Shown here: positions 1 to 64,000 of the stretch, one piece after another
Numbering within the stretch: the first letter of the stretch is position 1
Layout: the number at the start of each line of letters is the position of its first letter
From: Gloeomargarita lithophora Alchichica-D10
Lineage (GTDB): Bacteria; Cyanobacteriota; Cyanobacteriia; Gloeomargaritales; Gloeomargaritaceae
NCBI RefSeq assembly: GCF_001870225.1
Contig: NZ_CP017675.1
Coordinates: forward strand, 1,173,756 to 1,237,755
Length of the DNA: 64,000 nt
Reading direction: 5' to 3'
Notes under the pieces: generated by a model
The model's database searches: none
The model's input: the letters and a program-made list of their open reading frames with translations, nothing else
What the model was told of the DNA's origin: nothing
Position numbers and translations under genes: made by a program

Positions 1-324
1 TTTCGATTGACCCAAGAATCGCCATTTTTCTTTGACCGCCGGGTGGATCAACAGGTCGTGAATTTTTTCCTGGCGCAACAAGTTTATGGTCCTTTGCGCG
101 CCACGGCCAATATCGCCGTCAGTTTGGATAATGGGGGGGTGCAGGTGATTGATGCTACCTATGGTTTAGAATACAGCCGCCGTACCTATGGGGTTTCCGT
201 ATTTTTTAACCCGGAGCGGGCTTCCGGGGGAATTTTGTTTCGTCTGAATGAATTTAACTGGGCGGGCAACCCCGAACCATTTCTGGATCGGGATCAGATT
301 GCTCCTCGTTTGGATGTGCAATAG
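1..324 (+). CDS. C-terminal end of LptD-like outer-membrane protein (DUF3769 type), partial
   Basis: The reading frame is open from the first base and ends at TAG 322-324, so only about the last 107 residues are present. The text, including VNFFLAQQVYGPLRATANIA, SRRTYGVSVFFNP and GGILFRLNEFNW, matches my recollection of the C-terminal beta-barrel part of the cyanobacterial DUF3769 proteins, the presumed counterpart of LptD, which inserts lipopolysaccharide in the outer membrane. Alternating polar and apolar residues and many aromatics agree with barrel strands. lpxA and lpxB later in the window show that lipid A is made. A small transposable element lies six bases after the stop codon. The family call is from memory of the sequence pattern, not a search. 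Confidence 0.7.
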   Translation, partial: FRLTQESPFFFDRRVDQQVVNFFLAQQVYGPLRATANIAVSLDNGGVQVIDATYGLEYSRRTYGVSVFFNPERASGGILFRLNEFNWAGNPEPFLDRDQIAPRLDVQ

Positions 325-329
325 TGCTT

Positions 330-436
330 GGACACCGCTAAAAATAGGTCGTAATACTGCCCCCGTTATGGGTTTTCCAGCATCGCTACATTGCAGCGAT
401 GGCATTTTTTACGGGTGCGCGTCAATAGAGATGCCC
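330..436. mobile_element. MITE family A, 107-bp degenerate copy
   Basis: The left end GGACACCGCTA and the right end TAGAGATGCCC form imperfect terminal inverted repeats like those of the better copy at 22735-22854. The element is flanked by a 4-bp direct repeat GCTT (326-329 and 437-440), as expected for a target-site duplication. No coding capacity is visible. It sits directly behind the stop codon of the LptD-like gene. Confidence 0.7.
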
Positions 437-449
437 GCTTATGAAATAA

Positions 450-855
450 TACCAATTCACCAAAATCAGGCAACACATTCAACAAAAGGGTCGCAGGGCG
501 TAGCCCCGCATTGGGTTTTATGTGAAGACAACATTTAGGACACTTCTATAATGGGACTTTGAGAGAAACTGGCTCCTAAACGGCCTCAGACCTAGACACA
601 GCAATTGTTTTACCTCGATCAGCATATTTTCTTGATGCGACTGGGTTCCAGCCATTATTACCTTGCCGATGTGTTTTGCCTGTCTTGCTTGAGCTTGAGC
701 CTGTTTTAGGGCTTAAAACTTATAAAGTCCCAATAAATTGAAAATTAGCGGTCGCAGGGGCACCCCCCGCCCTTGGTTTTCGGTAATACTGGCATTCCAG
801 CGAGATAACTTTCTGTTGGTGTGAATAAATAGAGGTGTCCTTTAGAGAATTGGTA
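450..855. mobile_element. Composite: MITE with TACCAATTC ends, interrupted by a family A element
   Basis: TACCAATTC at 450-458 and GAATTGGTA at 847-855 are perfect inverted repeats, flanked on both sides by TAA (447-449 and 856-858). Between them lies the family A element 538-840 with its own TTTA duplication. Removing the inner element and one TTTA copy leaves about 99 bp, similar in size to the family B MITE at 995-1091. The remaining interior contains GGGTCGCAGGGCGTAGCCCC, a variant of the GC-rich core found in the other elements. No gene is seen in this stretch. Confidence 0.6.
538..840. mobile_element. MITE family A, 303-bp long form nested in another element
   Basis: The ends GGACACTTCTATA and TATTTAGAGG-type TAGAGGTGTCC are inverted repeats, and both sides carry TTTA (534-537 and 841-844). 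The right 110 bp nearly equals the reverse complement of the element at 22735-22854. The left 190 bp is unrelated to that copy and may be a remnant of a parental element. I found no recognisable transposase text in either direction. Confidence 0.65.
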
Positions 856-869
856 TAAATTCAGCTTGT

Positions 870-1805
870 TTAGCGATTAAAAGGGTCTTGCTTTTGTGTC
901 AGGGGTAATACTCCTGGAACCGAATTGGTTAATCGCTTGATTGCCAGTTCAATATGACCTGCATCTGCCTCACAACCAATAAATTGCCGACCTATAGCAA
1001 TCTTATTTGAATTTAGAACAGCGGTCGCAGGGGGGCATCCCCCGCCCTTGGTTCTGCGGAATTTCCGTTCGTAACTCGTGTCATATTGCTATAGTAATAA
1101 AGTTGCCACCCCCGTTGTAGCAGAACCAGCAAACGGATCAAAAACCAAATCCCCTGGATTGGTACTGGCTCGCAGGCATCGAGCCACTAGAGCAACGGGT
1201 TTTTGGGTTGGGTGTTTACCGTAAAGTTTTTCGTCTTTGCCAGGAGCAGAAATCCGCCAAACATTCTTCATCTGTTTATCGCCATTCTCCGCCTTCATTT
1301 CCTTATAGTTGAAGGTGTAATGTTCCTTGCCCCGGCGGGCTTTTGTTGCCCACAAAATTAACTCAGTTGCGTGGGTAAAACACCGACATCCTAAATTTGG
1401 CGGGGGTGCGGGTTTTTCCCAAATAATATCATTGAGAATCCGAAAACCAAGCTGCTGCATTGCAAAACCCACGGAAGGATACACATGCAATGTACCGGTC
1501 ACCCAAATCGTACCCGTTGGCTTGAGTAAACGGTAACAAGCGGCTAACCACGCCTGATTAAACGCATGGTCTTGGTCAATACCTTGGCTACGATCCCAGG
1601 CTCCTTTATTAACTTTGACCATCCGACCAGCCACACAGGTCATGCCATCATTAGAAAGGTTGTAAGGCGGATCCGTCCAGATACAATCCACACTTTCCGC
1701 AGGTAATCTAGCCATGAGTTCTAAACTATCATCGCGATATAAATGCGATAGTCCCTGCTCCGATGTCCAGACTAATTGGGGTTGAACTGGTAATTGGAAG
1801 GCCAT
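870..1805 (-). pseudogene. DNA adenine methyltransferase (beta class), split by a MITE
   Basis: From ATG at 1805 the protein has DPPYNL at residues 45-50 (catalytic motif IV), HPTQKP (motif X) and, near its end, DPFAGSATTGVA (the SAM-binding motif I). This order is that of beta-class N6-adenine or N4-cytosine methyltransferases. The frame stops at 1089 after TLLL, and that stop codon lies inside the MITE 995-1091. On the far side the same strand reads GRQFIGCEADAGHIELA and continues to TAA at 870. Deleting the MITE plus one TA restores LLLGRQFIGCE in one frame of about 278 residues. The lost segment includes the acidic residue after FIG that normally contacts the SAM ribose, so the truncated form is probably inactive. 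No restriction enzyme is adjacent. Confidence 0.85.
995..1091. mobile_element. MITE family B, 97 bp, inserted in the methyltransferase gene
   Basis: The element begins TAGCAAT and ends ATTGCTA, perfect 7-bp inverted repeats, and is flanked by TA on both sides (993-994 and 1092-1093). A TA duplication is the signature of IS630/Tc1-mariner-type transposases, which would have to act in trans. The interior holds the GC-rich core (CGGTCGCAGGGG, CTTGGTTCT) that is also present in family A. Insert plus one TA equals 99 bp, a multiple of three, but the insert brings a TAG stop. Confidence 0.85.
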
Positions 1806-1845
1806 AAAAATTACATTCAAGGTTGGGTGGCGACTTGATAAACTA

Positions 1846-1963
1846 CAGCAATCGGATTTGCATTAGGAGAAACGGTCGCAGGGGCGTAACTCCCGGACTT
1901 GGTTCTCCTGAATTTCTGTTCGCCAAATGGCTACGCCACGCAAGCTATCGGGTGGGATTGCTA
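1846..1963. mobile_element. MITE family B, second, degenerate copy
   Basis: The left end (TA)CAGCAATC and right end GATTGCTA match the 995-1091 copy with one change. The interior shares CGGTCGCAGGGG, CTTGGTTCT and GAATTTCTGTTCG with that copy but has an extra segment of about 20 bp near the right end. The right-hand TA duplication has decayed to TG. It lies about 40 bp upstream of the methyltransferase start and could affect its promoter. Confidence 0.65.
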
Positions 1964-1964
1964 T

Positions 1965-1995
1965 GGAGGTGTCCTGTGACTAAATAGAGGTGCCC
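1965..1995 (+). repeat. Two right-end remnants of MITE family A
   Basis: GGAGGTGTCC (1965-1974) and TAAATAGAGGTGCCC (1981-1995) each resemble the right terminal repeat of family A. They lie next to the family B copy and suggest repeated insertion at this site. No full element can be delimited. Confidence 0.45.
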
Positions 1996-2025
1996 GAGCG
2001 TAAAAAAATGTCTTATTCTTACCAT

Positions 2026-2808
2026 TCAAAACACCGACTGCTGTTGATAAGCCCAGTACAGGGCATGGAGCCACATATCCGGGTCACTGCCATCATCCAT
2101 GCAATTGAGACGTTCCTGCAACTGCTGGGCCAATTCCCGCGCCAATTGCTGTCGAATCAAGGGATGAAATCGCCCGCACCGCTGGACATAATCCCGCAGG
2201 ATCACCAACTCATCCGGGGCAAGATGCGCCGCTACTGGTACCAAATCCTCACCCATTTCCTCCACCGCTTCCGGCAATTGTATCCGTTGGTTTTGGGTTA
2301 CTGCTTCCTGAATTACGAGAGTTCCGGCCACAAAATCCCCGATACGTTTTTCCCGTTTCCCAAAAATCACAAAATAGGCACCAATTAGAAATAAATCATC
2401 TACAATTCGCAGTAACGTCCGCAAGGTCGCCTCTTGCAAACCTACCGGGCGGCCATCTTCCCGAATTACCCGAATATGCGCCAATTTTTTCCCCGGCGTT
2501 TGCCCCTGCCACAGGGTTTCAAACCATACGAAATACCCCGTATAGATCAAAAATGCCCCCAAAAAACCCAGGGCGGCCAACCACAGCAATGCCCCACTTA
2601 TATCCCCATTTTCATCGGCAAAATTATCTAAAAATTCACTCACCACAATTGCGTAGATCAAAATCGCTTCCAGCACCAAAGCCAACCCCAAACAGAGATA
2701 ATCCACCGCCAAGGCATAGGCGCGATTGCCTGGTCCGGCCAACAGCAACTCCAGTTCCGTATGTTCGGGCGTAGCGATCTTGAGACTGCGCCAAAAGGGG
2801 TGGGTCAT
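2026..2808 (-). CDS. RDD family membrane protein
   Basis: This 260-residue protein has a soluble start, then an RDD domain. The hallmark is the early RAYALAVDYLCLG segment with the conserved Asp, followed by two or three hydrophobic helices (about residues 35-55, 75-100 and 120-150) and the WQGQTPGKKLAHIRV motif. A C-terminal region of about 80 residues is soluble and Gln-rich. RDD proteins are poorly defined; some act as ion or proton antiporters. Its ATG overlaps the stop of the upstream membrane-protein gene by four bases, so the pair is probably co-transcribed and the products may act together in the inner membrane. Confidence 0.8.
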   Translation of the reverse strand: MTHPFWRSLKIATPEHTELELLLAGPGNRAYALAVDYLCLGLALVLEAILIYAIVVSEFLDNFADENGDISGALLWLAALGFLGAFLIYTGYFVWFETLWQGQTPGKKLAHIRVIREDGRPVGLQEATLRTLLRIVDDLFLIGAYFVIFGKREKRIGDFVAGTLVIQEAVTQNQRIQLPEAVEEMGEDLVPVAAHLAPDELVILRDYVQRCGRFHPLIRQQLARELAQQLQERLNCMDDGSDPDMWLHALYWAYQQQSVF

Positions 2809-3698
2809 GGGTCAAGGGAGGGTAATACTAAACCCCAGCCTTCCCGTTGGCATTGGGATTCATAATATAAAGCCCCCAAAACCGCCTGCCAAAAGGGCGC
2901 AAACACCGCCCCGACCAAAAAAGCGGGGATTAAAAAGGCAAATACCATCGGCACTAAAAAGCCAATTCCCGCCACCGCCGGTTCACCAACAATTGCCGCC
3001 AAAATTACACTAACGATCCCGCCAATTAAGGTGGCAAACACCAGCAACATCATCTGCACCATATTCATCACCATTTGCACCGGCAATTGGAACGGCAGTA
3101 GCAATAAACCGCCAATCAAAACCACCAATTGAATCTTCACCACCGCCCCCTGGGTAAGATGCCAACTGCGGGGCAAACTCCGCAACGGCCCCACCCCCGG
3201 TTCCAGCACCAGCGGTAGCGGGTACAACAGCCAGCGAAACACCAACCACGTCCAAGCCACCAGTGCCCCCACCGCCACCACCCCTGCCCAAAGGACAAAC
3301 CCCAGCCCAATCCAGGGATTTTCCCAGGCTTCCAAGCCTTCCAACCGCAGTGCCAAGGGCACCGTTAATAAAAGCCCCGCCCCCCCGATGACCACCAATG
3401 CCCCGGCGGAAACCAGCCCGTAGAGCATCCCCGCCCCCAACAAACCCCACATTTTTCCTTGGGCAACCGTTACCGCCTGGAGCGGGCTTTCCGTCACCCC
3501 CCGCAGTTGTTGCACCACCAACCGGGACAAAGCCCCCATCAGGGCACTATATTTCGCCCAACCATACACGGGCACTAAAGCCCAGGCGTAGGCTTGTAAT
3601 GACAACCATAGGTATCGCCAAAAATGCCTACCATACACCTGCAAACTAAACGTCAGGATATTACCAACATTGAGCGATGGGGAACCGGCCTGGAGCAT
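2805..3698 (-). CDS. Polytopic membrane protein paired with RDD protein
   Basis: The 297-residue product is very hydrophobic, with about six membrane segments: near residues 20-45, 85-130 (Gly/Ala/Val/Leu-rich), 135-160, 190-215, 215-240 and 245-280. It resembles the uncharacterised membrane proteins encoded beside RDD proteins in many bacteria (DUF975 or glycerophosphodiesterase membrane-domain type), but I cannot name a function. It starts at ATG 3698 and overlaps the RDD gene start in an ATGA arrangement. The layout suggests a two-gene unit transcribed leftward. Confidence 0.7.
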   Translation of the reverse strand: MLQAGSPSLNVGNILTFSLQVYGRHFWRYLWLSLQAYAWALVPVYGWAKYSALMGALSRLVVQQLRGVTESPLQAVTVAQGKMWGLLGAGMLYGLVSAGALVVIGGAGLLLTVPLALRLEGLEAWENPWIGLGFVLWAGVVAVGALVAWTWLVFRWLLYPLPLVLEPGVGPLRSLPRSWHLTQGAVVKIQLVVLIGGLLLLPFQLPVQMVMNMVQMMLLVFATLIGGIVSVILAAIVGEPAVAGIGFLVPMVFAFLIPAFLVGAVFAPFWQAVLGALYYESQCQREGWGLVLPSLDP

Positions 3699-3805
3699 GA
3701 TGATTTTGTCCAGATTACTGCCATAGTCTATTATTATCTATATTCAATAGGAACTCTGGGGCTTTTCTGCCCGTCTGCCCACATATTGTTCTCCGCATCG
3801 CACCT

Positions 3806-4159
3806 ATGTTGCGCCCCCATTGGTTCTGGTTATTGTTGCCCACCGTCCTCTGGTCTCTGCCCGCCCAAGCCCAAGAATCTTTTGGGGCAATTGCCCTGGG
3901 AAAAAATAGCAGTCGCTTCGGCTACAGCTACGACTGGAAAAATTCATCCCAAGCCACCCAGCGGGCACTCCGGGAATGCGGTAGCCCCGATTGCCAGGTG
4001 GTTTTAACCTTTAATAATGGCTGCGGAGCCGTGGCGGAAAGTGCCAACCGTACCGGTGTTGGTACCGGCAAAACCCGTAATTTGGCCGAACAAGCCGCCC
4101 TAAAACTCTGCAATGAACCCGGCTGTAAGGTCACCGTCTGGGCGTGCAATTCCCGATGA
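3806..4159 (+). CDS. DUF4189 domain secreted protein
   Basis: A small protein of 117 residues with a Sec signal peptide (LLPTVLWSLPAQAQ, probable cleavage after AQA near residue 22). The mature part has the DUF4189 pattern: FGAIALGKN, a GYSYDW segment, a run of small residues ending in ECGSPDCQVVLTFNNGCGAVA, then a second half ending CNEPGCKVTVWAC. Six cysteines suggest disulfides in the periplasm or outside the cell. Function is unknown. The stop codon overlaps the pyrF start (ATGA at 4156-4159), so the two genes are translationally linked although their roles seem unrelated. Confidence 0.75.
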   Translation: MLRPHWFWLLLPTVLWSLPAQAQESFGAIALGKNSSRFGYSYDWKNSSQATQRALRECGSPDCQVVLTFNNGCGAVAESANRTGVGTGKTRNLAEQAALKLCNEPGCKVTVWACNSR

Positions 4160-4842
4160 GTTCGGCTGACCGGATCATCGTCGCTTTGGATGTACCAGAT
4201 GGGGATACGGCCTTGCGGTGGGTGGAACGACTGCCCGAAGTGCGCTGGTGGAAGGTGGGGTTGGAATTGTTCACCGCCGCTGGGCCAGGGATAATCAACC
4301 AACTCAAACAACGGCAAAAATCGGTTTTTTTAGACCTGAAATACCACGATATTCCCCAGACGGTGGCACGGGCTTGTCAGGTGGCCTTGGATTATGGGGT
4401 GGATTTTTTAACCCTGCACGCCACCGCCGGTTCCCTCGCTTTGACCCAAGCCCAAACCACGGTTGCCCCCAGTTCCTTAAAGTTATTGGCCGTTACCCTT
4501 TTGACCAGCATTGACCCGGAGCAATTTAGCCAGGAATTTGCCAGCAATTTGGGGCTGGATGATTATGTCCTCCACTGGGCACGGCTGGCGCAACGGGCGG
4601 GGTTGGCGGGGGTGATTTGTGCGCCCCAGGAAGTTGCGGTTTTGAAACAAACCTTGGGAGCGGATTTTTTGTGCGTTTGCCCCGGCATTCGTTGGCAAGC
4701 CACTCCCGATGACCAGCAACGCCCCTGCCCGCCCCAAGCCGCTTTGGCCGCCGGAGCCGATTATCTAGTCATTGGCCGACCAATTTTACAAGCCCCCCAC
4801 CCGGAGCAGGTTTGGCAAGAACTGATGGAATTACACCCATGA
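4156..4842 (+). CDS. pyrF: Orotidine 5'-phosphate decarboxylase
   Basis: This enzyme converts orotidine monophosphate to UMP, the last step of de novo pyrimidine synthesis in the cytoplasm. The protein of 228 residues starts IIVALDVPDGDTAL and carries the catalytic FLDLKYHDIPQT motif with the Lys and two Asp residues, then VCPGIRW and YLVIGRPIL at the phosphate-binding end of the barrel. I chose ATG 4156, which overlaps the preceding stop, over an upstream in-frame ATG at 4144 because the family normally begins at this point. The 3' end overlaps the cupin gene start by four bases. Confidence 0.95.
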   Translation: MSSADRIIVALDVPDGDTALRWVERLPEVRWWKVGLELFTAAGPGIINQLKQRQKSVFLDLKYHDIPQTVARACQVALDYGVDFLTLHATAGSLALTQAQTTVAPSSLKLLAVTLLTSIDPEQFSQEFASNLGLDDYVLHWARLAQRAGLAGVICAPQEVAVLKQTLGADFLCVCPGIRWQATPDDQQRPCPPQAALAAGADYLVIGRPILQAPHPEQVWQELMELHP

Positions 4843-5315
4843 ACCCCCAGGAGGTGATCCAACGTTGGCAACTGCAACCCCACCCGGAAGGCGGCTACTA
4901 CCGGGAAATTTACCGCTCCCCCCTGGAGGTTTCCCTAGGGCAAGAACCATACAATGCTTGTACGCATATTTATTGGGTGCTGAGCCAGGGGGATTTTTCG
5001 GCATGGCATCGGGTGCGCCAAGGGGATGAAATCTGGCATTGGTACGGCGGTGACCCCCTGGAATTGCACACCCTTGGTCGGGGTGGTCAGCCGAATTATC
5101 AGTGCCGGATTATCAGTGGGGAAAACCCCTGTGGGGTGGTGGCGCAGGGGGTATGGCAGGCGGCGCAGTTGGTCGCCGGGGGCAGGTGGGTCTGGTGTGG
5201 CTGTACCGTGAGTCCGGGGTTTAGCTTTGCCCGGTTTGACCTGGGGGAACGGGCGCAGTTGCTGCGAGAATTTCCCGACCAGCGGGATTTGATTACCCAA
5301 CTGACCCGTTCCTAG
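4839..5315 (+). CDS. Cupin domain protein (DUF985)
   Basis: The 158-residue product contains LQPHPEGGYYREIYRS at the N terminus, the diagnostic DUF985 motif, then HRVRQGDEIWHWYGGDPLELH and a late APGFSF-like SPGFSFARFDLG. This is a single small-barrel cupin. His residues could hold a metal, but the substrate is unknown; related proteins were once annotated as sugar epimerase-like. It begins at ATG 4839 overlapping the pyrF stop. Its TAG stop shares the palindrome CTAG (5312-5315) with the stop of the convergent DUF3084 gene. Confidence 0.8.
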   Translation: MNPQEVIQRWQLQPHPEGGYYREIYRSPLEVSLGQEPYNACTHIYWVLSQGDFSAWHRVRQGDEIWHWYGGDPLELHTLGRGGQPNYQCRIISGENPCGVVAQGVWQAAQLVAGGRWVWCGCTVSPGFSFARFDLGERAQLLREFPDQRDLITQLTRS

Positions 5316-6628
5316 CTGGAACGCAGGACAATTTCCCCATTTTGCACCGCCACCAGTTGAATTTCCAACGGCCCAGCGGTGTAGATGGGACGGCGGGCGA
5401 TGGATTGCACTTGTACTGCTCCCTTGAGGTTTTGCAACTGCTCCACAAATTGCACCAGGGTGACTTGGCTAAACGAACCGACTTTATTGGTCAAGGGGTC
5501 GGCCAAAATGCCACTCTGACGGGCACGGACATTGGAGGCCAAAAACAACCGGTCTAACTGGCTGAGGATGGTTGGTTCATCCACACTGCCCAAATCCAGG
5601 GGAATCTGCGCTACCACCGCCCCGGTGGGAAAAATGAGCCGATTGGGGGTGACATCGGTGAATACGCCCACTTCGGGTTCGCCACTGGAGTAGTTGGCCG
5701 AGGCCAAGACCCGCACGACATAATCCCGGCCATTGCTGAGGGTATTGACCAGGTTATTCAACTCCGTGCTACTGATGCGAACCCGGGGGGGATTGGGGTT
5801 GGTAGGGCTAGATTGGTTGACGCACAATTCCGGCTGACCTTTGCTCTGCCCCAGACAACCGGCGACCCGGCTGGCTTCCTGGAGGGTTTGCTCCACCGCT
5901 TGGCGGGCTAAATCCGTACTGTTGATGGCGCGGACGGTGGCAGTGGCTAAAACCTGTTCCCGGCGGATGGCCACATTTCCCTGGCGCAGTTGGCCGATTT
6001 CCTGCTCCAATCGCCCCCGCACCTGTTCCAGTTGGGCAATGCCCGTTTGCAGTTGTTGCCCTTCTTTTCGCAATCGCTCCGCCTGGGCACGGACTTGGGC
6101 GACCTGGGTTTGGGCTTGTTGGAGTTGGGCTTGCAGTTGTCCCCGGTCGCCTTTTAGGTCATTGATTTGGGCTTCCAGGGTGCGGGATTCCTGCTCAGCG
6201 GTGGCTAATTTTGCCAAGGCATTTTGGTAGTTGCGGTTAATCTGAGCGAGTTTGGTTTCAATCGCTTTCACATTGCGATCAGCCCCTTGGAGTTGGGTTT
6301 GGGTGCGTTCCAGTTGGGTGCGGGCGGTGCTTAATTCGGTTTGGGCTTCATTCTTTTGCTGTTCTACCTGTTTGAGGTCGTCCTGGATTTGGTGCAAACG
6401 AAACAAACCATCCCGCAACTGCTGGTCAGCGGCCAACAAAACCCCCAAAGTAGTGGCGGAAATCACCCCGCCCGTGGCAATGGTCACTAGCACCGCCGTG
6501 GTGCGGGGACGTAATTTGAATAAACTTAAACGCGCTTTCCCCACCCGGGTGCCAATCCGATCCCCCAGGGTAGCAATCAAGCCCCCCAGCACCAGAATCA
6601 CCAATACCAAGGTGTAACCGGCTACCAC
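5312..6628 (-). CDS. DUF3084 coiled-coil membrane protein
   Basis: This protein of 438 residues is a typical cyanobacterial DUF3084 member. Two membrane helices lie at residues 1-22 and about 45-68, separated by a short basic loop (RIGTRVGKARLSLFKLRP). A long coiled coil rich in Gln, Leu and Glu follows at about 75-225, and then a globular C-terminal domain (about 260-438). The family is conserved in cyanobacteria but has no established function; a structural or envelope role is a guess from the architecture. It is convergent with the cupin gene and follows ligA by four bases, so it is probably read through from ligA. Confidence 0.8.
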   Translation of the reverse strand: MVAGYTLVLVILVLGGLIATLGDRIGTRVGKARLSLFKLRPRTTAVLVTIATGGVISATTLGVLLAADQQLRDGLFRLHQIQDDLKQVEQQKNEAQTELSTARTQLERTQTQLQGADRNVKAIETKLAQINRNYQNALAKLATAEQESRTLEAQINDLKGDRGQLQAQLQQAQTQVAQVRAQAERLRKEGQQLQTGIAQLEQVRGRLEQEIGQLRQGNVAIRREQVLATATVRAINSTDLARQAVEQTLQEASRVAGCLGQSKGQPELCVNQSSPTNPNPPRVRISSTELNNLVNTLSNGRDYVVRVLASANYSSGEPEVGVFTDVTPNRLIFPTGAVVAQIPLDLGSVDEPTILSQLDRLFLASNVRARQSGILADPLTNKVGSFSQVTLVQFVEQLQNLKGAVQVQSIARRPIYTAGPLEIQLVAVQNGEIVLRSS

Positions 6629-6632
6629 AACT

Positions 6633-9735
<3,103 letters not shown>

Positions 9736-9742
<7 letters not shown>

Positions 9743-11199
9743 GGTCTGTCCCCCGCCAAAACCCAGGTATCTTTACTGCCGCCCCCTTGGGAGGAATTGA
9801 CTACTAAAGAGCCTTTTTTCAAAGCGACCCGAGTTAATCCCCCAGGATGGACATAAACTTCTTGCCCATATAAAATGTAGGGACGCAAATCCACATGACG
9901 ACCCTCAAAATGATCCCCGATAATGGTAGGTACGCGCGATAAAGAAAGGGTGGGTTGGGCGATAAAATTGCGGGGAAAGTTTTGGATTTTTGTAGCAAAA
10001 TTAACTCGTTCTTCCGGGGTAGCCGTTTTGCCCATGAGCATCCCATATCCCCCGGATTCGTTCGCCGCTTTGACGACCAATTCATCCAGATGATTTAAGA
10101 CATATTCCCGGTCGGATGGCCGCCAACATAAATAGGTCGGCACATTCCCCAAAATTGGTTCCGCATCCAAATAGTAGCGAATCATATCGGGCACATAGGC
10201 ATAAACCACCTTATCGTCAGCCACGCCCGTGCCGGGGGCATTGGCCAGTGCCACTTTCCCTTGACGATAGACCTCCATAATGCCAGGAATCCCCAGCAGA
10301 GAATCCGGGTTAAATACCTGCGAGTCAAGAAATAGATCATCCACCCGTCGGTAAATCACATCCACCCGTTTCAATCCGCGGGTTGTCCGCATTTGTACAT
10401 AGCCATCCACCACCACCAAATCGCTACCCTCCACCAATTCCACGCCCATTTGTTGCGCCAAAAAAGAATGTTCAAAATAGGCGGAATTATAAACCCCCGG
10501 CGTTAATACCACCACACAGGGATGATCCAGATAAGGCGGGGCAAGATTTAATAAAGTTTCTAACAAATGCCCTGGGTAATCATCCGTGGGACAAATATCC
10601 AACATCCGAAACACTTTCGGAAAAGTATTTTTCATCACCCGGCGATTTTCTAACACATAGGATACCCCCGAAGGCACCCGCAAATTGTCCTCCAAAACCA
10701 ACCAATTTCCCTGGCGGTCACGCACCAAATCACTGCCGGTAATATGACACCAAATCCCCCCCGGCGGCGACAAGCCTTGACAAGCAGACAAATAGCCCTG
10801 GGAAGAAGCAATCACATCCGGGGGAATCACCCCATCTTTGCTGATTTTTTGCTCATGGTAAATATCTTGTAAAAATAAATTTAACGCTTCAATCCGTTGT
10901 TTTAAGCCCCGTTCTAGGTATGCCCATTCCTGGGCGGCCACCACCCGTGGAATCACATCAAACGGCCAAATTCGTTCCTTTTGTGACGGGTCGCTATACA
11001 CTTGAAACGTCACCCCCGTCTGCATCAAAACCGCTTGGGCGGCCTGCTGTCGCTGTTGCAATTCTCCCGGCGAAAATTGGTTAATGCGAGCCACTAATGC
11101 CCTGACTTCCAGACGGGGTTCCCCCGCTTGAATAAACCATTCATCGTAAAATTCTGACGGGTCGTAGTGGTTAAAATCCACGGCGAAAACCGCTCCCAT
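9736..11199 (-). CDS. Circularly permuted type 2 ATP-grasp protein (DUF404/DUF407)
   Basis: At 487 residues this has the usual length. Recognisable stretches are HYDPSEFYDEWF near the N terminus, RIWPFDVIPRV, the DNLRVPSGVSYVLENR loop, ANAPGTGVADDK (nucleotide-binding end), and VVKAANESGGYGMLMG followed by AQPTLSLSRVP. These match the circularly permuted ATP-grasp family, presumed peptide or amide ligases. The gene is followed by the alpha-E gene with a seven-base overlap. The start at ATG 11199 agrees with the family N terminus. The substrate cannot be inferred from the sequence. Confidence 0.9.
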
Positions 11200-11348
11200 G
11201 AAACGGTATAGTTAGTGACATATTACCAGCATAATTACCATAGTTTACGCTACTATTTATCCATCCTACCCTACCGCTGTCTCCGATTAGCTTTACGCCA
11301 GGGTGTATAGTAGGGAAATAGTCTAGTAAATAATACTTAGAAACCCCT

Positions 11349-11678
11349 ATGGTTATCAACCAATTATTGCTGGCGTGGGATAGCTGGTCACGGGAATACT
11401 GTATCGCTATTTGCGGTACTTTTGTCCCCTTGATGTTTCTTTTGACTGGGGCAACGGTGCTGGGGCTATGGTTTCCCTTCCCCCGGCGTTGGATGACCCT
11501 CACGGCTAGTCTGGCGGGGGGTTGTGGCCTGCTGTTGTGCCTACACGTCCTGTCCTGGTTTCGCATTGGGGTGGTCCATCCGGTGACCTTTATTCTGGTG
11601 GGGCTGAGCCTGCTGTGTGGGACTGTCAATGCCGGGGCGGTGTGGCGGGGGCGTACCCGGCTTGCCCTCGGTCGGTAA
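11349..11678 (+). CDS. Small three-helix membrane protein, unknown function
   Basis: The frame encodes 109 residues with three likely membrane helices: about 20-42 (IAICGTFVPLMFLLTGATVLGL), 49-70 (TLTASLAGGCGLLLCLHVL) and 77-98. It ends in a basic tail (RGRTRLALGR), which suggests a cytoplasmic C terminus. I recognise no family. The gene is divergent from the ATP-grasp gene, sharing a 149-bp upstream region, and lies 42 bp before the papain-like protease on the same strand, so they could share a transcript. Support for being a real gene is the clean hydrophobic pattern and lack of any competing frame. Confidence 0.6.
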   Translation: MVINQLLLAWDSWSREYCIAICGTFVPLMFLLTGATVLGLWFPFPRRWMTLTASLAGGCGLLLCLHVLSWFRIGVVHPVTFILVGLSLLCGTVNAGAVWRGRTRLALGR

Positions 11679-11720
11679 AACCGATACCTTACAGTTAATG
11701 CAGGTATTTTTAGGAACCCC

Positions 11721-12875
11721 ATGATGTCCTTCCGTTCTACCGCCTACCGTTTGGGTGGTTATATTGCCGCCCGCAAGCCGGTCGAGGCGAAAAAACACCA
11801 GATTGGTGCCTACCAGCAGGCGCAGTTGCCGCCCAAGGTGGATTTGCGCCCTTGGATGACGACGGTGGAATCCCAGGTGGGGAATAGTTGCGTTGCCAAT
11901 GCGTTTGTGGGTGCCTACGAGTATTTGGCGAAGCAAGCTTTGGGGGATGCGGGGGATGTCAGCCGGTTGTTTGTGTATTACAATGCCCGTTGCCAGGATG
12001 GGGATGACATCGCTGACCGGGGGACGCAGATGATTTCAGCGATTCAAGCCCTGGTTGAGTATGGAGCCTGCACTGAAAGCACCTGGCCGAATGATGAGAC
12101 ATTACTTTGTGATGAACCCCACGGGGATGCCTACACCGAAGCGGAGCGGTTCAAAATTGTGGAGGCGGAGCAAATCGAAACGGATTTAGACCACTGGCGC
12201 CACACCTTGGCGGAGGGTTATCCGATTGCCTTTGCCCTAAATACCTTTGAATCCTTTGATGAGGCCACCCGCAATCGGGGGCGCATTCCCCTACCCAAAG
12301 CCTCGGATAATGTGCGAGAAACCCACGGTTGGCACGCCATGTTGTGCGTGGGATATTCGGACAAAGACCAGATGTTTATTGTGCGAAATTCCTGGGGTGC
12401 GGAGTGGGGGGATCAGGGGTATTGTTATCTTCCCTATAAGTATGTGATTCATCCTGAGTTTAACGGCCATGATTCCTGGATTATCAAATCGGTTACTGAC
12501 CTGGAGTTTAGCCCGGACAATTGGGGGGATGATGAATCTTTTTTTGCGGACGATGATGAATTGTTGCTGTTTGATTTTTATATCGTCACGGACGAGCCGG
12601 AGGAATTTATCGAAGATTTAGACGGACTATGTGGTGATTATGCCGATGAGGATGATGAAAGTTATTATTTTGACTACGAGTATGAGGAAAACGAAGAAGG
12701 GGAAGGTTATGTGCTAACCATTAGCAATTTTTCCCTGACGATTTATGAACCGGATGAATTTTTGGAAGAATTAGACGAACTATGCGAAGAATATGCCCTG
12801 GATGGGGATTATGATTACACCATTGATGGGGAGGAAGAGGAGGAAGAAGAAGACGAAGAAGCAGAGGAAGCGTGA
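11721..12875 (+). CDS. Papain-like cysteine protease with repeated acidic tail
   Basis: Residues 35-260 form a C1-type peptidase domain. The nucleophile Cys57 lies in NSCVANAF, the catalytic His205 in THGWHAMLCVGY and the Asn223 in VRNSWGAEWG. The nearest Gln (Q52) is five rather than six residues before the Cys, so the oxyanion hole is slightly unusual. No signal peptide or clear propeptide is seen, suggesting a cytoplasmic enzyme. Residues 262-384 are extremely rich in Asp and Glu. They contain two related units (about 283-320 and 332-369) sharing the pattern EPxEF, E-x-LD-x-LC and a trailing Tyr/Asp-rich part, and end in a run of Glu. Such a tail could bind divalent cations or a basic partner, which is inference. 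Start chosen at ATG 11721, with AGGAA upstream; an adjacent in-frame ATG at 11724 is equally possible. Confidence 0.8.
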   Translation: MMSFRSTAYRLGGYIAARKPVEAKKHQIGAYQQAQLPPKVDLRPWMTTVESQVGNSCVANAFVGAYEYLAKQALGDAGDVSRLFVYYNARCQDGDDIADRGTQMISAIQALVEYGACTESTWPNDETLLCDEPHGDAYTEAERFKIVEAEQIETDLDHWRHTLAEGYPIAFALNTFESFDEATRNRGRIPLPKASDNVRETHGWHAMLCVGYSDKDQMFIVRNSWGAEWGDQGYCYLPYKYVIHPEFNGHDSWIIKSVTDLEFSPDNWGDDESFFADDDELLLFDFYIVTDEPEEFIEDLDGLCGDYADEDDESYYFDYEYEENEEGEGYVLTISNFSLTIYEPDEFLEELDELCEEYALDGDYDYTIDGEEEEEEEDEEAEEA

Positions 12876-12934
12876 CCTTCGGGAACCGGTATTCTCGCCT
12901 CTGCAAATTGTGATCAGCCGTTAGCCTTGAGTAT

Positions 12935-13029
12935 TTGCACCACCAGAAAGTTGTCTCGCTGGAATGCCCATATTATTGAGAACCAGTTCCGGGGGTTGTG
13001 CCCCTGCGACCTATTTTTAGAGGTGTTAT
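12935..13029 (+). repeat. Degenerate copy of MITE family A
   Basis: CACCACCAGAAAGTTGTCTCGCTGG, read in two parts, and the following ATGCCCATATT, GAGAACC, CCCCTGCGACC and TAGAGGTG elements run in the same order as in the copy at 22735-22854. The left end is lost and no target duplication is visible. It lies 80 bp before the DUF2227 gene. Confidence 0.6.
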
Positions 13030-13111
13030 AACGTCTGCTGACCACTTAGGTGAAATTATCATACAATTACACTGTACGCATAATTGCCCAACAAAATTAC
13101 CCGATAAAAGC

Positions 13112-13603
13112 ATGGCAAGTGGTGCGGTGCATGACCGGTTAATTCTCTGGACTAGCCCGGTGGTGGCTGGGGTCACCTGGCAGGTCACGGGTGGGGGACA
13201 TTTGCCTCTGCTGGTGACGGGGGGTTATGTATTTAGCGGGTTGATGTTTAGTGGGGATTTGGATATTCCTTCTCGCCAGTGGCAGCGGTGGGGGCTGTGT
13301 AAAGTTTTTTGGATTCCCTACCAAAAATGCCTGAAACATCGCTCTATCTGGTCGCATGGGCTGATTGTGGGTACCCTGGGGCGTTTGATTTATGTAGGTT
13401 TAGGATTGGGAATCCTATTGGCGGTGGGTCTAGGGATCAGTGTCTGGCGGGGTGAACCTTGGCCGGTGGAGCTGTGGGTGCGCCAGTATGTCACGCTTTA
13501 CAAAACCGAATTATTTGCCGTGGTGGTGGGGTTAGAGCTAGGGGCGTGGAACCATTCTGTGAGTGACTGGGTGAGTTCTGCCCTGAAAAAATGGCGCACT
13601 TAA
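13112..13603 (+). CDS. DUF2227 putative metal-binding membrane protein
   Basis: The 163-residue product starts MASGAVHDRLILWTSPVV and contains SGDLDIPSRQWQRWG and HRSIWSHGLIVGTLGRL. The conserved His and Asp residues in these stretches are the basis of the metal-binding annotation of this cyanobacterial family. Two to three membrane helices are likely (about 12-30, 35-50 and 95-120). I chose ATG 13112 over an upstream ATG at 12998, because the extra 38 residues derive partly from a MITE remnant and do not look like the family. The stop codon lies within a 16-bp tandem duplication. Confidence 0.75.
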   Translation: MASGAVHDRLILWTSPVVAGVTWQVTGGGHLPLLVTGGYVFSGLMFSGDLDIPSRQWQRWGLCKVFWIPYQKCLKHRSIWSHGLIVGTLGRLIYVGLGLGILLAVGLGISVWRGEPWPVELWVRQYVTLYKTELFAVVVGLELGAWNHSVSDWVSSALKKWRT

Positions 13604-13620
13604 AAAATGGCGCACTTAAA
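13586..13620 (+). repeat. 16-bp tandem duplication over a stop codon
   Basis: AAAAAATGGCGCACTT occurs twice in direct succession (13586-13601 and 13602-13617). The first copy together with the start of the second supplies the last codons and TAA stop of the DUF2227 gene. It looks like a recent slippage event without effect on the protein. Confidence 0.8.
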
Positions 13621-13703
13621 CCGGGGAACTCCCAGTCAAGTCCATCCATCTTAGAATGGTAAATAGGCTGGTTTGTTCCATGCACACTTTTGGGAGTTTC
13701 TGA

Positions 13704-14096
13704 ATGAAAAACATTTTTTGGGCGGTGGGTTTGGGGTTGGCGGCCATAGGGACACCGGCATTGGCAAATCCCTACCAGTATGCCCAACCTTGGGTACAGC
13801 CTGGGCAACAACAACTGATCTATCCCTACGGTTCCTTTCAGTACTACCCGTCGGGGCCGGTATATCGGGGCGGCAATGTCTATGTGGCTCCCCTGCAATC
13901 CCAGTCGGTGTATGGCACGGTGGCTCCCTACTCGGTGACCACCTATCCCTATGTGAATTACAATTCCAAGGCGGGTTTTTCCTACGGGTTTACCACCTTT
14001 CCGGGGGGAGCGGCTCCCACGGTGGGGGGCTATATTACGCCGGTGTATGGTCCCGGCTGGGTGATTTATCCCAATGCGCCCCGGTACGGGTACTAG
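13704..14096 (+). CDS. Tyr/Pro/Gly-rich secreted protein, unknown function
   Basis: A protein of 130 residues with a clear signal peptide (MKNIFWAVGLGLAAIGTPALA, cleavage after ALA near residue 21). The mature part is rich in Tyr, Pro, Gly and Val, with motifs such as YPYG, YYPSGPVYRGG, VYVAP and TYPYVNYN, and ends GPGWVIYPNAPRYGY. There are no cysteines. It looks like a low-complexity secreted or surface protein; I recognise no named family. A TAGAAT box at about 13652 and a GGGAG Shine-Dalgarno-like sequence before ATG 13704 support expression as its own unit. Confidence 0.65.
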   Translation: MKNIFWAVGLGLAAIGTPALANPYQYAQPWVQPGQQQLIYPYGSFQYYPSGPVYRGGNVYVAPLQSQSVYGTVAPYSVTTYPYVNYNSKAGFSYGFTTFPGGAAPTVGGYITPVYGPGWVIYPNAPRYGY

Positions 14097-14161
14097 GCGG
14101 GTTGTGGGGGTCGTTTTGCGCTAGGATGCCCTTGATAAGCTCTTAAGTGCCTCTAACCCCG

Positions 14162-15277
14162 ATGCGGATTGCCCTGTTTACGGAAACGTTTTTGCCCAAA
14201 ATTGATGGGATTGTCACCCGGTTGAGCCACACGATCCGCTGGTTGGGGCAGATGGGCGATGAGGTGTTGGTGTTTGCCCCGGCGGGTGCCCCGGCGGAAT
14301 ACTGCGGTGCCAAGGTGGTGGGGGTGACGGGGATGCCGTTGCCCATGTACCCGGAGCTAAAATTGGCCTGGCCGCACTGGGGAATTGGCCAAAAACTGCG
14401 GGAGTTTCAACCCCATGTGGTGCATGTGGTGAATCCGGCGGTGTTGGGGGTGGGGGGGGTGCTGTTTAGTAAATGGTACAAACTGCCCCTGGTGGCCTCG
14501 TACCATACCCATTTACCTCGTTATTTACAGCATTACGGGTTGGGGGCATTGGAGGGGCTGTTGTGGGCACTTCTGCGGGCGGGGCACAACCAAGCCCAGT
14601 TGAATCTTTGTACTTCAACTGCGATGATCCAAGAATTACATAGTAATGGCATTGAGCGCTTAGCCCTGTGGCAAAGGGGGGTGGATACGGAGTTGTTTCA
14701 TCCGGGGCAGTACCAGCCGGAAACCCGTTCGCATTTGACCCAGGGGCATCCCGAAGCCCCCTTATTTCTCTACGTGGGGCGGTTGTCGGCAGAAAAAGAA
14801 ATTGAACGGTTAAGACCCCTGCTAACGGTCATACCATCGGCACACCTAGCCCTGGTGGGGGATGGTCCCCATCGGGAGCAATTACAGCAGTATTTTAGCG
14901 GTACGAATACCCATTTTATTGGCTATTTGCAGGGGGCGGCCTTGGCGCAGGCGTTTGCGGTGGCGGATGTGTTTGTGTTTCCTTCCTGCACAGAAACCCT
15001 GGGTTTGGTGCTGTTGGAGGCGATGGCGACGGGTTGCCCGGTGGTGGCGGCGCGCCGGGGGGGAATCACGGATGTGGTGCAGGACGGGGTGCATGGGTTT
15101 CTTTACGAGCCGGAGCGGGAAATGGGCTTGGTGGAGGCGGTACAGCAGGTTTTAGCCTCTCCGACCCAACGGCACCGGCTCCAGGTATCGGCGCGCCAGG
15201 AAGCGGAACGGTGGGGGTGGGATCGGGCGACGGCGCAACTCCGCCAGTATTACCGGCAGGTGGCGGCACCGTGTTGA
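14162..15277 (+). CDS. sqdX: Sulfoquinovosyldiacylglycerol synthase (glycosyltransferase family 4)
   Basis: SqdX transfers sulfoquinovose from UDP-sulfoquinovose to diacylglycerol, the final step of sulfolipid synthesis for the thylakoid membrane. The protein of 371 residues begins MRIALFTETFLPKIDGIVTR and includes VASYHTHLPRYLQHYG, LWQRGVDTELFHP, a YVGRLSAEKEI strand and the donor-site segment FPSCTETLGLVLLEAMATG with the conserved E-x7-E pattern. All match cyanobacterial SqdX as I remember it. I chose ATG 14162; a GTG at 14147 is also in frame. sqdB is not in the window. The next gene overlaps its 3' end by seven bases. Confidence 0.9.
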   Translation: MRIALFTETFLPKIDGIVTRLSHTIRWLGQMGDEVLVFAPAGAPAEYCGAKVVGVTGMPLPMYPELKLAWPHWGIGQKLREFQPHVVHVVNPAVLGVGGVLFSKWYKLPLVASYHTHLPRYLQHYGLGALEGLLWALLRAGHNQAQLNLCTSTAMIQELHSNGIERLALWQRGVDTELFHPGQYQPETRSHLTQGHPEAPLFLYVGRLSAEKEIERLRPLLTVIPSAHLALVGDGPHREQLQQYFSGTNTHFIGYLQGAALAQAFAVADVFVFPSCTETLGLVLLEAMATGCPVVAARRGGITDVVQDGVHGFLYEPEREMGLVEAVQQVLASPTQRHRLQVSARQEAERWGWDRATAQLRQYYRQVAAPC

Positions 15278-15924
15278 CCCTGGAGGAGCGTTTGCAGGGC
15301 GGTTTGTTGGGGGCGGTGCTGGGGGAACGGTGGGGGGAACAGCCCTGGCCTCGGTGGGTTTGGCAACCGCAAACTCCCGGTGTTTGGGGGCAATGGTTGT
15401 ACCAGGGGTGTGCCTATTGGGTGGGACGGTCATCCCCGGTGCCCAGAGCCGGTACGGTGGCGGAAGCCTTGGTGCTGGTCTTGCCCGGTTTGGTGCTGGA
15501 TTATCCCCGGATGGAACAGGTGCCAGCGGTGGTGGCGACGGCGGCATTGCCCCCGGTGGTGGGGGATTGGGCAATGGTGCTGGGGTTGGCACTCCAGGGT
15601 CAGGTGGGGGAACCCTTGGCGGACGCGGAAACCTGGCCGGAGTTGGCGGATTCGGTGGTGGATTTTCAGCAGGGAGCGGATGACCCGCTGACGACTTTAA
15701 CCGGGGGGGTACGGCGGGGACGGTCGCCGTTGACTTTATTTTTGACGGGCTTTCTGTTGGGTGCCTATGGGGGGGTCAGAAGTTTGCCAGCGGCGGCGGT
15801 GGTGTCTTTACTTAACGATAGGGCTTGGCGTACCTTGGGGACGGCATTATGCGCCCGCTGGGCAGGGGTGGCAGCCGGACAAGCTCCCTGGGCGGTGACA
15901 GCGGTGGGTTTGGGTTCCCGGTGA
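15271..15924 (+). CDS. ADP-ribosylglycohydrolase-like protein, tentative
   Basis: Read from GTG 15271 the product has 217 residues and begins VLTLEERLQGGLLGAVLGERWG, which resembles the opening helix of ADP-ribosylglycohydrolase-fold proteins (RxxGxLxGxxxGDxxG). The Asp and later metal-binding Asp pairs of active enzymes are not evident, so it may be a non-catalytic relative. The rest is Ala, Leu and Gly-rich with helices. The long upstream in-frame extension would lie inside sqdX and is very Gly-rich, so I reject it. The seven-base overlap with sqdX suggests translational coupling. Function unknown. Confidence 0.55.
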   Translation: MLTLEERLQGGLLGAVLGERWGEQPWPRWVWQPQTPGVWGQWLYQGCAYWVGRSSPVPRAGTVAEALVLVLPGLVLDYPRMEQVPAVVATAALPPVVGDWAMVLGLALQGQVGEPLADAETWPELADSVVDFQQGADDPLTTLTGGVRRGRSPLTLFLTGFLLGAYGGVRSLPAAAVVSLLNDRAWRTLGTALCARWAGVAAGQAPWAVTAVGLGSR

Positions 15925-16045
15925 ACGGTTTTTCCCCACCAGTTCATCTTAAATAAGGCGAAACCGTAGGCTACCATAGGACAATAAGCTCACCCGCTGG
16001 AGCATCACGGTTCGTACTTGGCTGGTATTTTAAGGAGTCAAACTG

Positions 16046-17956
16046 GTGCATCTGAGTGAAATTACCCATCCGAATCAACTGCATGGCCTGTCAGTGGCCG
16101 AATTGGAAGCCATCGCTCGCCAGATTCGCGAAAAACATCTGCAAACCGTGGCCGCCACGGGGGGGCATTTGGGGCCGGGGTTGGGGGTGGTGGAACTCAC
16201 CCTGGGGCTGTATCAAACCTTAGATTTAGACCGGGATAAGGTGGTCTGGGACGTGGGGCACCAAGCCTATCCCCACAAGATTATTACGGGGCGGTATCAG
16301 CGGTTTAGTACTCTGCGCCAAAAAAATGGCATCGCCGGTTATTTGAAACGCTGTGAGAGCCGGTTTGACCATTTTGGGGCGGGTCATGCGTCCACCAGTA
16401 TTTCGGCGGGATTGGGGATGGCCATCGCCCGGGATTTGCGGGGGGAAGACTTTAAGGTGGTGGCAATTATCGGGGATGGTGCCCTCACGGGGGGGATGGC
16501 TTTGGAGGCGATTAACCATGCGGGGCATTTGCCGACAACCCGGTTGGTGGTGGTGTTGAATGATAATGAAATGTCCATCTCTCCCAATGTGGGGGCGATT
16601 CCCCGTTATTTGAATAAACTGCGTCTTAGCCCGCCGATGCAGTTTTTGACCGAGAGTTTGGAGGAGCAATTTAAGCATTTGCCCTTTGTGGATGAGGTGC
16701 TGGCGCACAACCTGAAAGAGGGGATGAAACGCCTGACGGTGCCCAAGGTGGGGGCGGTATTTGAGGAGTTGGGCTTTACCTATTTTGGGCCGGTGGATGG
16801 GCACAATATCGCCGAATTGATGGATACCTTTGGGCGGGCGCACCAGATTTGTGGGCCGGTGTTGGTGCATGTGGCGACCACCAAGGGCAAAGGTTACGAG
16901 GTGGCGGAGCAAGACCAGGTGGGGTATCACGCCCAGAATGCCTTTGATTTGGCGACGGGCAAACCCAAACCGGCGAGCAAACCCAAGCCGCCCGGCTATT
17001 CCAAGGTGTTTGGGCAGACCTTGGCTCGGTTGGCGCAGGATAACCCCAAAATTGTGGGCATCACGGCGGCGATGGCGACGGGGACGGGATTGGATATTTT
17101 CCAAAAACAATGCCCGGATCAGTATATTGACGTGGGGATTGCCGAACAGCACGCCGTGACGTTGGCCGCTGGCTTGGCCTGTGAGGGAATGCGCCCGGTG
17201 GCGGCGATTTATTCCACGTTTTTGCAACGGGGTTACGACCAGATTGTGCATGACGTGTGCATCCAAAAATTACCCGTGTTTTTCTGTTTAGACCGGGCGG
17301 GGATTGTCGGGGCGGACGGGCCGACCCACCAGGGGATGTATGACATTGCCTACCTGCGATGCCTGCCCCACATGGTACTCATGGCACCCAAGGATGAGGC
17401 GGAATTGCAACGGATGATCGTGACGGGGATTCAGTACACCGCTGGGCCGATTGCCATGCGTTATCCGCGGGGGAATGGCTACGGCGTACCCCTGATGGAG
17501 GAGGGTTGGGAACCCCTGCCCATTGGTAAGGGGGAACTCCTGCGCCACGGGGGGGATGTGCTGTTGGTAGCCTACGGGGCGATGGTGGTGCCGGCATTAC
17601 AAACGGCGGAATTGCTGAAAGAGCATGGGGTGGATGCCGCGGTGGTCAACGCCCGCTTTGCCAAGCCCCTGGATACGGAGTTGATTTTGCCCTTGGCACG
17701 GGAGATTGGTCGGGTGGTGACCCTGGAGGAGGGGTGCCTGCCGGGGGGCTTTGGCAGTGGGGTAGCAGAAGCCTTGCTGGATGCGGGGTTGACCGTCTCG
17801 CTTTTGCGGTTGGGGGTGCCGGATATGCTGGTGGATCACGCCAAACCGGAGGAATCCAAGGCGGATTTGGGACTCACGCCGCCCCAGATGGGCGAGCGGA
17901 TTCAGCAATTTTTGGGCGTTGCTGTGGCGGTACCGGCGGTCAATGTACCGGGGTAA
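16046..17956 (+). CDS. dxs: 1-Deoxy-D-xylulose-5-phosphate synthase
   Basis: DXS condenses pyruvate and glyceraldehyde 3-phosphate to give DXP, the entry step of the MEP isoprenoid pathway that feeds carotenoids, phytol and quinones. The 636-residue protein shows the thiamine diphosphate site ([20 protein letters not shown]), the catalytic Glu in [17 protein letters not shown], and [18 protein letters not shown] in the second domain. The start is GTG 16046 with AAGGAG nine bases upstream. The last 17 bases overlap the convergent ycf46 gene. Confidence 0.97.
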
Positions 17957-19439
17957 AGCGTCCCTGGGCAAACCGGCGCAGGTGGGTAATTTCTTCCCGG
18001 CGGCTGACGGACAGGGGAATAGTTTGTTGGAGTTCTGCCAACAATAGGGCGGTATCCAGGGGTTTTTGTAGATACAATGCCCGGTATAGCCCCGCCACCA
18101 CCACCTGTTCGATTTCCGCCCCGCTAAAGCCCTCGCTGGCGTTCACCAAGGCGGGTAAATCCAACTGCGCTGGGTCTTGTTTGCGATGGTGCAGGTGAAT
18201 CTGCCAAATCCGCTCCCGCTCCGCCTCGTCGGGTAAATCCACAAAGAAAATCTCATCAAAGCGTCCCTTCCGCAACAGCTCCGGGGGCAAAGGGGTGAGG
18301 TCATTGGCGGTCGCCACGATAAACACCGGCTGGGTTTTTTCCTGCATCCAGGTGAGTAAGGTGCCCAAAAACCGCTGGCTGACCCCCGTATCCGTATCAT
18401 TGCCCCCGCCAACGGCTTTTTCCAATTCATCCACCCACAGCACCACCGGCGCCAGGGAACCCGCCAGCAATAATGCCCGCCGCAGGTTTTTTTCCGACTC
18501 CCCCACGTATTTGTCGTACAACCGCCCCACATCCAACTTCACCAGGGGCATCCCCCACTCCTGGGCAATCGCCTTGGCCGCCAGGGACTTGCCACAGCCC
18601 TGCACCCCCACCAACAAAATCCCCTTCGGCAGGGGCAGGTTCAAGGCTTTGGCCTCCGGGGTAAACCCCATCTGCGCCCGTTGCATCCACTGTTTCAGCC
18701 GTTGAAAGCCCCCCAATGCCGTCCGGGGTTCTGTCACCGGGTAATACTCCAGCAGTCCTTCGGCATGGATGGCCTGGGCTTTGCGCTCCAAAATCCGGGG
18801 AATATCGGCGGCACTCAAGGCACCATCCACCAAAATCGCATGGGCCAGCGCTTGGCGGGCTTGGTTGAGCGTCATCCCCTGCAAAGCCCGTAGTAATTCC
18901 TCCATTTGCCAGGGTTGCAAGTCAATTTTGACTGGCTGTTTATCCTTCAGGGAGGTCAGCACCGCCTTCACCATCTGGCGCAATTCCTGGGTATCCGCCC
19001 CCGGCAGGGTATAACGCACCGCATAATCCTGCAATTCCGCGGGTAGGGTCACCGTCGCCCCGGTGAGGACAATCGTGGAGCGGGTCTGGCTAAATTGTCG
19101 GGCTAATTCCCGCAGTTTCCGAGCCACCTGCGGCTCGCTCAGGTGGGGGACAAAATCCTGCAAACAAAAAATCGCCTCCACCGTATATTCCGCCATATTG
19201 CCCAAGGCCAGCAGGGGTTCCGTCGTCCCATGCAACGCTCGCCCCACCGCACAGGGCAGACGCACCAAGCCGCGGGTCACCGACCATTCAAATAGGGGCA
19301 AAGGAATCGTCGGGGCAAGGGTTTGTAATACCTGTTGCACCCGCTCCTCTTCCACCGTCTCCATGACAATAATCGGGTGAAACGAAAGAATCAGGGTGCG
19401 TAACTCCTCCACCGCCGCCGCCAAACCCATCCATCCCAC
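17940..19439 (-). CDS. ycf46: AAA+ ATPase Ycf46
   Basis: The protein of 499 residues has an N-terminal region of about 240 residues without named motifs, then a AAA+ module: Walker [30 protein letters not shown], Walker [12 protein letters not shown], the sensor stretch IVATANDL and the arginine-finger segment [12 protein letters not shown]. The length and the [18 protein letters not shown] text match Ycf46, conserved in cyanobacteria and red-algal plastids. A role in inorganic-carbon use has been reported for a Synechocystis member; nothing here tests that. Start is ATG 19439, [10 protein letters not shown]. Confidence 0.9.
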
Positions 19440-19492
19440 CCAGAACCCAGTAGTTCTAGCTTATCGCCTCTTTCACCGGAGTAAAATTACCA

Positions 19493-19587
19493 TCATTTCA
19501 CCGGCAGAGAATTATCTCGCTGGAATACCAGTATTACCGAGAAACAATTACGGGCTACGCATCTGCGACCTATTTTTAGAGGTGTCC
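19493..19587 (+). repeat. Degenerate copy of MITE family A
   Basis: TTCACCGGCAGAGAATTATC, TCGCTGGAATACC, ATTACCGAGAA, CTGCGACC and the right end TAGAGGTGTCC occur in the order of the 22735-22854 copy. The left terminal repeat is missing and no target duplication is clear. It lies between the convergent-side ends of ycf46 and the TetR gene. Confidence 0.65.
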
Positions 19588-19615
19588 ATTTATCTGGTTT
19601 CTTTAGCTCCAGAAC

Positions 19616-20224
19616 CTAACTGGGTTTGATCCAAACAGCAATTGTTTCCAATAGGGTATTCATAAAGTAATCCCTGTCCATGGGCATCACCGCCTGTCCA
19701 TGCAGAGTATCTTGGAGTAGGTCAAAGAAAATAATGCTCCCCAAAAAACTGCGGGCGAGAATTTCCGTATCTAGATCCGCCAGTTCCGGTACCTGCTGGA
19801 ACGCCCCCCGCAGGGTTTGCATCATCGGCATACACAACCGCTGAACAAAAATTTTCGCCAATTCGGGAAACCGCCCGGATTCACCAATAATCAAACGAAT
19901 CAAATCCCGCAAATGTAAGGATTTTTCATCCTTGTACAAAATCGCCACCGCCACCGCCCGCAACAAACTGAGGACATCGGGATAACTCCCCACCAACACC
20001 TCCGCCATCTTCACCTCCGTAGCCATCCGTTCCACTAGGGCGGCAAACAACACCTCTTTGTACTGAAAATAGCTGTGGATCGTGGCCTTGGAAACCCCCG
20101 CCCCACTGGCAATCCGGTCTAAACTGGTGGCCGCATACCCCTGGGTGACAAATTCGGTCATGGCCGCATCCAAAATCGCATCCACCTTGGCCGCTCTGCG
20201 GGGCGATGGGGTCATCAAATTCAC
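19616..20224 (-). CDS. TetR family transcriptional regulator
   Basis: A 202-residue protein with an N-terminal TetR helix-turn-helix: AAKVDAILDAAMTEFVTQGY, then TSLDRIASGAGVSKATIHSYF and YKEVLFAALVERM. The remaining residues form the helical ligand-binding domain. The gene diverges from devB-devC-devA across 104 bp, the usual layout for a TetR repressor that controls an adjacent exporter and is relieved by the exported or a related compound. An imperfect palindrome in that gap is a candidate operator. The ligand is unknown. Confidence 0.9.
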   Translation of the reverse strand: MNLMTPSPRRAAKVDAILDAAMTEFVTQGYAATSLDRIASGAGVSKATIHSYFQYKEVLFAALVERMATEVKMAEVLVGSYPDVLSLLRAVAVAILYKDEKSLHLRDLIRLIIGESGRFPELAKIFVQRLCMPMMQTLRGAFQQVPELADLDTEILARSFLGSIIFFDLLQDTLHGQAVMPMDRDYFMNTLLETIAVWIKPS

Positions 20225-20236
20225 CTCGATTGTCCC

Positions 20237-20266
20237 TTGACAAACCTAGATTACCTTCTTTACTAT
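20237..20266 (+). promoter_or_regulatory. Predicted sigma70-type promoter of devB
   Basis: TTGACA (20237-20242) matches the -35 consensus exactly and TACTAT (20261-20266) is a good -10 box, with an 18-bp spacer. The start of transcription would be near 20273, about 55 bp before the devB start codon. Confidence 0.65.
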
Positions 20267-20273
20267 AGTTAAT

Positions 20274-20300
20274 AACTGAACTGAGTGGTTTAGTTTAGTT
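20274..20300. promoter_or_regulatory. Candidate TetR operator
   Basis: AACTGAACT (20274-20282) and AGTTTAGTT (20292-20300) are inverted repeats with one mismatch, separated by 9 bp. The flanking bases (TTAAT on the left, TTTAA on the right) partly extend the symmetry. The site covers the predicted transcription start of devB, where a bound repressor would block initiation. Confidence 0.5.
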
Positions 20301-20328
20301 TTAACGGTAGTAACGTGCGAGGGACGAT

Positions 20329-21495
20329 ATGGGAATGACCGGGCTACGGTGGTCACGCCCCTGGCCTTGGGGGTTGGCGGTATTGGGGGGCTTGGCGGGG
20401 GGGTGGTTGATGCTGCCCCGCCCTTGGGTACGGGTGGAACCTGCGCCTGTGGTGGTTGTGACACCGGCTACCGTGACCGCTTTGGGGTATTTGGAACCCG
20501 CCTCCCGCGTGATTCAACTCACCCCACCCACCCCCAGCGATGGTGGACAAAATAGCCGCATTGCCAGCTTACGAGTCGAAGAAGGGGACTGGGTAACCCA
20601 GGGGCAAGTCATCGCCGTCCTGGATAGTCAAGCACGGTTGCAGGCGGCGTACCAGGAAGCGGCGGCCAATTTAGCCCTTGCCCAGGCGAATTTAGCCCAA
20701 GTCTTAGCCGGGGCAAAACCGGGGGAAATTCAGGCACAAAAAGAACGGATTCAGCGGTTAATCGCCCAGCGGGAAACCGAGCGCGCCGCCCAGATGGCTA
20801 CCGTCAATCGTTTACAAGCGGAGGTGGATTTTGCCACTACGGAACGCAATCGGTATCGCCAATTATTCCGGGAAGGCGCAGAAAGTCAATCACTTTTGGA
20901 CAGTAAAGAACTCAACCTTAAAGCAGTCCAAAATCAACTCGCCGAAGCCCAGGCCAATTTAACTCGAATTGAACGTACTGTACAAAAACAAATTCACGAA
21001 GCCCAGGCCACTTTGGCGCAAATTCAGGAAGTTCGTAGCGTAGATGTACAAACGGCGCAAGCGGAAATTCAGATTCGTCAATCCGCTTTGCACAAAGCCC
21101 AAGTCAATTTGGAGCAAACCCGCTTGCGGGCACCCTTTGCGGGTCAAATTCTCACCGTTTATACCCGCCCCGGAGAAGTAGTCGGTACTAATGGGGTTGT
21201 GGCATTGGGACAAACCCAAAAAATGACCGCTGTTTTAGAGGTTTATGAAACCGAAATTCGTAAAGTAAAGCTAGGGCAAACGGTGCGTTTATTTGCCGAT
21301 AGTATCAACGAACCGCTTTGGGGGAAAGTCACCCAGATTGGGGTGATCATTCAACGCCAAAACGTAATCAATTCCGACCCATCCGAAAATATTGATAGCC
21401 GGGTGGTGGAAGTACGGGTGGAACTCGCACCCCAATCCAGTCAGCAAGTGGCGGGGCAAACGAATCTGCAAATAACTGGAGAAATTCAGCCATGA
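20329..21495 (+). CDS. devB: DevB-type membrane fusion protein of ABC exporter
   Basis: This HlyD-like protein of 388 residues has one N-terminal membrane helix (about 11-33), a biotinyl-lipoyl-like part around residues 70-105 (LRVEEGDWVTQGQVIAVLDSQARLQ, read in parts), a long coiled-coil hairpin (about 105-255, rich in Ala and Gln), the return lipoyl strand RAPFAGQILTVYTRPGE and a beta-barrel domain. It would link the inner-membrane DevC/DevA pump to a TolC-like outer-membrane channel. In Anabaena the related DevBCA exports heterocyst glycolipids; in a unicellular host the cargo is likely different. The stop overlaps the devC start (ATGA-type, 21492-21495). Confidence 0.88.
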   Translation: MGMTGLRWSRPWPWGLAVLGGLAGGWLMLPRPWVRVEPAPVVVVTPATVTALGYLEPASRVIQLTPPTPSDGGQNSRIASLRVEEGDWVTQGQVIAVLDSQARLQAAYQEAAANLALAQANLAQVLAGAKPGEIQAQKERIQRLIAQRETERAAQMATVNRLQAEVDFATTERNRYRQLFREGAESQSLLDSKELNLKAVQNQLAEAQANLTRIERTVQKQIHEAQATLAQIQEVRSVDVQTAQAEIQIRQSALHKAQVNLEQTRLRAPFAGQILTVYTRPGEVVGTNGVVALGQTQKMTAVLEVYETEIRKVKLGQTVRLFADSINEPLWGKVTQIGVIIQRQNVINSDPSENIDSRVVEVRVELAPQSSQQVAGQTNLQITGEIQP

Positions 21496-22718
21496 CGGTG
21501 ACCTTACCCAAACAAAAACCTATCCGTTCTGCACCTCACAAACTTGGGTTTTGGCAAAACTTTCGAGAACGCACGCCCCTGGGGTGGTTACAACTGCGTA
21601 AAAACAAGGGACGTTTGTTCGTAGCGGTGGCGGGTATTGGGTTTGCTGATCTGTTAATGTTCGCCCAACTTGGGATTCAAGCGGCATTATTTGAGAGTAA
21701 TACCTTGTTGATTCAAAACCTCAACGCTGACATTATTTTACGCAGTAGCCAGTACCGGGATTTAAGTTTAGCCAATACCTTTCCCCGCCGCCGTCTTTAT
21801 CAAATTCAAGATGTGCCAGGGGTAGCGATTGCCGATGCCTTATACATTAATAATGTGGTCTGGAAAAATCCCGAAACCCGGCGCAAAACCCAACTGACTC
21901 TGGTGGGTCAAGAAGTCAATCAGCAGGTATTTGATCTCCCCGGATTAGACTTGACAACACTCAAGCAACTCACGCAACCCGATACCTTTTTATTTGACCG
22001 ATTAGCGCGGGGGCAATATGCCAATGTGGTGGCACAAGTGGCACAGGGGAAAACCGTGAGTGCTGAGATTGACCGGCGTTCGATTCAAGTGGTGGGTTTA
22101 TTCCCCTTGGGAGCTTCATTCGCCACCGATGGCACGTTGATTACCAGTCAGGAAAACTTCCTGCGCTTTTTCCCCAATCGGGGGGCAGGACAGGTGACGT
22201 TGGGGTTAATTGATCTGGAACCTGAAGCCAATATTGACCAGGTTTTGCACCAAATTCAAGCTAAATTGCCCCTGGATACCCTCGCCACGACCAAACAGGA
22301 ATTTCTGAATTTAGAACAAGCTTATTGGGCAGAAACAACGCCCATTGGTTTGTTATTTGGGTTTGGTACGGCGATGGCGTTTGTGGTGGGGATTGTGATT
22401 GTCTTTCAAATTCTTTCTACCGATGTAAATGACCATTTGGCCGAATATGCCACCTTCAAAGCGATGGGTTATGGCAACCGTTATCTATTTTTTATTGTCA
22501 TCGAAGAGGCGATGATTTTAGCACTTTTGGGATTTGTACCCGGATTGGCACTGGCGTTAGGACAATACGCTTTGATTCGTTCAGCGGCTTCTCTACCGAT
22601 CGGAATGACATTTGCCCGTTTTTGGTTTGTATTTTTCTTGACTTTAGTGATGTGTATGACTTCGGGAATGATTGCCCTCCGCAAAGTTCAAGCCGCTGAC
22701 CCGGCTGATATTTTTTAA
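21492..22718 (+). CDS. devC: DevC-type ABC exporter permease
   Basis: The 408-residue protein has the MacB/FtsX-like permease plan: one N-terminal helix after TPLGWLQLRKNKGRLFVAVAG, a large periplasmic domain (about 70-280), and three C-terminal helices (about 288-312, 335-360 and 370-395). TPLGWLQL and FPRRRLYQIQDVPGV are typical of the DevC subfamily. It follows devB with a four-base overlap. The distance to devA is 138 bp because a 120-bp MITE has inserted there; without it the gap would be about 14-18 bp. Confidence 0.9.
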   Translation: MTVTLPKQKPIRSAPHKLGFWQNFRERTPLGWLQLRKNKGRLFVAVAGIGFADLLMFAQLGIQAALFESNTLLIQNLNADIILRSSQYRDLSLANTFPRRRLYQIQDVPGVAIADALYINNVVWKNPETRRKTQLTLVGQEVNQQVFDLPGLDLTTLKQLTQPDTFLFDRLARGQYANVVAQVAQGKTVSAEIDRRSIQVVGLFPLGASFATDGTLITSQENFLRFFPNRGAGQVTLGLIDLEPEANIDQVLHQIQAKLPLDTLATTKQEFLNLEQAYWAETTPIGLLFGFGTAMAFVVGIVIVFQILSTDVNDHLAEYATFKAMGYGNRYLFFIVIEEAMILALLGFVPGLALALGQYALIRSAASLPIGMTFARFWFVFFLTLVMCMTSGMIALRKVQAADPADIF

Positions 22719-22734
22719 CCATGAATAGTTTAAT

Positions 22735-22854
22735 GGACACCTCTATTTATTCACACCAGCAGAAAGTTATCTCGCTGGAATGCCCATATTACCGAGAACC
22801 AAAGGCGGGGGGTGCCCCCCTGCGACCGCTAATTTTCAATTTATAGAGGTGCCC
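22735..22854. mobile_element. MITE family A, 120-bp well-preserved copy between devC and devA
   Basis: The ends GGACACCTCTATTTAT and ATTTATAGAGGTGCCC are inverted repeats with few mismatches. A TAAT duplication flanks the element (22731-22734 and 22855-22858). The right-hand TAAT overlaps the devA start codon (ATG 22857-22859). The interior includes the hairpin GGGGGGTGCCCCCC and the arms TCTCG and CGAGA. There is no reading frame of note. Confidence 0.85.
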
Positions 22855-22856
22855 TA

Positions 22857-23564
22857 ATGTCTCAGCCCGCTATTGCCGTTACCAATCTCGACCATTTTTT
22901 TGGTAAGGGGGAGTTAAAAAAACAAGTTCTATTTGGGATAAATTTGGTCATCAAAACGGGCGAAATTGTGATTCTCACCGGACCTTCGGGTTCTGGTAAA
23001 ACCACATTACTTTCTTTGATGGGGGGCTTACGTTCACCCCAGATGGGAAGCCTCAAAATTTTAGATACTGAGCTGGTTCAGGCTGATCCCCTCACTGCTC
23101 TGGAATGCCGCCGCCAATGTGGTTATATTTTTCAAGCCCACAATTTACATAGCAGTCTAACGGCTTTGGAAAATGTGATGATGGGGTTAGAAGTTCATGG
23201 TTGTTTTACCCGCTCTGCACGGCAAACAAAAGCTACAGAAATGTTAAATTTGGTGGGATTAGGTCAGCGGGTGAATTATTACCCGGAAAATCTATCGGGG
23301 GGACAGAAGCAGCGGGTGGCAATTGCGAGGGCGTTGGTGAGTCATCCTCAAATTCTTTTAGCCGATGAACCGACGGCGGCTTTGGATAAACAATCGGGTC
23401 GAGATGTGGTGAATTTAATGCAGCACTTGGCTCAAGAGCAGGGATGCACAATTCTTCTTGTCACCCACGATAATCGGATTTTGGACATTGCCGACCGGAT
23501 TATTTACATGGAAGATGGACGACTTAAGGAGGATTCTATTGCGGATTTATATCCTGGTCATTGA
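22857..23564 (+). CDS. devA: DevA-type ABC exporter ATPase
   Basis: The 235-residue ATPase carries Walker A GPSGSGKTT, the Q-loop region GYIFQAHNLH, the signature LSGGQKQRVAIARALV and Walker B ILLADEPTAALD with the following His switch VTHDNRI. It powers the DevB-DevC exporter. The start codon overlaps the MITE target duplication, and the only Shine-Dalgarno-like sequence upstream, AGAGGTG (about seven bases before ATG), lies within the MITE terminal repeat. Expression of this subunit may therefore depend on the transposon end. Confidence 0.93.
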   Translation: MSQPAIAVTNLDHFFGKGELKKQVLFGINLVIKTGEIVILTGPSGSGKTTLLSLMGGLRSPQMGSLKILDTELVQADPLTALECRRQCGYIFQAHNLHSSLTALENVMMGLEVHGCFTRSARQTKATEMLNLVGLGQRVNYYPENLSGGQKQRVAIARALVSHPQILLADEPTAALDKQSGRDVVNLMQHLAQEQGCTILLVTHDNRILDIADRIIYMEDGRLKEDSIADLYPGH

Positions 23565-23623
23565 GATCATTTTTTGACTACAATGACCTTGACTAAAATG
23601 ATTCAAAATTGATTAATAAACGA

Positions 23624-24736
23624 ATGGATTGGCAATGGTTTCGCACCCAATTATTGACCTGGTATGGCGAGTATGGCCGGGATTTACCCTGGCGACCAAC
23701 CGCTGACCCCTACGCCGTTTTGGTATCAGAATTTATGCTCCAACAAACCCAGGTGATGACCGTCATTCCCTACTACCAAAGGTGGTTAAAGCAATTACCT
23801 ACATTGGCGGACTGTGCCCAAGCGCAACGGCAGGATATATTCAAACTTTGGGAAGGTTTGGGCTATTATCGGCGGGCGGAATATCTCCACCAAACCTGTC
23901 AAATGATTATGTATAATTATGGGGGTAATATTCCCCAAGAATTAGCAATTTTAATCACTTTGCCGGGGATTGGCCGGACGACTGCCGGGGGGATTTTGAG
24001 CCATGCGTTTAATCTACCTTTACCGATTTTGGATGGGAATGTACAACGGGTGTTGAGCCGTTTATTTGCCCTCACCACGCCCCCCAATCGGAATCAAAAA
24101 CAGCTTTGGCATTATTCCCAAGCGTTACTTGACCCCGACCAGCCCGGTCGCTTTAACCAAGCCCTGATGGATGTGGGCGCAGGGGTGTGTTTGCCCAAAG
24201 TGCCGCATTGCGGGCGTTGTCCCTGGCAGAATGGGTGCATGGGTGAGCAAACGCAACAACAACATACATTACCCGTGCGGGAACCGGCTAAGGAGATTCC
24301 CCACCGGACGATTGGGGTGGGGGTGATTTGGAATGCCCAGGGGCAGGTGTTGATTGACCAACGACCCAGTACCGGTTTACTGGCCAATCTATGGGAATTT
24401 CCGGGGGGTAAAGTGGAACCGGGAGAATCCGTCCCAGACTGCATTCGACGGGAAATCCAGGAGGAATTGGCTCTTGATATTCGGGTCGGCGCGCATCTGA
24501 TCACCGTGAATCATCGTTATACGCATCTGCGGGTAACTTTGGTGGTGCATCATGGCTTTTATCAAAGTGGCATACCAGAATTGCGGGGCTGTCAAGCCTA
24601 CGCCTGGGTGGAATTAAGGGACTTATCTGAGTATCCCTTTCCCCAGGCGAATCACAAAATCATTCAGGCATTAGCAACCAGCCCGTCCCCCCCCTGGCCT
24701 CTCGAAATGGCAGAGGGGCGAGTACAATCAGAATGA
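23624..24736 (+). CDS. mutY: A/G-specific adenine DNA glycosylase
   Basis: MutY removes adenine mispaired with 8-oxoguanine or guanine. The protein of 370 residues shows the catalytic helix-hairpin-helix part (SEFMLQQTQVMTVIPYY, LPGIGRTTAGGIL, and the catalytic Asp in LDGNVQRVLSR), the four-Cys iron-sulfur loop (C-x6-C-x2-C-x5-C in CLPKVPHCGRCPWQNGC), and a C-terminal Nudix-like domain with GKVEPGESVPDCIRREIQEE that reads the oxidised guanine. I start at ATG 23624 rather than the TTG 15 bases upstream. Its stop overlaps an ATG in the lpxA frame. Confidence 0.93.
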   Translation: MDWQWFRTQLLTWYGEYGRDLPWRPTADPYAVLVSEFMLQQTQVMTVIPYYQRWLKQLPTLADCAQAQRQDIFKLWEGLGYYRRAEYLHQTCQMIMYNYGGNIPQELAILITLPGIGRTTAGGILSHAFNLPLPILDGNVQRVLSRLFALTTPPNRNQKQLWHYSQALLDPDQPGRFNQALMDVGAGVCLPKVPHCGRCPWQNGCMGEQTQQQHTLPVREPAKEIPHRTIGVGVIWNAQGQVLIDQRPSTGLLANLWEFPGGKVEPGESVPDCIRREIQEELALDIRVGAHLITVNHRYTHLRVTLVVHHGFYQSGIPELRGCQAYAWVELRDLSEYPFPQANHKIIQALATSPSPPWPLEMAEGRVQSE

Positions 24737-24771
24737 GCCATGCGACCCGCAGGTGTTATTTTAACGAGGAA

Positions 24772-25605
24772 ATGTCTGAGGTTACTGTGACCCTAGCCCA
24801 TGCAACGGCGGTAATTCATCCGGGGGCGCAACTTCACCCCACCGTGCGGGTAGGGCCTTATGCGGTGGTTGGGGAGCGGGTCAAAATCGGGGCGGGAACG
24901 ACCATTGGTGCCCATGTGGTGATTGATGGGGATACGGAAATTGGGGCGGGGAATCAGATTTTTCCGGGGGCGACAATTGGCCTCGAACCCCAGGATTTGA
25001 AGTATGACGGTTCGCTGTCCCGGGTGCGGATTGGGGACAATAACCTGATTCGGGAATATGTCACCATCAATCGGGCGACCCGGGCGGGGGAAGAAACAGT
25101 GCTGGGTAATCACAATTTACTGATGGCCTATGTCCATGTGGCGCACAATTGCGTCCTGGAAAATGCCATCGTGATTGCCAATAGTGTGGCCTTGGCGGGT
25201 CATGTGCATATCGAATCCCGGGCGACGATTGGCGGGATGCTGGGGGTGCATCAGTTTGTGCGGATTGGCCGGTTGGCGATGGTAGGGGGCATGAGCCGGA
25301 TTGACCGGGATGTGCCGCCCTATATGCTGGTGGAGGGGCATCCGGCGCGGGTGCGGCTGCTGAATCGGGTGGGTCTGCACCGGGCGGGCTTGGCGCAGGG
25401 GGAGGAAGGGCAGGCCCTCAAACGGGCATTTCGGCTGTTGTATCGCTCCGGTTTAACCCTCTCCCAGGCGTTGGAACAACTCCAGCCCTTGACCGACCAG
25501 TACGAAACCCTGCGGCATTTACATCAATTTCTCATCGAGTCCCAGGGGGAAGATCGCCGGGGGCTGATTCCAGGAATCAAACAGCGTGCCGAAGATTCTG
25601 ATTAG
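24772..25605 (+). CDS. lpxA: UDP-N-acetylglucosamine acyltransferase
   Basis: LpxA adds the first acyl chain to UDP-GlcNAc in lipid A synthesis. The protein is a left-handed beta helix of hexapeptide repeats (VRVGPYAVVGERVKIGAGTT and so on), with AYVHVAHNCVLENA holding the catalytic His and VHQFVRIGRLAMVGG. I favour ATG 24772 (MSEVTVTLAHATAVIHP), preceded by GAGG, since it aligns with the family N terminus; the in-frame ATG 24733 overlapping the mutY stop would add 13 residues. Length from 24772 is 277 residues. It overlaps lpxB by 20 bases. Confidence 0.93.
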   Translation: MSEVTVTLAHATAVIHPGAQLHPTVRVGPYAVVGERVKIGAGTTIGAHVVIDGDTEIGAGNQIFPGATIGLEPQDLKYDGSLSRVRIGDNNLIREYVTINRATRAGEETVLGNHNLLMAYVHVAHNCVLENAIVIANSVALAGHVHIESRATIGGMLGVHQFVRIGRLAMVGGMSRIDRDVPPYMLVEGHPARVRLLNRVGLHRAGLAQGEEGQALKRAFRLLYRSGLTLSQALEQLQPLTDQYETLRHLHQFLIESQGEDRRGLIPGIKQRAEDSD

Positions 25606-26725
25606 TACGGGGGAGGTGTCCGGGGACTTGCAGGGTGCGTTGTTGATTCACGCTCTGCGGCGGTTGCGGCCTGACCTGGAAATCCTGGGGATTGGCGGGG
25701 AACGCATGGCGCAGGCGGGGGCAAAACTATTAGCGAATACCACCCACATGGGTTCGATTGGTCTGCTGGAGCATTTGCCGTTTGTGTTTCCCACCCTGCG
25801 GTTATTGCAAAAAATGCGCCGGGAATTGGCACTGCATCCCCCGGATGTGGTGGTGTTGATTGATTATGTGGGATTTAATTTGCCCCTGGCGCGCAGTTGC
25901 AAACGCTGGGGTTGTCCTTTGATTTATTACATTGCCCCCCAGGAGTGGGTCTGGCCTACGACCAATACCCAGGCGATTGTGGCTCTAGTGGATCAGGTGT
26001 TGGCCGTCTTTCCCCAAGAAGCAGAATACTACCAAAAAGCGGGCGTACCCCTGGTGGATTGGGTGGGGCATCCCCTGGTGGATGACTTGGCCGGGGCGGA
26101 ATCCCGGCAGGAAGCTCGCCAAAAATTAGGCATTGCCCCGGAGCAAAAAATGGTAGCACTACTGCCCGCCTCCCGCCGCCAGGAATTTAAGTATCTTTGG
26201 CCCGTACTGGCGCAAACGGCGCAACAATTGCAACAACAGCACCCGGATTTAGAATTTTGGTTGCCCCTGGCCTTGCCCCAGTATCAGGAACAACTCGAAA
26301 AAGATATTTGCCACTACAACCTGCGCGCCCGGGTGGTCAACGAACCCGCCCGCCGGGTAATTGCCGCCGCTGACCTGGCCTTAGCCAAATCGGGAACCGT
26401 GAATCTGGAAACCGCCCTGCTGGACGTGCCCCAGGTGGTGATCTACCGGGTCAGCCCCGTCACCGCTTGGCTGGCACGACACCTTCTGCGTTTTAAGATT
26501 GCCTTCATGTCGCCGGTGAATTTGGTGGTAATGCGGGAAATCATCCCCGAACTCCTCCAGGAGCAGGCGGAACCCCAAAAATTAACCCAACTGGCCTTGG
26601 AGTACTTGCAAAACCCCGCCCCCATGCGCCAACGGTACCAGGAATTTCGTCAAGCCCTGGGTGTCCCCGGTGCCACCGAGCGCGCCGCCCAAGCCATATT
26701 AGCCCATTGTGCTGAAATTGGCTGA
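25586..26725 (+). CDS. lpxB: Lipid-A-disaccharide synthase
   Basis: LpxB joins UDP-diacylglucosamine and lipid X to form the lipid A disaccharide at the inner membrane. The 379-residue protein begins at GTG 25586 with PKILISTGEVSGDLQGALL, and has VVLIDYVGFNLPLARSCK, YYIAPQEWVWP and VGHPLVDDL, followed by ALLPASRRQEFKYLWPV and a C-terminal donor-site region (DLALAKSGTVNLETALLDVP). These match LpxB throughout. It overlaps the lpxA end by 20 bases, so mutY-lpxA-lpxB reads as one unit; lpxC and fabZ, often next to lpxA, are absent here. Confidence 0.95.
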   Translation: MPKILISTGEVSGDLQGALLIHALRRLRPDLEILGIGGERMAQAGAKLLANTTHMGSIGLLEHLPFVFPTLRLLQKMRRELALHPPDVVVLIDYVGFNLPLARSCKRWGCPLIYYIAPQEWVWPTTNTQAIVALVDQVLAVFPQEAEYYQKAGVPLVDWVGHPLVDDLAGAESRQEARQKLGIAPEQKMVALLPASRRQEFKYLWPVLAQTAQQLQQQHPDLEFWLPLALPQYQEQLEKDICHYNLRARVVNEPARRVIAAADLALAKSGTVNLETALLDVPQVVIYRVSPVTAWLARHLLRFKIAFMSPVNLVVMREIIPELLQEQAEPQKLTQLALEYLQNPAPMRQRYQEFRQALGVPGATERAAQAILAHCAEIG

Positions 26726-26817
26726 ACAGAGTGCGGAATGCTGTTTCCGGTAACCGATCACCAAACAGTCTTGCCCCTAGGCATTAAACTAAAGTTAATC
26801 TTGAACTTTGTGAGGCA

Positions 26818-28575
26818 ATGCGTCCCCCGTTGACTACCCATACGGTTTTACAAAATCGGTACCGCATTGTGCGGGTTTTGGGGCAAGGGGGGTTTGGCCG
26901 CACCTATTTGGCGCACGACCAAAATCGCTTTAATGAGTACTGCGTGCTCAAGGAATTTATGCCCGCCCGGGGGGAACCCCACCAAATCCAAAAAGCCAAG
27001 GAATTATTCAAGCGGGAAGCCACGGTTTTATACCAACTGCGTCACCCCCAAATTCCCCAATTCCACGCCCTGTTTGAACAGGAACAACGGTTATTTTTGG
27101 TGCAGGATTATGTGGAAGGCAAAAACTATCGCACCCTCCTGGCGGAACGCCTGCGCCGCCAACAACCCTTCACCGAAAGCGAAGCCTACGAACTTTTATT
27201 GAAAGTCTTACCCGTCTTGGACTATATCCACCATTGCGGCGTGATTCACCGGGATATTTCCCCCGACAATTTAATGTTGCGGCAAAAAGACCAAATGCCC
27301 GTCCTGATTGATTTTGGGGTGGTCAAAGACATTGCCAGCCGCCTGCAACCCGCCCGGGCTTCGGGAGCCACCTCCGTGGGCAAACTCGGCTACGCTCCCT
27401 CGGAACAACTGCAAACCGGGCGAGTGTATCCCGCCAGCGACCTCTATACCCTGGCGGTGACCGTGCTGGTTTTGCTCACCGGCTGTGAACCCCAGGAACT
27501 GTACGATGACCAGACATTGACCTGGCGCTGGCAACAGCACATCACCCTGAATTCGGGGTTAGCCAGTGTGCTGGGTAAAATGCTCAGCCACCGTCCCGGC
27601 GACCGATACGCTGCCGCCAAGGATGTCCTGAAAGCCCTGGGGGAGATGCCCAGCGGCGTGAGTCCCGAATTGCCCCCGGTGACCAGCCTACCGACGGTGG
27701 TGGCGCGCCCGCAATTTACTCCCCCCGCACCCGCCCCGGTGTATGTGTCCAGACCCAGCCCCCTGAGTGTCCCCAAACCCAGCCCCTGGGATAGCCCCAT
27801 CGCCCTAGCTCTTGTCAGTGTTTTGTTAGTATTAATTACTGGCACGCTTTCCTGGGTGGTGGTAAGTTGGTTAATGCGCCGTGCCCCGGACACCCCCACC
27901 TGGGACAATCCGGTGGTCACCAGCCCGTCACCCACGCCCAGCCCCAGCCCCACCGCCAATCCGACTCCGGCAGTCCTACCCTTGCGGGTGGGCACGGAGA
28001 GCAACCTGAATAATACCCTCGCTCCGGGGCAAACCCAGGTTTATACATTCACTGCCCCGGCGAATCAGCAATTAACCCTCAAGTTCACCGGAGATGCACT
28101 CACCGCTACGCTGATCACCCCGGAAAATCAGAGCATTACTTTGGCAAAACAATGGCAGGACAAAATTCCCGCAGGCAAGTATCAAATCAAAATCACCAAC
28201 CCGACGGATGCCCCACGGGAGTACGGATTAACCGTATTACTGAGTGAAGCACCCCCCGCCGCCCCCGCCCTGGAATCCACCCCGATTACCTTGCCGGAGG
28301 GAGCCACCCAAACCGAGGTCACGGCTCGGATTAGCCCAACGCAAGGGAAACGGTTTTTATTCACCGCCCCGGCGGATCAGGAATTATTTATCGAGCTACG
28401 CAGTATTGGCATGGCGACCCTCACCTGTCGCACCCCGGAAGGGCGGGTGATAGCGGCACAGACTTTGTACTGCACGGCACAGCCAACGCTAGCGGGCACC
28501 TACGAATTTGACCTGACCAGTACGGATGTGACCAACGTGACCTTAATTTTGGTACTGCGGCCAGTGACTAACTAG
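26818..28575 (+). CDS. Serine/threonine protein kinase with extracytoplasmic domains
   Basis: Residues 15-280 are a Hanks-type kinase: glycine loop LGQGGFGRTY, Lys45 in VLKEF, HRDISPDN from residue 144 and DFG from 165, then YAPSEQL in place of the usual APE. A Pro-rich linker (about 285-325) leads to one membrane helix (about 328-351), and outside it a Pro/Ser/Thr linker (about 355-380) and two similar beta-sandwich modules (about 385-475 and 490-585). The modules resemble bacterial pre-peptidase C-terminal (PPC) domains (TFTAPANQQLTLKF; LFTAPADQELFIEL). It may sense a signal at the cell surface. GTGAGG precedes ATG 26818. Confidence 0.9.
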   Translation: MRPPLTTHTVLQNRYRIVRVLGQGGFGRTYLAHDQNRFNEYCVLKEFMPARGEPHQIQKAKELFKREATVLYQLRHPQIPQFHALFEQEQRLFLVQDYVEGKNYRTLLAERLRRQQPFTESEAYELLLKVLPVLDYIHHCGVIHRDISPDNLMLRQKDQMPVLIDFGVVKDIASRLQPARASGATSVGKLGYAPSEQLQTGRVYPASDLYTLAVTVLVLLTGCEPQELYDDQTLTWRWQQHITLNSGLASVLGKMLSHRPGDRYAAAKDVLKALGEMPSGVSPELPPVTSLPTVVARPQFTPPAPAPVYVSRPSPLSVPKPSPWDSPIALALVSVLLVLITGTLSWVVVSWLMRRAPDTPTWDNPVVTSPSPTPSPSPTANPTPAVLPLRVGTESNLNNTLAPGQTQVYTFTAPANQQLTLKFTGDALTATLITPENQSITLAKQWQDKIPAGKYQIKITNPTDAPREYGLTVLLSEAPPAAPALESTPITLPEGATQTEVTARISPTQGKRFLFTAPADQELFIELRSIGMATLTCRTPEGRVIAAQTLYCTAQPTLAGTYEFDLTSTDVTNVTLILVLRPVTN

Positions 28576-28579
28576 GAAA

Positions 28580-28714
28580 TCAGGCTTTGCGGTTCATCTT
28601 CTGCCATTGTTGCAGGGCGGCACTGGCGATATTGAACGCAGCCCAACTAGCGGCCACCACCACCGGGCCAAGCACCACCGCAATCCGCCAATCAATCTGG
28701 GGTAAAAAGTCCAT
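28580..28714 (-). CDS. psbY: Photosystem II protein Y
   Basis: A frame of 44 residues reads [20 protein letters not shown], then [20 protein letters not shown]. This is the one-helix PsbY subunit, which sits at the edge of photosystem II near cytochrome b559; cyanobacterial PsbY normally shows DWR at the start of the helix and SWxxFNIxxxALxQ after it, as here. GGAGG lies eight bases upstream of ATG 28714 and a TATAAT box lies further upstream. It is too short for standard frame listings, so it could be missed. Confidence 0.92.
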
Positions 28715-28752
28715 GATTCTCCTCCGCACAGTGGGAACTTAAGGTTTTCTTT

Positions 28753-28758
28753 ATTATA
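28753..28758 (-). promoter_or_regulatory. Predicted -10 box of psbY
   Basis: On the minus strand the bases read TATAAT, a perfect -10 box, about 38 bp upstream of the psbY start codon. The -35 position, 17 bp further upstream, reads TTATCC, a weak match. The box lies just past the end of pdhB, so psbY probably has its own transcript. Confidence 0.5.
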
Positions 28759-28788
28759 GAGCCAGGAATCACCCCGGATAAATGGGGC

Positions 28789-29772
28789 TTAAATTTTCCC
28801 ACCCACCAGGTCAACCACTGTACTGACAATTTGTTCCGGTTGCACCACGGTCAGGCGTTCCAGGGTGCCGTTGTAGGGGGTGGGGATGTCCTGGGAGGAT
28901 AAACGTACTACGGGTGCATCCAATTCATCAAAGAGCCGCTCCATGACCCCGGCGGTGATCTCTGCCCCCATGCCCCCCGTTTTCATACATTCCTCAACGA
29001 TCACCACCCGATGGGTTTTGCGGACAGAGGAACTAATGGTTTCCCAGTCCAAAGGCCGTAGGGAGAGCAGGTCAATGATTTCGGGTTGAATCCCCCGCTG
29101 GCGCAATTCCGGCAGGGCTTGCAGGACGTGGTGGCGCATCCGGGAATAGGTCAAAATCGTCACATCTTGGCCGGTTTGCACCAATTCTGCTTTATCCAAG
29201 GGCAAAAGATACTCTTCCTCCGGCAAATCTTCCTTCAGGTTGTACAGGAGGACGTGTTCAAAAAATAGCACCGGATTGTTATCGCGAATCGCCGACTTGA
29301 GCAACCCCTTGGCATTGTAGGGGGTCGAGCAGGCGACAATTTTCAACCCCGGCACCGCCTGGAAATAGGCTTCCAAACGCTGGGAATGTTCCGCCCCCAA
29401 CTGGCGACCCACCCCCCCTGGCCCGCGGATCACCAAAGGAATCTGAAAATTGCCCCCGGAGGTGTAGCGCAACATCCCGGCATTGTTGGCAATTTGGTTA
29501 AACGCCAACAGCAAAAAGCCCATATTCATCCCTTCAATAATCGGGCGCAACCCCGTCATCGCCGCCCCCACCGCCATCCCCGTAAAGCTATTTTCCGCAA
29601 TCGGGGTATCCACCACCCGCCATTCCCCATATTTTTGATACAGATTTTTCGTCACCTTGTAGGAACCGCCGTAATGCCCCACGTCTTCTCCTAGAACAAA
29701 CACCGTCGCATCCCGCTCCATTTCCTCATCAATCGCCGCCCGTAACGCATTAAAAAACGCCGTTTCCGCCAT
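28789..29772 (-). CDS. pdhB: Pyruvate dehydrogenase E1 beta subunit
   Basis: With PdhA this forms the E1 component that decarboxylates pyruvate with thiamine diphosphate and passes the acetyl group to lipoyl-E2. The 327-residue protein reads [57 protein letters not shown] (the Glu that activates the cofactor), [19 protein letters not shown] and [17 protein letters not shown]. It follows pdhA by 15 bp on the same strand. The E2 and E3 genes are not in the window. Confidence 0.96.
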
Positions 29773-29787
29773 GTTTATATCCCCTGG

Positions 29788-30822
29788 TTAATCTTCCGCA
29801 AAAATATATCGCCGCAATTCACTAGGCGCGGGTTCGGGACTTTGTTCCGCAAACACCACCGCCTCCTCCACCGTCTGCTTGATTTTTTGGTCAATGGTTT
29901 TCAGGTCTTGGCTCGTAACCAAATCCTGTTCCAAAAGATAACTGCCCAGGCGTTTGATCGGGTCACGGCTCAACCAAAATTCCTTTTCTTCCTTGCTCCG
30001 CAGTTCATCCGGGTCGGCCAAAGAGTGCCCCCGAAACCGATAGGTCAAGGCTTCAATCAAGGTCGGCCCCTCCCCCGCCCGTGCCCGTGCCACCGCCGTT
30101 TGTGCCACCTGCCGCACCGCCAGCACATCCATGCCGTCCACCTCCACCCCGGCCATGTTAAACACGCTGGCCTTTTTGTAAATATGGGGGTCAGAGGTCG
30201 CCCGCTCGTGCGCCATGCCAATCGCCCATTTATTATTTTCCACCACAAATAAAAGCGGCAATTTCCACAGGGCGGCCATATTTAAGGTTTCAAAAAATTG
30301 CCCATTGTTACACGCCCCATCCCCAAAAAAACACGCCGTCACCTGATCCGCACTGGCATCCCCTAAAACTTCCCGGCGGTACTTGCTCTGGAATGCCGCC
30401 CCCGCCGCCACCGGAATCCCCTCCGCCACGAACGCATAGCCCCCCAGCAGGCGGTGTTGCGCCGAAAACATATGCATCGAACCGCCCCGCCCCTTGCTAC
30501 AGCCGGTGGCCTTGCCAAACAATTCCGCCATCACCTCGCGAGCGGGCACCCCGGCACTCAACGCATGGACATGATCCCGGTAGGTACTGCACACATAATC
30601 CACCCCAGGGCGCATGGCTCCCCGGATTACCCCGCTGGCCACCGCCTCTTGACCGTTATACAAATGCACAAACCCGAACATTTTGCCCCGGTAGTACATT
30701 TCCGCACATTTATCCTCAAAGGTACGCCCCAGCACCATATCCTCGTACAGAGCCAACCCCTCCTCCCGGCTCAACTGCACCGCTGTTGGGGAAAACGTAG
30801 GTAAAGGACGCTCCTGAATCAT
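29788..30822 (-). CDS. pdhA: Pyruvate dehydrogenase E1 alpha subunit
   Basis: The product of 344 residues contains [33 protein letters not shown], the thiamine-diphosphate motif [20 protein letters not shown] (GDG ... NN type), and the phosphorylation-loop region [19 protein letters not shown], all typical of E1 alpha. I set the start at ATG 30822 (MIQERPLP); a TTG six bases further upstream is also in frame. It forms an operon with pdhB. Side-by-side pdhA and pdhB is not the arrangement in every cyanobacterium. Confidence 0.96.
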
Positions 30823-30896
30823 GGGCAAAGATTAAAAAAAATTAAACAGTATCTTGTAGGATACCTGGGAATGGTCGGCAAGTTCAAGCCAATGGC

Positions 30897-31130
30897 CTAA
30901 TCTTCCAGCAAAATTATGCCTTGATTCACCTGTTCCATGAGCTGATTGGTCAATTCCAATTCCGGCGGGCTGACCCGGCCATCCTCACACACCTTCGCCC
31001 GGATGTCTTGCCACTCTTGGCGGGACAACCGCCCATCCCGGGTCACCCGCTCAATCAAAGCCGTCAACTGCGCCAAGGATGCTTGCTCCTGCGGGGTAAG
31101 TGGGGTGGCATCGCCCTGATTGACTTGCAT
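30897..31130 (-). CDS. Small acidic cytoplasmic protein, unknown function
   Basis: This frame encodes 77 residues without cysteine-rich or membrane features: MQVNQGDATPLTPQEQASLA, then two helical halves around TRDGRLSRQEWQDIRAKVCE and DGRVSPPELELTNQLM. The two DGRxS segments are spaced about 17 residues apart and each precedes an acidic helix, somewhat like a pair of EF-hand-type loops, but the loop residues do not fit calcium binding well. Similar small proteins occur in cyanobacteria, to my memory, without a function. It lies 75 bp upstream of pdhA on the same strand and no strong Shine-Dalgarno is seen. Confidence 0.6.
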   Translation of the reverse strand: MQVNQGDATPLTPQEQASLAQLTALIERVTRDGRLSRQEWQDIRAKVCEDGRVSPPELELTNQLMEQVNQGIILLED

Positions 31131-31272
31131 AGGGAGTTTTTAACCATCAAGCTACGCTGACACCTTACCATACCCAGAAAGGGGAGAAAAGCCGTTAGGG
31201 AAAAACCCCAAAGCCCCGATTTGATACAGTGGTACAAAACCTTGGGCACCATTCACCGGGAGGTTGTTAATC

Positions 31273-31683
31273 ATGGGTCAAGTATGGCGTTACGTTGTCC
31301 TCACATTGCTCAGCCTATCGCTCCAGGCCCCGTTTGCCCTTGCCCAGGGCAATTTCAAACAGGTTTTACAGAAGACCCCCACCAGTCGTCTGCTATTTTC
31401 CCCCCACACGATTGGCGTGGTGATTGCCGATGCGGTCAGCCGGGTGTACATCCTCAACGCCCGCAAGGGGCAATGGTTGCGGGTGGAACCCCAGGGGATG
31501 GGTGCCCGCGCCCTGGTGGTGGTGTTTGATAAACAAGGGAAGCAACTCGCCAGCCTCAGCAATGGGTCTAGTCCCTTTGAGTACCAATTGCCCGCCAGCG
31601 GCGATTATTACATCCTGGCCAGCAGTGGCCCCACCAACCACCGCTACAATTTCGTCCTGAGTGTGTTCACCGAGGGCGGCTGA
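31273..31683 (+). CDS. Secreted PPC-like single-domain protein
   Basis: The protein of 136 residues has a signal peptide ([19 protein letters not shown], cleavage after ALA near residue 25) and one beta-rich module: [50 protein letters not shown] and YNFVLSVF. This pattern resembles the bacterial PPC domain and the outer modules of the kinase at 26818-28575. It is probably periplasmic or extracellular with a binding role. ATG 31273 is preceded by GGGAGG; a TTG nine bases upstream is less likely. ndhE follows after 26 bp. Confidence 0.65.
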
Positions 31684-31709
31684 GGTATCATAGCCACAGG
31701 TGCGCTTGG

Positions 31710-32030
31710 ATGAGGTCTATGGTTCTGCAACTCGATTATTTTCTGTTGTTGGCAGCGGCACTATTCTGCATTGGCATCTACGGTTTGGTGACCAGTCGCA
31801 ATGCGGTGCGGGTGCTGATGTCCGTGGAACTCATGCTCAATGCGGTGAATTTGAATTTTCTCGCCTTCGCCAACTACCTCGACCCCGCCGAAATCAAGGG
31901 GCAGGTCTTTGCCGTATTTGTGATTACGGTGGCCGCCGCCGAAGCCGCCGTGGGGCTGGCGATTGTCCTGGCGATTTACCGCAACCGGGATACCATTGAT
32001 ATGGAGCGCTTTAATCTATTGAAGTGGTAA
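31710..32030 (+). CDS. ndhE: NAD(P)H-quinone oxidoreductase subunit 4L
   Basis: NdhE (NuoK-like) is a membrane subunit of photosynthetic complex I, used in cyclic electron flow and respiration. The protein of 106 residues has three helices and reads [39 protein letters not shown] with the conserved Glu, and [20 protein letters not shown] with the second Glu, ending [21 protein letters not shown] 31719 is an alternative start, with ATGAGG of the first codons then acting as Shine-Dalgarno. In most cyanobacteria ndhE closes an ndhA-I-G-E operon; here ndhG is not upstream. Confidence 0.96.
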
Positions 32031-32032
32031 TA

Positions 32033-32054
32033 CGACCTATTGTTAGCGGTGTCC
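32033..32054 (+). repeat. Right-end fragment of MITE family A
   Basis: CGACCTATTGTTAGCGGTGT followed by CC matches the right end of the copies at 12935-13029 and 19493-19587 with two or three changes. It starts three bases past the ndhE stop codon. No left end or duplication is present. The rest of 32055-32161 contains nothing I can identify. Confidence 0.5.
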
Positions 32055-32161
32055 TTAAGGGCGTTGCTGATTTAAGGTATGAAGTTTACGTGCGTCATTA
32101 ATTCAATCTTTGGTGTGGGCGGAGTTTTCCCTATGCTGTTTTTTTAGTATCATACCCAGAT

Positions 32162-32827
32162 TTAACAACGTCGGGTGGCAGGGGTAACCACCAACCGATA
32201 ACCCAAGCGATGCACGGTGGTAATTTGTAATGCTGGGGGTAATTTTTTCCGTAACCCCAAAATATGGGTATCCAGGGTGCGCCCCGCAGTTGCCCCCCAC
32301 ACCTGCTCCTGCAACATTTGCCGGGACACCACCTCGCCCTGCGCCTGGGTTAATAATGCCAGCAGGTGAAACTCGTGGGGGGTAAGCGGCAATTCCTGCC
32401 CCTGGCAAAACCCCCGGCGTGCCAATAAATCCAAGGTCAATGCCCCGGATTGCAACACCGTCTGCCCCTTTTGCCAGCGGCGAGCCAACGCCTGCACCCG
32501 CGCCACAAACTGCGCCAACCCAAAGGGCTTCACCAAATAATCATCCGCCCCAGCCTGGAGTCCGGCCACGATGTCCGTTTCCTGATTGCGAGCGGAAATC
32601 ATTAACATCAACCCCAACGGCTGGCGGCTAAACCAGACTGCCAACTGTAACCCCTCATCCCAGGTCTGCGGCCAGTCCAAATCCAAGACCAGCAAGACCC
32701 CCACCCCCGTCACGGTGTAGCCCTGCGCCAATTCCCCCAACAATGTCACCCGATAGCCCGCCTGTTGCAGGTGCCAGCCCAACAACAGCCGCAACTGCTG
32801 GTTCGGAATCAGTAGCACAACCGGCAA
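32162..32827 (-). CDS. OmpR-type response regulator
   Basis: This 221-residue protein has a receiver domain (phospho-acceptor Asp in LLVLDLDWP, then MISARN and DDYLVKPF with the conserved Lys) and a winged-helix DNA-binding domain (LTPHEFHLLALLTQAQGEVV, WGATAGRTLDTHILGLRKKL, RLGYRLV). The acidic pair normally found near the N terminus of receivers (ED or DD) is replaced by PN in LLIPNQQL, which could weaken metal binding and phosphorylation. The start is uncertain: TTG 32827 or GTG 32818. It begins two bases after the stop of the protease gene, so both are likely co-transcribed. No histidine kinase is adjacent. Confidence 0.85.
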   Translation of the reverse strand: MPVVLLIPNQQLRLLLGWHLQQAGYRVTLLGELAQGYTVTGVGVLLVLDLDWPQTWDEGLQLAVWFSRQPLGLMLMISARNQETDIVAGLQAGADDYLVKPFGLAQFVARVQALARRWQKGQTVLQSGALTLDLLARRGFCQGQELPLTPHEFHLLALLTQAQGEVVSRQMLQEQVWGATAGRTLDTHILGLRKKLPPALQITTVHRLGYRLVVTPATRRC

Positions 32828-32829
32828 GG

Positions 32830-34113
32830 TTACCAGTCACACAATGTACGAATTTGTTGCCGACAATTGCTGGTCGCCACCCGCAGAGTTTCCTGGGTGC
32901 GCTGGTATTCCACCGGGTTGCCCTGCTGGAGATACAAATCCGCCGCCCGCCGCAGGTCTTCAATTCCCTCCCGGATTTTGCCCACGTTGTAGAACAATAC
33001 CCCCCGGTTGTACTGGGCTTCGGCGTAGGTTGGCCGCAGTTCCATCGCCCGGGTATAGTCGCCAATAGCTCCCGCTTTATCCCCCAGGGCAGAACGGGCT
33101 AACCCCCGCCCCACGTAGGGTTCGGCGTAGCTGGGGTCAAGCCGAATCGCCTGGTCAAAATCCTGAATCGCCCCCGGCTGATCCCGTTGGATGTAGCGAA
33201 TCACGCCCCGGGTGGCAAAAGCGGCGGCATAGTTGGGATTGGTACGCACCGCCTGGGAAAGCTGATTCATGGCTCCGGCCATATCCCCCTGGCGATAGCG
33301 GTCACCAGCGAGGAGATAAAAATCATCCGCTCGTCCCGGATTGGCCGCCACCGGAGCGGGTTTGGGAGCCATCGGTCGGGGTGGGGGCGGCGTTGTGGGA
33401 GCCACAGCCACTAGGGACGGTCGGGGAGCCATCCCCAGATAGGTGTTGATGGGAATCCCCAGGTTAAACCCGGTTTTCACATACACCGTTTCCGATTGCC
33501 GCTCCAATTGACCCCCATCCGCCCGCCCATGTATCCCCACCAATTTGGCCTGTTTATCCAAAACCGGGCCACCGCTCATCCCCGGTAGCGTACTATTGCT
33601 GTACACCAACCCATAGCCATCCGCCAAGGGTTTGCTGGCGTTGGCCGTCACCCGCCCAGTGGTGAAATTGTACACCGGCTCACTGATCGCCGCCCCCGGC
33701 TTGGGAAATCCCGCCACAAACACCGGATTGCCCTCACTTACCTTGGTCGCATCCCCCAAATTCGCCACCGGATAGGTCTTATCGCTGGTAAACTTGGCCG
33801 TTGCCATATCCACCCCGGCCATTTTCTGCACCGTATTGTACTTGAGGGGATATTTTTGTTTATCTGATGTCACAATATCGTATTCATCTTGTACGGGAAC
33901 AACGTGCGCCGCTGTGAGTACGGTGTAGGTATTCCCCTCCCGTCCCACAATAATCCCAGAGCCGGGATTGACCCCATCAATCAGTACCGTAATTCCTTTA
34001 GCAACTTTAGCCACCGCCGCCACATCATCCGCCGAATCCAGGGGACGTTGCCACAGCATTACCCCAACTGTGCCCACCAGGGCTATGGTTACACCGCAAC
34101 TGATGCGTTTCAT
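32830..34113 (-). CDS. Trypsin-like serine protease with TPR repeats
   Basis: From ATG 34113 the protein has 427 residues: a signal or anchor helix (SCGVTIALVGTVGVMLW), a trypsin-like domain with His in LTAAHVV, Asp in AGVDMATAKF and Ser in LPGMSGGPVLD, a Pro-rich linker (PTTPPPPRPMAPKPAPV), then about four TPR units (AGDRYRQGDMAGAMNQLSQA; AFATRGVIRYIQRDQPGAIQ; PYVGRGLARSALGDKAGAIG; AQYNRGVLFYNVGKIREGIE). It is probably periplasmic, with the TPRs binding a partner. GGGAG precedes ATG 34113, so I prefer it to the ATG at 34131. The response regulator gene follows directly. Confidence 0.85.
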   Translation of the reverse strand: MKRISCGVTIALVGTVGVMLWQRPLDSADDVAAVAKVAKGITVLIDGVNPGSGIIVGREGNTYTVLTAAHVVPVQDEYDIVTSDKQKYPLKYNTVQKMAGVDMATAKFTSDKTYPVANLGDATKVSEGNPVFVAGFPKPGAAISEPVYNFTTGRVTANASKPLADGYGLVYSNSTLPGMSGGPVLDKQAKLVGIHGRADGGQLERQSETVYVKTGFNLGIPINTYLGMAPRPSLVAVAPTTPPPPRPMAPKPAPVAANPGRADDFYLLAGDRYRQGDMAGAMNQLSQAVRTNPNYAAAFATRGVIRYIQRDQPGAIQDFDQAIRLDPSYAEPYVGRGLARSALGDKAGAIGDYTRAMELRPTYAEAQYNRGVLFYNVGKIREGIEDLRRAADLYLQQGNPVEYQRTQETLRVATSNCRQQIRTLCDW

Positions 34114-34260
34114 GTTAGCTGTCTCCCACATTGACTTATCTTCAATTATACAAAGGTTGCGGGCACCACTATCGCTTCGGTTACCCTAGATGTCTAAAGA
34201 TGTAAAAAAACGACCACCGCTTACACTGAATGGATAGAGAACAAAGTCATTAAATTTACT

Positions 34261-35175
34261 ATGGTTATGGTTCAACCCCCAATGGGATGGTATCTAGTTA
34301 CGGGCGCAACCGGTCAAATTGGCCGCCGGGTCGTGCATCAACTGCGCCAACAGGGTTTTCCCGTGCGGGCGTGGGTGCGTTTGGGGGCAAACTATCAGGA
34401 TTTGGTTGATGCCGGGGCAGAACTCTACTTTGGGAATGTCACTCAACGGGAAGATATTTGGGCTGCCATGGGTCATGTGAGTTATATCATCAGTACCCAT
34501 TATCATGCCAAAGATATTCTCAATATTCACCTAAAAAGCAATCTGCATCTGATTGAAGTGGCGGGTAAATTTGGGGTAGAATGCTTCGCTTATATTTCGG
34601 GTTTAGGGGTGGAGCAATACGCCCAAAATGCCCCCCTCATTGAAGCCAAACTCGCCATCGAAACCGCATTGACAAAAAGCTCATTAAACTACATCATTCT
34701 CCGGCCAACGTTACTCAATCATTATCTTTTACCCTGGCTAGAACAACTGCAAAAAACAGGTAGCTTAATTTTAACCGGGGATGGTAATCTCCGTCATTCT
34801 TGGGTCAGCCTTGACGACTTGGCTAAAATCACCATACAACTCACCCAAAATCCTGCCCTTTGGCGGCAAATTGTCCCCGTTGGTGGGCTAACACCGCTTA
34901 GCCGTTGGGATATTATTGATTTGTATCGCAAACTCACCCAATCCCAACCCATGATTATTCCCGTGCCTTTAGCATTTTTAGACGGGGTGCGTTGGGGTTT
35001 ACAATGGCTGAATCAAGACGAGGATTTGGGCACCCTAAAAATTCTATTAAGCCATGAATTTATTTGTAATGAAAGTGAACAAAAACGATTGCAAAATCAA
35101 TTAAATATCCAACTAGAATCCCTGGAGCAATTCTTGCAACGCTACTTGGGATTGGATCATTCGGGTAAAGAATAA
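34261..35175 (+). CDS. Ycf39-like NAD(P)-binding protein
   Basis: This is a 304-residue atypical short-chain dehydrogenase of the NmrA/Ycf39 kind. The dinucleotide motif is YLVTGATGQIGRRVVHQLRQ, followed by VRAWVRLGANYQDLVDAGAE, an ISGLGV segment and LRPTLL. The Tyr-x3-Lys catalytic pair of classical enzymes is not evident, as in Ycf39 and HCF244, which assist D1 synthesis and photosystem II assembly. That role is suggested only by similarity. The 3' end overlaps the convergent MscS gene by 19 bases. Confidence 0.7.
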   Translation: MVMVQPPMGWYLVTGATGQIGRRVVHQLRQQGFPVRAWVRLGANYQDLVDAGAELYFGNVTQREDIWAAMGHVSYIISTHYHAKDILNIHLKSNLHLIEVAGKFGVECFAYISGLGVEQYAQNAPLIEAKLAIETALTKSSLNYIILRPTLLNHYLLPWLEQLQKTGSLILTGDGNLRHSWVSLDDLAKITIQLTQNPALWRQIVPVGGLTPLSRWDIIDLYRKLTQSQPMIIPVPLAFLDGVRWGLQWLNQDEDLGTLKILLSHEFICNESEQKRLQNQLNIQLESLEQFLQRYLGLDHSGKE

Positions 35176-36893
35176 TGGGGATCACTCCGGTCAAACACTT
35201 GATGGGGGCGACCCAAGGGAATGCCCGCTTGTTCCAATGCCTCGACCACCCGGCGGCGAAATTCCCGACTCACTAGCCACTGTTGTCCCGGCTGGGTTTT
35301 CAGCCACACCCGCAGGAGTAAACCCTCATGGCCAGCCCCATCAATACCAAGCACTTCCGGGAGTTCTAACAACGATTGCCGCCACTGGGAGTCAGCATAA
35401 AATTCTTGGGTAACTTTTTTAAGGACGTTCAGAGCTTGGGTCGGATCAGTTTGACAATCTACTAAAATCTCAAAATTCACCCGTGACCAGAGGCGGGTCA
35501 AATTAGAAACCTTGATAATACTGCTATTCGGAATCGTAATCAAACACCCTTCTGGATTGCGTAACTGAGTAATCCGTAAACTCATACTTTCCACCATGCC
35601 CGTATATTCCCCAATTTGAATAATGTCACCAATGCCAAATTGGTCTTCCCAAAGAATCAATAACCCGTTGATAATATCTTTAATTACGTTTTGCGACCCC
35701 AATGAAATTGCTAAAGCAAGTAAGCCACCCAAGGCAAAAATCGAGCTTACCGGGACACCCAAAGTACTAAAAATATAGCTGATTCTTATCATATAAACCA
35801 CAGCCGTTTTTACGCCTCGCAGGGTTTCAACATTGGTAGAAATTCGTAGGGATTTACGAGTAATTTCACCAATGTCAAACCAATTATAATTTTCCCAAGC
35901 TTGTTGTAAACGGTCAATCAAGAAGTCTCCCAATTTACTTCCTAGCCCTGTCAAAAACCACATGGTCAACCATACAATTGGCAGACGTAAAATTTTGGTC
36001 GAAATAGCTCTTGTTTGCGGAAATATCGAAAGAATATAAGCTACGCCTGCCAACCAAATTGCGAGCTGCATCCATAGTAAAATATAACTAAAAAGTGAGA
36101 CGATTTTATGCCTCTGTTCATAACTAAAATGTGATTTAATATAGTTTATAAATTCAACTCTTTGTCGGTGTAATCCATGCAAATGAGGTGATGGGTTTTC
36201 CGCTATTTTTCGAGCATTTTTTAATGCTGTTATTTGCTTCTGTATGTCAATTTTACGACGGCGGAAAAATTGGTTTAAGCCGAATAAAATCAAACTCATA
36301 AAAAGTACAATAATAAGAATCCATAGGGCTTGGGATATTTGTCTCAAAAGTGCCTGGGGTGTCCGTTGGGAAATAGCCTGTTGTAAATTCTCTTGAATGA
36401 TTTGGCGCCATTCTTCGGCCAAGGCAGGAATGGGAATGCCATTGTAGGAGGAATCAAGTTCAGTAACCGTCAGAACGGTGATATTTTGTTGTTGCAATTC
36501 AGTGCGACCTAAAATTACGGTTTCATTGTTTAAGGTTGACACAGAAATAATGACTTTAGGCTCACGGCTGTCCAGTAAATTTTGCGTATAGGGAGCAACA
36601 ATGCGTTGCAAATTGGCTTCAATAAGTTCAGCCCGAATTTCCACGGGCACTAAGCTATTAGCATTATTGCGATCCCTCACGGTTGCAGAAGCAATGGTAA
36701 ATAGGTTTTTCCCATCAAATACCACATCGGTCGCTTCGATGTTTCCATAACGGGTGACATTGCTGGGTAGGACGACCTGGGATTGCTGTTGTGGGATGGT
36801 AAATTGTCCCCACGTTGATTGGGACATCAATAATAGTGCCGTCAAAGTGAATAAACATAAAACAAGGGTGCGAGATAAGGCGGACAACCGCAT
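35157..36893 (-). CDS. MscS family mechanosensitive ion channel
   Basis: The protein of 578 residues has a signal peptide (LVLCLFTLTALLLMSQSTWG), a periplasmic N-terminal domain (about 28-185), about five membrane helices, and the MscS core: the pore-lining helix GGLLALAISLGSQNVIKDII, then the beta domain (FGIGDIIQIGEYTGMVESMSLRITQLRNPEGCLITIPNS). It would open under membrane tension to release solutes during osmotic downshock. ATG 36893 is preferred to a TTG nine bases upstream. Codon and base use here are more AT-rich than in 2-34 kb. Confidence 0.9.
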   Translation of the reverse strand: MRLSALSRTLVLCLFTLTALLLMSQSTWGQFTIPQQQSQVVLPSNVTRYGNIEATDVVFDGKNLFTIASATVRDRNNANSLVPVEIRAELIEANLQRIVAPYTQNLLDSREPKVIISVSTLNNETVILGRTELQQQNITVLTVTELDSSYNGIPIPALAEEWRQIIQENLQQAISQRTPQALLRQISQALWILIIVLFMSLILFGLNQFFRRRKIDIQKQITALKNARKIAENPSPHLHGLHRQRVEFINYIKSHFSYEQRHKIVSLFSYILLWMQLAIWLAGVAYILSIFPQTRAISTKILRLPIVWLTMWFLTGLGSKLGDFLIDRLQQAWENYNWFDIGEITRKSLRISTNVETLRGVKTAVVYMIRISYIFSTLGVPVSSIFALGGLLALAISLGSQNVIKDIINGLLILWEDQFGIGDIIQIGEYTGMVESMSLRITQLRNPEGCLITIPNSSIIKVSNLTRLWSRVNFEILVDCQTDPTQALNVLKKVTQEFYADSQWRQSLLELPEVLGIDGAGHEGLLLRVWLKTQPGQQWLVSREFRRRVVEALEQAGIPLGRPHQVFDRSDPHYSLPE

Positions 36894-36955
36894 GGGTATC
36901 AATCACCTAGAAGCCAATCACTAGGGTATCAAAGTTTGACTGGTTTTGTTTTTGT

Positions 36956-39900
36956 TTAACGACTGGCCTGATTGGTTTTGCAGGTGGGAAAATCACCGGT
37001 TTGCCATTGGATATTCGTGCTGGGCAGATTCTCTGTTCGTAAAACTAAGGGGTCAGTCAATGGGGTAGATGCTGAGTTTTGATTCACGGGTACATTGAGG
37101 CATAGTAAGGCTTCGGGGAATAGCACTGCTTCACCCATATCCGATAAATCCCGCCATTCTCGGTCATTAAAATTGAGGGTAAAGGTAACAGGTTCAGTAA
37201 ATGATGAACTGGGTAATCCGGGAATCAATTCCGCACCCACTTTATACAAGAAACCCTTGCCAATAAATAATGCCGGTTGAGGAAACGTGGTCTTAAATTG
37301 TTCCGAACCCCCCAACACAGGAAATCCGTTTACATTCCCCTGGGGACTGGTGGCATAGACTAAAAATGTACCGCCACTGGTTAAGGCAGTAGCACCTACA
37401 TTGTTGATAAAGTTATCATCTGCAACCAAAGTAATATCATTAGTTGCAGTAATACTCTTATTGACGACAATATCCCCAGTCAGAGCTTGTAGAAATACAC
37501 TATTAGCATCCTCAATGCCATCAGGATTTACCGTACCTACCGTGAGAGTTTTACTGTTCACAAAGCTAATGTCATTCGTAGTATCAGCGGCGATAGTAGT
37601 AATTGTATTACCAGAATTTTCTAATTCAAATTTACCACTGCCCAACAAAGCTAAACCATTGGCAATGATTTCATGAGATTGAGTTACGGTATCTCCCGCA
37701 GTCAAAGTGACATTGCCAGTGGTGTTAATACCATTGGTTTTATTAACTATCCCAATTTCAAAACCACCCACATCGGTATATTTAATATTATTTGTCGTGT
37801 TTGTAGCCAGAGTAGCGATGTCATTACTTATATTATTGAGAGTATATGCCCCTGTTCCCAATAGTTCTAAACCATCAGCAAATAAACCACCCGTATTATT
37901 TTGCGTGACACTTCCGGGAGAGTTGATAATAATATCTTCGGTGGTATTAACGGTGACATCATTTAAGATGATGGCATTGTTAGTAGAAGTCAGCTTAATC
38001 GCTCCAGTAGTTTTATTACCGATGATATTGCCACCAGATGCTATGCGAATAGCATCAGCACCATTACTACCCGTACCTGTGTAGGTGATGTTGCCTGTAG
38101 TGGTGGAGACTTGCGCTCCATTTGCTTGGCCTATGCCTGTGTTATTGGTTCCTGTCCCCTGCCCTATACCCGTAAGGTCGACTTTGCCGGTGCCAGTAGT
38201 GCTGATTTTGGTCGTGTTACCTGTTATTCCAATGCCGCTGTTACCACTTATCCCATTTCCGCCGGTCCCCGTGTAGGATATGTCGCCGTTGACACTGGTT
38301 ACTTGGGCACCATCTCCTTGCAGAATGCCAACATTACTATTATTTCCGTCTGCCCCCTTGCCCGTGTAGGTGATCTGCCCATCCACACTACTCACCTTAA
38401 CTGGATTGTCTAGGAAAATTCCGAAATTACCACCTGATGTCCCCTGCCCTGTGCCCGTGAGACTGATGGCTCCCGTGCCTTGAGTGCTGATGGTTGTGGT
38501 GGCGGTGGTGCCATCTTGCAGAAAAATTCCATGGTTTCTAGTTATTCCATTACCACCCGTGCCCTTGTAGGTGATACTGCCAGATTCAGTGCTGACTTGC
38601 GCCCCACTGAATTGATAAATGCCGTAATTATCCTTGCCCATTCCATTGCCACCTTGACCCGTCAGATTTACTGTTCCTGTCCCTGTGGTGCTAATGAGGG
38701 TGTTTGTGCCCTCAAGAAAAACACCGTAGTTGTTACTTTCTCCATCTCCGCCAGTGCCCTTGTAGGTGATATTGCCAGATTTAGTGCTGACTTTCGCCCC
38801 ACTGAATTGATAAATGCCGTAGTTCTTCGACTCGGTGCCGTTGCCCCCCTTCCCGGTAATACTGATCGCCCCTGAGTCAGAAGTGATTGTAGTATTTGCA
38901 CTTGTAAGAAAAACCCCGTAGTTGTTATTTGTTCCATTGCCACCCGTGCCTGTGTAGGTGATATTCCCTGATTCCGTAATGACTTCAGCACCTAAGTTTT
39001 GGAAAATGCCATAGTTATTAGCTCCTGTATTAAACCCTTTCCCTGTGAGGGTGATATTGCCCGCTCCGGCGGCGAGGGTTGCTCCATTCAATTCAACGCC
39101 ACTGGTTAGAGTGCTGGTACCTATAGCGGGATTATTCAGGGGGTCAATTCCACCACCTAAGATGATGTTGCCGTTGTTGCTGGTAATAGTGGTATTAGTC
39201 AGTTCAATCGCTCCGCCGTTGGTGCTATCTCTATCAGAGTTGAGAACAATATCTTTGCCCTGAGTAGTGATGTTGCTGTTGGTGCCAATGATATTTTCAT
39301 TAGCCCGTAGGGTGACTGTACCATTTATAGAAGAAATTTTACTGTCTGTGAACTTGAAACGATCGCCCGCCGAAACAGTAGTATTGTTGTCTGCACTGAT
39401 GATACTAAAAGTCATACCGGGGTTACCACTACTCAGGGTGATATTTTTCCCAGCCGTTATAGACTGGCTAGTGCCCGTTGAATTAATGGTGACATTGGCA
39501 TTTGTTCCTGAACCAGAGGTGAGTATAATATCCCGATTTGCGGTAATGGTTTGCAAACCATTTGAAGTGATGGTAACATTTCGACTTTGGGCGTTCGTGC
39601 CAGAGCCACCGAGCAATTTAATATCTTGCCCAGCCTTAACGGTCATGCCGCCTGTACCCGCAGTGACACTAACAAATGTATTGTCTATATTTGATTGCAG
39701 AACAATATCTTGCCCAGCCTCAAAATTAACAGTTGTAGCATTGATACGAGTAAATGCACCCCCAGTCCCAGTACCACCCAATTGAATTGTGCCATTAGTG
39801 GCTTTCAGTTCTACTAAATTTAGACTTCCCTCAATGCGATAATTACTAAACCCCGATGGATTCAAAATTATATTTTGACCTGCGATGAAACTAACATTAC

Positions 39901-41686
39901 CTGTTCCCACACCAACGATTGTGTTAGCAGTAGGAGTTGCTGTGATATTATTGGTGGCTTCAATGGTTACATTACCAGTATTAGTTGTGATGGTTCGATT
40001 GGGATTAACATTAAATCCCTTCGCTATGACTGAACCGCCGGTTATGCTACCACCAACAGTACTGAGATTGCCGTTGATAACGATAGAACCACTCGCATCA
40101 GGAATGGCCGCACCACTAAATGTTCCTGCTAACAGTTCAATATCACCCCCACGAGTCGTGATATTAGCATTGACAGCAATGTTTCGCCCCGCTTGAGCTT
40201 TGATGCCGATATTATTATTTGCCATCAAAACCGCACTGCTAAAGGTAATATCACGGGTGGCTTGCAAGACCACATTAGTCGTAGCATTTGCTAGAGTGGT
40301 GTCATTCAAAATGCTATTGCCAGAGCCGTTATCGGCAAAGAAAACATTGGGAGCATTGGGAACTCCAGAATTAGCGGCAGTACTAATGGTTAAATCCTGG
40401 GGATCGAGGAGTAAAGTTCCAGTTTTACCATTGACCGCTAGGGTATTAACTGTACCTTGAAAATCTAAATAATCCCGCCCTGATACTTCGACAAATCCCC
40501 CATCCCCAGATATTTCCCCACCTTTGGCGTTGATTTCCCCATAAAATCCCGTCGCTTTATCTGCCCAGACAATCACTTCACCGCCATTACCTGTATTAAC
40601 CGCTGAAGCGTTGATTTCCGCCCCTTGACCCACATAGGTCATCTGAGCATTGGGCAACGTCCCTTTACCTTGAAAACTGCCACCGATATTAACAATCCCA
40701 CCGCCTTTGTTTCCCGAAGCATCAATGAGCGCATTCCCGTTTAAGGCTATTTTCTCACCCGTAATTTCAACCTTACCGCCCCGTTCTCCCGATACATTTA
40801 ATTCCCCATTCACCGCCACAATACCCTGGGAACCACCGGATAAAACAATCACGCCATTGCGATTTTCGGCGTACTTCGCTTCGATAATGCCAGAAGTGTT
40901 AATCACACTATCCACAATCTGACCAGCCGCTTGAGCCGTTAAGGTAACAATGCCTCCCGGTGCCGTGATATTGCCTTGATTATCAATTAAAGAATTTAGC
41001 TTATTCCCATAAATATCTGTGATTTGCCCTGCCAAATTGGGGTCAACCGTGACACTTAATAACCCATCCCCATAAAAGTCTAAGCTAACGGTCGTTCCCG
41101 AAGCTAAAACTACCTTCCCCAAGCGAGCCGAAATTACGCCACTATTTTGCACCGCCGGAGCGACTAAAGCCGCAAAACCCGCTTCTTTCACCGTAATCAA
41201 ACCCTGATTCACTACCGATGCCGGGGCTTTTCCTGGCATTTGCTCAAAGCGTAAAACACCCCGCATAAAATCACTATCTTGAATATTTAATGTACTCGCC
41301 ACCAACCCCGCCACATCCACCCGTGCGGTGGGTAAAAACATGATCCCATTCGGGTTAATCAAAAAGATTTGCCCATTCGCCGTAAGTTTCCCGGCGATAC
41401 TCGAAGGCGTATTCCCTGTGACTCGATTTAAGGTGGCCGATGTACTGCTGGGTTGTTGAAAATTCACCCACTCCGGCGCACCAATGCTAAACCCATTCCA
41501 GTTGATAACCGCTCTGTCCGTGGATTGGTTGATGTTAAGTTTCGTGGCACTTTCCTGCTGAATGGTAGCCTGCCCCTGGGTGACCACACCGCCCTGGGGT
41601 AGGGCAAAACTGGGCAAGGAATACATTAACAATGCCAGCCATATCTGACTCGATAACCGCCGCCCCCATTGGAAATAAAATGACAT
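36956..41686 (-). CDS. Filamentous haemagglutinin-like secreted protein (TpsA type), copy 1
   Basis: The 1576-residue protein has a signal peptide ending in SLPSFA and then the TPS/haemagglutination-activity domain: LPQGGVVTQGQATIQ, KLNINQSTDRAVINWNGFSI, and FLINPNGIMF with the NPNGI motif. Such domains steer export through a TpsB outer-membrane channel. The passenger is a long beta-helix of Gly, Thr and Asn-rich repeats. Its middle part (about 900-1250) repeats units such as NYGIYQFSGAxVSTxSGxI with ITYKGTGG. A C-terminal module of about 120 residues (LVYATSPQ, FPQPALFIG, TLNFNDREWRDL, then two Cys) is shared with the protein at 57230-63694. No TpsB gene is in the window. ATG 41686 was chosen over a TTG 30 bases upstream. 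Confidence 0.88.
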   Translation of the reverse strand: MSFYFQWGRRLSSQIWLALLMYSLPSFALPQGGVVTQGQATIQQESATKLNINQSTDRAVINWNGFSIGAPEWVNFQQPSSTSATLNRVTGNTPSSIAGKLTANGQIFLINPNGIMFLPTARVDVAGLVASTLNIQDSDFMRGVLRFEQMPGKAPASVVNQGLITVKEAGFAALVAPAVQNSGVISARLGKVVLASGTTVSLDFYGDGLLSVTVDPNLAGQITDIYGNKLNSLIDNQGNITAPGGIVTLTAQAAGQIVDSVINTSGIIEAKYAENRNGVIVLSGGSQGIVAVNGELNVSGERGGKVEITGEKIALNGNALIDASGNKGGGIVNIGGSFQGKGTLPNAQMTYVGQGAEINASAVNTGNGGEVIVWADKATGFYGEINAKGGEISGDGGFVEVSGRDYLDFQGTVNTLAVNGKTGTLLLDPQDLTISTAANSGVPNAPNVFFADNGSGNSILNDTTLANATTNVVLQATRDITFSSAVLMANNNIGIKAQAGRNIAVNANITTRGGDIELLAGTFSGAAIPDASGSIVINGNLSTVGGSITGGSVIAKGFNVNPNRTITTNTGNVTIEATNNITATPTANTIVGVGTGNVSFIAGQNIILNPSGFSNYRIEGSLNLVELKATNGTIQLGGTGTGGAFTRINATTVNFEAGQDIVLQSNIDNTFVSVTAGTGGMTVKAGQDIKLLGGSGTNAQSRNVTITSNGLQTITANRDIILTSGSGTNANVTINSTGTSQSITAGKNITLSSGNPGMTFSIISADNNTTVSAGDRFKFTDSKISSINGTVTLRANENIIGTNSNITTQGKDIVLNSDRDSTNGGAIELTNTTITSNNGNIILGGGIDPLNNPAIGTSTLTSGVELNGATLAAGAGNITLTGKGFNTGANNYGIFQNLGAEVITESGNITYTGTGGNGTNNNYGVFLTSANTTITSDSGAISITGKGGNGTESKNYGIYQFSGAKVSTKSGNITYKGTGGDGESNNYGVFLEGTNTLISTTGTGTVNLTGQGGNGMGKDNYGIYQFSGAQVSTESGSITYKGTGGNGITRNHGIFLQDGTTATTTISTQGTGAISLTGTGQGTSGGNFGIFLDNPVKVSSVDGQITYTGKGADGNNSNVGILQGDGAQVTSVNGDISYTGTGGNGISGNSGIGITGNTTKISTTGTGKVDLTGIGQGTGTNNTGIGQANGAQVSTTTGNITYTGTGSNGADAIRIASGGNIIGNKTTGAIKLTSTNNAIILNDVTVNTTEDIIINSPGSVTQNNTGGLFADGLELLGTGAYTLNNISNDIATLATNTTNNIKYTDVGGFEIGIVNKTNGINTTGNVTLTAGDTVTQSHEIIANGLALLGSGKFELENSGNTITTIAADTTNDISFVNSKTLTVGTVNPDGIEDANSVFLQALTGDIVVNKSITATNDITLVADDNFINNVGATALTSGGTFLVYATSPQGNVNGFPVLGGSEQFKTTFPQPALFIGKGFLYKVGAELIPGLPSSSFTEPVTFTLNFNDREWRDLSDMGEAVLFPEALLCLNVPVNQNSASTPLTDPLVLRTENLPSTNIQWQTGDFPTCKTNQASR

Positions 41687-41773
41687 TTTTAGCTTGTACT
41701 TAGAAATTGAACTCAATTACTTTAGCACCCTATCGCCAACTATAAGGTATTAGCATTCCCAAAAATCACCCAA

Positions 41774-42865
41774 TTAATGCACGGCTGACTCCGGTAAAAC
41801 TGGGACTGGCTCCACTTTCCGCCCCCGCATATCCTGCAACAATTCCATCAACGCCGGGACAACCGTGGGGGTCAATACGGTGGAAAAGGCCAAGCCGCCC
41901 ACCAGGGCAATCCCCAACCCCTGGTACAACTCGGCTCCCTGACCCGGAATGAACGCCAGGGGCAACATCCCCAAAACACTGGTGCCAGCGGCCATAAAAA
42001 TCGCCCGCATGCGGTCTTTGGTCGCCAAATACAGAGATTCCGTGTATTCTTTGCCCTCGTTTTGCAGTTGCAATGCCCGATCCACCAGCAAAATGGCATT
42101 GTTCACCACCACGCCGGTCAAAATGATAAACCCCAGCGCCGTGATCATATCCAAAGGGACGCTCATGCCCGGAATCAGGTTACCCACCGCCAAGGCCAAC
42201 AACGCCCCACTCATCCCCAGGGGCACGGTCGCCATGATCACCAAAGGGTAAATAAACGAACGGTATAACGCTACCAGTAATAGATAGGTGATTAACAACG
42301 ACAATACAAAAGCCTGCAATAACTGGCTCACGGTTTCCTGCAAACGGTCGGCGGTACCAGACAGTTCTACCCGATAACCCGCCGGAAGTTCCGCCCGCAA
42401 GGACTCCAAGACCTGCTTTTGCGCCTGTTGCACCACCCGCCCCAGGGGTGCTTCATCCGCCAAACTCGCCGTCAGGGTCACGGAGCGTTCCAAATCCACG
42501 TGGTTGATGCTATCGGGGCCAGTGGTTTCGATCACATTCGCCACATCCGCCAACTGCACCCGCTGTCCCCGACGACCAAATAGAGGCAACGCCCGCAACT
42601 CCGCCGGGGTTTCTACCAGTACATTGTCCAACTCTACCGTGACATCCAACTGCCGTTTCCCATCCACAAATTCCGAGGCTTTGCGCCCCCCCAAGGCCGC
42701 TTCCACCAAGCCGCCCACAGTGGTGATGGTAATTTCCGGGCGGTCGCCCCCCGGTTGCAGTTCTAGGGGCAAACCCAACAGGCTAATGACCCCAAACACC
42801 GCCAGCAGACAAAACAGCACAAACGTCCCGTGCCGCCACCGCACCGCCGTTTCAATCCAGTTCAT
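41774..42865 (-). CDS. RND efflux permease remnant with large internal deletion
   Basis: The 363-residue protein is built from two ends of an RND (AcrB/HAE1-like) permease. Residues 1-50 are the normal N terminus (MNWIETAVRWRHGTFVLFCL, first helix, then LPLELQPGGDRPEITITT). From residue 51 on the text is the second half: a periplasmic subdomain (VGGLVEAALGGRKASEFVDG) and the last helices, with FIILTGVVVNNAILLVDRAL, typical of helices 10-11. Roughly 650 residues that lie between in full-length pumps (about 1050 residues) are missing, including the helix-4 Asp pair needed for proton flow. The frame is intact but pumping is unlikely. No membrane fusion protein gene is adjacent. Confidence 0.75.
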   Translation of the reverse strand: MNWIETAVRWRHGTFVLFCLLAVFGVISLLGLPLELQPGGDRPEITITTVGGLVEAALGGRKASEFVDGKRQLDVTVELDNVLVETPAELRALPLFGRRGQRVQLADVANVIETTGPDSINHVDLERSVTLTASLADEAPLGRVVQQAQKQVLESLRAELPAGYRVELSGTADRLQETVSQLLQAFVLSLLITYLLLVALYRSFIYPLVIMATVPLGMSGALLALAVGNLIPGMSVPLDMITALGFIILTGVVVNNAILLVDRALQLQNEGKEYTESLYLATKDRMRAIFMAAGTSVLGMLPLAFIPGQGAELYQGLGIALVGGLAFSTVLTPTVVPALMELLQDMRGRKVEPVPVLPESAVH

Positions 42866-43012
42866 GGCCTGCTCCTGTGGGGGTGTCCGGGGCGAATCAT
42901 AAAAAAAATTCCTTAACCTACCCCAGGGTGTACTCCCCTATGATAAGCAAGGAATCTTGACTATTGCAAACTGAAATAGTGGGGTCAGCCCCTAGCTCCC
43001 GTCTGGTCGGTG

Positions 43013-44239
43013 TTACGCCTTGATCAGGTCGAAGATTTTGAACATGGGCAAATACATGGCCACCAGGATCGAACCCACCATGCCCCCCAACACCGCAATC
43101 ATCATGGGTTCCATGACGCTGGTGAGGGTTTTGACAGCGGCTTCCACCTCGGATTCGTAGAAATCCGCCACCTTGGTAATCATGGCATCCAATTCCCCGG
43201 TTTCTTCGCCAATACTGATCATTTGAATTGCCATATTGGGAAACACATTGGCCTTTTGCAACGCCAGGGAAATCAAGCCCCCGGCCTGAATATCCTCCCG
43301 TGCCCCGTCAATGGCATTGGCGATGATCTGATTTCCCGCCGTGTCCCGCACAATCTCCAAGGAGGTCAACACCGGCACCCCGGAGCGGGACAGGGAACCA
43401 AAGGTACGACTAAAGCGCGCCACCGCATTTTTGCGGATCAAATCCCCAAAAATCGGCACATTCAACGCAATCCGGTCAATGATTTCCCGCCCGGCGCGGG
43501 TAGCGTAGGCCGTTGTATAGCCAAAAATTGAGGCCGCCACCACCGCGGCCATGATTGCCAGGTTGACCGGGTTACGCATCCATTTGCTCAAATCCACCAT
43601 GAACTGGGTAAAGGCGGGCAATGTCCCCCCCAAACTCTCAAAAATCCCCCCAAAAATGGGAATCAAAAACAACACCATCCCCAAAAATACCCCCACCGCC
43701 AGCAGGGTCACCGCAATCGGGTAGGCCATCGCCGATTTAATCTGCTGCTCTAGTTTGGCCGCATCCTCCAGCAGTTTCGCCAAGCGGTTTAACACCTCAT
43801 CCAAGACCCCGCCCACTTCCCCGGACTGGATCATCGCCACATACAGATCGTCAAACACCTCCCGGTGTTGGCGCATGGATTCGGACAAGGTACTGCCCTG
43901 TTGCACATCGGCACTGACGGCGGCCAGGGCTTTTTTCATCTTGGGATTGGTCTGTTGATCCACCAAAATCCCCAACCCCCGCACCATCGGCACCCCCGCA
44001 TTCACCAGGGAGGCAAATTGGCGGGAAAATACGGCTTTATCCTTGACCGTGACACTGCTCAAAAAAGAAATGTCCAGGTCGGTTTCCATGATATTGAAGG
44101 GTTTGGCTTCCTTGATCTCCAGCACAAACATCCCTTCTTCCCGGAGCAGACTCCGGGCATCTTTGATCGTTTCCGCCTTTACCCGGCGTTCCTTGGAACG
44201 GCCTTGGGCATCACGGGCACGGGCTAGGTAGGTCGGCAT
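43013..44239 (-). CDS. pilC: Type IV pilus inner-membrane platform protein
   Basis: PilC anchors the pilus motor in the inner membrane. At 408 residues it shows two T2SSF domains: VFSRQFASLVNAGVPMVRGL with QSGEVGGVLDEVLNRLA, and ARFSRTFGSLSRSGVPVLTS with SIGEETGELDAMITKVADFY. Membrane helices lie near 170-195, 215-240 and 375-400. ATG 44239 starts MPTYLARARDAQGRS, typical of cyanobacterial PilC. It follows pilT by 58 bp; the order pilB-pilT-pilC on one strand is a conserved cyanobacterial cluster for assembly and retraction, used in motility and DNA uptake. Confidence 0.95.
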   Translation of the reverse strand: MPTYLARARDAQGRSKERRVKAETIKDARSLLREEGMFVLEIKEAKPFNIMETDLDISFLSSVTVKDKAVFSRQFASLVNAGVPMVRGLGILVDQQTNPKMKKALAAVSADVQQGSTLSESMRQHREVFDDLYVAMIQSGEVGGVLDEVLNRLAKLLEDAAKLEQQIKSAMAYPIAVTLLAVGVFLGMVLFLIPIFGGIFESLGGTLPAFTQFMVDLSKWMRNPVNLAIMAAVVAASIFGYTTAYATRAGREIIDRIALNVPIFGDLIRKNAVARFSRTFGSLSRSGVPVLTSLEIVRDTAGNQIIANAIDGAREDIQAGGLISLALQKANVFPNMAIQMISIGEETGELDAMITKVADFYESEVEAAVKTLTSVMEPMMIAVLGGMVGSILVAMYLPMFKIFDLIKA

Positions 44240-44297
44240 GGGCGTTTACCTCCAAACAAGGGTTTTAAGCGTAAGGGTCAAACGTGGAGGAGCGAAC

Positions 44298-45404
44298 CTA
44301 ATGGGCAGACTTGGCTCCGGCGGGAGCGGTGCTGCCACCAATCAAACGCTGGAGTTCGTCCGGTTTTGAGGTTTTGGAAATGGCATCCTCGTAGGTGCAA
44401 TCCCCCTTCTTGTACAGGTCGGCCAGCACCTTCTCCAGGGTCTGCATCCCATACTTCCCACCGGTCTGAATCGCTGAATAAATCTGGGGGGTTTTCCCCT
44501 CCCGGATCAGGTTGGCAATAGCGGGGGTGACCACCATGATTTCCTGCGCCATGATCCGGCCAAATTGCCCTGGTTTGGGATTTTTGCGCTTCACCAAGGT
44601 CTGGCTAAACACCGCCACCAACGAACTGGACAACTGCACCCGAATCTGTTGCTGTTGCTCCGGCGGGAACACATCCACCATCCGATCCACCGTCTGGGAA
44701 GCGGAACTGGTGTGCAAAGTACCAAAGACCAAGTGCCCGGTTTCTGCCGCCGTCACCGCCAACTGAATGGTTTCCAAATCCCGCATTTCCCCCACCAGGA
44801 TCACGTCCGGGTCTTCCCGCAGGGCGGCTCGCAGGGCGTTGGCAAAACTGCGGGTATCCTCGTTCAACTGCCGCTGATGAATAATGCTCTTTTGCGCCTC
44901 ATAGACAAATTCAATCGGGTCTTCCACCGTGAGGATATGCTCCGGGCGGGTGCGGTTGATGTTGTCAATCATGGCCGCCAGGGTGGTGGATTTCCCGGAA
45001 CCCGTTGGCCCCGTCACCAGCACCAACCCCCGGGGTTTTTCGGACATTTCCCGTACCACCGGGGGCAAATTCAAGGAATCAAAGCTGGGAATTTTGGAAG
45101 GTAACGCCCGCAAACAGGCGGCAATCGTCCCCCGGTCTTTGTACACGTTCACCCGGAAGCGAGCCAGCCCTTTGATCCCATAGGAACAGTCCAACTCCCA
45201 ACCCTGCTCAAAAATTTTGCGCTGGTTGTTATTCAAAATGCTGAAAATTAAACGTTGGCATTGCTCCGGCGACATGGGTTCATGTTCCGTAGCAGTGAGC
45301 TTGCCGCTGATGCGAATGTAAGGGGGTAGCCCCGCCGACAGGTGCAAGTCCGACCCGCCCCGCTGGACAACCTCCTCCATCAAATCTTCCATCATCAATT
45401 CCAT
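44298..45404 (-). CDS. pilT: Type IV pilus retraction ATPase
   Basis: PilT is the hexameric ATPase that depolymerises the pilus. From ATG 45404 it has 368 residues: RGGSDLHLSAGLPPYIRISG at the start, Walker A GPTGSGKSTT, the Asp box and Walker B (DPDVILVGEMRDLETIQLA), and the His box (GHLVFGTLHTSSASQTVDR). Near the C terminus AQEIMVVTPAIANLIREGK corresponds to the AIRNLIRE-type retraction motif. AAAGGAGG lies six bases upstream of ATG 45404, favouring it over in-frame ATG 45410 and TTG 45425. Confidence 0.96.
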   Translation of the reverse strand: MELMMEDLMEEVVQRGGSDLHLSAGLPPYIRISGKLTATEHEPMSPEQCQRLIFSILNNNQRKIFEQGWELDCSYGIKGLARFRVNVYKDRGTIAACLRALPSKIPSFDSLNLPPVVREMSEKPRGLVLVTGPTGSGKSTTLAAMIDNINRTRPEHILTVEDPIEFVYEAQKSIIHQRQLNEDTRSFANALRAALREDPDVILVGEMRDLETIQLAVTAAETGHLVFGTLHTSSASQTVDRMVDVFPPEQQQQIRVQLSSSLVAVFSQTLVKRKNPKPGQFGRIMAQEIMVVTPAIANLIREGKTPQIYSAIQTGGKYGMQTLEKVLADLYKKGDCTYEDAISKTSKPDELQRLIGGSTAPAGAKSAH

Positions 45405-45437
45405 CGGCATCCTCCTTTGGGGCAATCTAAAACGAAT

Positions 45438-47444
45438 TTACTCACTAAAGCGGGGGGTGAGACAGTAGGGACATTCCATCCACTCCGGCTTCAGGCTGGC
45501 ATGGCAACTCCGGCAAATCAACCCCTGTTTCCGCTTGGCCTTCAGTTCGGACTCCAACCCGGTATCGGTGAAGGTCACCCGCTCGACCTCTTCGAGGGTG
45601 GTCAAGCCCTGGCGCACCAGTTCCAAACTGTAGGAGAGCAGGGTTTTCATCCCTTCTTCAACGGCGATTTCCTTGATCACTTCCGTGGGCGCATTTTCGG
45701 TGATCAGGGCTTGCAGACGCTCGGTGACCCGCATCACTTCGTACACCCCGCACCGCCCTTTGTACCCGCCCCCATTGCACTTGCCGCAGATGGGTTGTCC
45801 CTGGGCTTTGGCCTGCCGGATTTGGTCGGAATTTAAGCTATTCGCCCGGTAATAGGTCAGCCCGTGGCCGGAACCGGTGAGGCCAAAGCGAGCCAGTTCT
45901 TCCTCCCCCGGACTGTAGGGAATGCGGCACTCGCTACACACCCGCCGCATCAGCCTTTGCGCCAGCACCCCAATCAAAGAAGCCGACACCATGTGGGACT
46001 CGACTTCCATTTCCGATAACCGCGCCACCGCACTGGGGGCATCGTTGGTGTGCAGGGTGGTCAAGACCAGGTGTCCGGTCAAGGCCGCTTCAATCGCCGT
46101 TTTCGCCGTTTCCTTGTCCCGGGTTTCCCCCACCAGGATCACGTCCGGGTCTTGGCGCAAAAACGCCCGCAAAATGGCGGCAAAATTCATCCCCTTCTCC
46201 CGAATCACCTGCACCTGGGTCAAACCGGGCAAGGTGTATTCAATCGGGTCTTCGGCGGTGCTGATATTCACGCCGGGGTCGTTGCGCTCGGATAAACAGG
46301 AATACAACGTCGTGGTTTTCCCGGAACCGGTCGGCCCGGTCACCAGGATCAACCCAAAGGGCTTTTTCACCATCTCCCGGACGGTATTTAAGGTATCTGC
46401 ATCGGTAATGAGTTTATCTAAGCCCAACTGGGTCGAAGAATTATCCAAAATCCGCATACAGATTTTTTCCCCGTACCGCATGGGCAGGGTATTCACCCGG
46501 AAATCAATTTTGCGCCCCTGAAATATCTTGCGAATCCGGCCATCCTGGGGTTGCCGCCGCTCGGCAATATCCAAATTCGCCAAAATCTTGAACCGGGAAG
46601 TCACCGCCGGGATCACCTGCTTGGGTAAATTTTCCCACCCCTGGCGCAGTACCCCGTCTTTGCGAAAACGAATCCGCAAAAACTCCTCCTGGGGTTCCAC
46701 ATGAATGTCCGATACCCCTTCACTCAAGGCTTTCGCCAGGATGTTATTGGTCAGAGAAATAATGGGGGCTTCCTCAGAACCCTTCAAAACGTCGATTAAA
46801 TCCATCTCCGCTTCGTCCTGGGCTTCCTCCAGTTGCTCGTACTGGGACAGGTCAATATCCGTAGCAATATGCGCTTCCTGACTGGCACCCGCCAGCTTGG
46901 AGGCTTGTAACTCGTTGGCATACTGGTTAATCAGATGCAAAAAATCTTCCTGGGCAATCACCCGGCGCCGCAACCGCAACCCCTTGGCACGGGTAATGCG
47001 ATTTAATTCATCCAACGCTTGCAAATTGTCCGGGTTGACCATCGCCACGGTCAAGCTGGGATTGTCCCCCTCCTGGCGTGCCACCGGCAGAAAATTGTGG
47101 CGGCGGCAAGTATCCAGGTTGATCAAAACATCCACCAATTCTTTCATTTGGGGAAAAGAAATCGGGTTCAGTTCCGGGTCAAGGGACTCGACCCCAAACA
47201 GGACTTTCAGTTCAAAAAGCTGTTGCCGCTTGTACTGGCGCACCAATTCGGCGGGTAGGGCTTTACCCGTGAGTTCTTGCAAGACATCCGGGAGCGGGCG
47301 ACCCTCTTCCCGACTTTTTTGCAGTGCCTTGGTGATCTGATCCCGGTCGGCGACACCGGCTTTGATAATGTCCTTGACAATAGGGCTTGCCCCGGCTTGC
47401 CGGGTAACCAACGCCCGGCGGGCATTGATGGGAGAGTTAACCAT
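45438..47444 (-). CDS. pilB: Type IV pilus assembly ATPase
   Basis: PilB drives pilus extension. The protein of 668 residues has an MshEN-type N domain (about 15-200), then SDIHVEPQEEFLRIRFRKDG, Walker A GPTGSGKTTTL, EDPIEYTLPGLTQVQV, Walker B DPDVILVGETRDKETAKTA and GHLVLTTLHTNDAPSAVARL. A tetracysteine zinc site (CSEC ... CGKC) is typical of assembly ATPases. A further C-terminal pair of CxxC motifs (CRSC and CPYC) forms a second likely zinc ribbon, as in other cyanobacterial PilB. I take ATG 47444 (MVNSPINARRALV); an upstream ATG at 47537 would add 31 atypical residues. Confidence 0.95.
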   Translation of the reverse strand: MVNSPINARRALVTRQAGASPIVKDIIKAGVADRDQITKALQKSREEGRPLPDVLQELTGKALPAELVRQYKRQQLFELKVLFGVESLDPELNPISFPQMKELVDVLINLDTCRRHNFLPVARQEGDNPSLTVAMVNPDNLQALDELNRITRAKGLRLRRRVIAQEDFLHLINQYANELQASKLAGASQEAHIATDIDLSQYEQLEEAQDEAEMDLIDVLKGSEEAPIISLTNNILAKALSEGVSDIHVEPQEEFLRIRFRKDGVLRQGWENLPKQVIPAVTSRFKILANLDIAERRQPQDGRIRKIFQGRKIDFRVNTLPMRYGEKICMRILDNSSTQLGLDKLITDADTLNTVREMVKKPFGLILVTGPTGSGKTTTLYSCLSERNDPGVNISTAEDPIEYTLPGLTQVQVIREKGMNFAAILRAFLRQDPDVILVGETRDKETAKTAIEAALTGHLVLTTLHTNDAPSAVARLSEMEVESHMVSASLIGVLAQRLMRRVCSECRIPYSPGEEELARFGLTGSGHGLTYYRANSLNSDQIRQAKAQGQPICGKCNGGGYKGRCGVYEVMRVTERLQALITENAPTEVIKEIAVEEGMKTLLSYSLELVRQGLTTLEEVERVTFTDTGLESELKAKRKQGLICRSCHASLKPEWMECPYCLTPRFSE

Positions 47445-47706
47445 AGGGATGGATGCTGGTAAGCTGTGGGGTAAAATTAAACCTAATGATAATCCTAGCT
47501 TACACGCTCCACCCCAATTCCCCAAGGGTTTCACCAAGTTTTCTGCCCCTGTGTGGTTGGGGGTGATATTTGGGTATATTTAGGGTGCTGAAATCCCAGA
47601 AAAAAAAAACTTGGGGACATCCGCAACTGACCGCCGTGCCGTGGTAACGGGCGGGCTAAGTGATAATTTAGAGGGAGCAGTTACATTTTCTTAATGGTTT
47701 AGTCCC

Positions 47707-48510
47707 ATGATAAACACCGGTGCCCATCCCGAGGATCTGATTCCCGATCCCTTTGCTGAAGAAACCGCCGCCCCAGAGACGGTGGCACCTCCGAGTGCAT
47801 CCCCGGCAATCGAGCCGGAAACAGCCATTCCCGCCCCGGCGGATGCCCCTGAAAATGCCCCCACCCTAGTGGATATGGAACTCCCGGCCACCTTTGGGGA
47901 ATTGGCGATGCCGGAAGAACCCAACCCAGCGGCGATAGTGGCCTTGCAGGAAGAACTGTTGCAGGAGCGGGAGCGTTGCGAAACCCTCAGGGCAGAGCAA
48001 CAGGCACTGGAGCAAAAATTAGCCCAGGCGGAACAGCAAAGCGAAGACCAGCGGGGGCAAATCGTGCGTTTGGCCGCCGATTTTGAAAATTACCGTCGGC
48101 GGGTACAGCGGGAGCAGGAGGAGGCCAGCCTCAAGGCCAAGGCCAAGGTATTGGAGGAACTGCTGGCCGTGGTGGACAATTTTGAGCGTGCCCGCACCCA
48201 TATCCGTCCCGAAACCGAAGAGGGCATGGCGATCCACAAAAATTACCAGGGGGTCTATAAGCAGATGGTTGAGGAGTTAAAAAAACTGGGGGTAGCCCCC
48301 ATTCCCGGTAAGGGACAGCCCTTTGACCCCAACCGGCACGAGGCGGTACTCCAGGAAGCCAGCCGTGAATACGCCGAAGGAGTAGTGATCGAAGAACTGC
48401 GGCGGGGCTATTTTCTCAAGGTGGGGGAGGAAGACCGGGTACTGCGTCACGCCCTGGTGAAGGTATCCACCGGAGCCGCAGATGCCCCCGAACTGGAAAC
48501 CACCGACTAG
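47707..48510 (+). CDS. grpE: Nucleotide exchange factor GrpE
   Basis: GrpE releases ADP from DnaK. The 267-residue protein has an acidic, Pro/Ala-rich disordered N terminus (about 1-75), a coiled coil (about 78-125), then the GrpE core: RLAADFENYRRRVQREQEEA, LLAVVDNFERARTHI and FDPNRHEAVLQEAS, ending with RVLRHALVKVS. The long N-terminal tail makes it larger than typical GrpE (about 190-240 residues). dnaK follows after 165 bp. No CIRCE element is seen upstream; a TGATAAT-like -10 box lies at about 47660. Confidence 0.95.
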   Translation: MINTGAHPEDLIPDPFAEETAAPETVAPPSASPAIEPETAIPAPADAPENAPTLVDMELPATFGELAMPEEPNPAAIVALQEELLQERERCETLRAEQQALEQKLAQAEQQSEDQRGQIVRLAADFENYRRRVQREQEEASLKAKAKVLEELLAVVDNFERARTHIRPETEEGMAIHKNYQGVYKQMVEELKKLGVAPIPGKGQPFDPNRHEAVLQEASREYAEGVVIEELRRGYFLKVGEEDRVLRHALVKVSTGAADAPELETTD

Positions 48511-48675
48511 GCGAGTCCCCCGGATTCGGGGTATGATAAATCTTAAAATGCAGGTTTACGTTTTACGCTCCCAAACTTTTTTTAGACAGGTGATCGTCAT
48601 CACTGACTTTTTGGGAACCCTACACACAGCGTTGTTCCGCTCATCCTTTTTTTATGAATTGCTTAGGTAGGTGCT

Positions 48676-50550
48676 ATGGCCAAAATCGTCGGGATTGATT
48701 TAGGCACAACCAATAGTTGCGTGGCGGTGCTGGAGGGCGGTCAGGCCACGGTGATTACCAACTCGGAGGGGGGGCGGACGACTCCGAGTGTGGTCGGGTT
48801 TGGCAAGTCGGGGGAACGGTTGGTGGGGCAACCGGCGAAACGGCGGGCGGTCACGGATGCGGAAAATACCATTTTTAGTATCAAGCGGTTTATTGGTCGG
48901 CGCTGGTCGGAGACGGAGGAGGAGCGCCAGCGGGTGCCCTACAAATGTGTGCCGGGCAAAGACAGCACGGTGAATGTGGAAATCCGCAATCAGAGCCACA
49001 CCCCGCAGGAAATTTCCGCCATTATTTTGCAAAAGCTCAAGCAGGATGCGGAGAATTTTTTGGGGGAACCGGTGACCCAGGTGGTGATCACGGTACCCGC
49101 CTATTTTAGCGATGCCCAACGGCAGGCCACCAAGGATGCGGGCACGATTGCCGGGTTGGAGGTTCTGCGGATTGTGAATGAACCGACGGCGGCGGCCTTG
49201 GCCTTTGGGTTGGACAAGCAAGACCAGGAGCAAACCGTGTTGGTGTTTGACCTGGGCGGGGGCACCTTTGATGTGTCCATTTTGCGGATGGGGGATGGGA
49301 TTTTTGAGGTGGTTTCCACCGCCGGGAACAACCACCTGGGGGGGGATGACCTGGATGCCTGTTTGGTGGATTGGATTCTGGGGGAATTTCAGTCCCGGGA
49401 AACCTTAGACTTGCGGGAAGATAAAATGGCTCTGCAACGGGTGCGGGAGGCCGCCGAGAAGGCCAAGATTGAACTTTCCAGTGCCAAGAGTACGGCGATC
49501 AATTTACCGTTTATTGCCTCCGATGCCACGGGAGCCAAGCATATTGATGTGGAGTTGACCCGGGCGAAATTTGAGGATTTGACTCGCCATTTGGTGCAGG
49601 GGACGTTGGAGCCGGTGGCGCAGGCATTGCGGGATGCGGGGATGAAACCGCGGGATATTGACCGGATTTTGCTGGTGGGGGGTTCGACCCGGATACCGGC
49701 GGTACAAAAGGCGATCCAGGATTATTTTGAGGGCAAGGCACCGGAAAAATCCGTGAACCCGGACGAGGCGGTGGCGATTGGGGCGGCGGTGCAGGCGGGG
49801 ATTGTGGGCAAAAATGAGGTGGTCAAAGACCTGCTATTGCTGGATGTCACGCCTTTGTCCATGGGCATTGAGACCCTGGGGGGGATTTTCAGCCGGATTA
49901 TCGAGCGGAACACCACCATCCCCACCAGCCAATCCCAGACCTTTTCCACGGCTACGGACAACCAAACCGTGGTGGAAGTCCACGTTCTCCAGGGGGAGCG
50001 ACCGATGGCCGCCGACAACAAGAGTTTGGGGCGGTTGGAACTCACGGGCATTCCCCCGGCGCCCCGGGGCGTACCCCAGGTTGAGGTCACCTTTGAGATT
50101 GATGCCAACGGCATTTTGCAGGTGACGGCCATGGACAAGGGAACCGGGCGCAGTCAGTCCGTGCGCCTGACCAACACCGGCGGCTTGAGTGGGGAAGAAA
50201 TCAAGCGTCTGACCCTCGAAGCGACTTTTAACGCCGAGGTGGACGGGCAGAGACGGGAGTTTATCGAATTAAAAAATCAAGCCGATGCCCTGCTGACGAT
50301 GTATGAAGGCACTCTGCGGGAGCATGGGCAGTATGTGAACGATGGGGTTAAGTCCGAGGCGGCGGCACGGGTGGGGCGAATTCGCCGCCTGATGGGGGAT
50401 TCCATGACTCCCCTGGACAATTTCCGCCAGGAACTGAACCAATTGAACAGCAATCTCAGCCAAATGGGGGCGGAGATGTACCGACGCAGTACCAATCCCG
50501 GTGCGGTGACGGCGGGCAGTCCCGGCGGCGATTTTGAGCAGTTGGACTAA
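48676..50550 (+). CDS. dnaK: Hsp70 chaperone DnaK
   Basis: DnaK binds exposed hydrophobic peptides under ATP control. The 624-residue protein shows [59 protein letters not shown] and [14 protein letters not shown] in the ATPase domain, then the substrate domain ([20 protein letters not shown]). The C terminus is short and Asn/Gln-rich and lacks the EEVDD-like tail of E. coli DnaK, as in some cyanobacterial paralogs. It lies behind grpE; dnaJ is not adjacent. Cyanobacteria have several dnaK genes and I do not assign the paralog number. Confidence 0.95.
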
Positions 50551-50586
50551 CGCAGTTTCACCAGAAACTATTGCAGGGGTTGGCGA

Positions 50587-51039
50587 ATGTCTCAAGCTCA
50601 CCAATTCTTCTCCCTTTATGAACAAGATATTGTGTTGTGGTCTGAAGACACGGTTGCCAAGCTCAAAGCACGGGATTTTGAGCATCTGGACATAGAGCAT
50701 CTGATCGAAGAGGTGGAAGCCTTGGGAATTTCCCAAAAGAAGGAGTTAATCAGCCGTCTGATCGGGTTATTAGAACACTTATTAAAACGATGTTATGTGA
50801 ATTTACCGAATGAATATAACGGCTGGGAACGCACGATTCGGACGCAACGGGGGGAGTTAGAAGTTTTGTTGGATGCTGTACCGAGCCTCACTCGCCGATG
50901 GGAACTCAGTTTTGATAAGGCATGGTCAATCGCACTCAAAAATATCCGCAAAGAATACCCGCCCCTCCCACTTCCTGACCAATGGCCTCATAATCGTTCT
51001 CTTGAACCCATGTTGAATCAGGAATTTTGGCAAGCATAA
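50587..51039 (+). CDS. DUF29 family protein
   Basis: The 150-residue, all-helical protein has the DUF29 signature: FFSLYEQDIVLWSEDTVAKL, ARDFEHLDIEHLIEEVEALG, KELISRLIGLLEHLLK and GWERTIRTQR. DUF29 proteins are abundant in cyanobacteria, often in many copies, and their function is not established. It lies 37 bp after dnaK on the same strand but has its own start ATG 50587. The convergent argB ends 13 bp beyond its stop. Confidence 0.88.
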   Translation: MSQAHQFFSLYEQDIVLWSEDTVAKLKARDFEHLDIEHLIEEVEALGISQKKELISRLIGLLEHLLKRCYVNLPNEYNGWERTIRTQRGELEVLLDAVPSLTRRWELSFDKAWSIALKNIRKEYPPLPLPDQWPHNRSLEPMLNQEFWQA

Positions 51040-51051
51040 ATGCCCCAGAGA

Positions 51052-51921
51052 CTAACCCTCCATCCCCGAAGCCACAATCATCGAACCAATCCCCGTATCC
51101 GTAAAAATTTCTAATAATAACGAATGGGGCAAACGACCATCCAAAATATGCGCCGCCTTCACCCCCTGCGCCAAGGAACGCACACAGCAACTCACCTTGG
51201 GAATCATCCCCCCGCTGATAATACCCTGCTCAATCAGTTGTCGGGCTTGTTGGATATTTAAGAAATGATACAGCGTACTCATATCTTGAGGGTTATGCAA
51301 AATTCCGGCGGTATCGGTGAGTAAAATCAATTTTTCTGCCCCCAAGGCCGCCGCCAATTCCCCCGCCACCGTATCGGCGTTGATATTAAATGCCTGCCCC
51401 GTCTCATCGGCGGCCACACTGGACACCACCGGGATATAGCCCCCTTGAATTAAAGTCTCTAATAAATCAATTTGCACATTTTTTACCTCCCCCACAAAAC
51501 CCATATCATCGGAACCTTCCGGGCGGGCTTGAATCAGATTTCCATCCACCCCGGCGATACCCACCGCCTTGCCCCCAGCTTGGTTGATCAACCGGACAAT
51601 TTCCTTATTCACTCGCCCCACCAAGACCATCTCCACCACCTCCATCGTGACCGCATCCGTCACCCGCAGACCATTTTTGAACTGGGGCGCAATGCCTAAT
51701 TTATCTAACCAGGTGTTAATCTCTGGGCCGCCCCCATGCACCAAAATCGGTCGTAACCCCACGCAGGCCATGAACACCACATCGCTGATCACCTGTTGTT
51801 TCAGGGCTTCCTCCTTCATCGCCGCCCCACCGTACTTGATCACCACCGTACGTCCCACGAATTTTTGGATGTAGGGCAGGGCTTCGCTCAGCACCTGCAC
51901 CCGGTCTTGGTTGGTAAGCAT
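51052..51921 (-). CDS. argB: Acetylglutamate kinase
   Basis: ArgB phosphorylates N-acetylglutamate, the controlled step of arginine synthesis; in cyanobacteria it is activated by the nitrogen sensor PII. The 289-residue protein has [57 protein letters not shown] and [20 protein letters not shown], and a C-terminal part with [11 protein letters not shown] that bears the arginine site. The N-terminal helix before the kinase core ([15 protein letters not shown]), typical of arginine-inhibited hexameric forms, is present. Confidence 0.97.
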
Positions 51922-51990
51922 GGCAAATTTTTGGGGATTTTTAACAAATTTCCCGATTTAGCTTACCGGATTCTGGGAAACTAAGAATGA

Positions 51991-52368
<378 letters not shown>

Positions 52369-52401
52369 AAAATAAAAAATATAAAAAACTTGTAATAGTC
52401 C

Positions 52402-52430
52402 TTCACAAAACCTGACCAATGCGCTAATAT
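52402..52430 (+). promoter_or_regulatory. Predicted psbA promoter
   Basis: TTCACA (52402-52407) and TAATAT (52425-52430) are separated by exactly 17 bp, near the sigma70 consensus. Transcription would start near 52437, leaving a leader of about 45 bp before ATG 52482. The leader contains AGGGAGCAATCCCT (52437-52450), a possible small hairpin. AT-rich DNA lies just upstream (52369-52392). Confidence 0.65.
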
Positions 52431-52478
52431 GTCTTCAGGGAGCAATCCCTAACAAATTGTTGTTTACTGGACTTATAA

Positions 52479-53552
<1,074 letters not shown>

Positions 53553-53590
53553 TTTCTGAATCATTTGAATCAAAAACTTAGTGAGTCGCA

Positions 53591-53617
53591 ATGCCCCCTG
53601 CCTGGGGGTATTTTTTT
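53591..53617 (+). terminator. Rho-independent terminator of psbA
   Basis: ATGCCCCC and GGGGGTAT pair around a TGCCT loop (stem 53591-53598 with 53604-53611), followed by seven T residues at 53611-53617. It lies 38 bp after the psbA stop codon. Confidence 0.85.
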
Positions 53618-53700
53618 GCCCTAAAATCTCAAGCCATAATCTCCTACTCCCTTGGGTGAAGGGCTGGGGGTGAAGTTAAAATAGTCCTAGAAACTTCCTG

Positions 53701-55101
53701 TCAATTCACCCATTGCCTAGCATTGGTCTGGGTGCAGTTGCCCCATTGATCGGGGGTTGAGCGTTCCGCCCAATCATTCACCGTCATTACCATTTGGTCA
53801 ATCCCCCGGCGGAGTACGGTTGCCGGTTGTTCCGACTGGTTGACCACGATGGTAAACACCAACCTGGGGCGATTGCGGGGTTGCAGATAACCGGCAAGGC
53901 TGGCAACTCCCGATAGGGTGCCGGTTTTGGCCTGTAGGTTAATATCCGTCTGGGTAAACCGCCGTCGCAAAGTTCCTGGCAAACCCGGAGCCGCCAGAGA
54001 ATTGACATAAGGTGACGAAGCGGCCATCCCCTGCAACATTTGCACCAGAGCCGCAGGCGTGACCCGATTGTGGCGCGACAACCCGGAACCATCCTTTTGC
54101 AGTACCCCCCCCGGCGTGACCCCCAACCCCCCTAACACTTTTTGTACCGTCTGAATCCCGGCCAAATCACTGGGAATCCGGGGATTACTGACCGCTCCCA
54201 GATGACGCAACAGGGCTTCCGCATACAAATTATCGCTGACCTGATTGATCTGAGTCACCAACTGGGTCACCGGCACCGACTGCACCGCCGCCACCTCTTT
54301 GCCTAAATTAGCCGGGAGAATCGTCCGGCGTACCTCCACTTTTTTATGGGGAAAAAACCGGGTTAATGTTTGCACAAGATACTGATCTGTATCTAAAACC
54401 GGCACCGTAAAACTCAAAGGCTGACTGGTCACATCCCCCCGGATATGCAACTGGGGTAACCCCGGCGGAATCCAGATTTGAATCGGCTGAATGGGGTTAT
54501 TCGTACTGCGGGTGGTATTGATCATTTGCCAGTACCGCACCGCATAGGGGTCAGACCAAGCCACCCGTGCCGGTTTGCCAGCAGTTTGGGCAATCAACCG
54601 CAACTGACTTTCATTGCGATTCAGAATTAAATTATTCACCGGCACCATATCTGTATTCAGAATATCCTGCCATTCCCACTGATCATTAAAATTAAGCCCC
54701 TGGAAAAAACCAGTTTGAATCACCACCGTATCAAAGGATTGTCGTTGCGCTGGCGTAATTTTTTGGACTAATTGCTGTAATTTAACCGTCGTCAACGTCG
54801 GGTCGCCCTGCCCCACGAGATGCAACTGCCGCCCCTGTTGATAAAATGCCGTCCGCAGGCGATGCTCCCCCCCCAAATGCACCAAAGCCCCCGCCGTGGT
54901 CAAGAGTTTGGTGGTAGAAGCGGGCAAAAAAAACTGTTGACTCTGATGCTCGTAGAGGGTGCGGGGCGGGGCGGTCTGGGTCTGAATCAAAATCCCCCAA
55001 TGCGCTTTTTGGTACTCCGGTTGTTGCCGAACCTGATCCAGTGCAGTAGTCAGGGAAGTACGGCAAAGTTCGACCTCAGCAGGCGGACTGGCTAAAAACA
55101 T
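53701..55101 (-). CDS. dacB: D-alanyl-D-alanine carboxypeptidase/endopeptidase (PBP4 type)
   Basis: This class C penicillin-binding protein trims peptidoglycan peptides in the periplasm. Seen are the SxxK motif (PASTTKLLTTAGAL), SxN (QVSDNLYAEALLRHLG) and KTG (LQAKTGTLSGVASLAG), with the extra domains of the PBP4 family between the first two. The listed start ATG 55101 gives only a fragment of a signal peptide (MFLASPPA). In-frame upstream, back to a TAA at 55156-55158, the codons read WEKFKGTILTLPAGLAA, which looks like the missing signal peptide, but no ATG, GTG or TTG occurs there. The true start is therefore unresolved. Confidence 0.88.
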   Translation of the reverse strand: MFLASPPAEVELCRTSLTTALDQVRQQPEYQKAHWGILIQTQTAPPRTLYEHQSQQFFLPASTTKLLTTAGALVHLGGEHRLRTAFYQQGRQLHLVGQGDPTLTTVKLQQLVQKITPAQRQSFDTVVIQTGFFQGLNFNDQWEWQDILNTDMVPVNNLILNRNESQLRLIAQTAGKPARVAWSDPYAVRYWQMINTTRSTNNPIQPIQIWIPPGLPQLHIRGDVTSQPLSFTVPVLDTDQYLVQTLTRFFPHKKVEVRRTILPANLGKEVAAVQSVPVTQLVTQINQVSDNLYAEALLRHLGAVSNPRIPSDLAGIQTVQKVLGGLGVTPGGVLQKDGSGLSRHNRVTPAALVQMLQGMAASSPYVNSLAAPGLPGTLRRRFTQTDINLQAKTGTLSGVASLAGYLQPRNRPRLVFTIVVNQSEQPATVLRRGIDQMVMTVNDWAERSTPDQWGNCTQTNARQWVN

Positions 55102-55201
55102 AGCGGCTAACCCAGCAGGTAATGTTAGTATAGTACCCTTGAATTTTTCCCAGTCTTAGTTGTCAAATTCCACCAAAATTGATAATCTAATTATCTACGA
55201 T

Positions 55202-55275
55202 GGCGGCCGTGGCCAAGTGGTTAAGGCAGAGGATTGTGGTTCCTCTATGCGCGGGTTCGACTCCCGTCGGTCGCC
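55202..55275 (+). tRNA. tRNA-His (GTG)
   Basis: The acceptor arms GCGGCCG (55203-55209) and CGGTCGC (55268-55274) pair fully, with one G-U. G at 55202 and C at 55275 form the extra G-1:C73 pair that marks tRNA-His. The anticodon stem GAGGA/TCCTC encloses TTGTGGT with anticodon GTG. The T loop reads TTCGACT. CCA is not encoded. Confidence 0.95.
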
Positions 55276-55287
55276 CTAATTCTCTGC

Positions 55288-55878
55288 TCAGAAAAATAAA
55301 GTTTGTAAATTCAATGCAAATCCTGGCAGGATTTCTTCTCCCAATAAGGTTTGATCAAAAGGGATGGTAACAACATTTTGCTGGGGGCGGTAAATTTCAG
55401 TGGTGCGAGTTGCAGAATTGATTAACCAACCCAATTGACAACCATTATCTAGGTATTCCTGCATTTTATTTTGCACCGTTATCAAATGGTCTGAAGGGGA
55501 AAGTAATTCCAGCACAAAATCAGGACACAAGGGCGCAAATCCTTGGCGTTCATCGGAGGATAAACTCTGCCAGCGTTCCAGGCGTATCCAAGCCACATCC
55601 GGGGAACGAATTGCCCCATTCGGTAACCGAAAACCACCCGAAGAATCAAATACTTTGCCTAGCTTTGTCTGTTTATTCCAAAGCCATACATACCCAGCCA
55701 AGTCTATATTATTCCCACTTGTTTCACTCCCAGTTGGGGGCATAGCGATTACTTCTCCAGTGGCGGTTAATTCCAGACGCAAATCAGGGTTTGCTTGTAC
55801 CAAACTCATAAATTCACTTTCACTCACTCGCCAATCTGTAGGTAAATAAACCGGAGTAATCATCATCACATTAACCAT
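55288..55878 (-). CDS. Uma2 family endonuclease-like protein, copy 1
   Basis: The 196-residue protein belongs to the Uma2 (DUF820) family, which has a PD-(D/E)XK nuclease-like fold. The core shows RLPNGAIRSPDVAWIRLERW, FVLELLSPSDHLITVQNKMQ (the Glu-x-x-Ser-Pro-Ser-Asp stretch and following Lys), and EYLDNGCQLGWLINSATRTT. Uma2 proteins are very numerous in cyanobacteria and their biological role is not known. The start codon overlaps the stop of copy 2 by eight bases; ATG 55866 (MMITPVYLP) or 55863 are alternative starts. It lies 12 bp after tRNA-His on the other strand. Confidence 0.88.
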   Translation of the reverse strand: MVNVMMITPVYLPTDWRVSESEFMSLVQANPDLRLELTATGEVIAMPPTGSETSGNNIDLAGYVWLWNKQTKLGKVFDSSGGFRLPNGAIRSPDVAWIRLERWQSLSSDERQGFAPLCPDFVLELLSPSDHLITVQNKMQEYLDNGCQLGWLINSATRTTEIYRPQQNVVTIPFDQTLLGEEILPGFALNLQTLFF

Positions 55879-56452
55879 TAAATAGAGTTTGTAAATTCAA
55901 TGCAAATCCTGGCAAGATGTCTTCTCCTGATAAAGTGATACTAAAGGGAACATTAATCACACTTGATTGTGGATGATAAATTTCAGTGGTACGAGTTGCA
56001 GAATTGATTAACCAACCCAATTGACAACCATTATCTAGGTATTCCTGCATTTTATTTTGCACCGTTGTCAAATTATCAGAGGGAGAGAGTAATTCCAATA
56101 CAAAATCAGGACACAAGGGCGCAAATCCTTGGCGTTCTTCGGGGGATAAGCTCTGCCAGCGTTTCAGGCGTATCCAAGCCACATCTGGGGAGCGAATTGC
56201 CCCATTCGGCAACCGAAACCCGCTGGAGGAGTCAAAGACAGTCCCTAGTTTTTCCCGGTCATTCCACCACTCAAAACGACTACTTAAACGAGAATTTTGC
56301 CTACCCGTTTCACTCCCAGTTGGGGGCATAGCGATGATTTCTCCTTGAGCGGTTAATTCCAAGCGCAAATCGGGATTAGCCTGCACCAAACTGATAAAAT
56401 CACTTACACTCACTCGCCAATTTTGTGGTAAATACAGAGGGGTTGCAACCAT
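55871..56452 (-). CDS. Uma2 family endonuclease-like protein, copy 2
   Basis: This 193-residue paralog has the same core as its neighbours (SPDVAWIRLKRWQSLSPEER; FVLELLSPSDNLTTVQNKMQ; EYLDNGCQLGWLINSATRTT). It differs mainly at residues 55-75, where it reads GRQNSRLSSRFEWWNDREKL instead of the NNIDLAGYVWLWNKQTKLG of the other two. This variable segment may affect substrate or partner choice. It is the middle gene of a head-to-tail triplet, 11 bp behind copy 3 and overlapping copy 1. Confidence 0.88.
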   Translation of the reverse strand: MVATPLYLPQNWRVSVSDFISLVQANPDLRLELTAQGEIIAMPPTGSETGRQNSRLSSRFEWWNDREKLGTVFDSSSGFRLPNGAIRSPDVAWIRLKRWQSLSPEERQGFAPLCPDFVLELLSPSDNLTTVQNKMQEYLDNGCQLGWLINSATRTTEIYHPQSSVINVPFSITLSGEDILPGFALNLQTLFNG

Positions 56453-56463
56453 TGTATAAACCC

Positions 56464-57048
56464 CTAATTGCCAAATAAGGTTTGTAAATTCAATGCAAAT
56501 CCTGGCAGGATTTCTTCCCCGGATAAGGTTTGATCAAAAGAGATGGTAACAACATTTTGCTGGGGACGGTAAATTTCCGTGGTGCGAGTTGCAGAATTGA
56601 TTAACCAACCCAATTGGCAACCATTATCTAGGTATTCCTGCATTTTATTTTGCACCGTTTTCAAATGATCAGAGGGAGAAAGCAATTCCAGCACAAAATC
56701 AGGGCACAAAGGGGCAAATCCTTGACGTTCTGCGGGGGATAAATTCTGCCAGCGTTCCAAACATATCCACGCCACATCCGGGGAACGAATTGCCCCATTC
56801 GGCAAGCGAAACCCGCTGGAGGAGTCAAAGACTTGACCTAATTTTGTCTGTTTATTCCAAAGCCATATATACCCAGCCAGGTCTATATTATTTCTACCCG
56901 TTTCACTTCCAGTCGGGGGCATAGCGATTACTTCTCCCACGGCGGTTAATTCCAGACGCAAATCAGGGTTTGCTTGTACCAAACCCATAAACTCACTTTC
57001 GCTCACCCGCCAATTTTGCGGTAAATAGACTGGAACAGTCGCAATCAT
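56464..57048 (-). CDS. Uma2 family endonuclease-like protein, copy 3
   Basis: A 194-residue Uma2 protein, first in the triplet, nearly identical to copy 1 over most of its length (NNIDLAGYIWLWNKQTKLGQ; SPDVAWICLERWQNLSPAER; FVLELLSPSDHLKTVQNKMQ). An Arg of copy 1 is replaced by Cys in AWICLERW. ATG 57048 begins MIATVPVYLPQNWRVSESEF. The 181 bp upstream, up to the divergent haemagglutinin-like gene, must hold both promoters; a TATGAT box at about 57196 may serve the rightward gene. Confidence 0.88.
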   Translation of the reverse strand: MIATVPVYLPQNWRVSESEFMGLVQANPDLRLELTAVGEVIAMPPTGSETGRNNIDLAGYIWLWNKQTKLGQVFDSSSGFRLPNGAIRSPDVAWICLERWQNLSPAERQGFAPLCPDFVLELLSPSDHLKTVQNKMQEYLDNGCQLGWLINSATRTTEIYRPQQNVVTISFDQTLSGEEILPGFALNLQTLFGN

Positions 57049-57229
57049 AGGAAGTTTTTAATTAGGTTATTCAACCGCACCCTAGATGTAAGTGCAAAAC
57101 GAGGTAAATTCGAGAAGATACCCTCATAACACAAAATTATAGCCTTTCCCTCTTGCTTTGTACCTAACTGCAAGGTTTTAGAATCAATTTGGGTATGATA
57201 GTAGCGTCTCCAAAAAGTGAAATTACTTT

Positions 57230-60200
57230 ATGTACAATGTTAATCAAGTTTATCGCCTTCTAGTCCTGCCCTTCAAGGTTTTGCTGTCGTTGGTCATCTA
57301 CCAACCCTTCACCCTGGCCTTACCCCAGGGCGGCGTGGTCACTCAGGGGCAGGCCGTGATTCAGCAGGAGAGTGCCACAAAACTTAATATCAACCAATCT
57401 ACGGATAGGGCGGTTATTAACTGGAATAGTTTTAGTATTGGGGCGCCGGAGTGGGTGAATTTTCAACAACCCAGTAGTACATCAGCGACGCTTAATCGGG
57501 TCACGGGGAATACGCCTTCCAGTATTGCAGGTAAGTTGACGGCCAATGGGCAAATCTTTTTGATTAACCCGAATGGGATCATGTTTTTACCCACCGCGCG
57601 GGTGGATGTGGCGGGGTTGGTGGCGAGTACGTTGAATATCAAAGATAGTGATTTCATGCGGGGTGTTTTACGCTTTGAACAAATGTCGGGTAAAGCACCT
57701 GCCAGTGTAGTCAATCAGGGGTTAATCACAGTAAAAGAAGCCGGTTTTGCGGCTTTAGTCGCTCCGGCGGTGCAAAATAGCGGCGTAATTTCGGCTCGCT
57801 TGGGGAAGGTAGTTTTAGCTTCAGGGACAACGGTGAGTTTAGATTTTTATGGGGATGGGTTGCTGAGTGTAACAGTTGACCCCAAATTAGCGGGACAAAT
57901 CACGGATATTTATGGGAATAAGCTAAATTCTTTAATTGATAATCAAGGCAATATCACGGCACCGGGAGGCATTGTTACCTTAACGGCTCAAGCGGCTGGT
58001 CAGATTGTGGATAGTGTGATTAACACTTCTGGCATTATCGAAGCGAAGTACGCCGAAAATCGCAATGGCGTGATTGTTTTATCGGGGGGTTCCCAGGGTA
58101 TTGTGGCGGTGAATGGGGAATTAAATGTATCGGGAGAACGGGGCGGTAAGGTTGAAATTACAGGCGAAAATGTTGGCTTATTTGGTGCGGCGAAAATTGA
58201 TGCTTCTGGAGACAAAGCGGGCGGTCTAATTTTGATTGGTGGGGATTACTTAGGGGGCAGAGCCGATAAGCAGAGAATTGACCCCAGTTTGAATGCCCAA
58301 AATACGTTTGTGAGTAGTCAAAGCATTCTTACCGCCGATGCGAGAATTGCTGGTAATGGCGGGGAAGTTATCATTTGGGCGGACAATTTCACCCGTTTTG
58401 ATGGCACAATTACTGCTACTGGGGACAATGGCGGTTTTGTGGAAACTTCCGGCAAGAACATATTAGAAATTGGTGATAGTGCCAAGGTAGATACCACAGG
58501 CAAAATTGGTAGTACCGGAACGTGGTTACTCGATCCTTTGAATTTAAGTATTAGTGGCTCAGGTACGAATGCTAATGTCACCGGGGCAAGCCCTTTCACC
58601 CCTACAGGAACCGGGTCAATTTTACGAGATACCACGATTAACAATGCCCTACTCACCAATAATGTAGTCGTGAAAACCGTGGGTACGAGTGGGGCAGATC
58701 GAGGCGATATTATATTTAATAACAATGCCAACGTGAATTGGTCAACCAATAAAACCTTTACGGTTCAGGCCGCCGGACAGATTTTTATGAACGATGGCAC
58801 CAAGGTTCAAAGCACCAATACGGGCAGTTTTAATGCCATTACTTTTAAAGCTAATACTGCCGATGCGGTCACGGGTGATATGACTGGCATTGATTTGCAA
58901 CAGGGCAGTGAATTGAGTACCCAAGGGGGTAAAATTTCTCTCACTGGTATTGGGGGACAAACGGGGAATTCTAATTTCGGGATTTTGCATAAGGCAGTGG
59001 TTCAAAGCACCACCGGTAGTATTACTTATAAGGGCACTGGGGGCAAAGGAGTTAATAGTAATTATGGGGTTTATTTGCTGAATCCCATAGCAACAACTGG
59101 CGCAAAAATTGCCAGCACCACGGGAGTGATTAGTATTACCGGCACTGGACGGGGTACAGGTCAAGAAAACATAGGTATTGTCCAGGAATTAGGTGCCCAA
59201 GTCAGTAGTACATCGGGGGCAATTACCTACATTGGTAAGGGTGCAACTACTGGTACTGACTTCAATCGGGGGATTATACTTACTAACGAAAATACAACTA
59301 TTAGTACAACAACTGGAGCAATCACCCTCACAGGTACCGGTGGGGGCACTGGCCAGCAAAACCAGGGAATTTTTCAAACTGCCCAGGCGCAAGTCAGCAC
59401 CCAAGGCGGCAATATCACCTATACGGGAACTGGGTCTAATGGTTCTGGTACTAGCAATACGGGGATTGTTCTCGCTGATGACGGCACCAAAATTAGCACG
59501 ATCAACGCTGGAAAAATCACTTTAACGGGCACCGGTGGCACCAATGCTACTGCGTCTAAAAACCGAGGAATTTTTCAAGTGGCGGGTGCCCAGGTCAGTA
59601 CAGTCAATGGGGCGATTAGTTACACCGGCACCGGGGGCAATGCCACTAACAATAACTATGGGATTCATTTAGAGGGGGTTGATAGTTCTATTACCACAAC
59701 CGGCACAGGAACTATCACGCTTACGGGTAAAGGACAAGGCACGGGGACTGAAAACTACGGCATTTTGCAACGATCAGATGCCAAAGTCACAACCGCTAAT
59801 AGTATCATTACCTACAAAGGAACCGGTGCGGTTACAGCCGATGGGATTCGGACTGAATCGGGTACTAATATCATTGGGAATAATACCACCAAAAGTATCG
59901 TCTTAACTTCCTTGAAAAATGGCATTACCTTAAATGATGTCACGATTCAAACCAAAGAAAATATCATTATTACTTCCCCCGGCGATGTCACGCAAAATAA
60001 TAATGGCGGGCTATTAGCTATCACTGCAAATAAGGGTTTACAACTCAATGGAGCCGGTAATTATACACTTACTAATGTTAATAACGATATAGCTACCTTG
60101 GCCGCTAAAAATACCGGCAATATCAGCTTTCAAGATACGAATGGGTTTGTGGTCGGTACGGTAGGAACCATTACCGGGATTACAACCGCTACTACCAAAA

Positions 60201-63200
60201 ATATCACCCTAACATCTGGTGGGGAGGTAACCCAAACTCAGAAGATTGTTACTGGCGGGTTAGAACTCACAGGAACGGGAGGAACCTACACTTTAACCAA
60301 TACAGGTAATAACATTGTAACCCTAGCCGCAGACACTCAAAATAACCTCAGTTTTACGGATAGGAACGGTTTAATTATTGGCACAGTAGGGACAACCAAT
60401 GGCATCACAGCTACTAACAAAAATGTAACCTTAACCGTCAATGCTGGGACTCTCACTCAAACTAAGGCAATTACGGCCAGCGGCTTAGAATTAAAAGGCA
60501 ATGGCACTTTTACCCTAACTAATGCAAATAATGATGTCACCACATTAGCCGCCAATGTAGGTAACCCCCTCAGTTTCACTGACCAAAATACATTAACTAT
60601 TGGTACAGTTAATACTACTAATGGTATTACTACCAGCAACGATGCGGTTACGCTGAAAACTGGTGACTTATTAACAATTAACAAAGCCATTGCTGTAGGA
60701 AATCAGAAGGTCAGCATTGAAAGTGCTGGAGTTACTCAAGGAACCGATGGCAAAATTACCGGGAGTGGCTTGCGTTTGCTTGGTACAGGTACATTCAATT
60801 TGAATAATACGGCGAATAATATCGCTCTCCTGGCCGCTAATGTTACTGGTTCGCTTACTTATGTAGATGCTAACGTGATGGCAATTGATACCGTTCTCGG
60901 AACCACCGGAGTTAAAACCAATAATAATTCCATCAATATCAGCACGGTTAATGGTAATTTAACCCTGAGTAACTTAACAGGGAATAAAGTTGATGCAGGT
61001 ACGGGTACCGTAAATCTAACTGCGGGTGGTAATAGCATTTTTACCAATAATGCCAAAGCGAGCGTGATTGGTTCAGGCGGAGTCACAATTACTGCTAATA
61101 GAATGACCTTGAATACTGGTAGCACAATTAACAGTGGTATAAATATCACAACCTTACAACCAAATACCGCAGGACGCTTAATCAACTTAGGTGGGGCAGA
61201 TGTGGCCGCAACGACTTTAGGACTAACTTCAGCAGAATTAAATACAGTCACCGCTGGAACATTACGGGTGGGGAAAAATGATGCTGGTAATATCACTGTT
61301 TCCGCCGCCATCGCTCCTGCTGGTACAAATACTTTAACTTTAATCACCAATGGCACCGTCACGCAAAATGCTGGTGCAACTATCACCGAAACTAATTTAG
61401 CCATCAAAGCGGGTGGTAATATCACCCTCAATCAAAATAATCAAATTACTAATTTTGCCGCCAGCACCACTGGTAATGTTACGTTGAATGACTTAGGTGG
61501 GTTAAATGTTGATACGATTGATGGCGTGAATGGTTTAGTCACAACACCCGTTAATGTTGATTTGAAGACTACGGGAAATATCACCCAATCTGCTGGTGCT
61601 GATATTATTACCTCTGGGTTGACCACCCTTGATGCAGGCACAGGGAATATCACGCTCAATAATACTTCTAATAACTTCACGAACTTAAAAATTGCGAATT
61701 CTAATAATGCAGTATTTACTAACTTAATTGGGTTGAACATCCAGGGCATTAATACAACGGGTGATGTCACAATCAATCCTGGTGGTGCAGTGACCCAAAC
61801 TGGAGCGATTATTGCTAATACCTTAAATTTGCAAAGTCCGGGATTTGGCTATACTTTGGATAATGCTAGTAATAATATTGTCACCCTGAATAGTAATAAT
61901 ACGGGAACAATAACCTACACTGATGTCAATGATTTTAGCGTAGGAAACTTAACCACTAATAATGCCAATGTCACCCTCAATGCTCCCAACGTTAATGCCA
62001 TTACTTTCACGGGGAATGTGAATGTTAGCACCGGCAATTTAGCAGTTACCAGTGGCACTATCAATCAAACTGGCGGTAGTATCATAGTTAATGGTACTGC
62101 TAACTTCACGAGTACCAAAGCAAATACTGGTAATGTTATTGCCAAAAATACTACAGCTACTCAATTAGGTAATTCTGTAATTGGTGGTGATTTCACCCTT
62201 ACTTCCACCGGTAATGTTACCCAATCAGGTTCATTGAAAGTTGCTGGTATAACGACTATTACCGCTCCCAATGGTCTGAGCGATTTAACTGATCCAGGTA
62301 ATTTATTGCCGAGTGTTTTCTCGCCAGCTACAGGTGATTTAACTGTTACCGGGATAGGGACAGTAGATTTACCCACCAAAAGCATCACAGGTGATTTAAC
62401 AGTAACATCCAATGCAACAGGTAGTGGATTCGCTAGTATTTTCAGCGATTCTGCGATTCAGTTAAATCAAAATAATAATTTTACTGGCACGGTTAGTTTT
62501 AATACGCAAACTGCCGCTATAGGCTCCTTATCCGGTACGCCTGCAATTACTCAATCCGGCGTGCAAACAGTGGGTGGTACAAGTACATTTAATGCAGTGA
62601 ATGGGACGATTGATCTAAATCTGAATAACCAACTTACAGGCGCAGTTACCTTAAATACAGGTGTGGGTGGTGGGAATATCACATTCAAAAACGATCAAGC
62701 TATTGTGATTACTGGTGCAACAACTGCGGCGAATTTGAATATAGTTACTAATGGTAATCTCACTCAAATTGGCACAATTACCGCAGGAGGAATTAGCACA
62801 TTCAATGCGGGAACAAATGATATTACCTTGAATTTAGGCAATGACTTTAACACGTTAGAATTGATTGGAAATAATGCTAAAATTACTGATACCAATGGAT
62901 TTGTGATAACTGGAGCAAATATCACTAATATACTCAGTTTAACCGCCGGTGATACGGTTACTCAATCTGGGGCAATTAATGCTAATGGGCTGGCTTTATT
63001 GGGCAGTGGTAAATTTACACTCAATAATCCTGGTAATACAATTACTACTATCGCTGCTGATACAAAAAATGATATTAGTTTTGTAAATAGTAAAACTCTT
63101 ACAGTAGGTACAGTCAATCCCACCGGAATTACCACCACGGGTACAGTATTGTTACAAGCACTTCAGGGAGATATTATTCTCGACAACTCTGTGACTTCTA

Positions 63201-63694
63201 CGGCTACAAAAAATGCAATTACCCTAGTGGCGGATGATGATTTTATCAATAATGCAGGTAAAGCGGCTTTATCAGCAGTGAATGGCCGTTGGCTAGTTTA
63301 TGCCACCAGTCCCCAAGACAATAAAAATGGTGGCTTGACCGGGGCAGAACAGTTCAATACCCCGTTTCCACAACCTGCCTTATTTATTGGTAATGGCTTC
63401 CTATACAGAGATAAGGCACCTTTTGTTCCTGGATTGCCGAATGAATTGAATGAACCGATAACCTTTACCCTCAATTTTAATGACCGAGAATGGCGAGACT
63501 TGACCGAATTTTCTGAGCAATCGGCATTGGTCGAATCACTCGTTTGTACCAGCGATACGGCTTTAGCTAATGCTTCCGATGCAACCCTGATAATTCTTGA
63601 CCGATCCATCAATCCTTTGGCATTCACCCAGCGGGTATTTTTCGCCAATGATGGTTTGCCCTCATGTGATGCGGGCAATCAAGCCTCTAACTAA
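57230..63694 (+). CDS. Filamentous haemagglutinin-like secreted protein (TpsA type), copy 2
   Basis: The 2154-residue product has a signal peptide ending in FTLA, and a TPS domain (residues about 31-330) almost identical in protein sequence to the copy at 36956-41686, including FLINPNGIMF. The passenger differs: residues 450-1000 hold repeats such as VSTQGGNITYTGTGSNGSGT, residues 1000-1350 hold repeats around LELTGTGGTYTLTNTGNNIV followed by TLAA, and later parts continue with Asn/Thr/Gly-rich beta-helix text. The C-terminal module (LVYATSPQ; FPQPALFIGNGFLYR; TLNFNDREWRDL; Cys in LVCTSD and PSCDAG) is shared with copy 1. It is likely a surface or secreted adhesin; no TpsB is in the window. 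Confidence 0.88.
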   Translation: MYNVNQVYRLLVLPFKVLLSLVIYQPFTLALPQGGVVTQGQAVIQQESATKLNINQSTDRAVINWNSFSIGAPEWVNFQQPSSTSATLNRVTGNTPSSIAGKLTANGQIFLINPNGIMFLPTARVDVAGLVASTLNIKDSDFMRGVLRFEQMSGKAPASVVNQGLITVKEAGFAALVAPAVQNSGVISARLGKVVLASGTTVSLDFYGDGLLSVTVDPKLAGQITDIYGNKLNSLIDNQGNITAPGGIVTLTAQAAGQIVDSVINTSGIIEAKYAENRNGVIVLSGGSQGIVAVNGELNVSGERGGKVEITGENVGLFGAAKIDASGDKAGGLILIGGDYLGGRADKQRIDPSLNAQNTFVSSQSILTADARIAGNGGEVIIWADNFTRFDGTITATGDNGGFVETSGKNILEIGDSAKVDTTGKIGSTGTWLLDPLNLSISGSGTNANVTGASPFTPTGTGSILRDTTINNALLTNNVVVKTVGTSGADRGDIIFNNNANVNWSTNKTFTVQAAGQIFMNDGTKVQSTNTGSFNAITFKANTADAVTGDMTGIDLQQGSELSTQGGKISLTGIGGQTGNSNFGILHKAVVQSTTGSITYKGTGGKGVNSNYGVYLLNPIATTGAKIASTTGVISITGTGRGTGQENIGIVQELGAQVSSTSGAITYIGKGATTGTDFNRGIILTNENTTISTTTGAITLTGTGGGTGQQNQGIFQTAQAQVSTQGGNITYTGTGSNGSGTSNTGIVLADDGTKISTINAGKITLTGTGGTNATASKNRGIFQVAGAQVSTVNGAISYTGTGGNATNNNYGIHLEGVDSSITTTGTGTITLTGKGQGTGTENYGILQRSDAKVTTANSIITYKGTGAVTADGIRTESGTNIIGNNTTKSIVLTSLKNGITLNDVTIQTKENIIITSPGDVTQNNNGGLLAITANKGLQLNGAGNYTLTNVNNDIATLAAKNTGNISFQDTNGFVVGTVGTITGITTATTKNITLTSGGEVTQTQKIVTGGLELTGTGGTYTLTNTGNNIVTLAADTQNNLSFTDRNGLIIGTVGTTNGITATNKNVTLTVNAGTLTQTKAITASGLELKGNGTFTLTNANNDVTTLAANVGNPLSFTDQNTLTIGTVNTTNGITTSNDAVTLKTGDLLTINKAIAVGNQKVSIESAGVTQGTDGKITGSGLRLLGTGTFNLNNTANNIALLAANVTGSLTYVDANVMAIDTVLGTTGVKTNNNSINISTVNGNLTLSNLTGNKVDAGTGTVNLTAGGNSIFTNNAKASVIGSGGVTITANRMTLNTGSTINSGINITTLQPNTAGRLINLGGADVAATTLGLTSAELNTVTAGTLRVGKNDAGNITVSAAIAPAGTNTLTLITNGTVTQNAGATITETNLAIKAGGNITLNQNNQITNFAASTTGNVTLNDLGGLNVDTIDGVNGLVTTPVNVDLKTTGNITQSAGADIITSGLTTLDAGTGNITLNNTSNNFTNLKIANSNNAVFTNLIGLNIQGINTTGDVTINPGGAVTQTGAIIANTLNLQSPGFGYTLDNASNNIVTLNSNNTGTITYTDVNDFSVGNLTTNNANVTLNAPNVNAITFTGNVNVSTGNLAVTSGTINQTGGSIIVNGTANFTSTKANTGNVIAKNTTATQLGNSVIGGDFTLTSTGNVTQSGSLKVAGITTITAPNGLSDLTDPGNLLPSVFSPATGDLTVTGIGTVDLPTKSITGDLTVTSNATGSGFASIFSDSAIQLNQNNNFTGTVSFNTQTAAIGSLSGTPAITQSGVQTVGGTSTFNAVNGTIDLNLNNQLTGAVTLNTGVGGGNITFKNDQAIVITGATTAANLNIVTNGNLTQIGTITAGGISTFNAGTNDITLNLGNDFNTLELIGNNAKITDTNGFVITGANITNILSLTAGDTVTQSGAINANGLALLGSGKFTLNNPGNTITTIAADTKNDISFVNSKTLTVGTVNPTGITTTGTVLLQALQGDIILDNSVTSTATKNAITLVADDDFINNAGKAALSAVNGRWLVYATSPQDNKNGGLTGAEQFNTPFPQPALFIGNGFLYRDKAPFVPGLPNELNEPITFTLNFNDREWRDLTEFSEQSALVESLVCTSDTALANASDATLIILDRSINPLAFTQRVFFANDGLPSCDAGNQASN

Positions 63695-63734
63695 TTGATG
63701 AACAGGCATGATTCCGCCTTTTCACTAACATTAA

Positions 63735-64000
63735 CTAGACCCACAATCCGGCCTGCAACCAACGAATTGCTAAAGCCATTGCCCCCCGTGTTGCCGTTGT
63801 TTCTGCCAGGGCATTCAGCATCACAAAATCATGGATGGTGCCCTGAAACCGAGCCGCTGTCACCCGCACTCCCGCCTGTCGCAAGCGATTTGCATAGGCT
63901 TCTCCCTCATCCCGGAGTACATCCGCCTCCGCCGTGATGACCAAAGCCGGGGGTAAACCCTGTAACTGTTCCAGGGTCGCCCGCAGGGGGGAAGCGGTAA
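63735..64000 (-). CDS. C-terminal part of alpha/beta hydrolase (HSL-type esterase), partial
   Basis: The frame is open to the window edge and ends at 63735. It reads [56 protein letters not shown] and a final helix. This is the end of an alpha/beta hydrolase fold-3 enzyme (hormone-sensitive lipase family): the Asp in EADVLRDEG and the His in IHDF are the second and third members of the catalytic triad. The Ser and the HGGG part lie outside the window. It converges with the haemagglutinin-like gene, 40 bp apart. Confidence 0.88.

What the first reader, a model, noticed from the sequence alone, without database searches (positions are those of the whole stretch)
11721..12875. Papain-like protease with a duplicated, extremely acidic C-terminal tail
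The peptidase core has Cys57, His205 and Asn223. It is followed by about 120 residues of which a large share is Asp, Glu or Tyr, in two related units each with an EPxEF and LDxLC pattern and ending in poly-Glu. The protein appears cytoplasmic. A protease joined to a polyanion-like, possibly cation-binding tail is not an architecture I know in cyanobacteria. The tail could localise the enzyme, inhibit it, or tie its activity to Ca2+ or another ion.
Basis: partly seen in the sequence, partly recalled or inferred. Interest (0 to 1): 0.62.

Follow-up and report, generated by a model that had tools for sequence, protein, structure and literature searches.

The report
Bacterial papain-like protease with acidic domain
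A cell-internal relative of papain in this cyanobacterium carries at its end a small, extremely acidic folded domain that no tested family library describes; it recurs in several cyanobacteria and in one family of another bacterial phylum, which makes it a modest but real new variant of a well-known enzyme.

Summary
The ORF, catalytic residues and acidic, internally repeated tail are real. The tail is not a floppy polyanion. Residues 278-370 are predicted with good confidence (full-length model 77-95 pLDDT in ten-residue blocks; domain-alone model 84) to form one beta-alpha-beta-beta-alpha-beta domain (ferredoxin-like order), and the "duplicated units" are its two halves. Only the last 14 residues are poly-Glu.

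The domain is under purifying selection (dN/dS 0.04, core 0.07). It matches no Pfam or NCBIfam family above cut-off. All 36 genomes with a held locus have it behind a C1 core: 33 intact fusions, 2 cut by contig ends, 1 split by an insertion. It is common in one Bacteroidota family (33 strong hits in 222 genomes) and sporadic in cyanobacteria, whose copies nest inside the Bacteroidota ones.

In a wider clade of related C1 peptidases 44 of 44 tails are strongly acidic (net -36 to -114) although the attached fold differs; 20 of 20 outgroup tails are near neutral. I read the tail as a polyanionic docking module. Calcium binding is unsupported (no EF-hand in 33 of 33).

The parts
11721..12875 (+). 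C1A (papain-like) peptidase with acidic C-terminal domain, 384 aa
   Evidence: ORF; Pfam PF00112 E 5.3e-12, 46.7 bits against cut-off 20.7; PDB 3ois E 2.9e-36
11721..11825 (+). N-terminal segment, residues 1-35, net +5, conserved GGY motif; position of a possible pro-segment (inference)
   Evidence: G13 and Y14 invariant in 28 of 28
11826..12494 (+). papain-fold catalytic core, residues 36-258; Gln52, Cys57 (11889-11891), His205 (12333-12335), Asn223 (12387-12389)
   Evidence: 91 of 223 core positions invariant in 28 rows (total over residues 36-258)
12495..12551 (+). acidic linker, residues 259-277 (DLEFS...W...SFFAD)
12552..12830 (+). acidic beta-alpha-beta-beta-alpha-beta domain, residues 278-370, net -37, no Lys or Arg
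   Evidence: AlphaFold2; alignments; charge; dN/dS 0.041
12558..12689 (+). first beta-alpha-beta half (E280-290, H293-307, E315-323)
12708..12824 (+). second beta-alpha-beta half (E330-340, H344-358, E364-368)
12831..12872 (+). poly-acidic end, residues 371-384, predicted disordered, variable between relatives (1-86 residues)
   Evidence: (pLDDT under 50)
11349..11678 (+). 109-aa hydrophobic ORF directly upstream, kept with the protease in two relatives of the genus; link unproven
   Evidence: no Pfam hit

Best explanation
A cytosolic, apparently competent C1A peptidase (inferred from its active site and the lack of a signal peptide by eye) is fused to a folded, extremely acidic beta-alpha-beta-beta-alpha-beta domain plus a short poly-Glu end. 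Shown here: the fusion, the predicted fold, its conservation, its single origin in the tree, and that strong negative charge is common to all tails of the wider clade whatever fold is attached. Inferred: the acidic module is an electrostatic docking platform (exosite) that brings basic proteins or peptides to the catalytic domain and so sets what is cut. The poly-Glu end only adds charge and reach.
For: Predicted fold with good confidence. dN/dS of the domain 0.041 and 0.037 in two pairs, near the core's 0.068 and 0.023. Intact fusion in 33 of 36 genomes with a held locus; the other three are contig ends or an insertion split. In the clade 44 of 44 tails are net -36 to -114 whether the module is this domain (33), an unstructured-looking acidic run (6), or a TerB-like or other helical-looking module (5); 20 of 20 outgroup tails lie between -3 and +3. 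Domain net charge -21 to -38 in 33 of 33.
Against: No substrate, partner or activity is known. Shared acidity may serve solubility or intramolecular contact instead. The well-conserved stretch E310, E312, F317, D318, Y319, E320 (each in 25-27 of 28 rows) could mean one specific partner rather than general capture of basic proteins. The core itself is acidic (net -9 to -23 in the 33 fused rows). Gene context is not conserved, so no pathway is suggested. The TerB label in the tree covers 5 rows, of which only 2 have weak, sub-cut-off TerB hits.
Confidence: 0.4

Rival explanations
1. Autoinhibitory latch: the acidic domain folds back and clamps the basic N-terminal segment (or the cleft) so that the enzyme is silent until salt, a basic ligand or cleavage opens it.
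For: N-terminal segment net +3 to +7 in 33 of 33 fused rows, core and tail acidic; GGY motif largely invariant (G13, Y14 in 28 of 28). Recalled, not read: the xylellain structure paper (FEBS Lett 2013) reports an intriguing activation mechanism; only its title was seen, in a reference list.
Against: Outgroup N-termini are also positive on average (+4.9, 12 of 20 rows measured), so the charge is not specific. Three helical-tail relatives have N-segments of -2 to +1. No inter-domain model could be judged: the core was poorly modelled.
Confidence: 0.25
2. Ligand-sensing regulatory domain of the ACT or PII-like kind that binds a small molecule and controls the peptidase.
For: Structural neighbours include ACT domains, NikR, MgtC C-terminal domain and PII (Z about 6.5-8.4), and SbtB (not significant).
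Against: No Foldseek match with E at or below 0.001; the fold is very common; invariant tail residues are hydrophobic or aromatic plus one Ser.
Confidence: 0.15
3. Calcium or other cation sensor.
For: Extreme acidity; no Lys or Arg in the window's tail.
Against: No EF-hand pattern in 33 of 33 tails; no strictly invariant acidic residue in the domain; most members are in Bacteroidota.
Confidence: 0.1
4. The tail is a non-functional low-complexity extension.
For: Plausible for residues 371-384: length 1-86 residues among 33 relatives and no invariant position.
Against: Domain 278-370 has dN/dS near 0.04, invariant positions and good model confidence.
Confidence: 0.04

Closest known systems
Xylellain (Xylella fastidiosa C1A peptidase, PDB 3ois; the link of name to entry is recalled)
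   Same: Best solved relative of the core: E 2.9e-36 over residues 34-258
   Different: The 291-residue chain ends where the core match ends; no acidic domain
C1-terB peptidases (named in PMC10380794, passages read)
   Same: C1A core plus a further module; two relatives here (L019, L079) have sub-cut-off TerB hits and sit next to this group in the tree
   Different: The window protein has no TerB match; its module is a beta-alpha-beta-beta-alpha-beta fold
ACT and PII-like ferredoxin-like domains
   Same: Same order of secondary structure; Z up to about 8
   Different: No family match above cut-off, no significant Foldseek E-value, extreme acidity
Calpain-type calcium-dependent cysteine peptidases
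   Same: Cysteine peptidase with an additional regulatory module (recalled)
   Different: No EF-hands here; Pfam assigns the core to C1 and lists no C2 match

Membership tests
Papain family C1A | Pfam PF00112 match above the curated cut-off | tested here: met
   46.7 bits against 20.7
Papain family C1A | Gln, Cys, His, Asn active site | tested here: met
   Q52, C57, H205, N223, invariant in 28 of 28 rows
Papain family C1A | peptidase activity | not testable with these tools
   needs an enzyme assay
Xylellain-like short C1A | closest solved relative is xylellain | tested here: met
   3ois E 2.9e-36; next best 1.6e-05
Xylellain-like short C1A | no extra C-terminal module | tested here: not met
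   126 residues beyond the core
C1-terB peptidases | TerB domain (PF05099) | tested here: not met
   no PF05099 match at E up to 1 in the full protein or the tail alone
Ferredoxin-like fold | beta-alpha-beta-beta-alpha-beta order | tested here: met
Ferredoxin-like fold | significant match to a solved member | tested here: inconclusive
   VIA-align Z up to 8.9 with 86 aligned at 3.0 A, but best Foldseek E 0.02
ACT or PII-like regulatory domains | sequence or structure match standing out from other ferredoxin-like folds | tested here: inconclusive
   tied with many unrelated folds; no Pfam match to them
EF-hand calcium-binding proteins | EF-hand loop pattern | tested here: not met

The most novel reading that the evidence does not exclude
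A clade of bacterial cytosolic papain-like peptidases uses exchangeable polyanionic modules (this new fold, TerB-like and other helical folds, or plain acidic runs) as an electrostatic reader: a nucleic-acid-like surface that captures basic proteins, such as orphan ribosomal or nucleoid proteins, for proteolysis.
Probability: 0.14. Interest if true: 0.68.

Novelty: new variant of a known kind. Interest (0 to 1): 0.4.

Why it matters
It defines a protein domain that the tested libraries do not list and shows that a clade of bacterial papain-like enzymes carries strongly acidic tails on different scaffolds. [quoted passage not shown]

Tried and rejected
Weak Pfam hits of the tail (DUF553, Pol_alpha_B_N and others) were rejected: below cut-off and inconsistent. 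Weak PDB sequence hits (E 0.33 and above) and the weak profile hits L018 and L070-L073 (E 0.002-0.009) and G601 (7.5e-4) were treated as chance or unresolved; L018 is another protein by its sequence, the others were not read. The PADLOC hit of one relative (SspF, E 0.0029, 14 bits) was rejected as likely driven by composition. Operon partners: none conserved across 20 fetched neighbourhoods; in 3 of them (L057, L068, L069) my script found no protease call, so 17 were read. No viral-contig relative of the domain by tblastn. Viral fold search: 0 matches at E 0.001. Plasmid and phage searches: no place covers 80% of the query. A biomineral link (I suspect from memory of genome size that this is Gloeomargarita lithophora, unverified) has no support: most members are Bacteroidota, and only 3 of 7 genus genomes carry the gene, one of them broken.

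Dropped rows: the tree used 28 of 33 fused rows (5 near-copies left out) and 9 of 20 outgroup rows, chosen by hand. L022 (copy of L013) and L031 (contig end) were left out of counts. In one search two N-termini (L049, L019) were trimmed by hand to the likely start, and the core end of L019 was misplaced by the aligner, so its tail charge is understated.

Full report
Observation. The ORF at 11721-12875 is real: 384 aa, ATG start. Pfam assigns the core to Peptidase_C1 (46.7 bits, cut-off 20.7); the best solved relative is 3ois, a cysteine protease (xylellain, name recalled), E 2.9e-36 over residues 34-258. Cys57, His205 and Asn223 are present, with Gln52 and Trp225, and all five are invariant in 28 relatives. 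The 126 residues after the core are 44% Asp+Glu without a single Lys or Arg. No other of the 45 called ORFs of 150 aa or more in the window comes near this charge over 93 residues (-45 against -18).

Anatomy. The two "units" are related: local alignment score 84 against a maximum of 60 in 2000 shuffles. AlphaFold2 with four rows modelled the core poorly (pLDDT under 50, shallow alignment), but gave residues 281-370 ten-residue block means of 77-95 and the order strand-helix-strand-strand-helix-strand. The domain alone gave mean pLDDT 84.3 and pTM 0.75 with the same order. The duplication is thus the two beta-alpha-beta halves of one domain of ferredoxin-like order; "ferredoxin-like" names the fold, not an iron-sulphur protein. 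Invariant tail positions are F296, L300, L303, Y307 in the first helix and F347, L351, L354 in the second, plus S273, F275 and F337, which looks mostly like a hydrophobic core. Residues 371-384 are predicted disordered; the same end varies from 1 to 86 residues in 33 relatives.

Selection. By a simple Nei-Gojobori count, dN/dS of the domain is 0.041 between the window and G002 (core 0.068) and 0.037 between Arcicella and G451 (core 0.023); two more distant pairs are saturated and gave no ratio.

Fold comparison. VIA-align gives Z up to 8.9 against designed ferredoxin folds, the MgtC C-terminal domain (8.4), ACT-type and NikR proteins, the 50 listed rows lying between 6.5 and 8.9. Foldseek finds no PDB or viral match at E 0.001. 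The fold is common and points to no function. No sequence family matches in Pfam above cut-off or NCBIfam at E 0.1, nor in PDB sequences at E below 0.33.

Distribution. With the domain profile: 4 of 386 sampled genomes of the phylum, 3 strong; 34 of 222 genomes of the family of Arcicella aurantiaca, 33 strong; 6 of 345 sampled genomes of that phylum, 2 strong. With the whole protein, 9 of 39 genomes of the relatives search match, the window's own included and some by the core alone. Named members are Cyanobacteria bacterium FACHB-471, Arcicella aurantiaca and an Emticicia MAG. Of 36 distinct genomes with a held locus, 33 have the complete fusion; two are cut by contig ends, and in G004 the gene is split by an insertion of about 1 kb with a transposase-like ORF. 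A free-standing domain was not seen. Within the genus the protease lies beside an ATP-grasp and alpha-E pair (names by recall); 6 of 7 genomes keep the ATP-grasp gene. G001 and G003 lack both the protease and its small hydrophobic neighbour at that place, and G005 has the neighbour without the protease. It is an accessory gene.

Clade. The wider set shows a clade of C1 peptidases, mostly without a signal sequence by eye, with acidic tails. In the tree of 48 cores the tailed clade is one side of a branch (98/95) and the ferredoxin-like group has one origin (100/99). The five cyanobacterial fused rows form one clade (100/99) nested among Bacteroidota rows (99/95), which suggests transfer from Bacteroidota to cyanobacteria, though the root is a midpoint drawing. 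Tail net charges are -36 to -114 in 44 of 44 tailed rows and -3 to +3 in 20 of 20 outgroup rows. The modules differ: this domain (33 rows), acidic runs (6), helical-looking modules (5; two with sub-cut-off TerB hits, three with no family). "C1-terB" peptidases are already named in PMC10380794 (passages read).

Mechanism. That strong acidity persists while the scaffold changes argues that charge is the selected property, which fits an electrostatic exosite for basic substrates. A latch on the basic N-terminal segment is the main rival; that segment is net +3 to +7 in 33 of 33 fused rows, but outgroup N-termini are positive on average too (12 of 20 measured). Calcium sensing has no support beyond acidity. 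Nothing biochemical was tested.

Novelty. Five paper searches listed nothing that I recognised from titles and abstract starts as describing this domain; I opened only PMC10380794 and PMC12090721 (passages). The library lacks most subscription papers, so absence from print is not shown.

Noticed in passing
L005:2100-3300 (genome G004): A close relative of the window gene is interrupted by an insertion of about 1 kb with transposase-like ORFs, while both pieces otherwise stay about 85% identical to the window protein: probably a recent break, so the gene seems dispensable there.
   Followed up: partly
window 8771-11199, minus strand: An ATP-grasp-like and alpha-E-like gene pair (names recalled) lies divergently upstream; 6 of 7 genus genomes keep the ATP-grasp gene, with or without the protease.
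   Followed up: partly
window 11349-11678: A 109-aa hydrophobic ORF with no Pfam match sits directly upstream of the protease; in G005 it persists without the protease.
   Followed up: partly
L019:3953-5362 (Deinococcus sp. KNUC1210 plasmid): A related C1 peptidase with a TerB-like module ends in about ten near-perfect EEDID repeats.
   Followed up: no
genomes G049 and G077: Some distant genomes of the phylum carry six C1 peptidase matches each; the copies read (L087, L089) have signal- or lipoprotein-like stretches near the N-terminus and no acidic tail.
   Followed up: no
L013, L021, L041 C-termini: In many Bacteroidota members the poly-Glu end is capped by a short basic cluster such as KKRK or KRKRR.
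   Followed up: no

What the first reader, a model, noticed from the sequence alone, without database searches (positions are those of the whole stretch)
40761..41017. Gene-conversion tract between the two haemagglutinin-like genes
Bases 40761-41017 (minus strand) and 57905-58161 (plus strand) are identical at 255 of 257 positions by my reading. The DNA on the 5' side of the TPS domain differs at many synonymous positions although the proteins are nearly the same. This mosaic is the mark of recent recombination between paralogs 17 kb apart in inverted orientation, which could also invert the intervening psbA, pil and dnaK region.
Basis: seen in the sequence. Interest (0 to 1): 0.65.

Follow-up and report, generated by a model that had tools for sequence, protein, structure and literature searches.

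The report
Patchwork gene conversion among three adhesin genes
Three related genes for large secreted surface proteins in a Gloeomargarita cyanobacterium have copied stretches of their shared secretion-signal region from one another, an ordinary recombination process that has not fixed an inversion of the DNA between two of them.

Summary
None of 100,000 shuffles of the 81 A/B differences gave so clean a 257-base stretch. Synonymous divergence falls from mostly 0.25-0.75 per site to 0.00, then rises to 0.65-0.95 after the tract.

A second near-identical tract joins A and C (41551-41352). The three TPS domains are a mosaic with at least two separate recent conversions. In the sister genome VI4D9, which also has three copies, orthologs pair up by passenger region, whereas TPS domains mostly resemble their genome-mates (concerted evolution).

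Inversion is not supported. In two congeners without this gene, the A-side flank and the pil-dnaK block are collinear with the window. Gene B also keeps its orthologous signal peptide and passenger on both sides of the tract. The exchange was therefore most likely non-crossover.

Similar processes are published for Haemophilus hmw and Neisseria tpsA. This is a solid new example of a known kind, of modest interest.

The parts
36956..41716 (-). Gene A: TPS-domain exoprotein (TpsA-like, filamentous-haemagglutinin type), 1586-aa frame; ATG probably at 41686
   Evidence: ORF list; Pfam TPS PF05860, E = 1.1e-35; translation
57230..63694 (+). Gene B: TPS-domain exoprotein with DUF5649 repeats, 2154 aa
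   Evidence: ORF list; Pfam TPS E = 6.9e-36 and DUF5649
40751..41605 (-). A copy of the roughly 855-base inverted repeat (TPS-coding region)
   Evidence: blastn, 90.8% identity
57317..58170 (+). B copy of the roughly 855-base inverted repeat
   Evidence: blastn, 90.8% identity; 90% to paralog C elsewhere in the genome
40761..41017 (-). Gene-conversion tract shared with gene B (255/257 identical; 3' end of the TPS-coding region)
57905..58161 (+). Gene-conversion tract shared with gene A
41352..41551 (-). Second conversion tract, shared by gene A with paralog C (own genome 2304711-2305560, outside the window); 199 of 200 identical
   Evidence: exact runs of 134 and 65 bases; permutation p = 0.0002; (A,C) clade in the TPS1 tree
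43013..50550 (.). Block between the two genes (pilC/pilT/pilB-like, grpE, dnaK), collinear with the A-side flank in G003 and G001: no net inversion
   Evidence: Pfam T2SSF, T2SSE, GrpE, HSP70

Best explanation
Genes A, B and C encode large two-partner-secretion exoproteins that share one type of N-terminal TPS domain but have diverged passengers. Homologous recombination between the dispersed copies, probably RecA-dependent strand invasion resolved without crossover, repeatedly copies tracts of about 200-260 bases from one TPS-coding region to another. The best-preserved events are A/B at 40761-41017 and A/C at 41551-41352. The result is concerted evolution of the TPS-coding segment, while signal peptides and passengers keep their separate histories. 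Shown: the tracts, their significance, closer similarity of TPS domains within the genome than to orthologs, parental flanking markers in B and C, and absence of a net inversion. Inferred: the RecA route, the donor direction (A to B slightly favoured), and any selective benefit such as keeping TPS domains matched to a shared TpsB.
For: 255/257 identity with sharp edges. Synonymous divergence is 0.00 in three consecutive windows inside the tract, mostly 0.25-0.75 before it and 0.65-0.95 after it. Permutation tests give 0/100,000 and p = 0.0002 for A/B, and p = 0.0002 for A/C. Local trees change: (A,C) in TPS1, (A,B) in TPS3, and C with v1 and B with v2/v3 just after the TPS domain. Genome-mates are 90-94% identical over the TPS domain, against 79-83% for the likely ortholog pairs A-v3, B-v2 and C-v1. 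B's signal peptide and passenger both still match the same VI4D9 gene, v2, and C's match v1.
Against: The tracts were read from one assembly; mixing of reads between paralogs during consensus building could mimic a short tract, although two differences retained inside it argue mildly against this. The direction of transfer is not resolved: A and B differ from C by 17 and 19 sites in the tract, where the B-C rate elsewhere in the TPS domain would give about 29 and the A-C rate in the middle block about 19 (from counts). The orthology of A with v3 is less clear than B-v2 or C-v1.
Confidence: 0.94

Rival explanations
1. Reciprocal crossover between the inverted repeats, inverting the 41-58 kb segment and swapping the promoters and signal peptides of A and B, comparable to Haemophilus hmw1/hmw2.
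For: The two genes face each other 5' to 5' with an inverted repeat of about 855 bases and a 179-base identical run, enough for crossover in principle. An inversion between paralogous TPS loci is documented at hmw1/hmw2 (PMC10127715).
Against: In G003 and G001 the A-side flank and the pil-dnaK block are adjacent and collinear with the window, so there is no net inversion. B's signal peptide and passenger both still match v2.
Confidence: 0.05
2. Nucleotide-level purifying selection (RNA or regulatory element, codon constraint) keeps the 257 bases alike in A and B.
For: The protein is well conserved here.
Against: The same segment shows synonymous divergence of about 0.1-0.4 to paralog C and about 0.5-0.8 to the VI4D9 orthologs of A and B, so it is not generally constrained.
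Confidence: 0.02
3. Assembly or consensus artefact: reads of one paralog overwrote the other.
For: The tract is short and lies in a repeat; raw reads are not available here.
Against: Two internal differences are retained. A second tract with a different partner (C) exists, and weaker clustered sharing appears in VI4D9 as well, as expected for a continuing process.
Confidence: 0.04
4. A recent duplication of the TPS region, with the differences elsewhere arising later.
For: All three copies share the whole TPS domain at 90-94%.
Against: A simple duplication would give uniform synonymous divergence, which is not seen.
Confidence: 0.01

Closest known systems
Haemophilus influenzae HMW1/HMW2 adhesins (hmw1A, hmw2A)
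   Same: Paralogous TPS exoproteins at separate loci. Gene conversion swapping domains between the loci is stated in PMC8262952, and inversion between the two loci is documented in PMC10127715.
   Different: There the binding (passenger) domains are said to be swapped, and the loci carry their own translocator and glycosyltransferase genes. Here the TPS secretion domain is homogenised, the genes have no adjacent TpsB, and no inversion is seen.
Neisseria meningitidis tpsA / tpsC cassettes
   Same: Recombination and proposed gene conversion between TPS gene copies (PMC3848433).
   Different: There the 3' end is replaced from cassettes that lack the TPS domain. Here complete genes exchange the 5' TPS-coding region.
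Concerted evolution of psbA/psbD and other prokaryotic paralogs
   Same: Paralogs in one genome resemble each other more than their orthologs (PMC6053082).
   Different: There whole genes are described as evolving in concert; here only one domain does. The words hemagglutinin and adhesin do not occur in that paper.

Membership tests
Gene-conversion tract between paralogs | Significant cluster of identity against a more diverged background in the same gene pair | tested here: met
Gene-conversion tract between paralogs | Local phylogeny inside the tract differs from that of flanking segments | tested here: met
   Trees by block: (A,C) in TPS1, (A,B) in TPS3, orthologous grouping after the TPS domain
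Gene-conversion tract between paralogs | Flanking markers keep the parental arrangement (non-crossover) | tested here: met
   Gene B 5' end and passenger both match v2; flank and segment collinear in G003 and G001
Gene-conversion tract between paralogs | Donor and recipient identified | tested here: inconclusive
   Counts slightly favour A to B
Two-partner secretion TpsA exoproteins | N-terminal TPS domain (PF05860) after a signal peptide | tested here: met
   Pfam over cut-off in A and B; hydrophobic signal-like N-terminus ending ...ALPQGG in the translations, judged by eye
Two-partner secretion TpsA exoproteins | Cognate TpsB transporter | tested here: inconclusive
   Two ShlB-type and three POTRA_2-bearing genes in the genome, none adjacent to a TPS gene
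Invertible hmw-like locus | Segment found in both orientations | tested here: not met
   Same orientation relative to the A-side flank in G003 and G001; within-culture polymorphism not testable here

The most novel reading that the evidence does not exclude
The facing A and B genes act as a rare reversible inversion switch that swaps promoters and signal peptides between two adhesins, comparable to hmw1/hmw2 but in a free-living cyanobacterium; the identical tract would mark repeated recombination there, with an even number of inversions to date.
Probability: 0.05. Interest if true: 0.6.

Novelty: new member of a known kind. Interest (0 to 1): 0.3.

Why it matters
It is a clean, statistically strong case of domain-limited concerted evolution in a deep-branching cyanobacterium: the secretion domain is homogenised between genes whose passengers differ. 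It warns against using TPS domains to infer orthology in this genus. It also suggests, without proving, that several exoproteins without a neighbouring transporter gene are kept compatible with a few unlinked transporters.

Tried and rejected
Inversion was tested by collinearity in congeners and by flanking-marker linkage, and rejected as a net event. In VI4D9 the relevant blocks are scattered (mscS at 2.54 Mb, pil-dnaK at 0.86 Mb, TPS genes elsewhere), so that genome cannot decide the question; G003 and G001 can. Nucleotide-level constraint was rejected because the tract diverges normally in C and VI4D9. The HIP1 motif (GCGATCGC) as a recombination hotspot was rejected: 0 copies in the window. 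Other TPS genes of this genome as donors were rejected: they share only short DNA matches (42-139 bases) with A, B or C. A first three-way alignment used the wrong strand of L004 and was redone.

Full report
WHAT WAS CHECKED. They lie inside an inverted repeat of about 855 bases at 90.8% identity, the TPS-coding part of two open frames: gene A, 36956-41716 minus, and gene B, 57230-63694 plus. Both carry Pfam TPS domains.

CHANCE. Across the 852-base TPS alignment A and B differ at 81 sites. Shuffling those differences 100,000 times never gave a 257-base window with 2 or fewer. A GENECONV-style permutation of polymorphic sites (my own script, 5,000 shuffles) reached its floor, p = 0.0002, for A/B. 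Synonymous divergence per 84-column window ranges from 0.13 to 0.75 upstream (mostly above 0.25), is 0.00 in three consecutive windows in the tract, and is 0.65-0.95 just after it.

SOURCE. The window lies in a 3,049,282-base single-contig genome. The genus is therefore Gloeomargarita; that it is G. lithophora itself rests on my recollection of its genome size and was not tested.

A THIRD GENE. The own genome holds a third close paralog, C, at 2304711-2305560 minus, in a 1783-aa frame. The corrected three-way alignment shows that A and C are nearly identical where A and B differ (41551-41352: exact runs of 134 and 65 bases; p = 0.0002), while A and B are identical at the other end. These are two separate events with different partners, plus weaker B/C sharing in between (p about 0.04).

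COMPARISON WITH A SISTER SPECIES. VI4D9 has three relatives, v1 (83787), v2 (112110) and v3 (421213). Passenger and post-TPS similarity pairs C with v1 and B with v2, and A most with v3 (A-v3 is the least certain). Over the TPS domain, A, B and C are 90-94% identical to each other but only 79-83% to those orthologs, and v2 is closest to v3 (85.2%) rather than to B (80.8%). Trees by block change accordingly. This is concerted evolution confined to the TPS-coding region.

CROSSOVER OR NOT. A crossover between A and B would invert the segment between them and swap their 5' ends. Two tests speak against a net event. First, in G003 the left flank of A (window 32192-36759) and the pil-grpE-dnaK block (43019-50471) lie 239 bases apart and collinear; G001 shows the same order with some genes missing. 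Gene A and the neighbouring transporter fragment are absent at that junction, so the window's orientation appears ancestral. Second, the signal peptide and the passenger of B both match the same VI4D9 gene, v2. The exchange was therefore most likely non-crossover. Polymorphism within a culture is untested.

MECHANISM. The most likely route is RecA-type homologous recombination between dispersed copies without crossover (inference from general knowledge). The 3' edge of the A/B tract coincides with the point where A and B become different alleles (GEKIALNG versus GENVGLFG), as expected if copying stops at heterology. Direction is unresolved; counts slightly favour A to B. The genome has two ShlB-type transporter genes and a third POTRA_2 gene, none beside any TPS gene. 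A shared transporter could favour matched TPS domains, but homology alone is enough to explain where conversion occurs.

KNOWN PRECEDENTS. Gene conversion swapping domains between hmw loci is stated in PMC8262952. Inversion between hmw1 and hmw2 is shown in PMC10127715. Recombination and proposed gene conversion in meningococcal tpsA is described in PMC3848433. Concerted evolution of psbA/psbD in cyanobacteria is in PMC6053082. A paper search for Gloeomargarita with hemagglutinin gave two papers, neither on these genes by title and abstract. The finding is a new member of a known kind.

Noticed in passing
41774-42865: RND (AcrB-type) transporter gene with an apparent in-frame internal deletion of about 2.07 kb: 363 aa here against a 1064-aa open frame at the same place in congener G004; the junction is at about 42718.
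   Followed up: partly
36902-43013: Gene A and the transporter fragment are absent in G003, where the mscS-side flank and the pil block lie 239 bases apart, so this is an insertion or loss site.
   Followed up: partly
55288-57048: Three tandem genes of about 195 aa, 81-89% identical in DNA, just upstream of gene B; the one tested is of the Uma2 family.
   Followed up: no
L007 and L008 (own genome 15362-15997 and 388828-389482): Another pair of TPS-domain loci, 92-95% identical to each other; one has an in-frame TGA and the other a broken frame, so probably degraded copies.
   Followed up: no
G003 and G006 (congeners): Both near-complete genomes (98-99%) lack any TPS-domain match, while other members of the genus have 2 to 9 matches: patchy distribution.
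   Followed up: no
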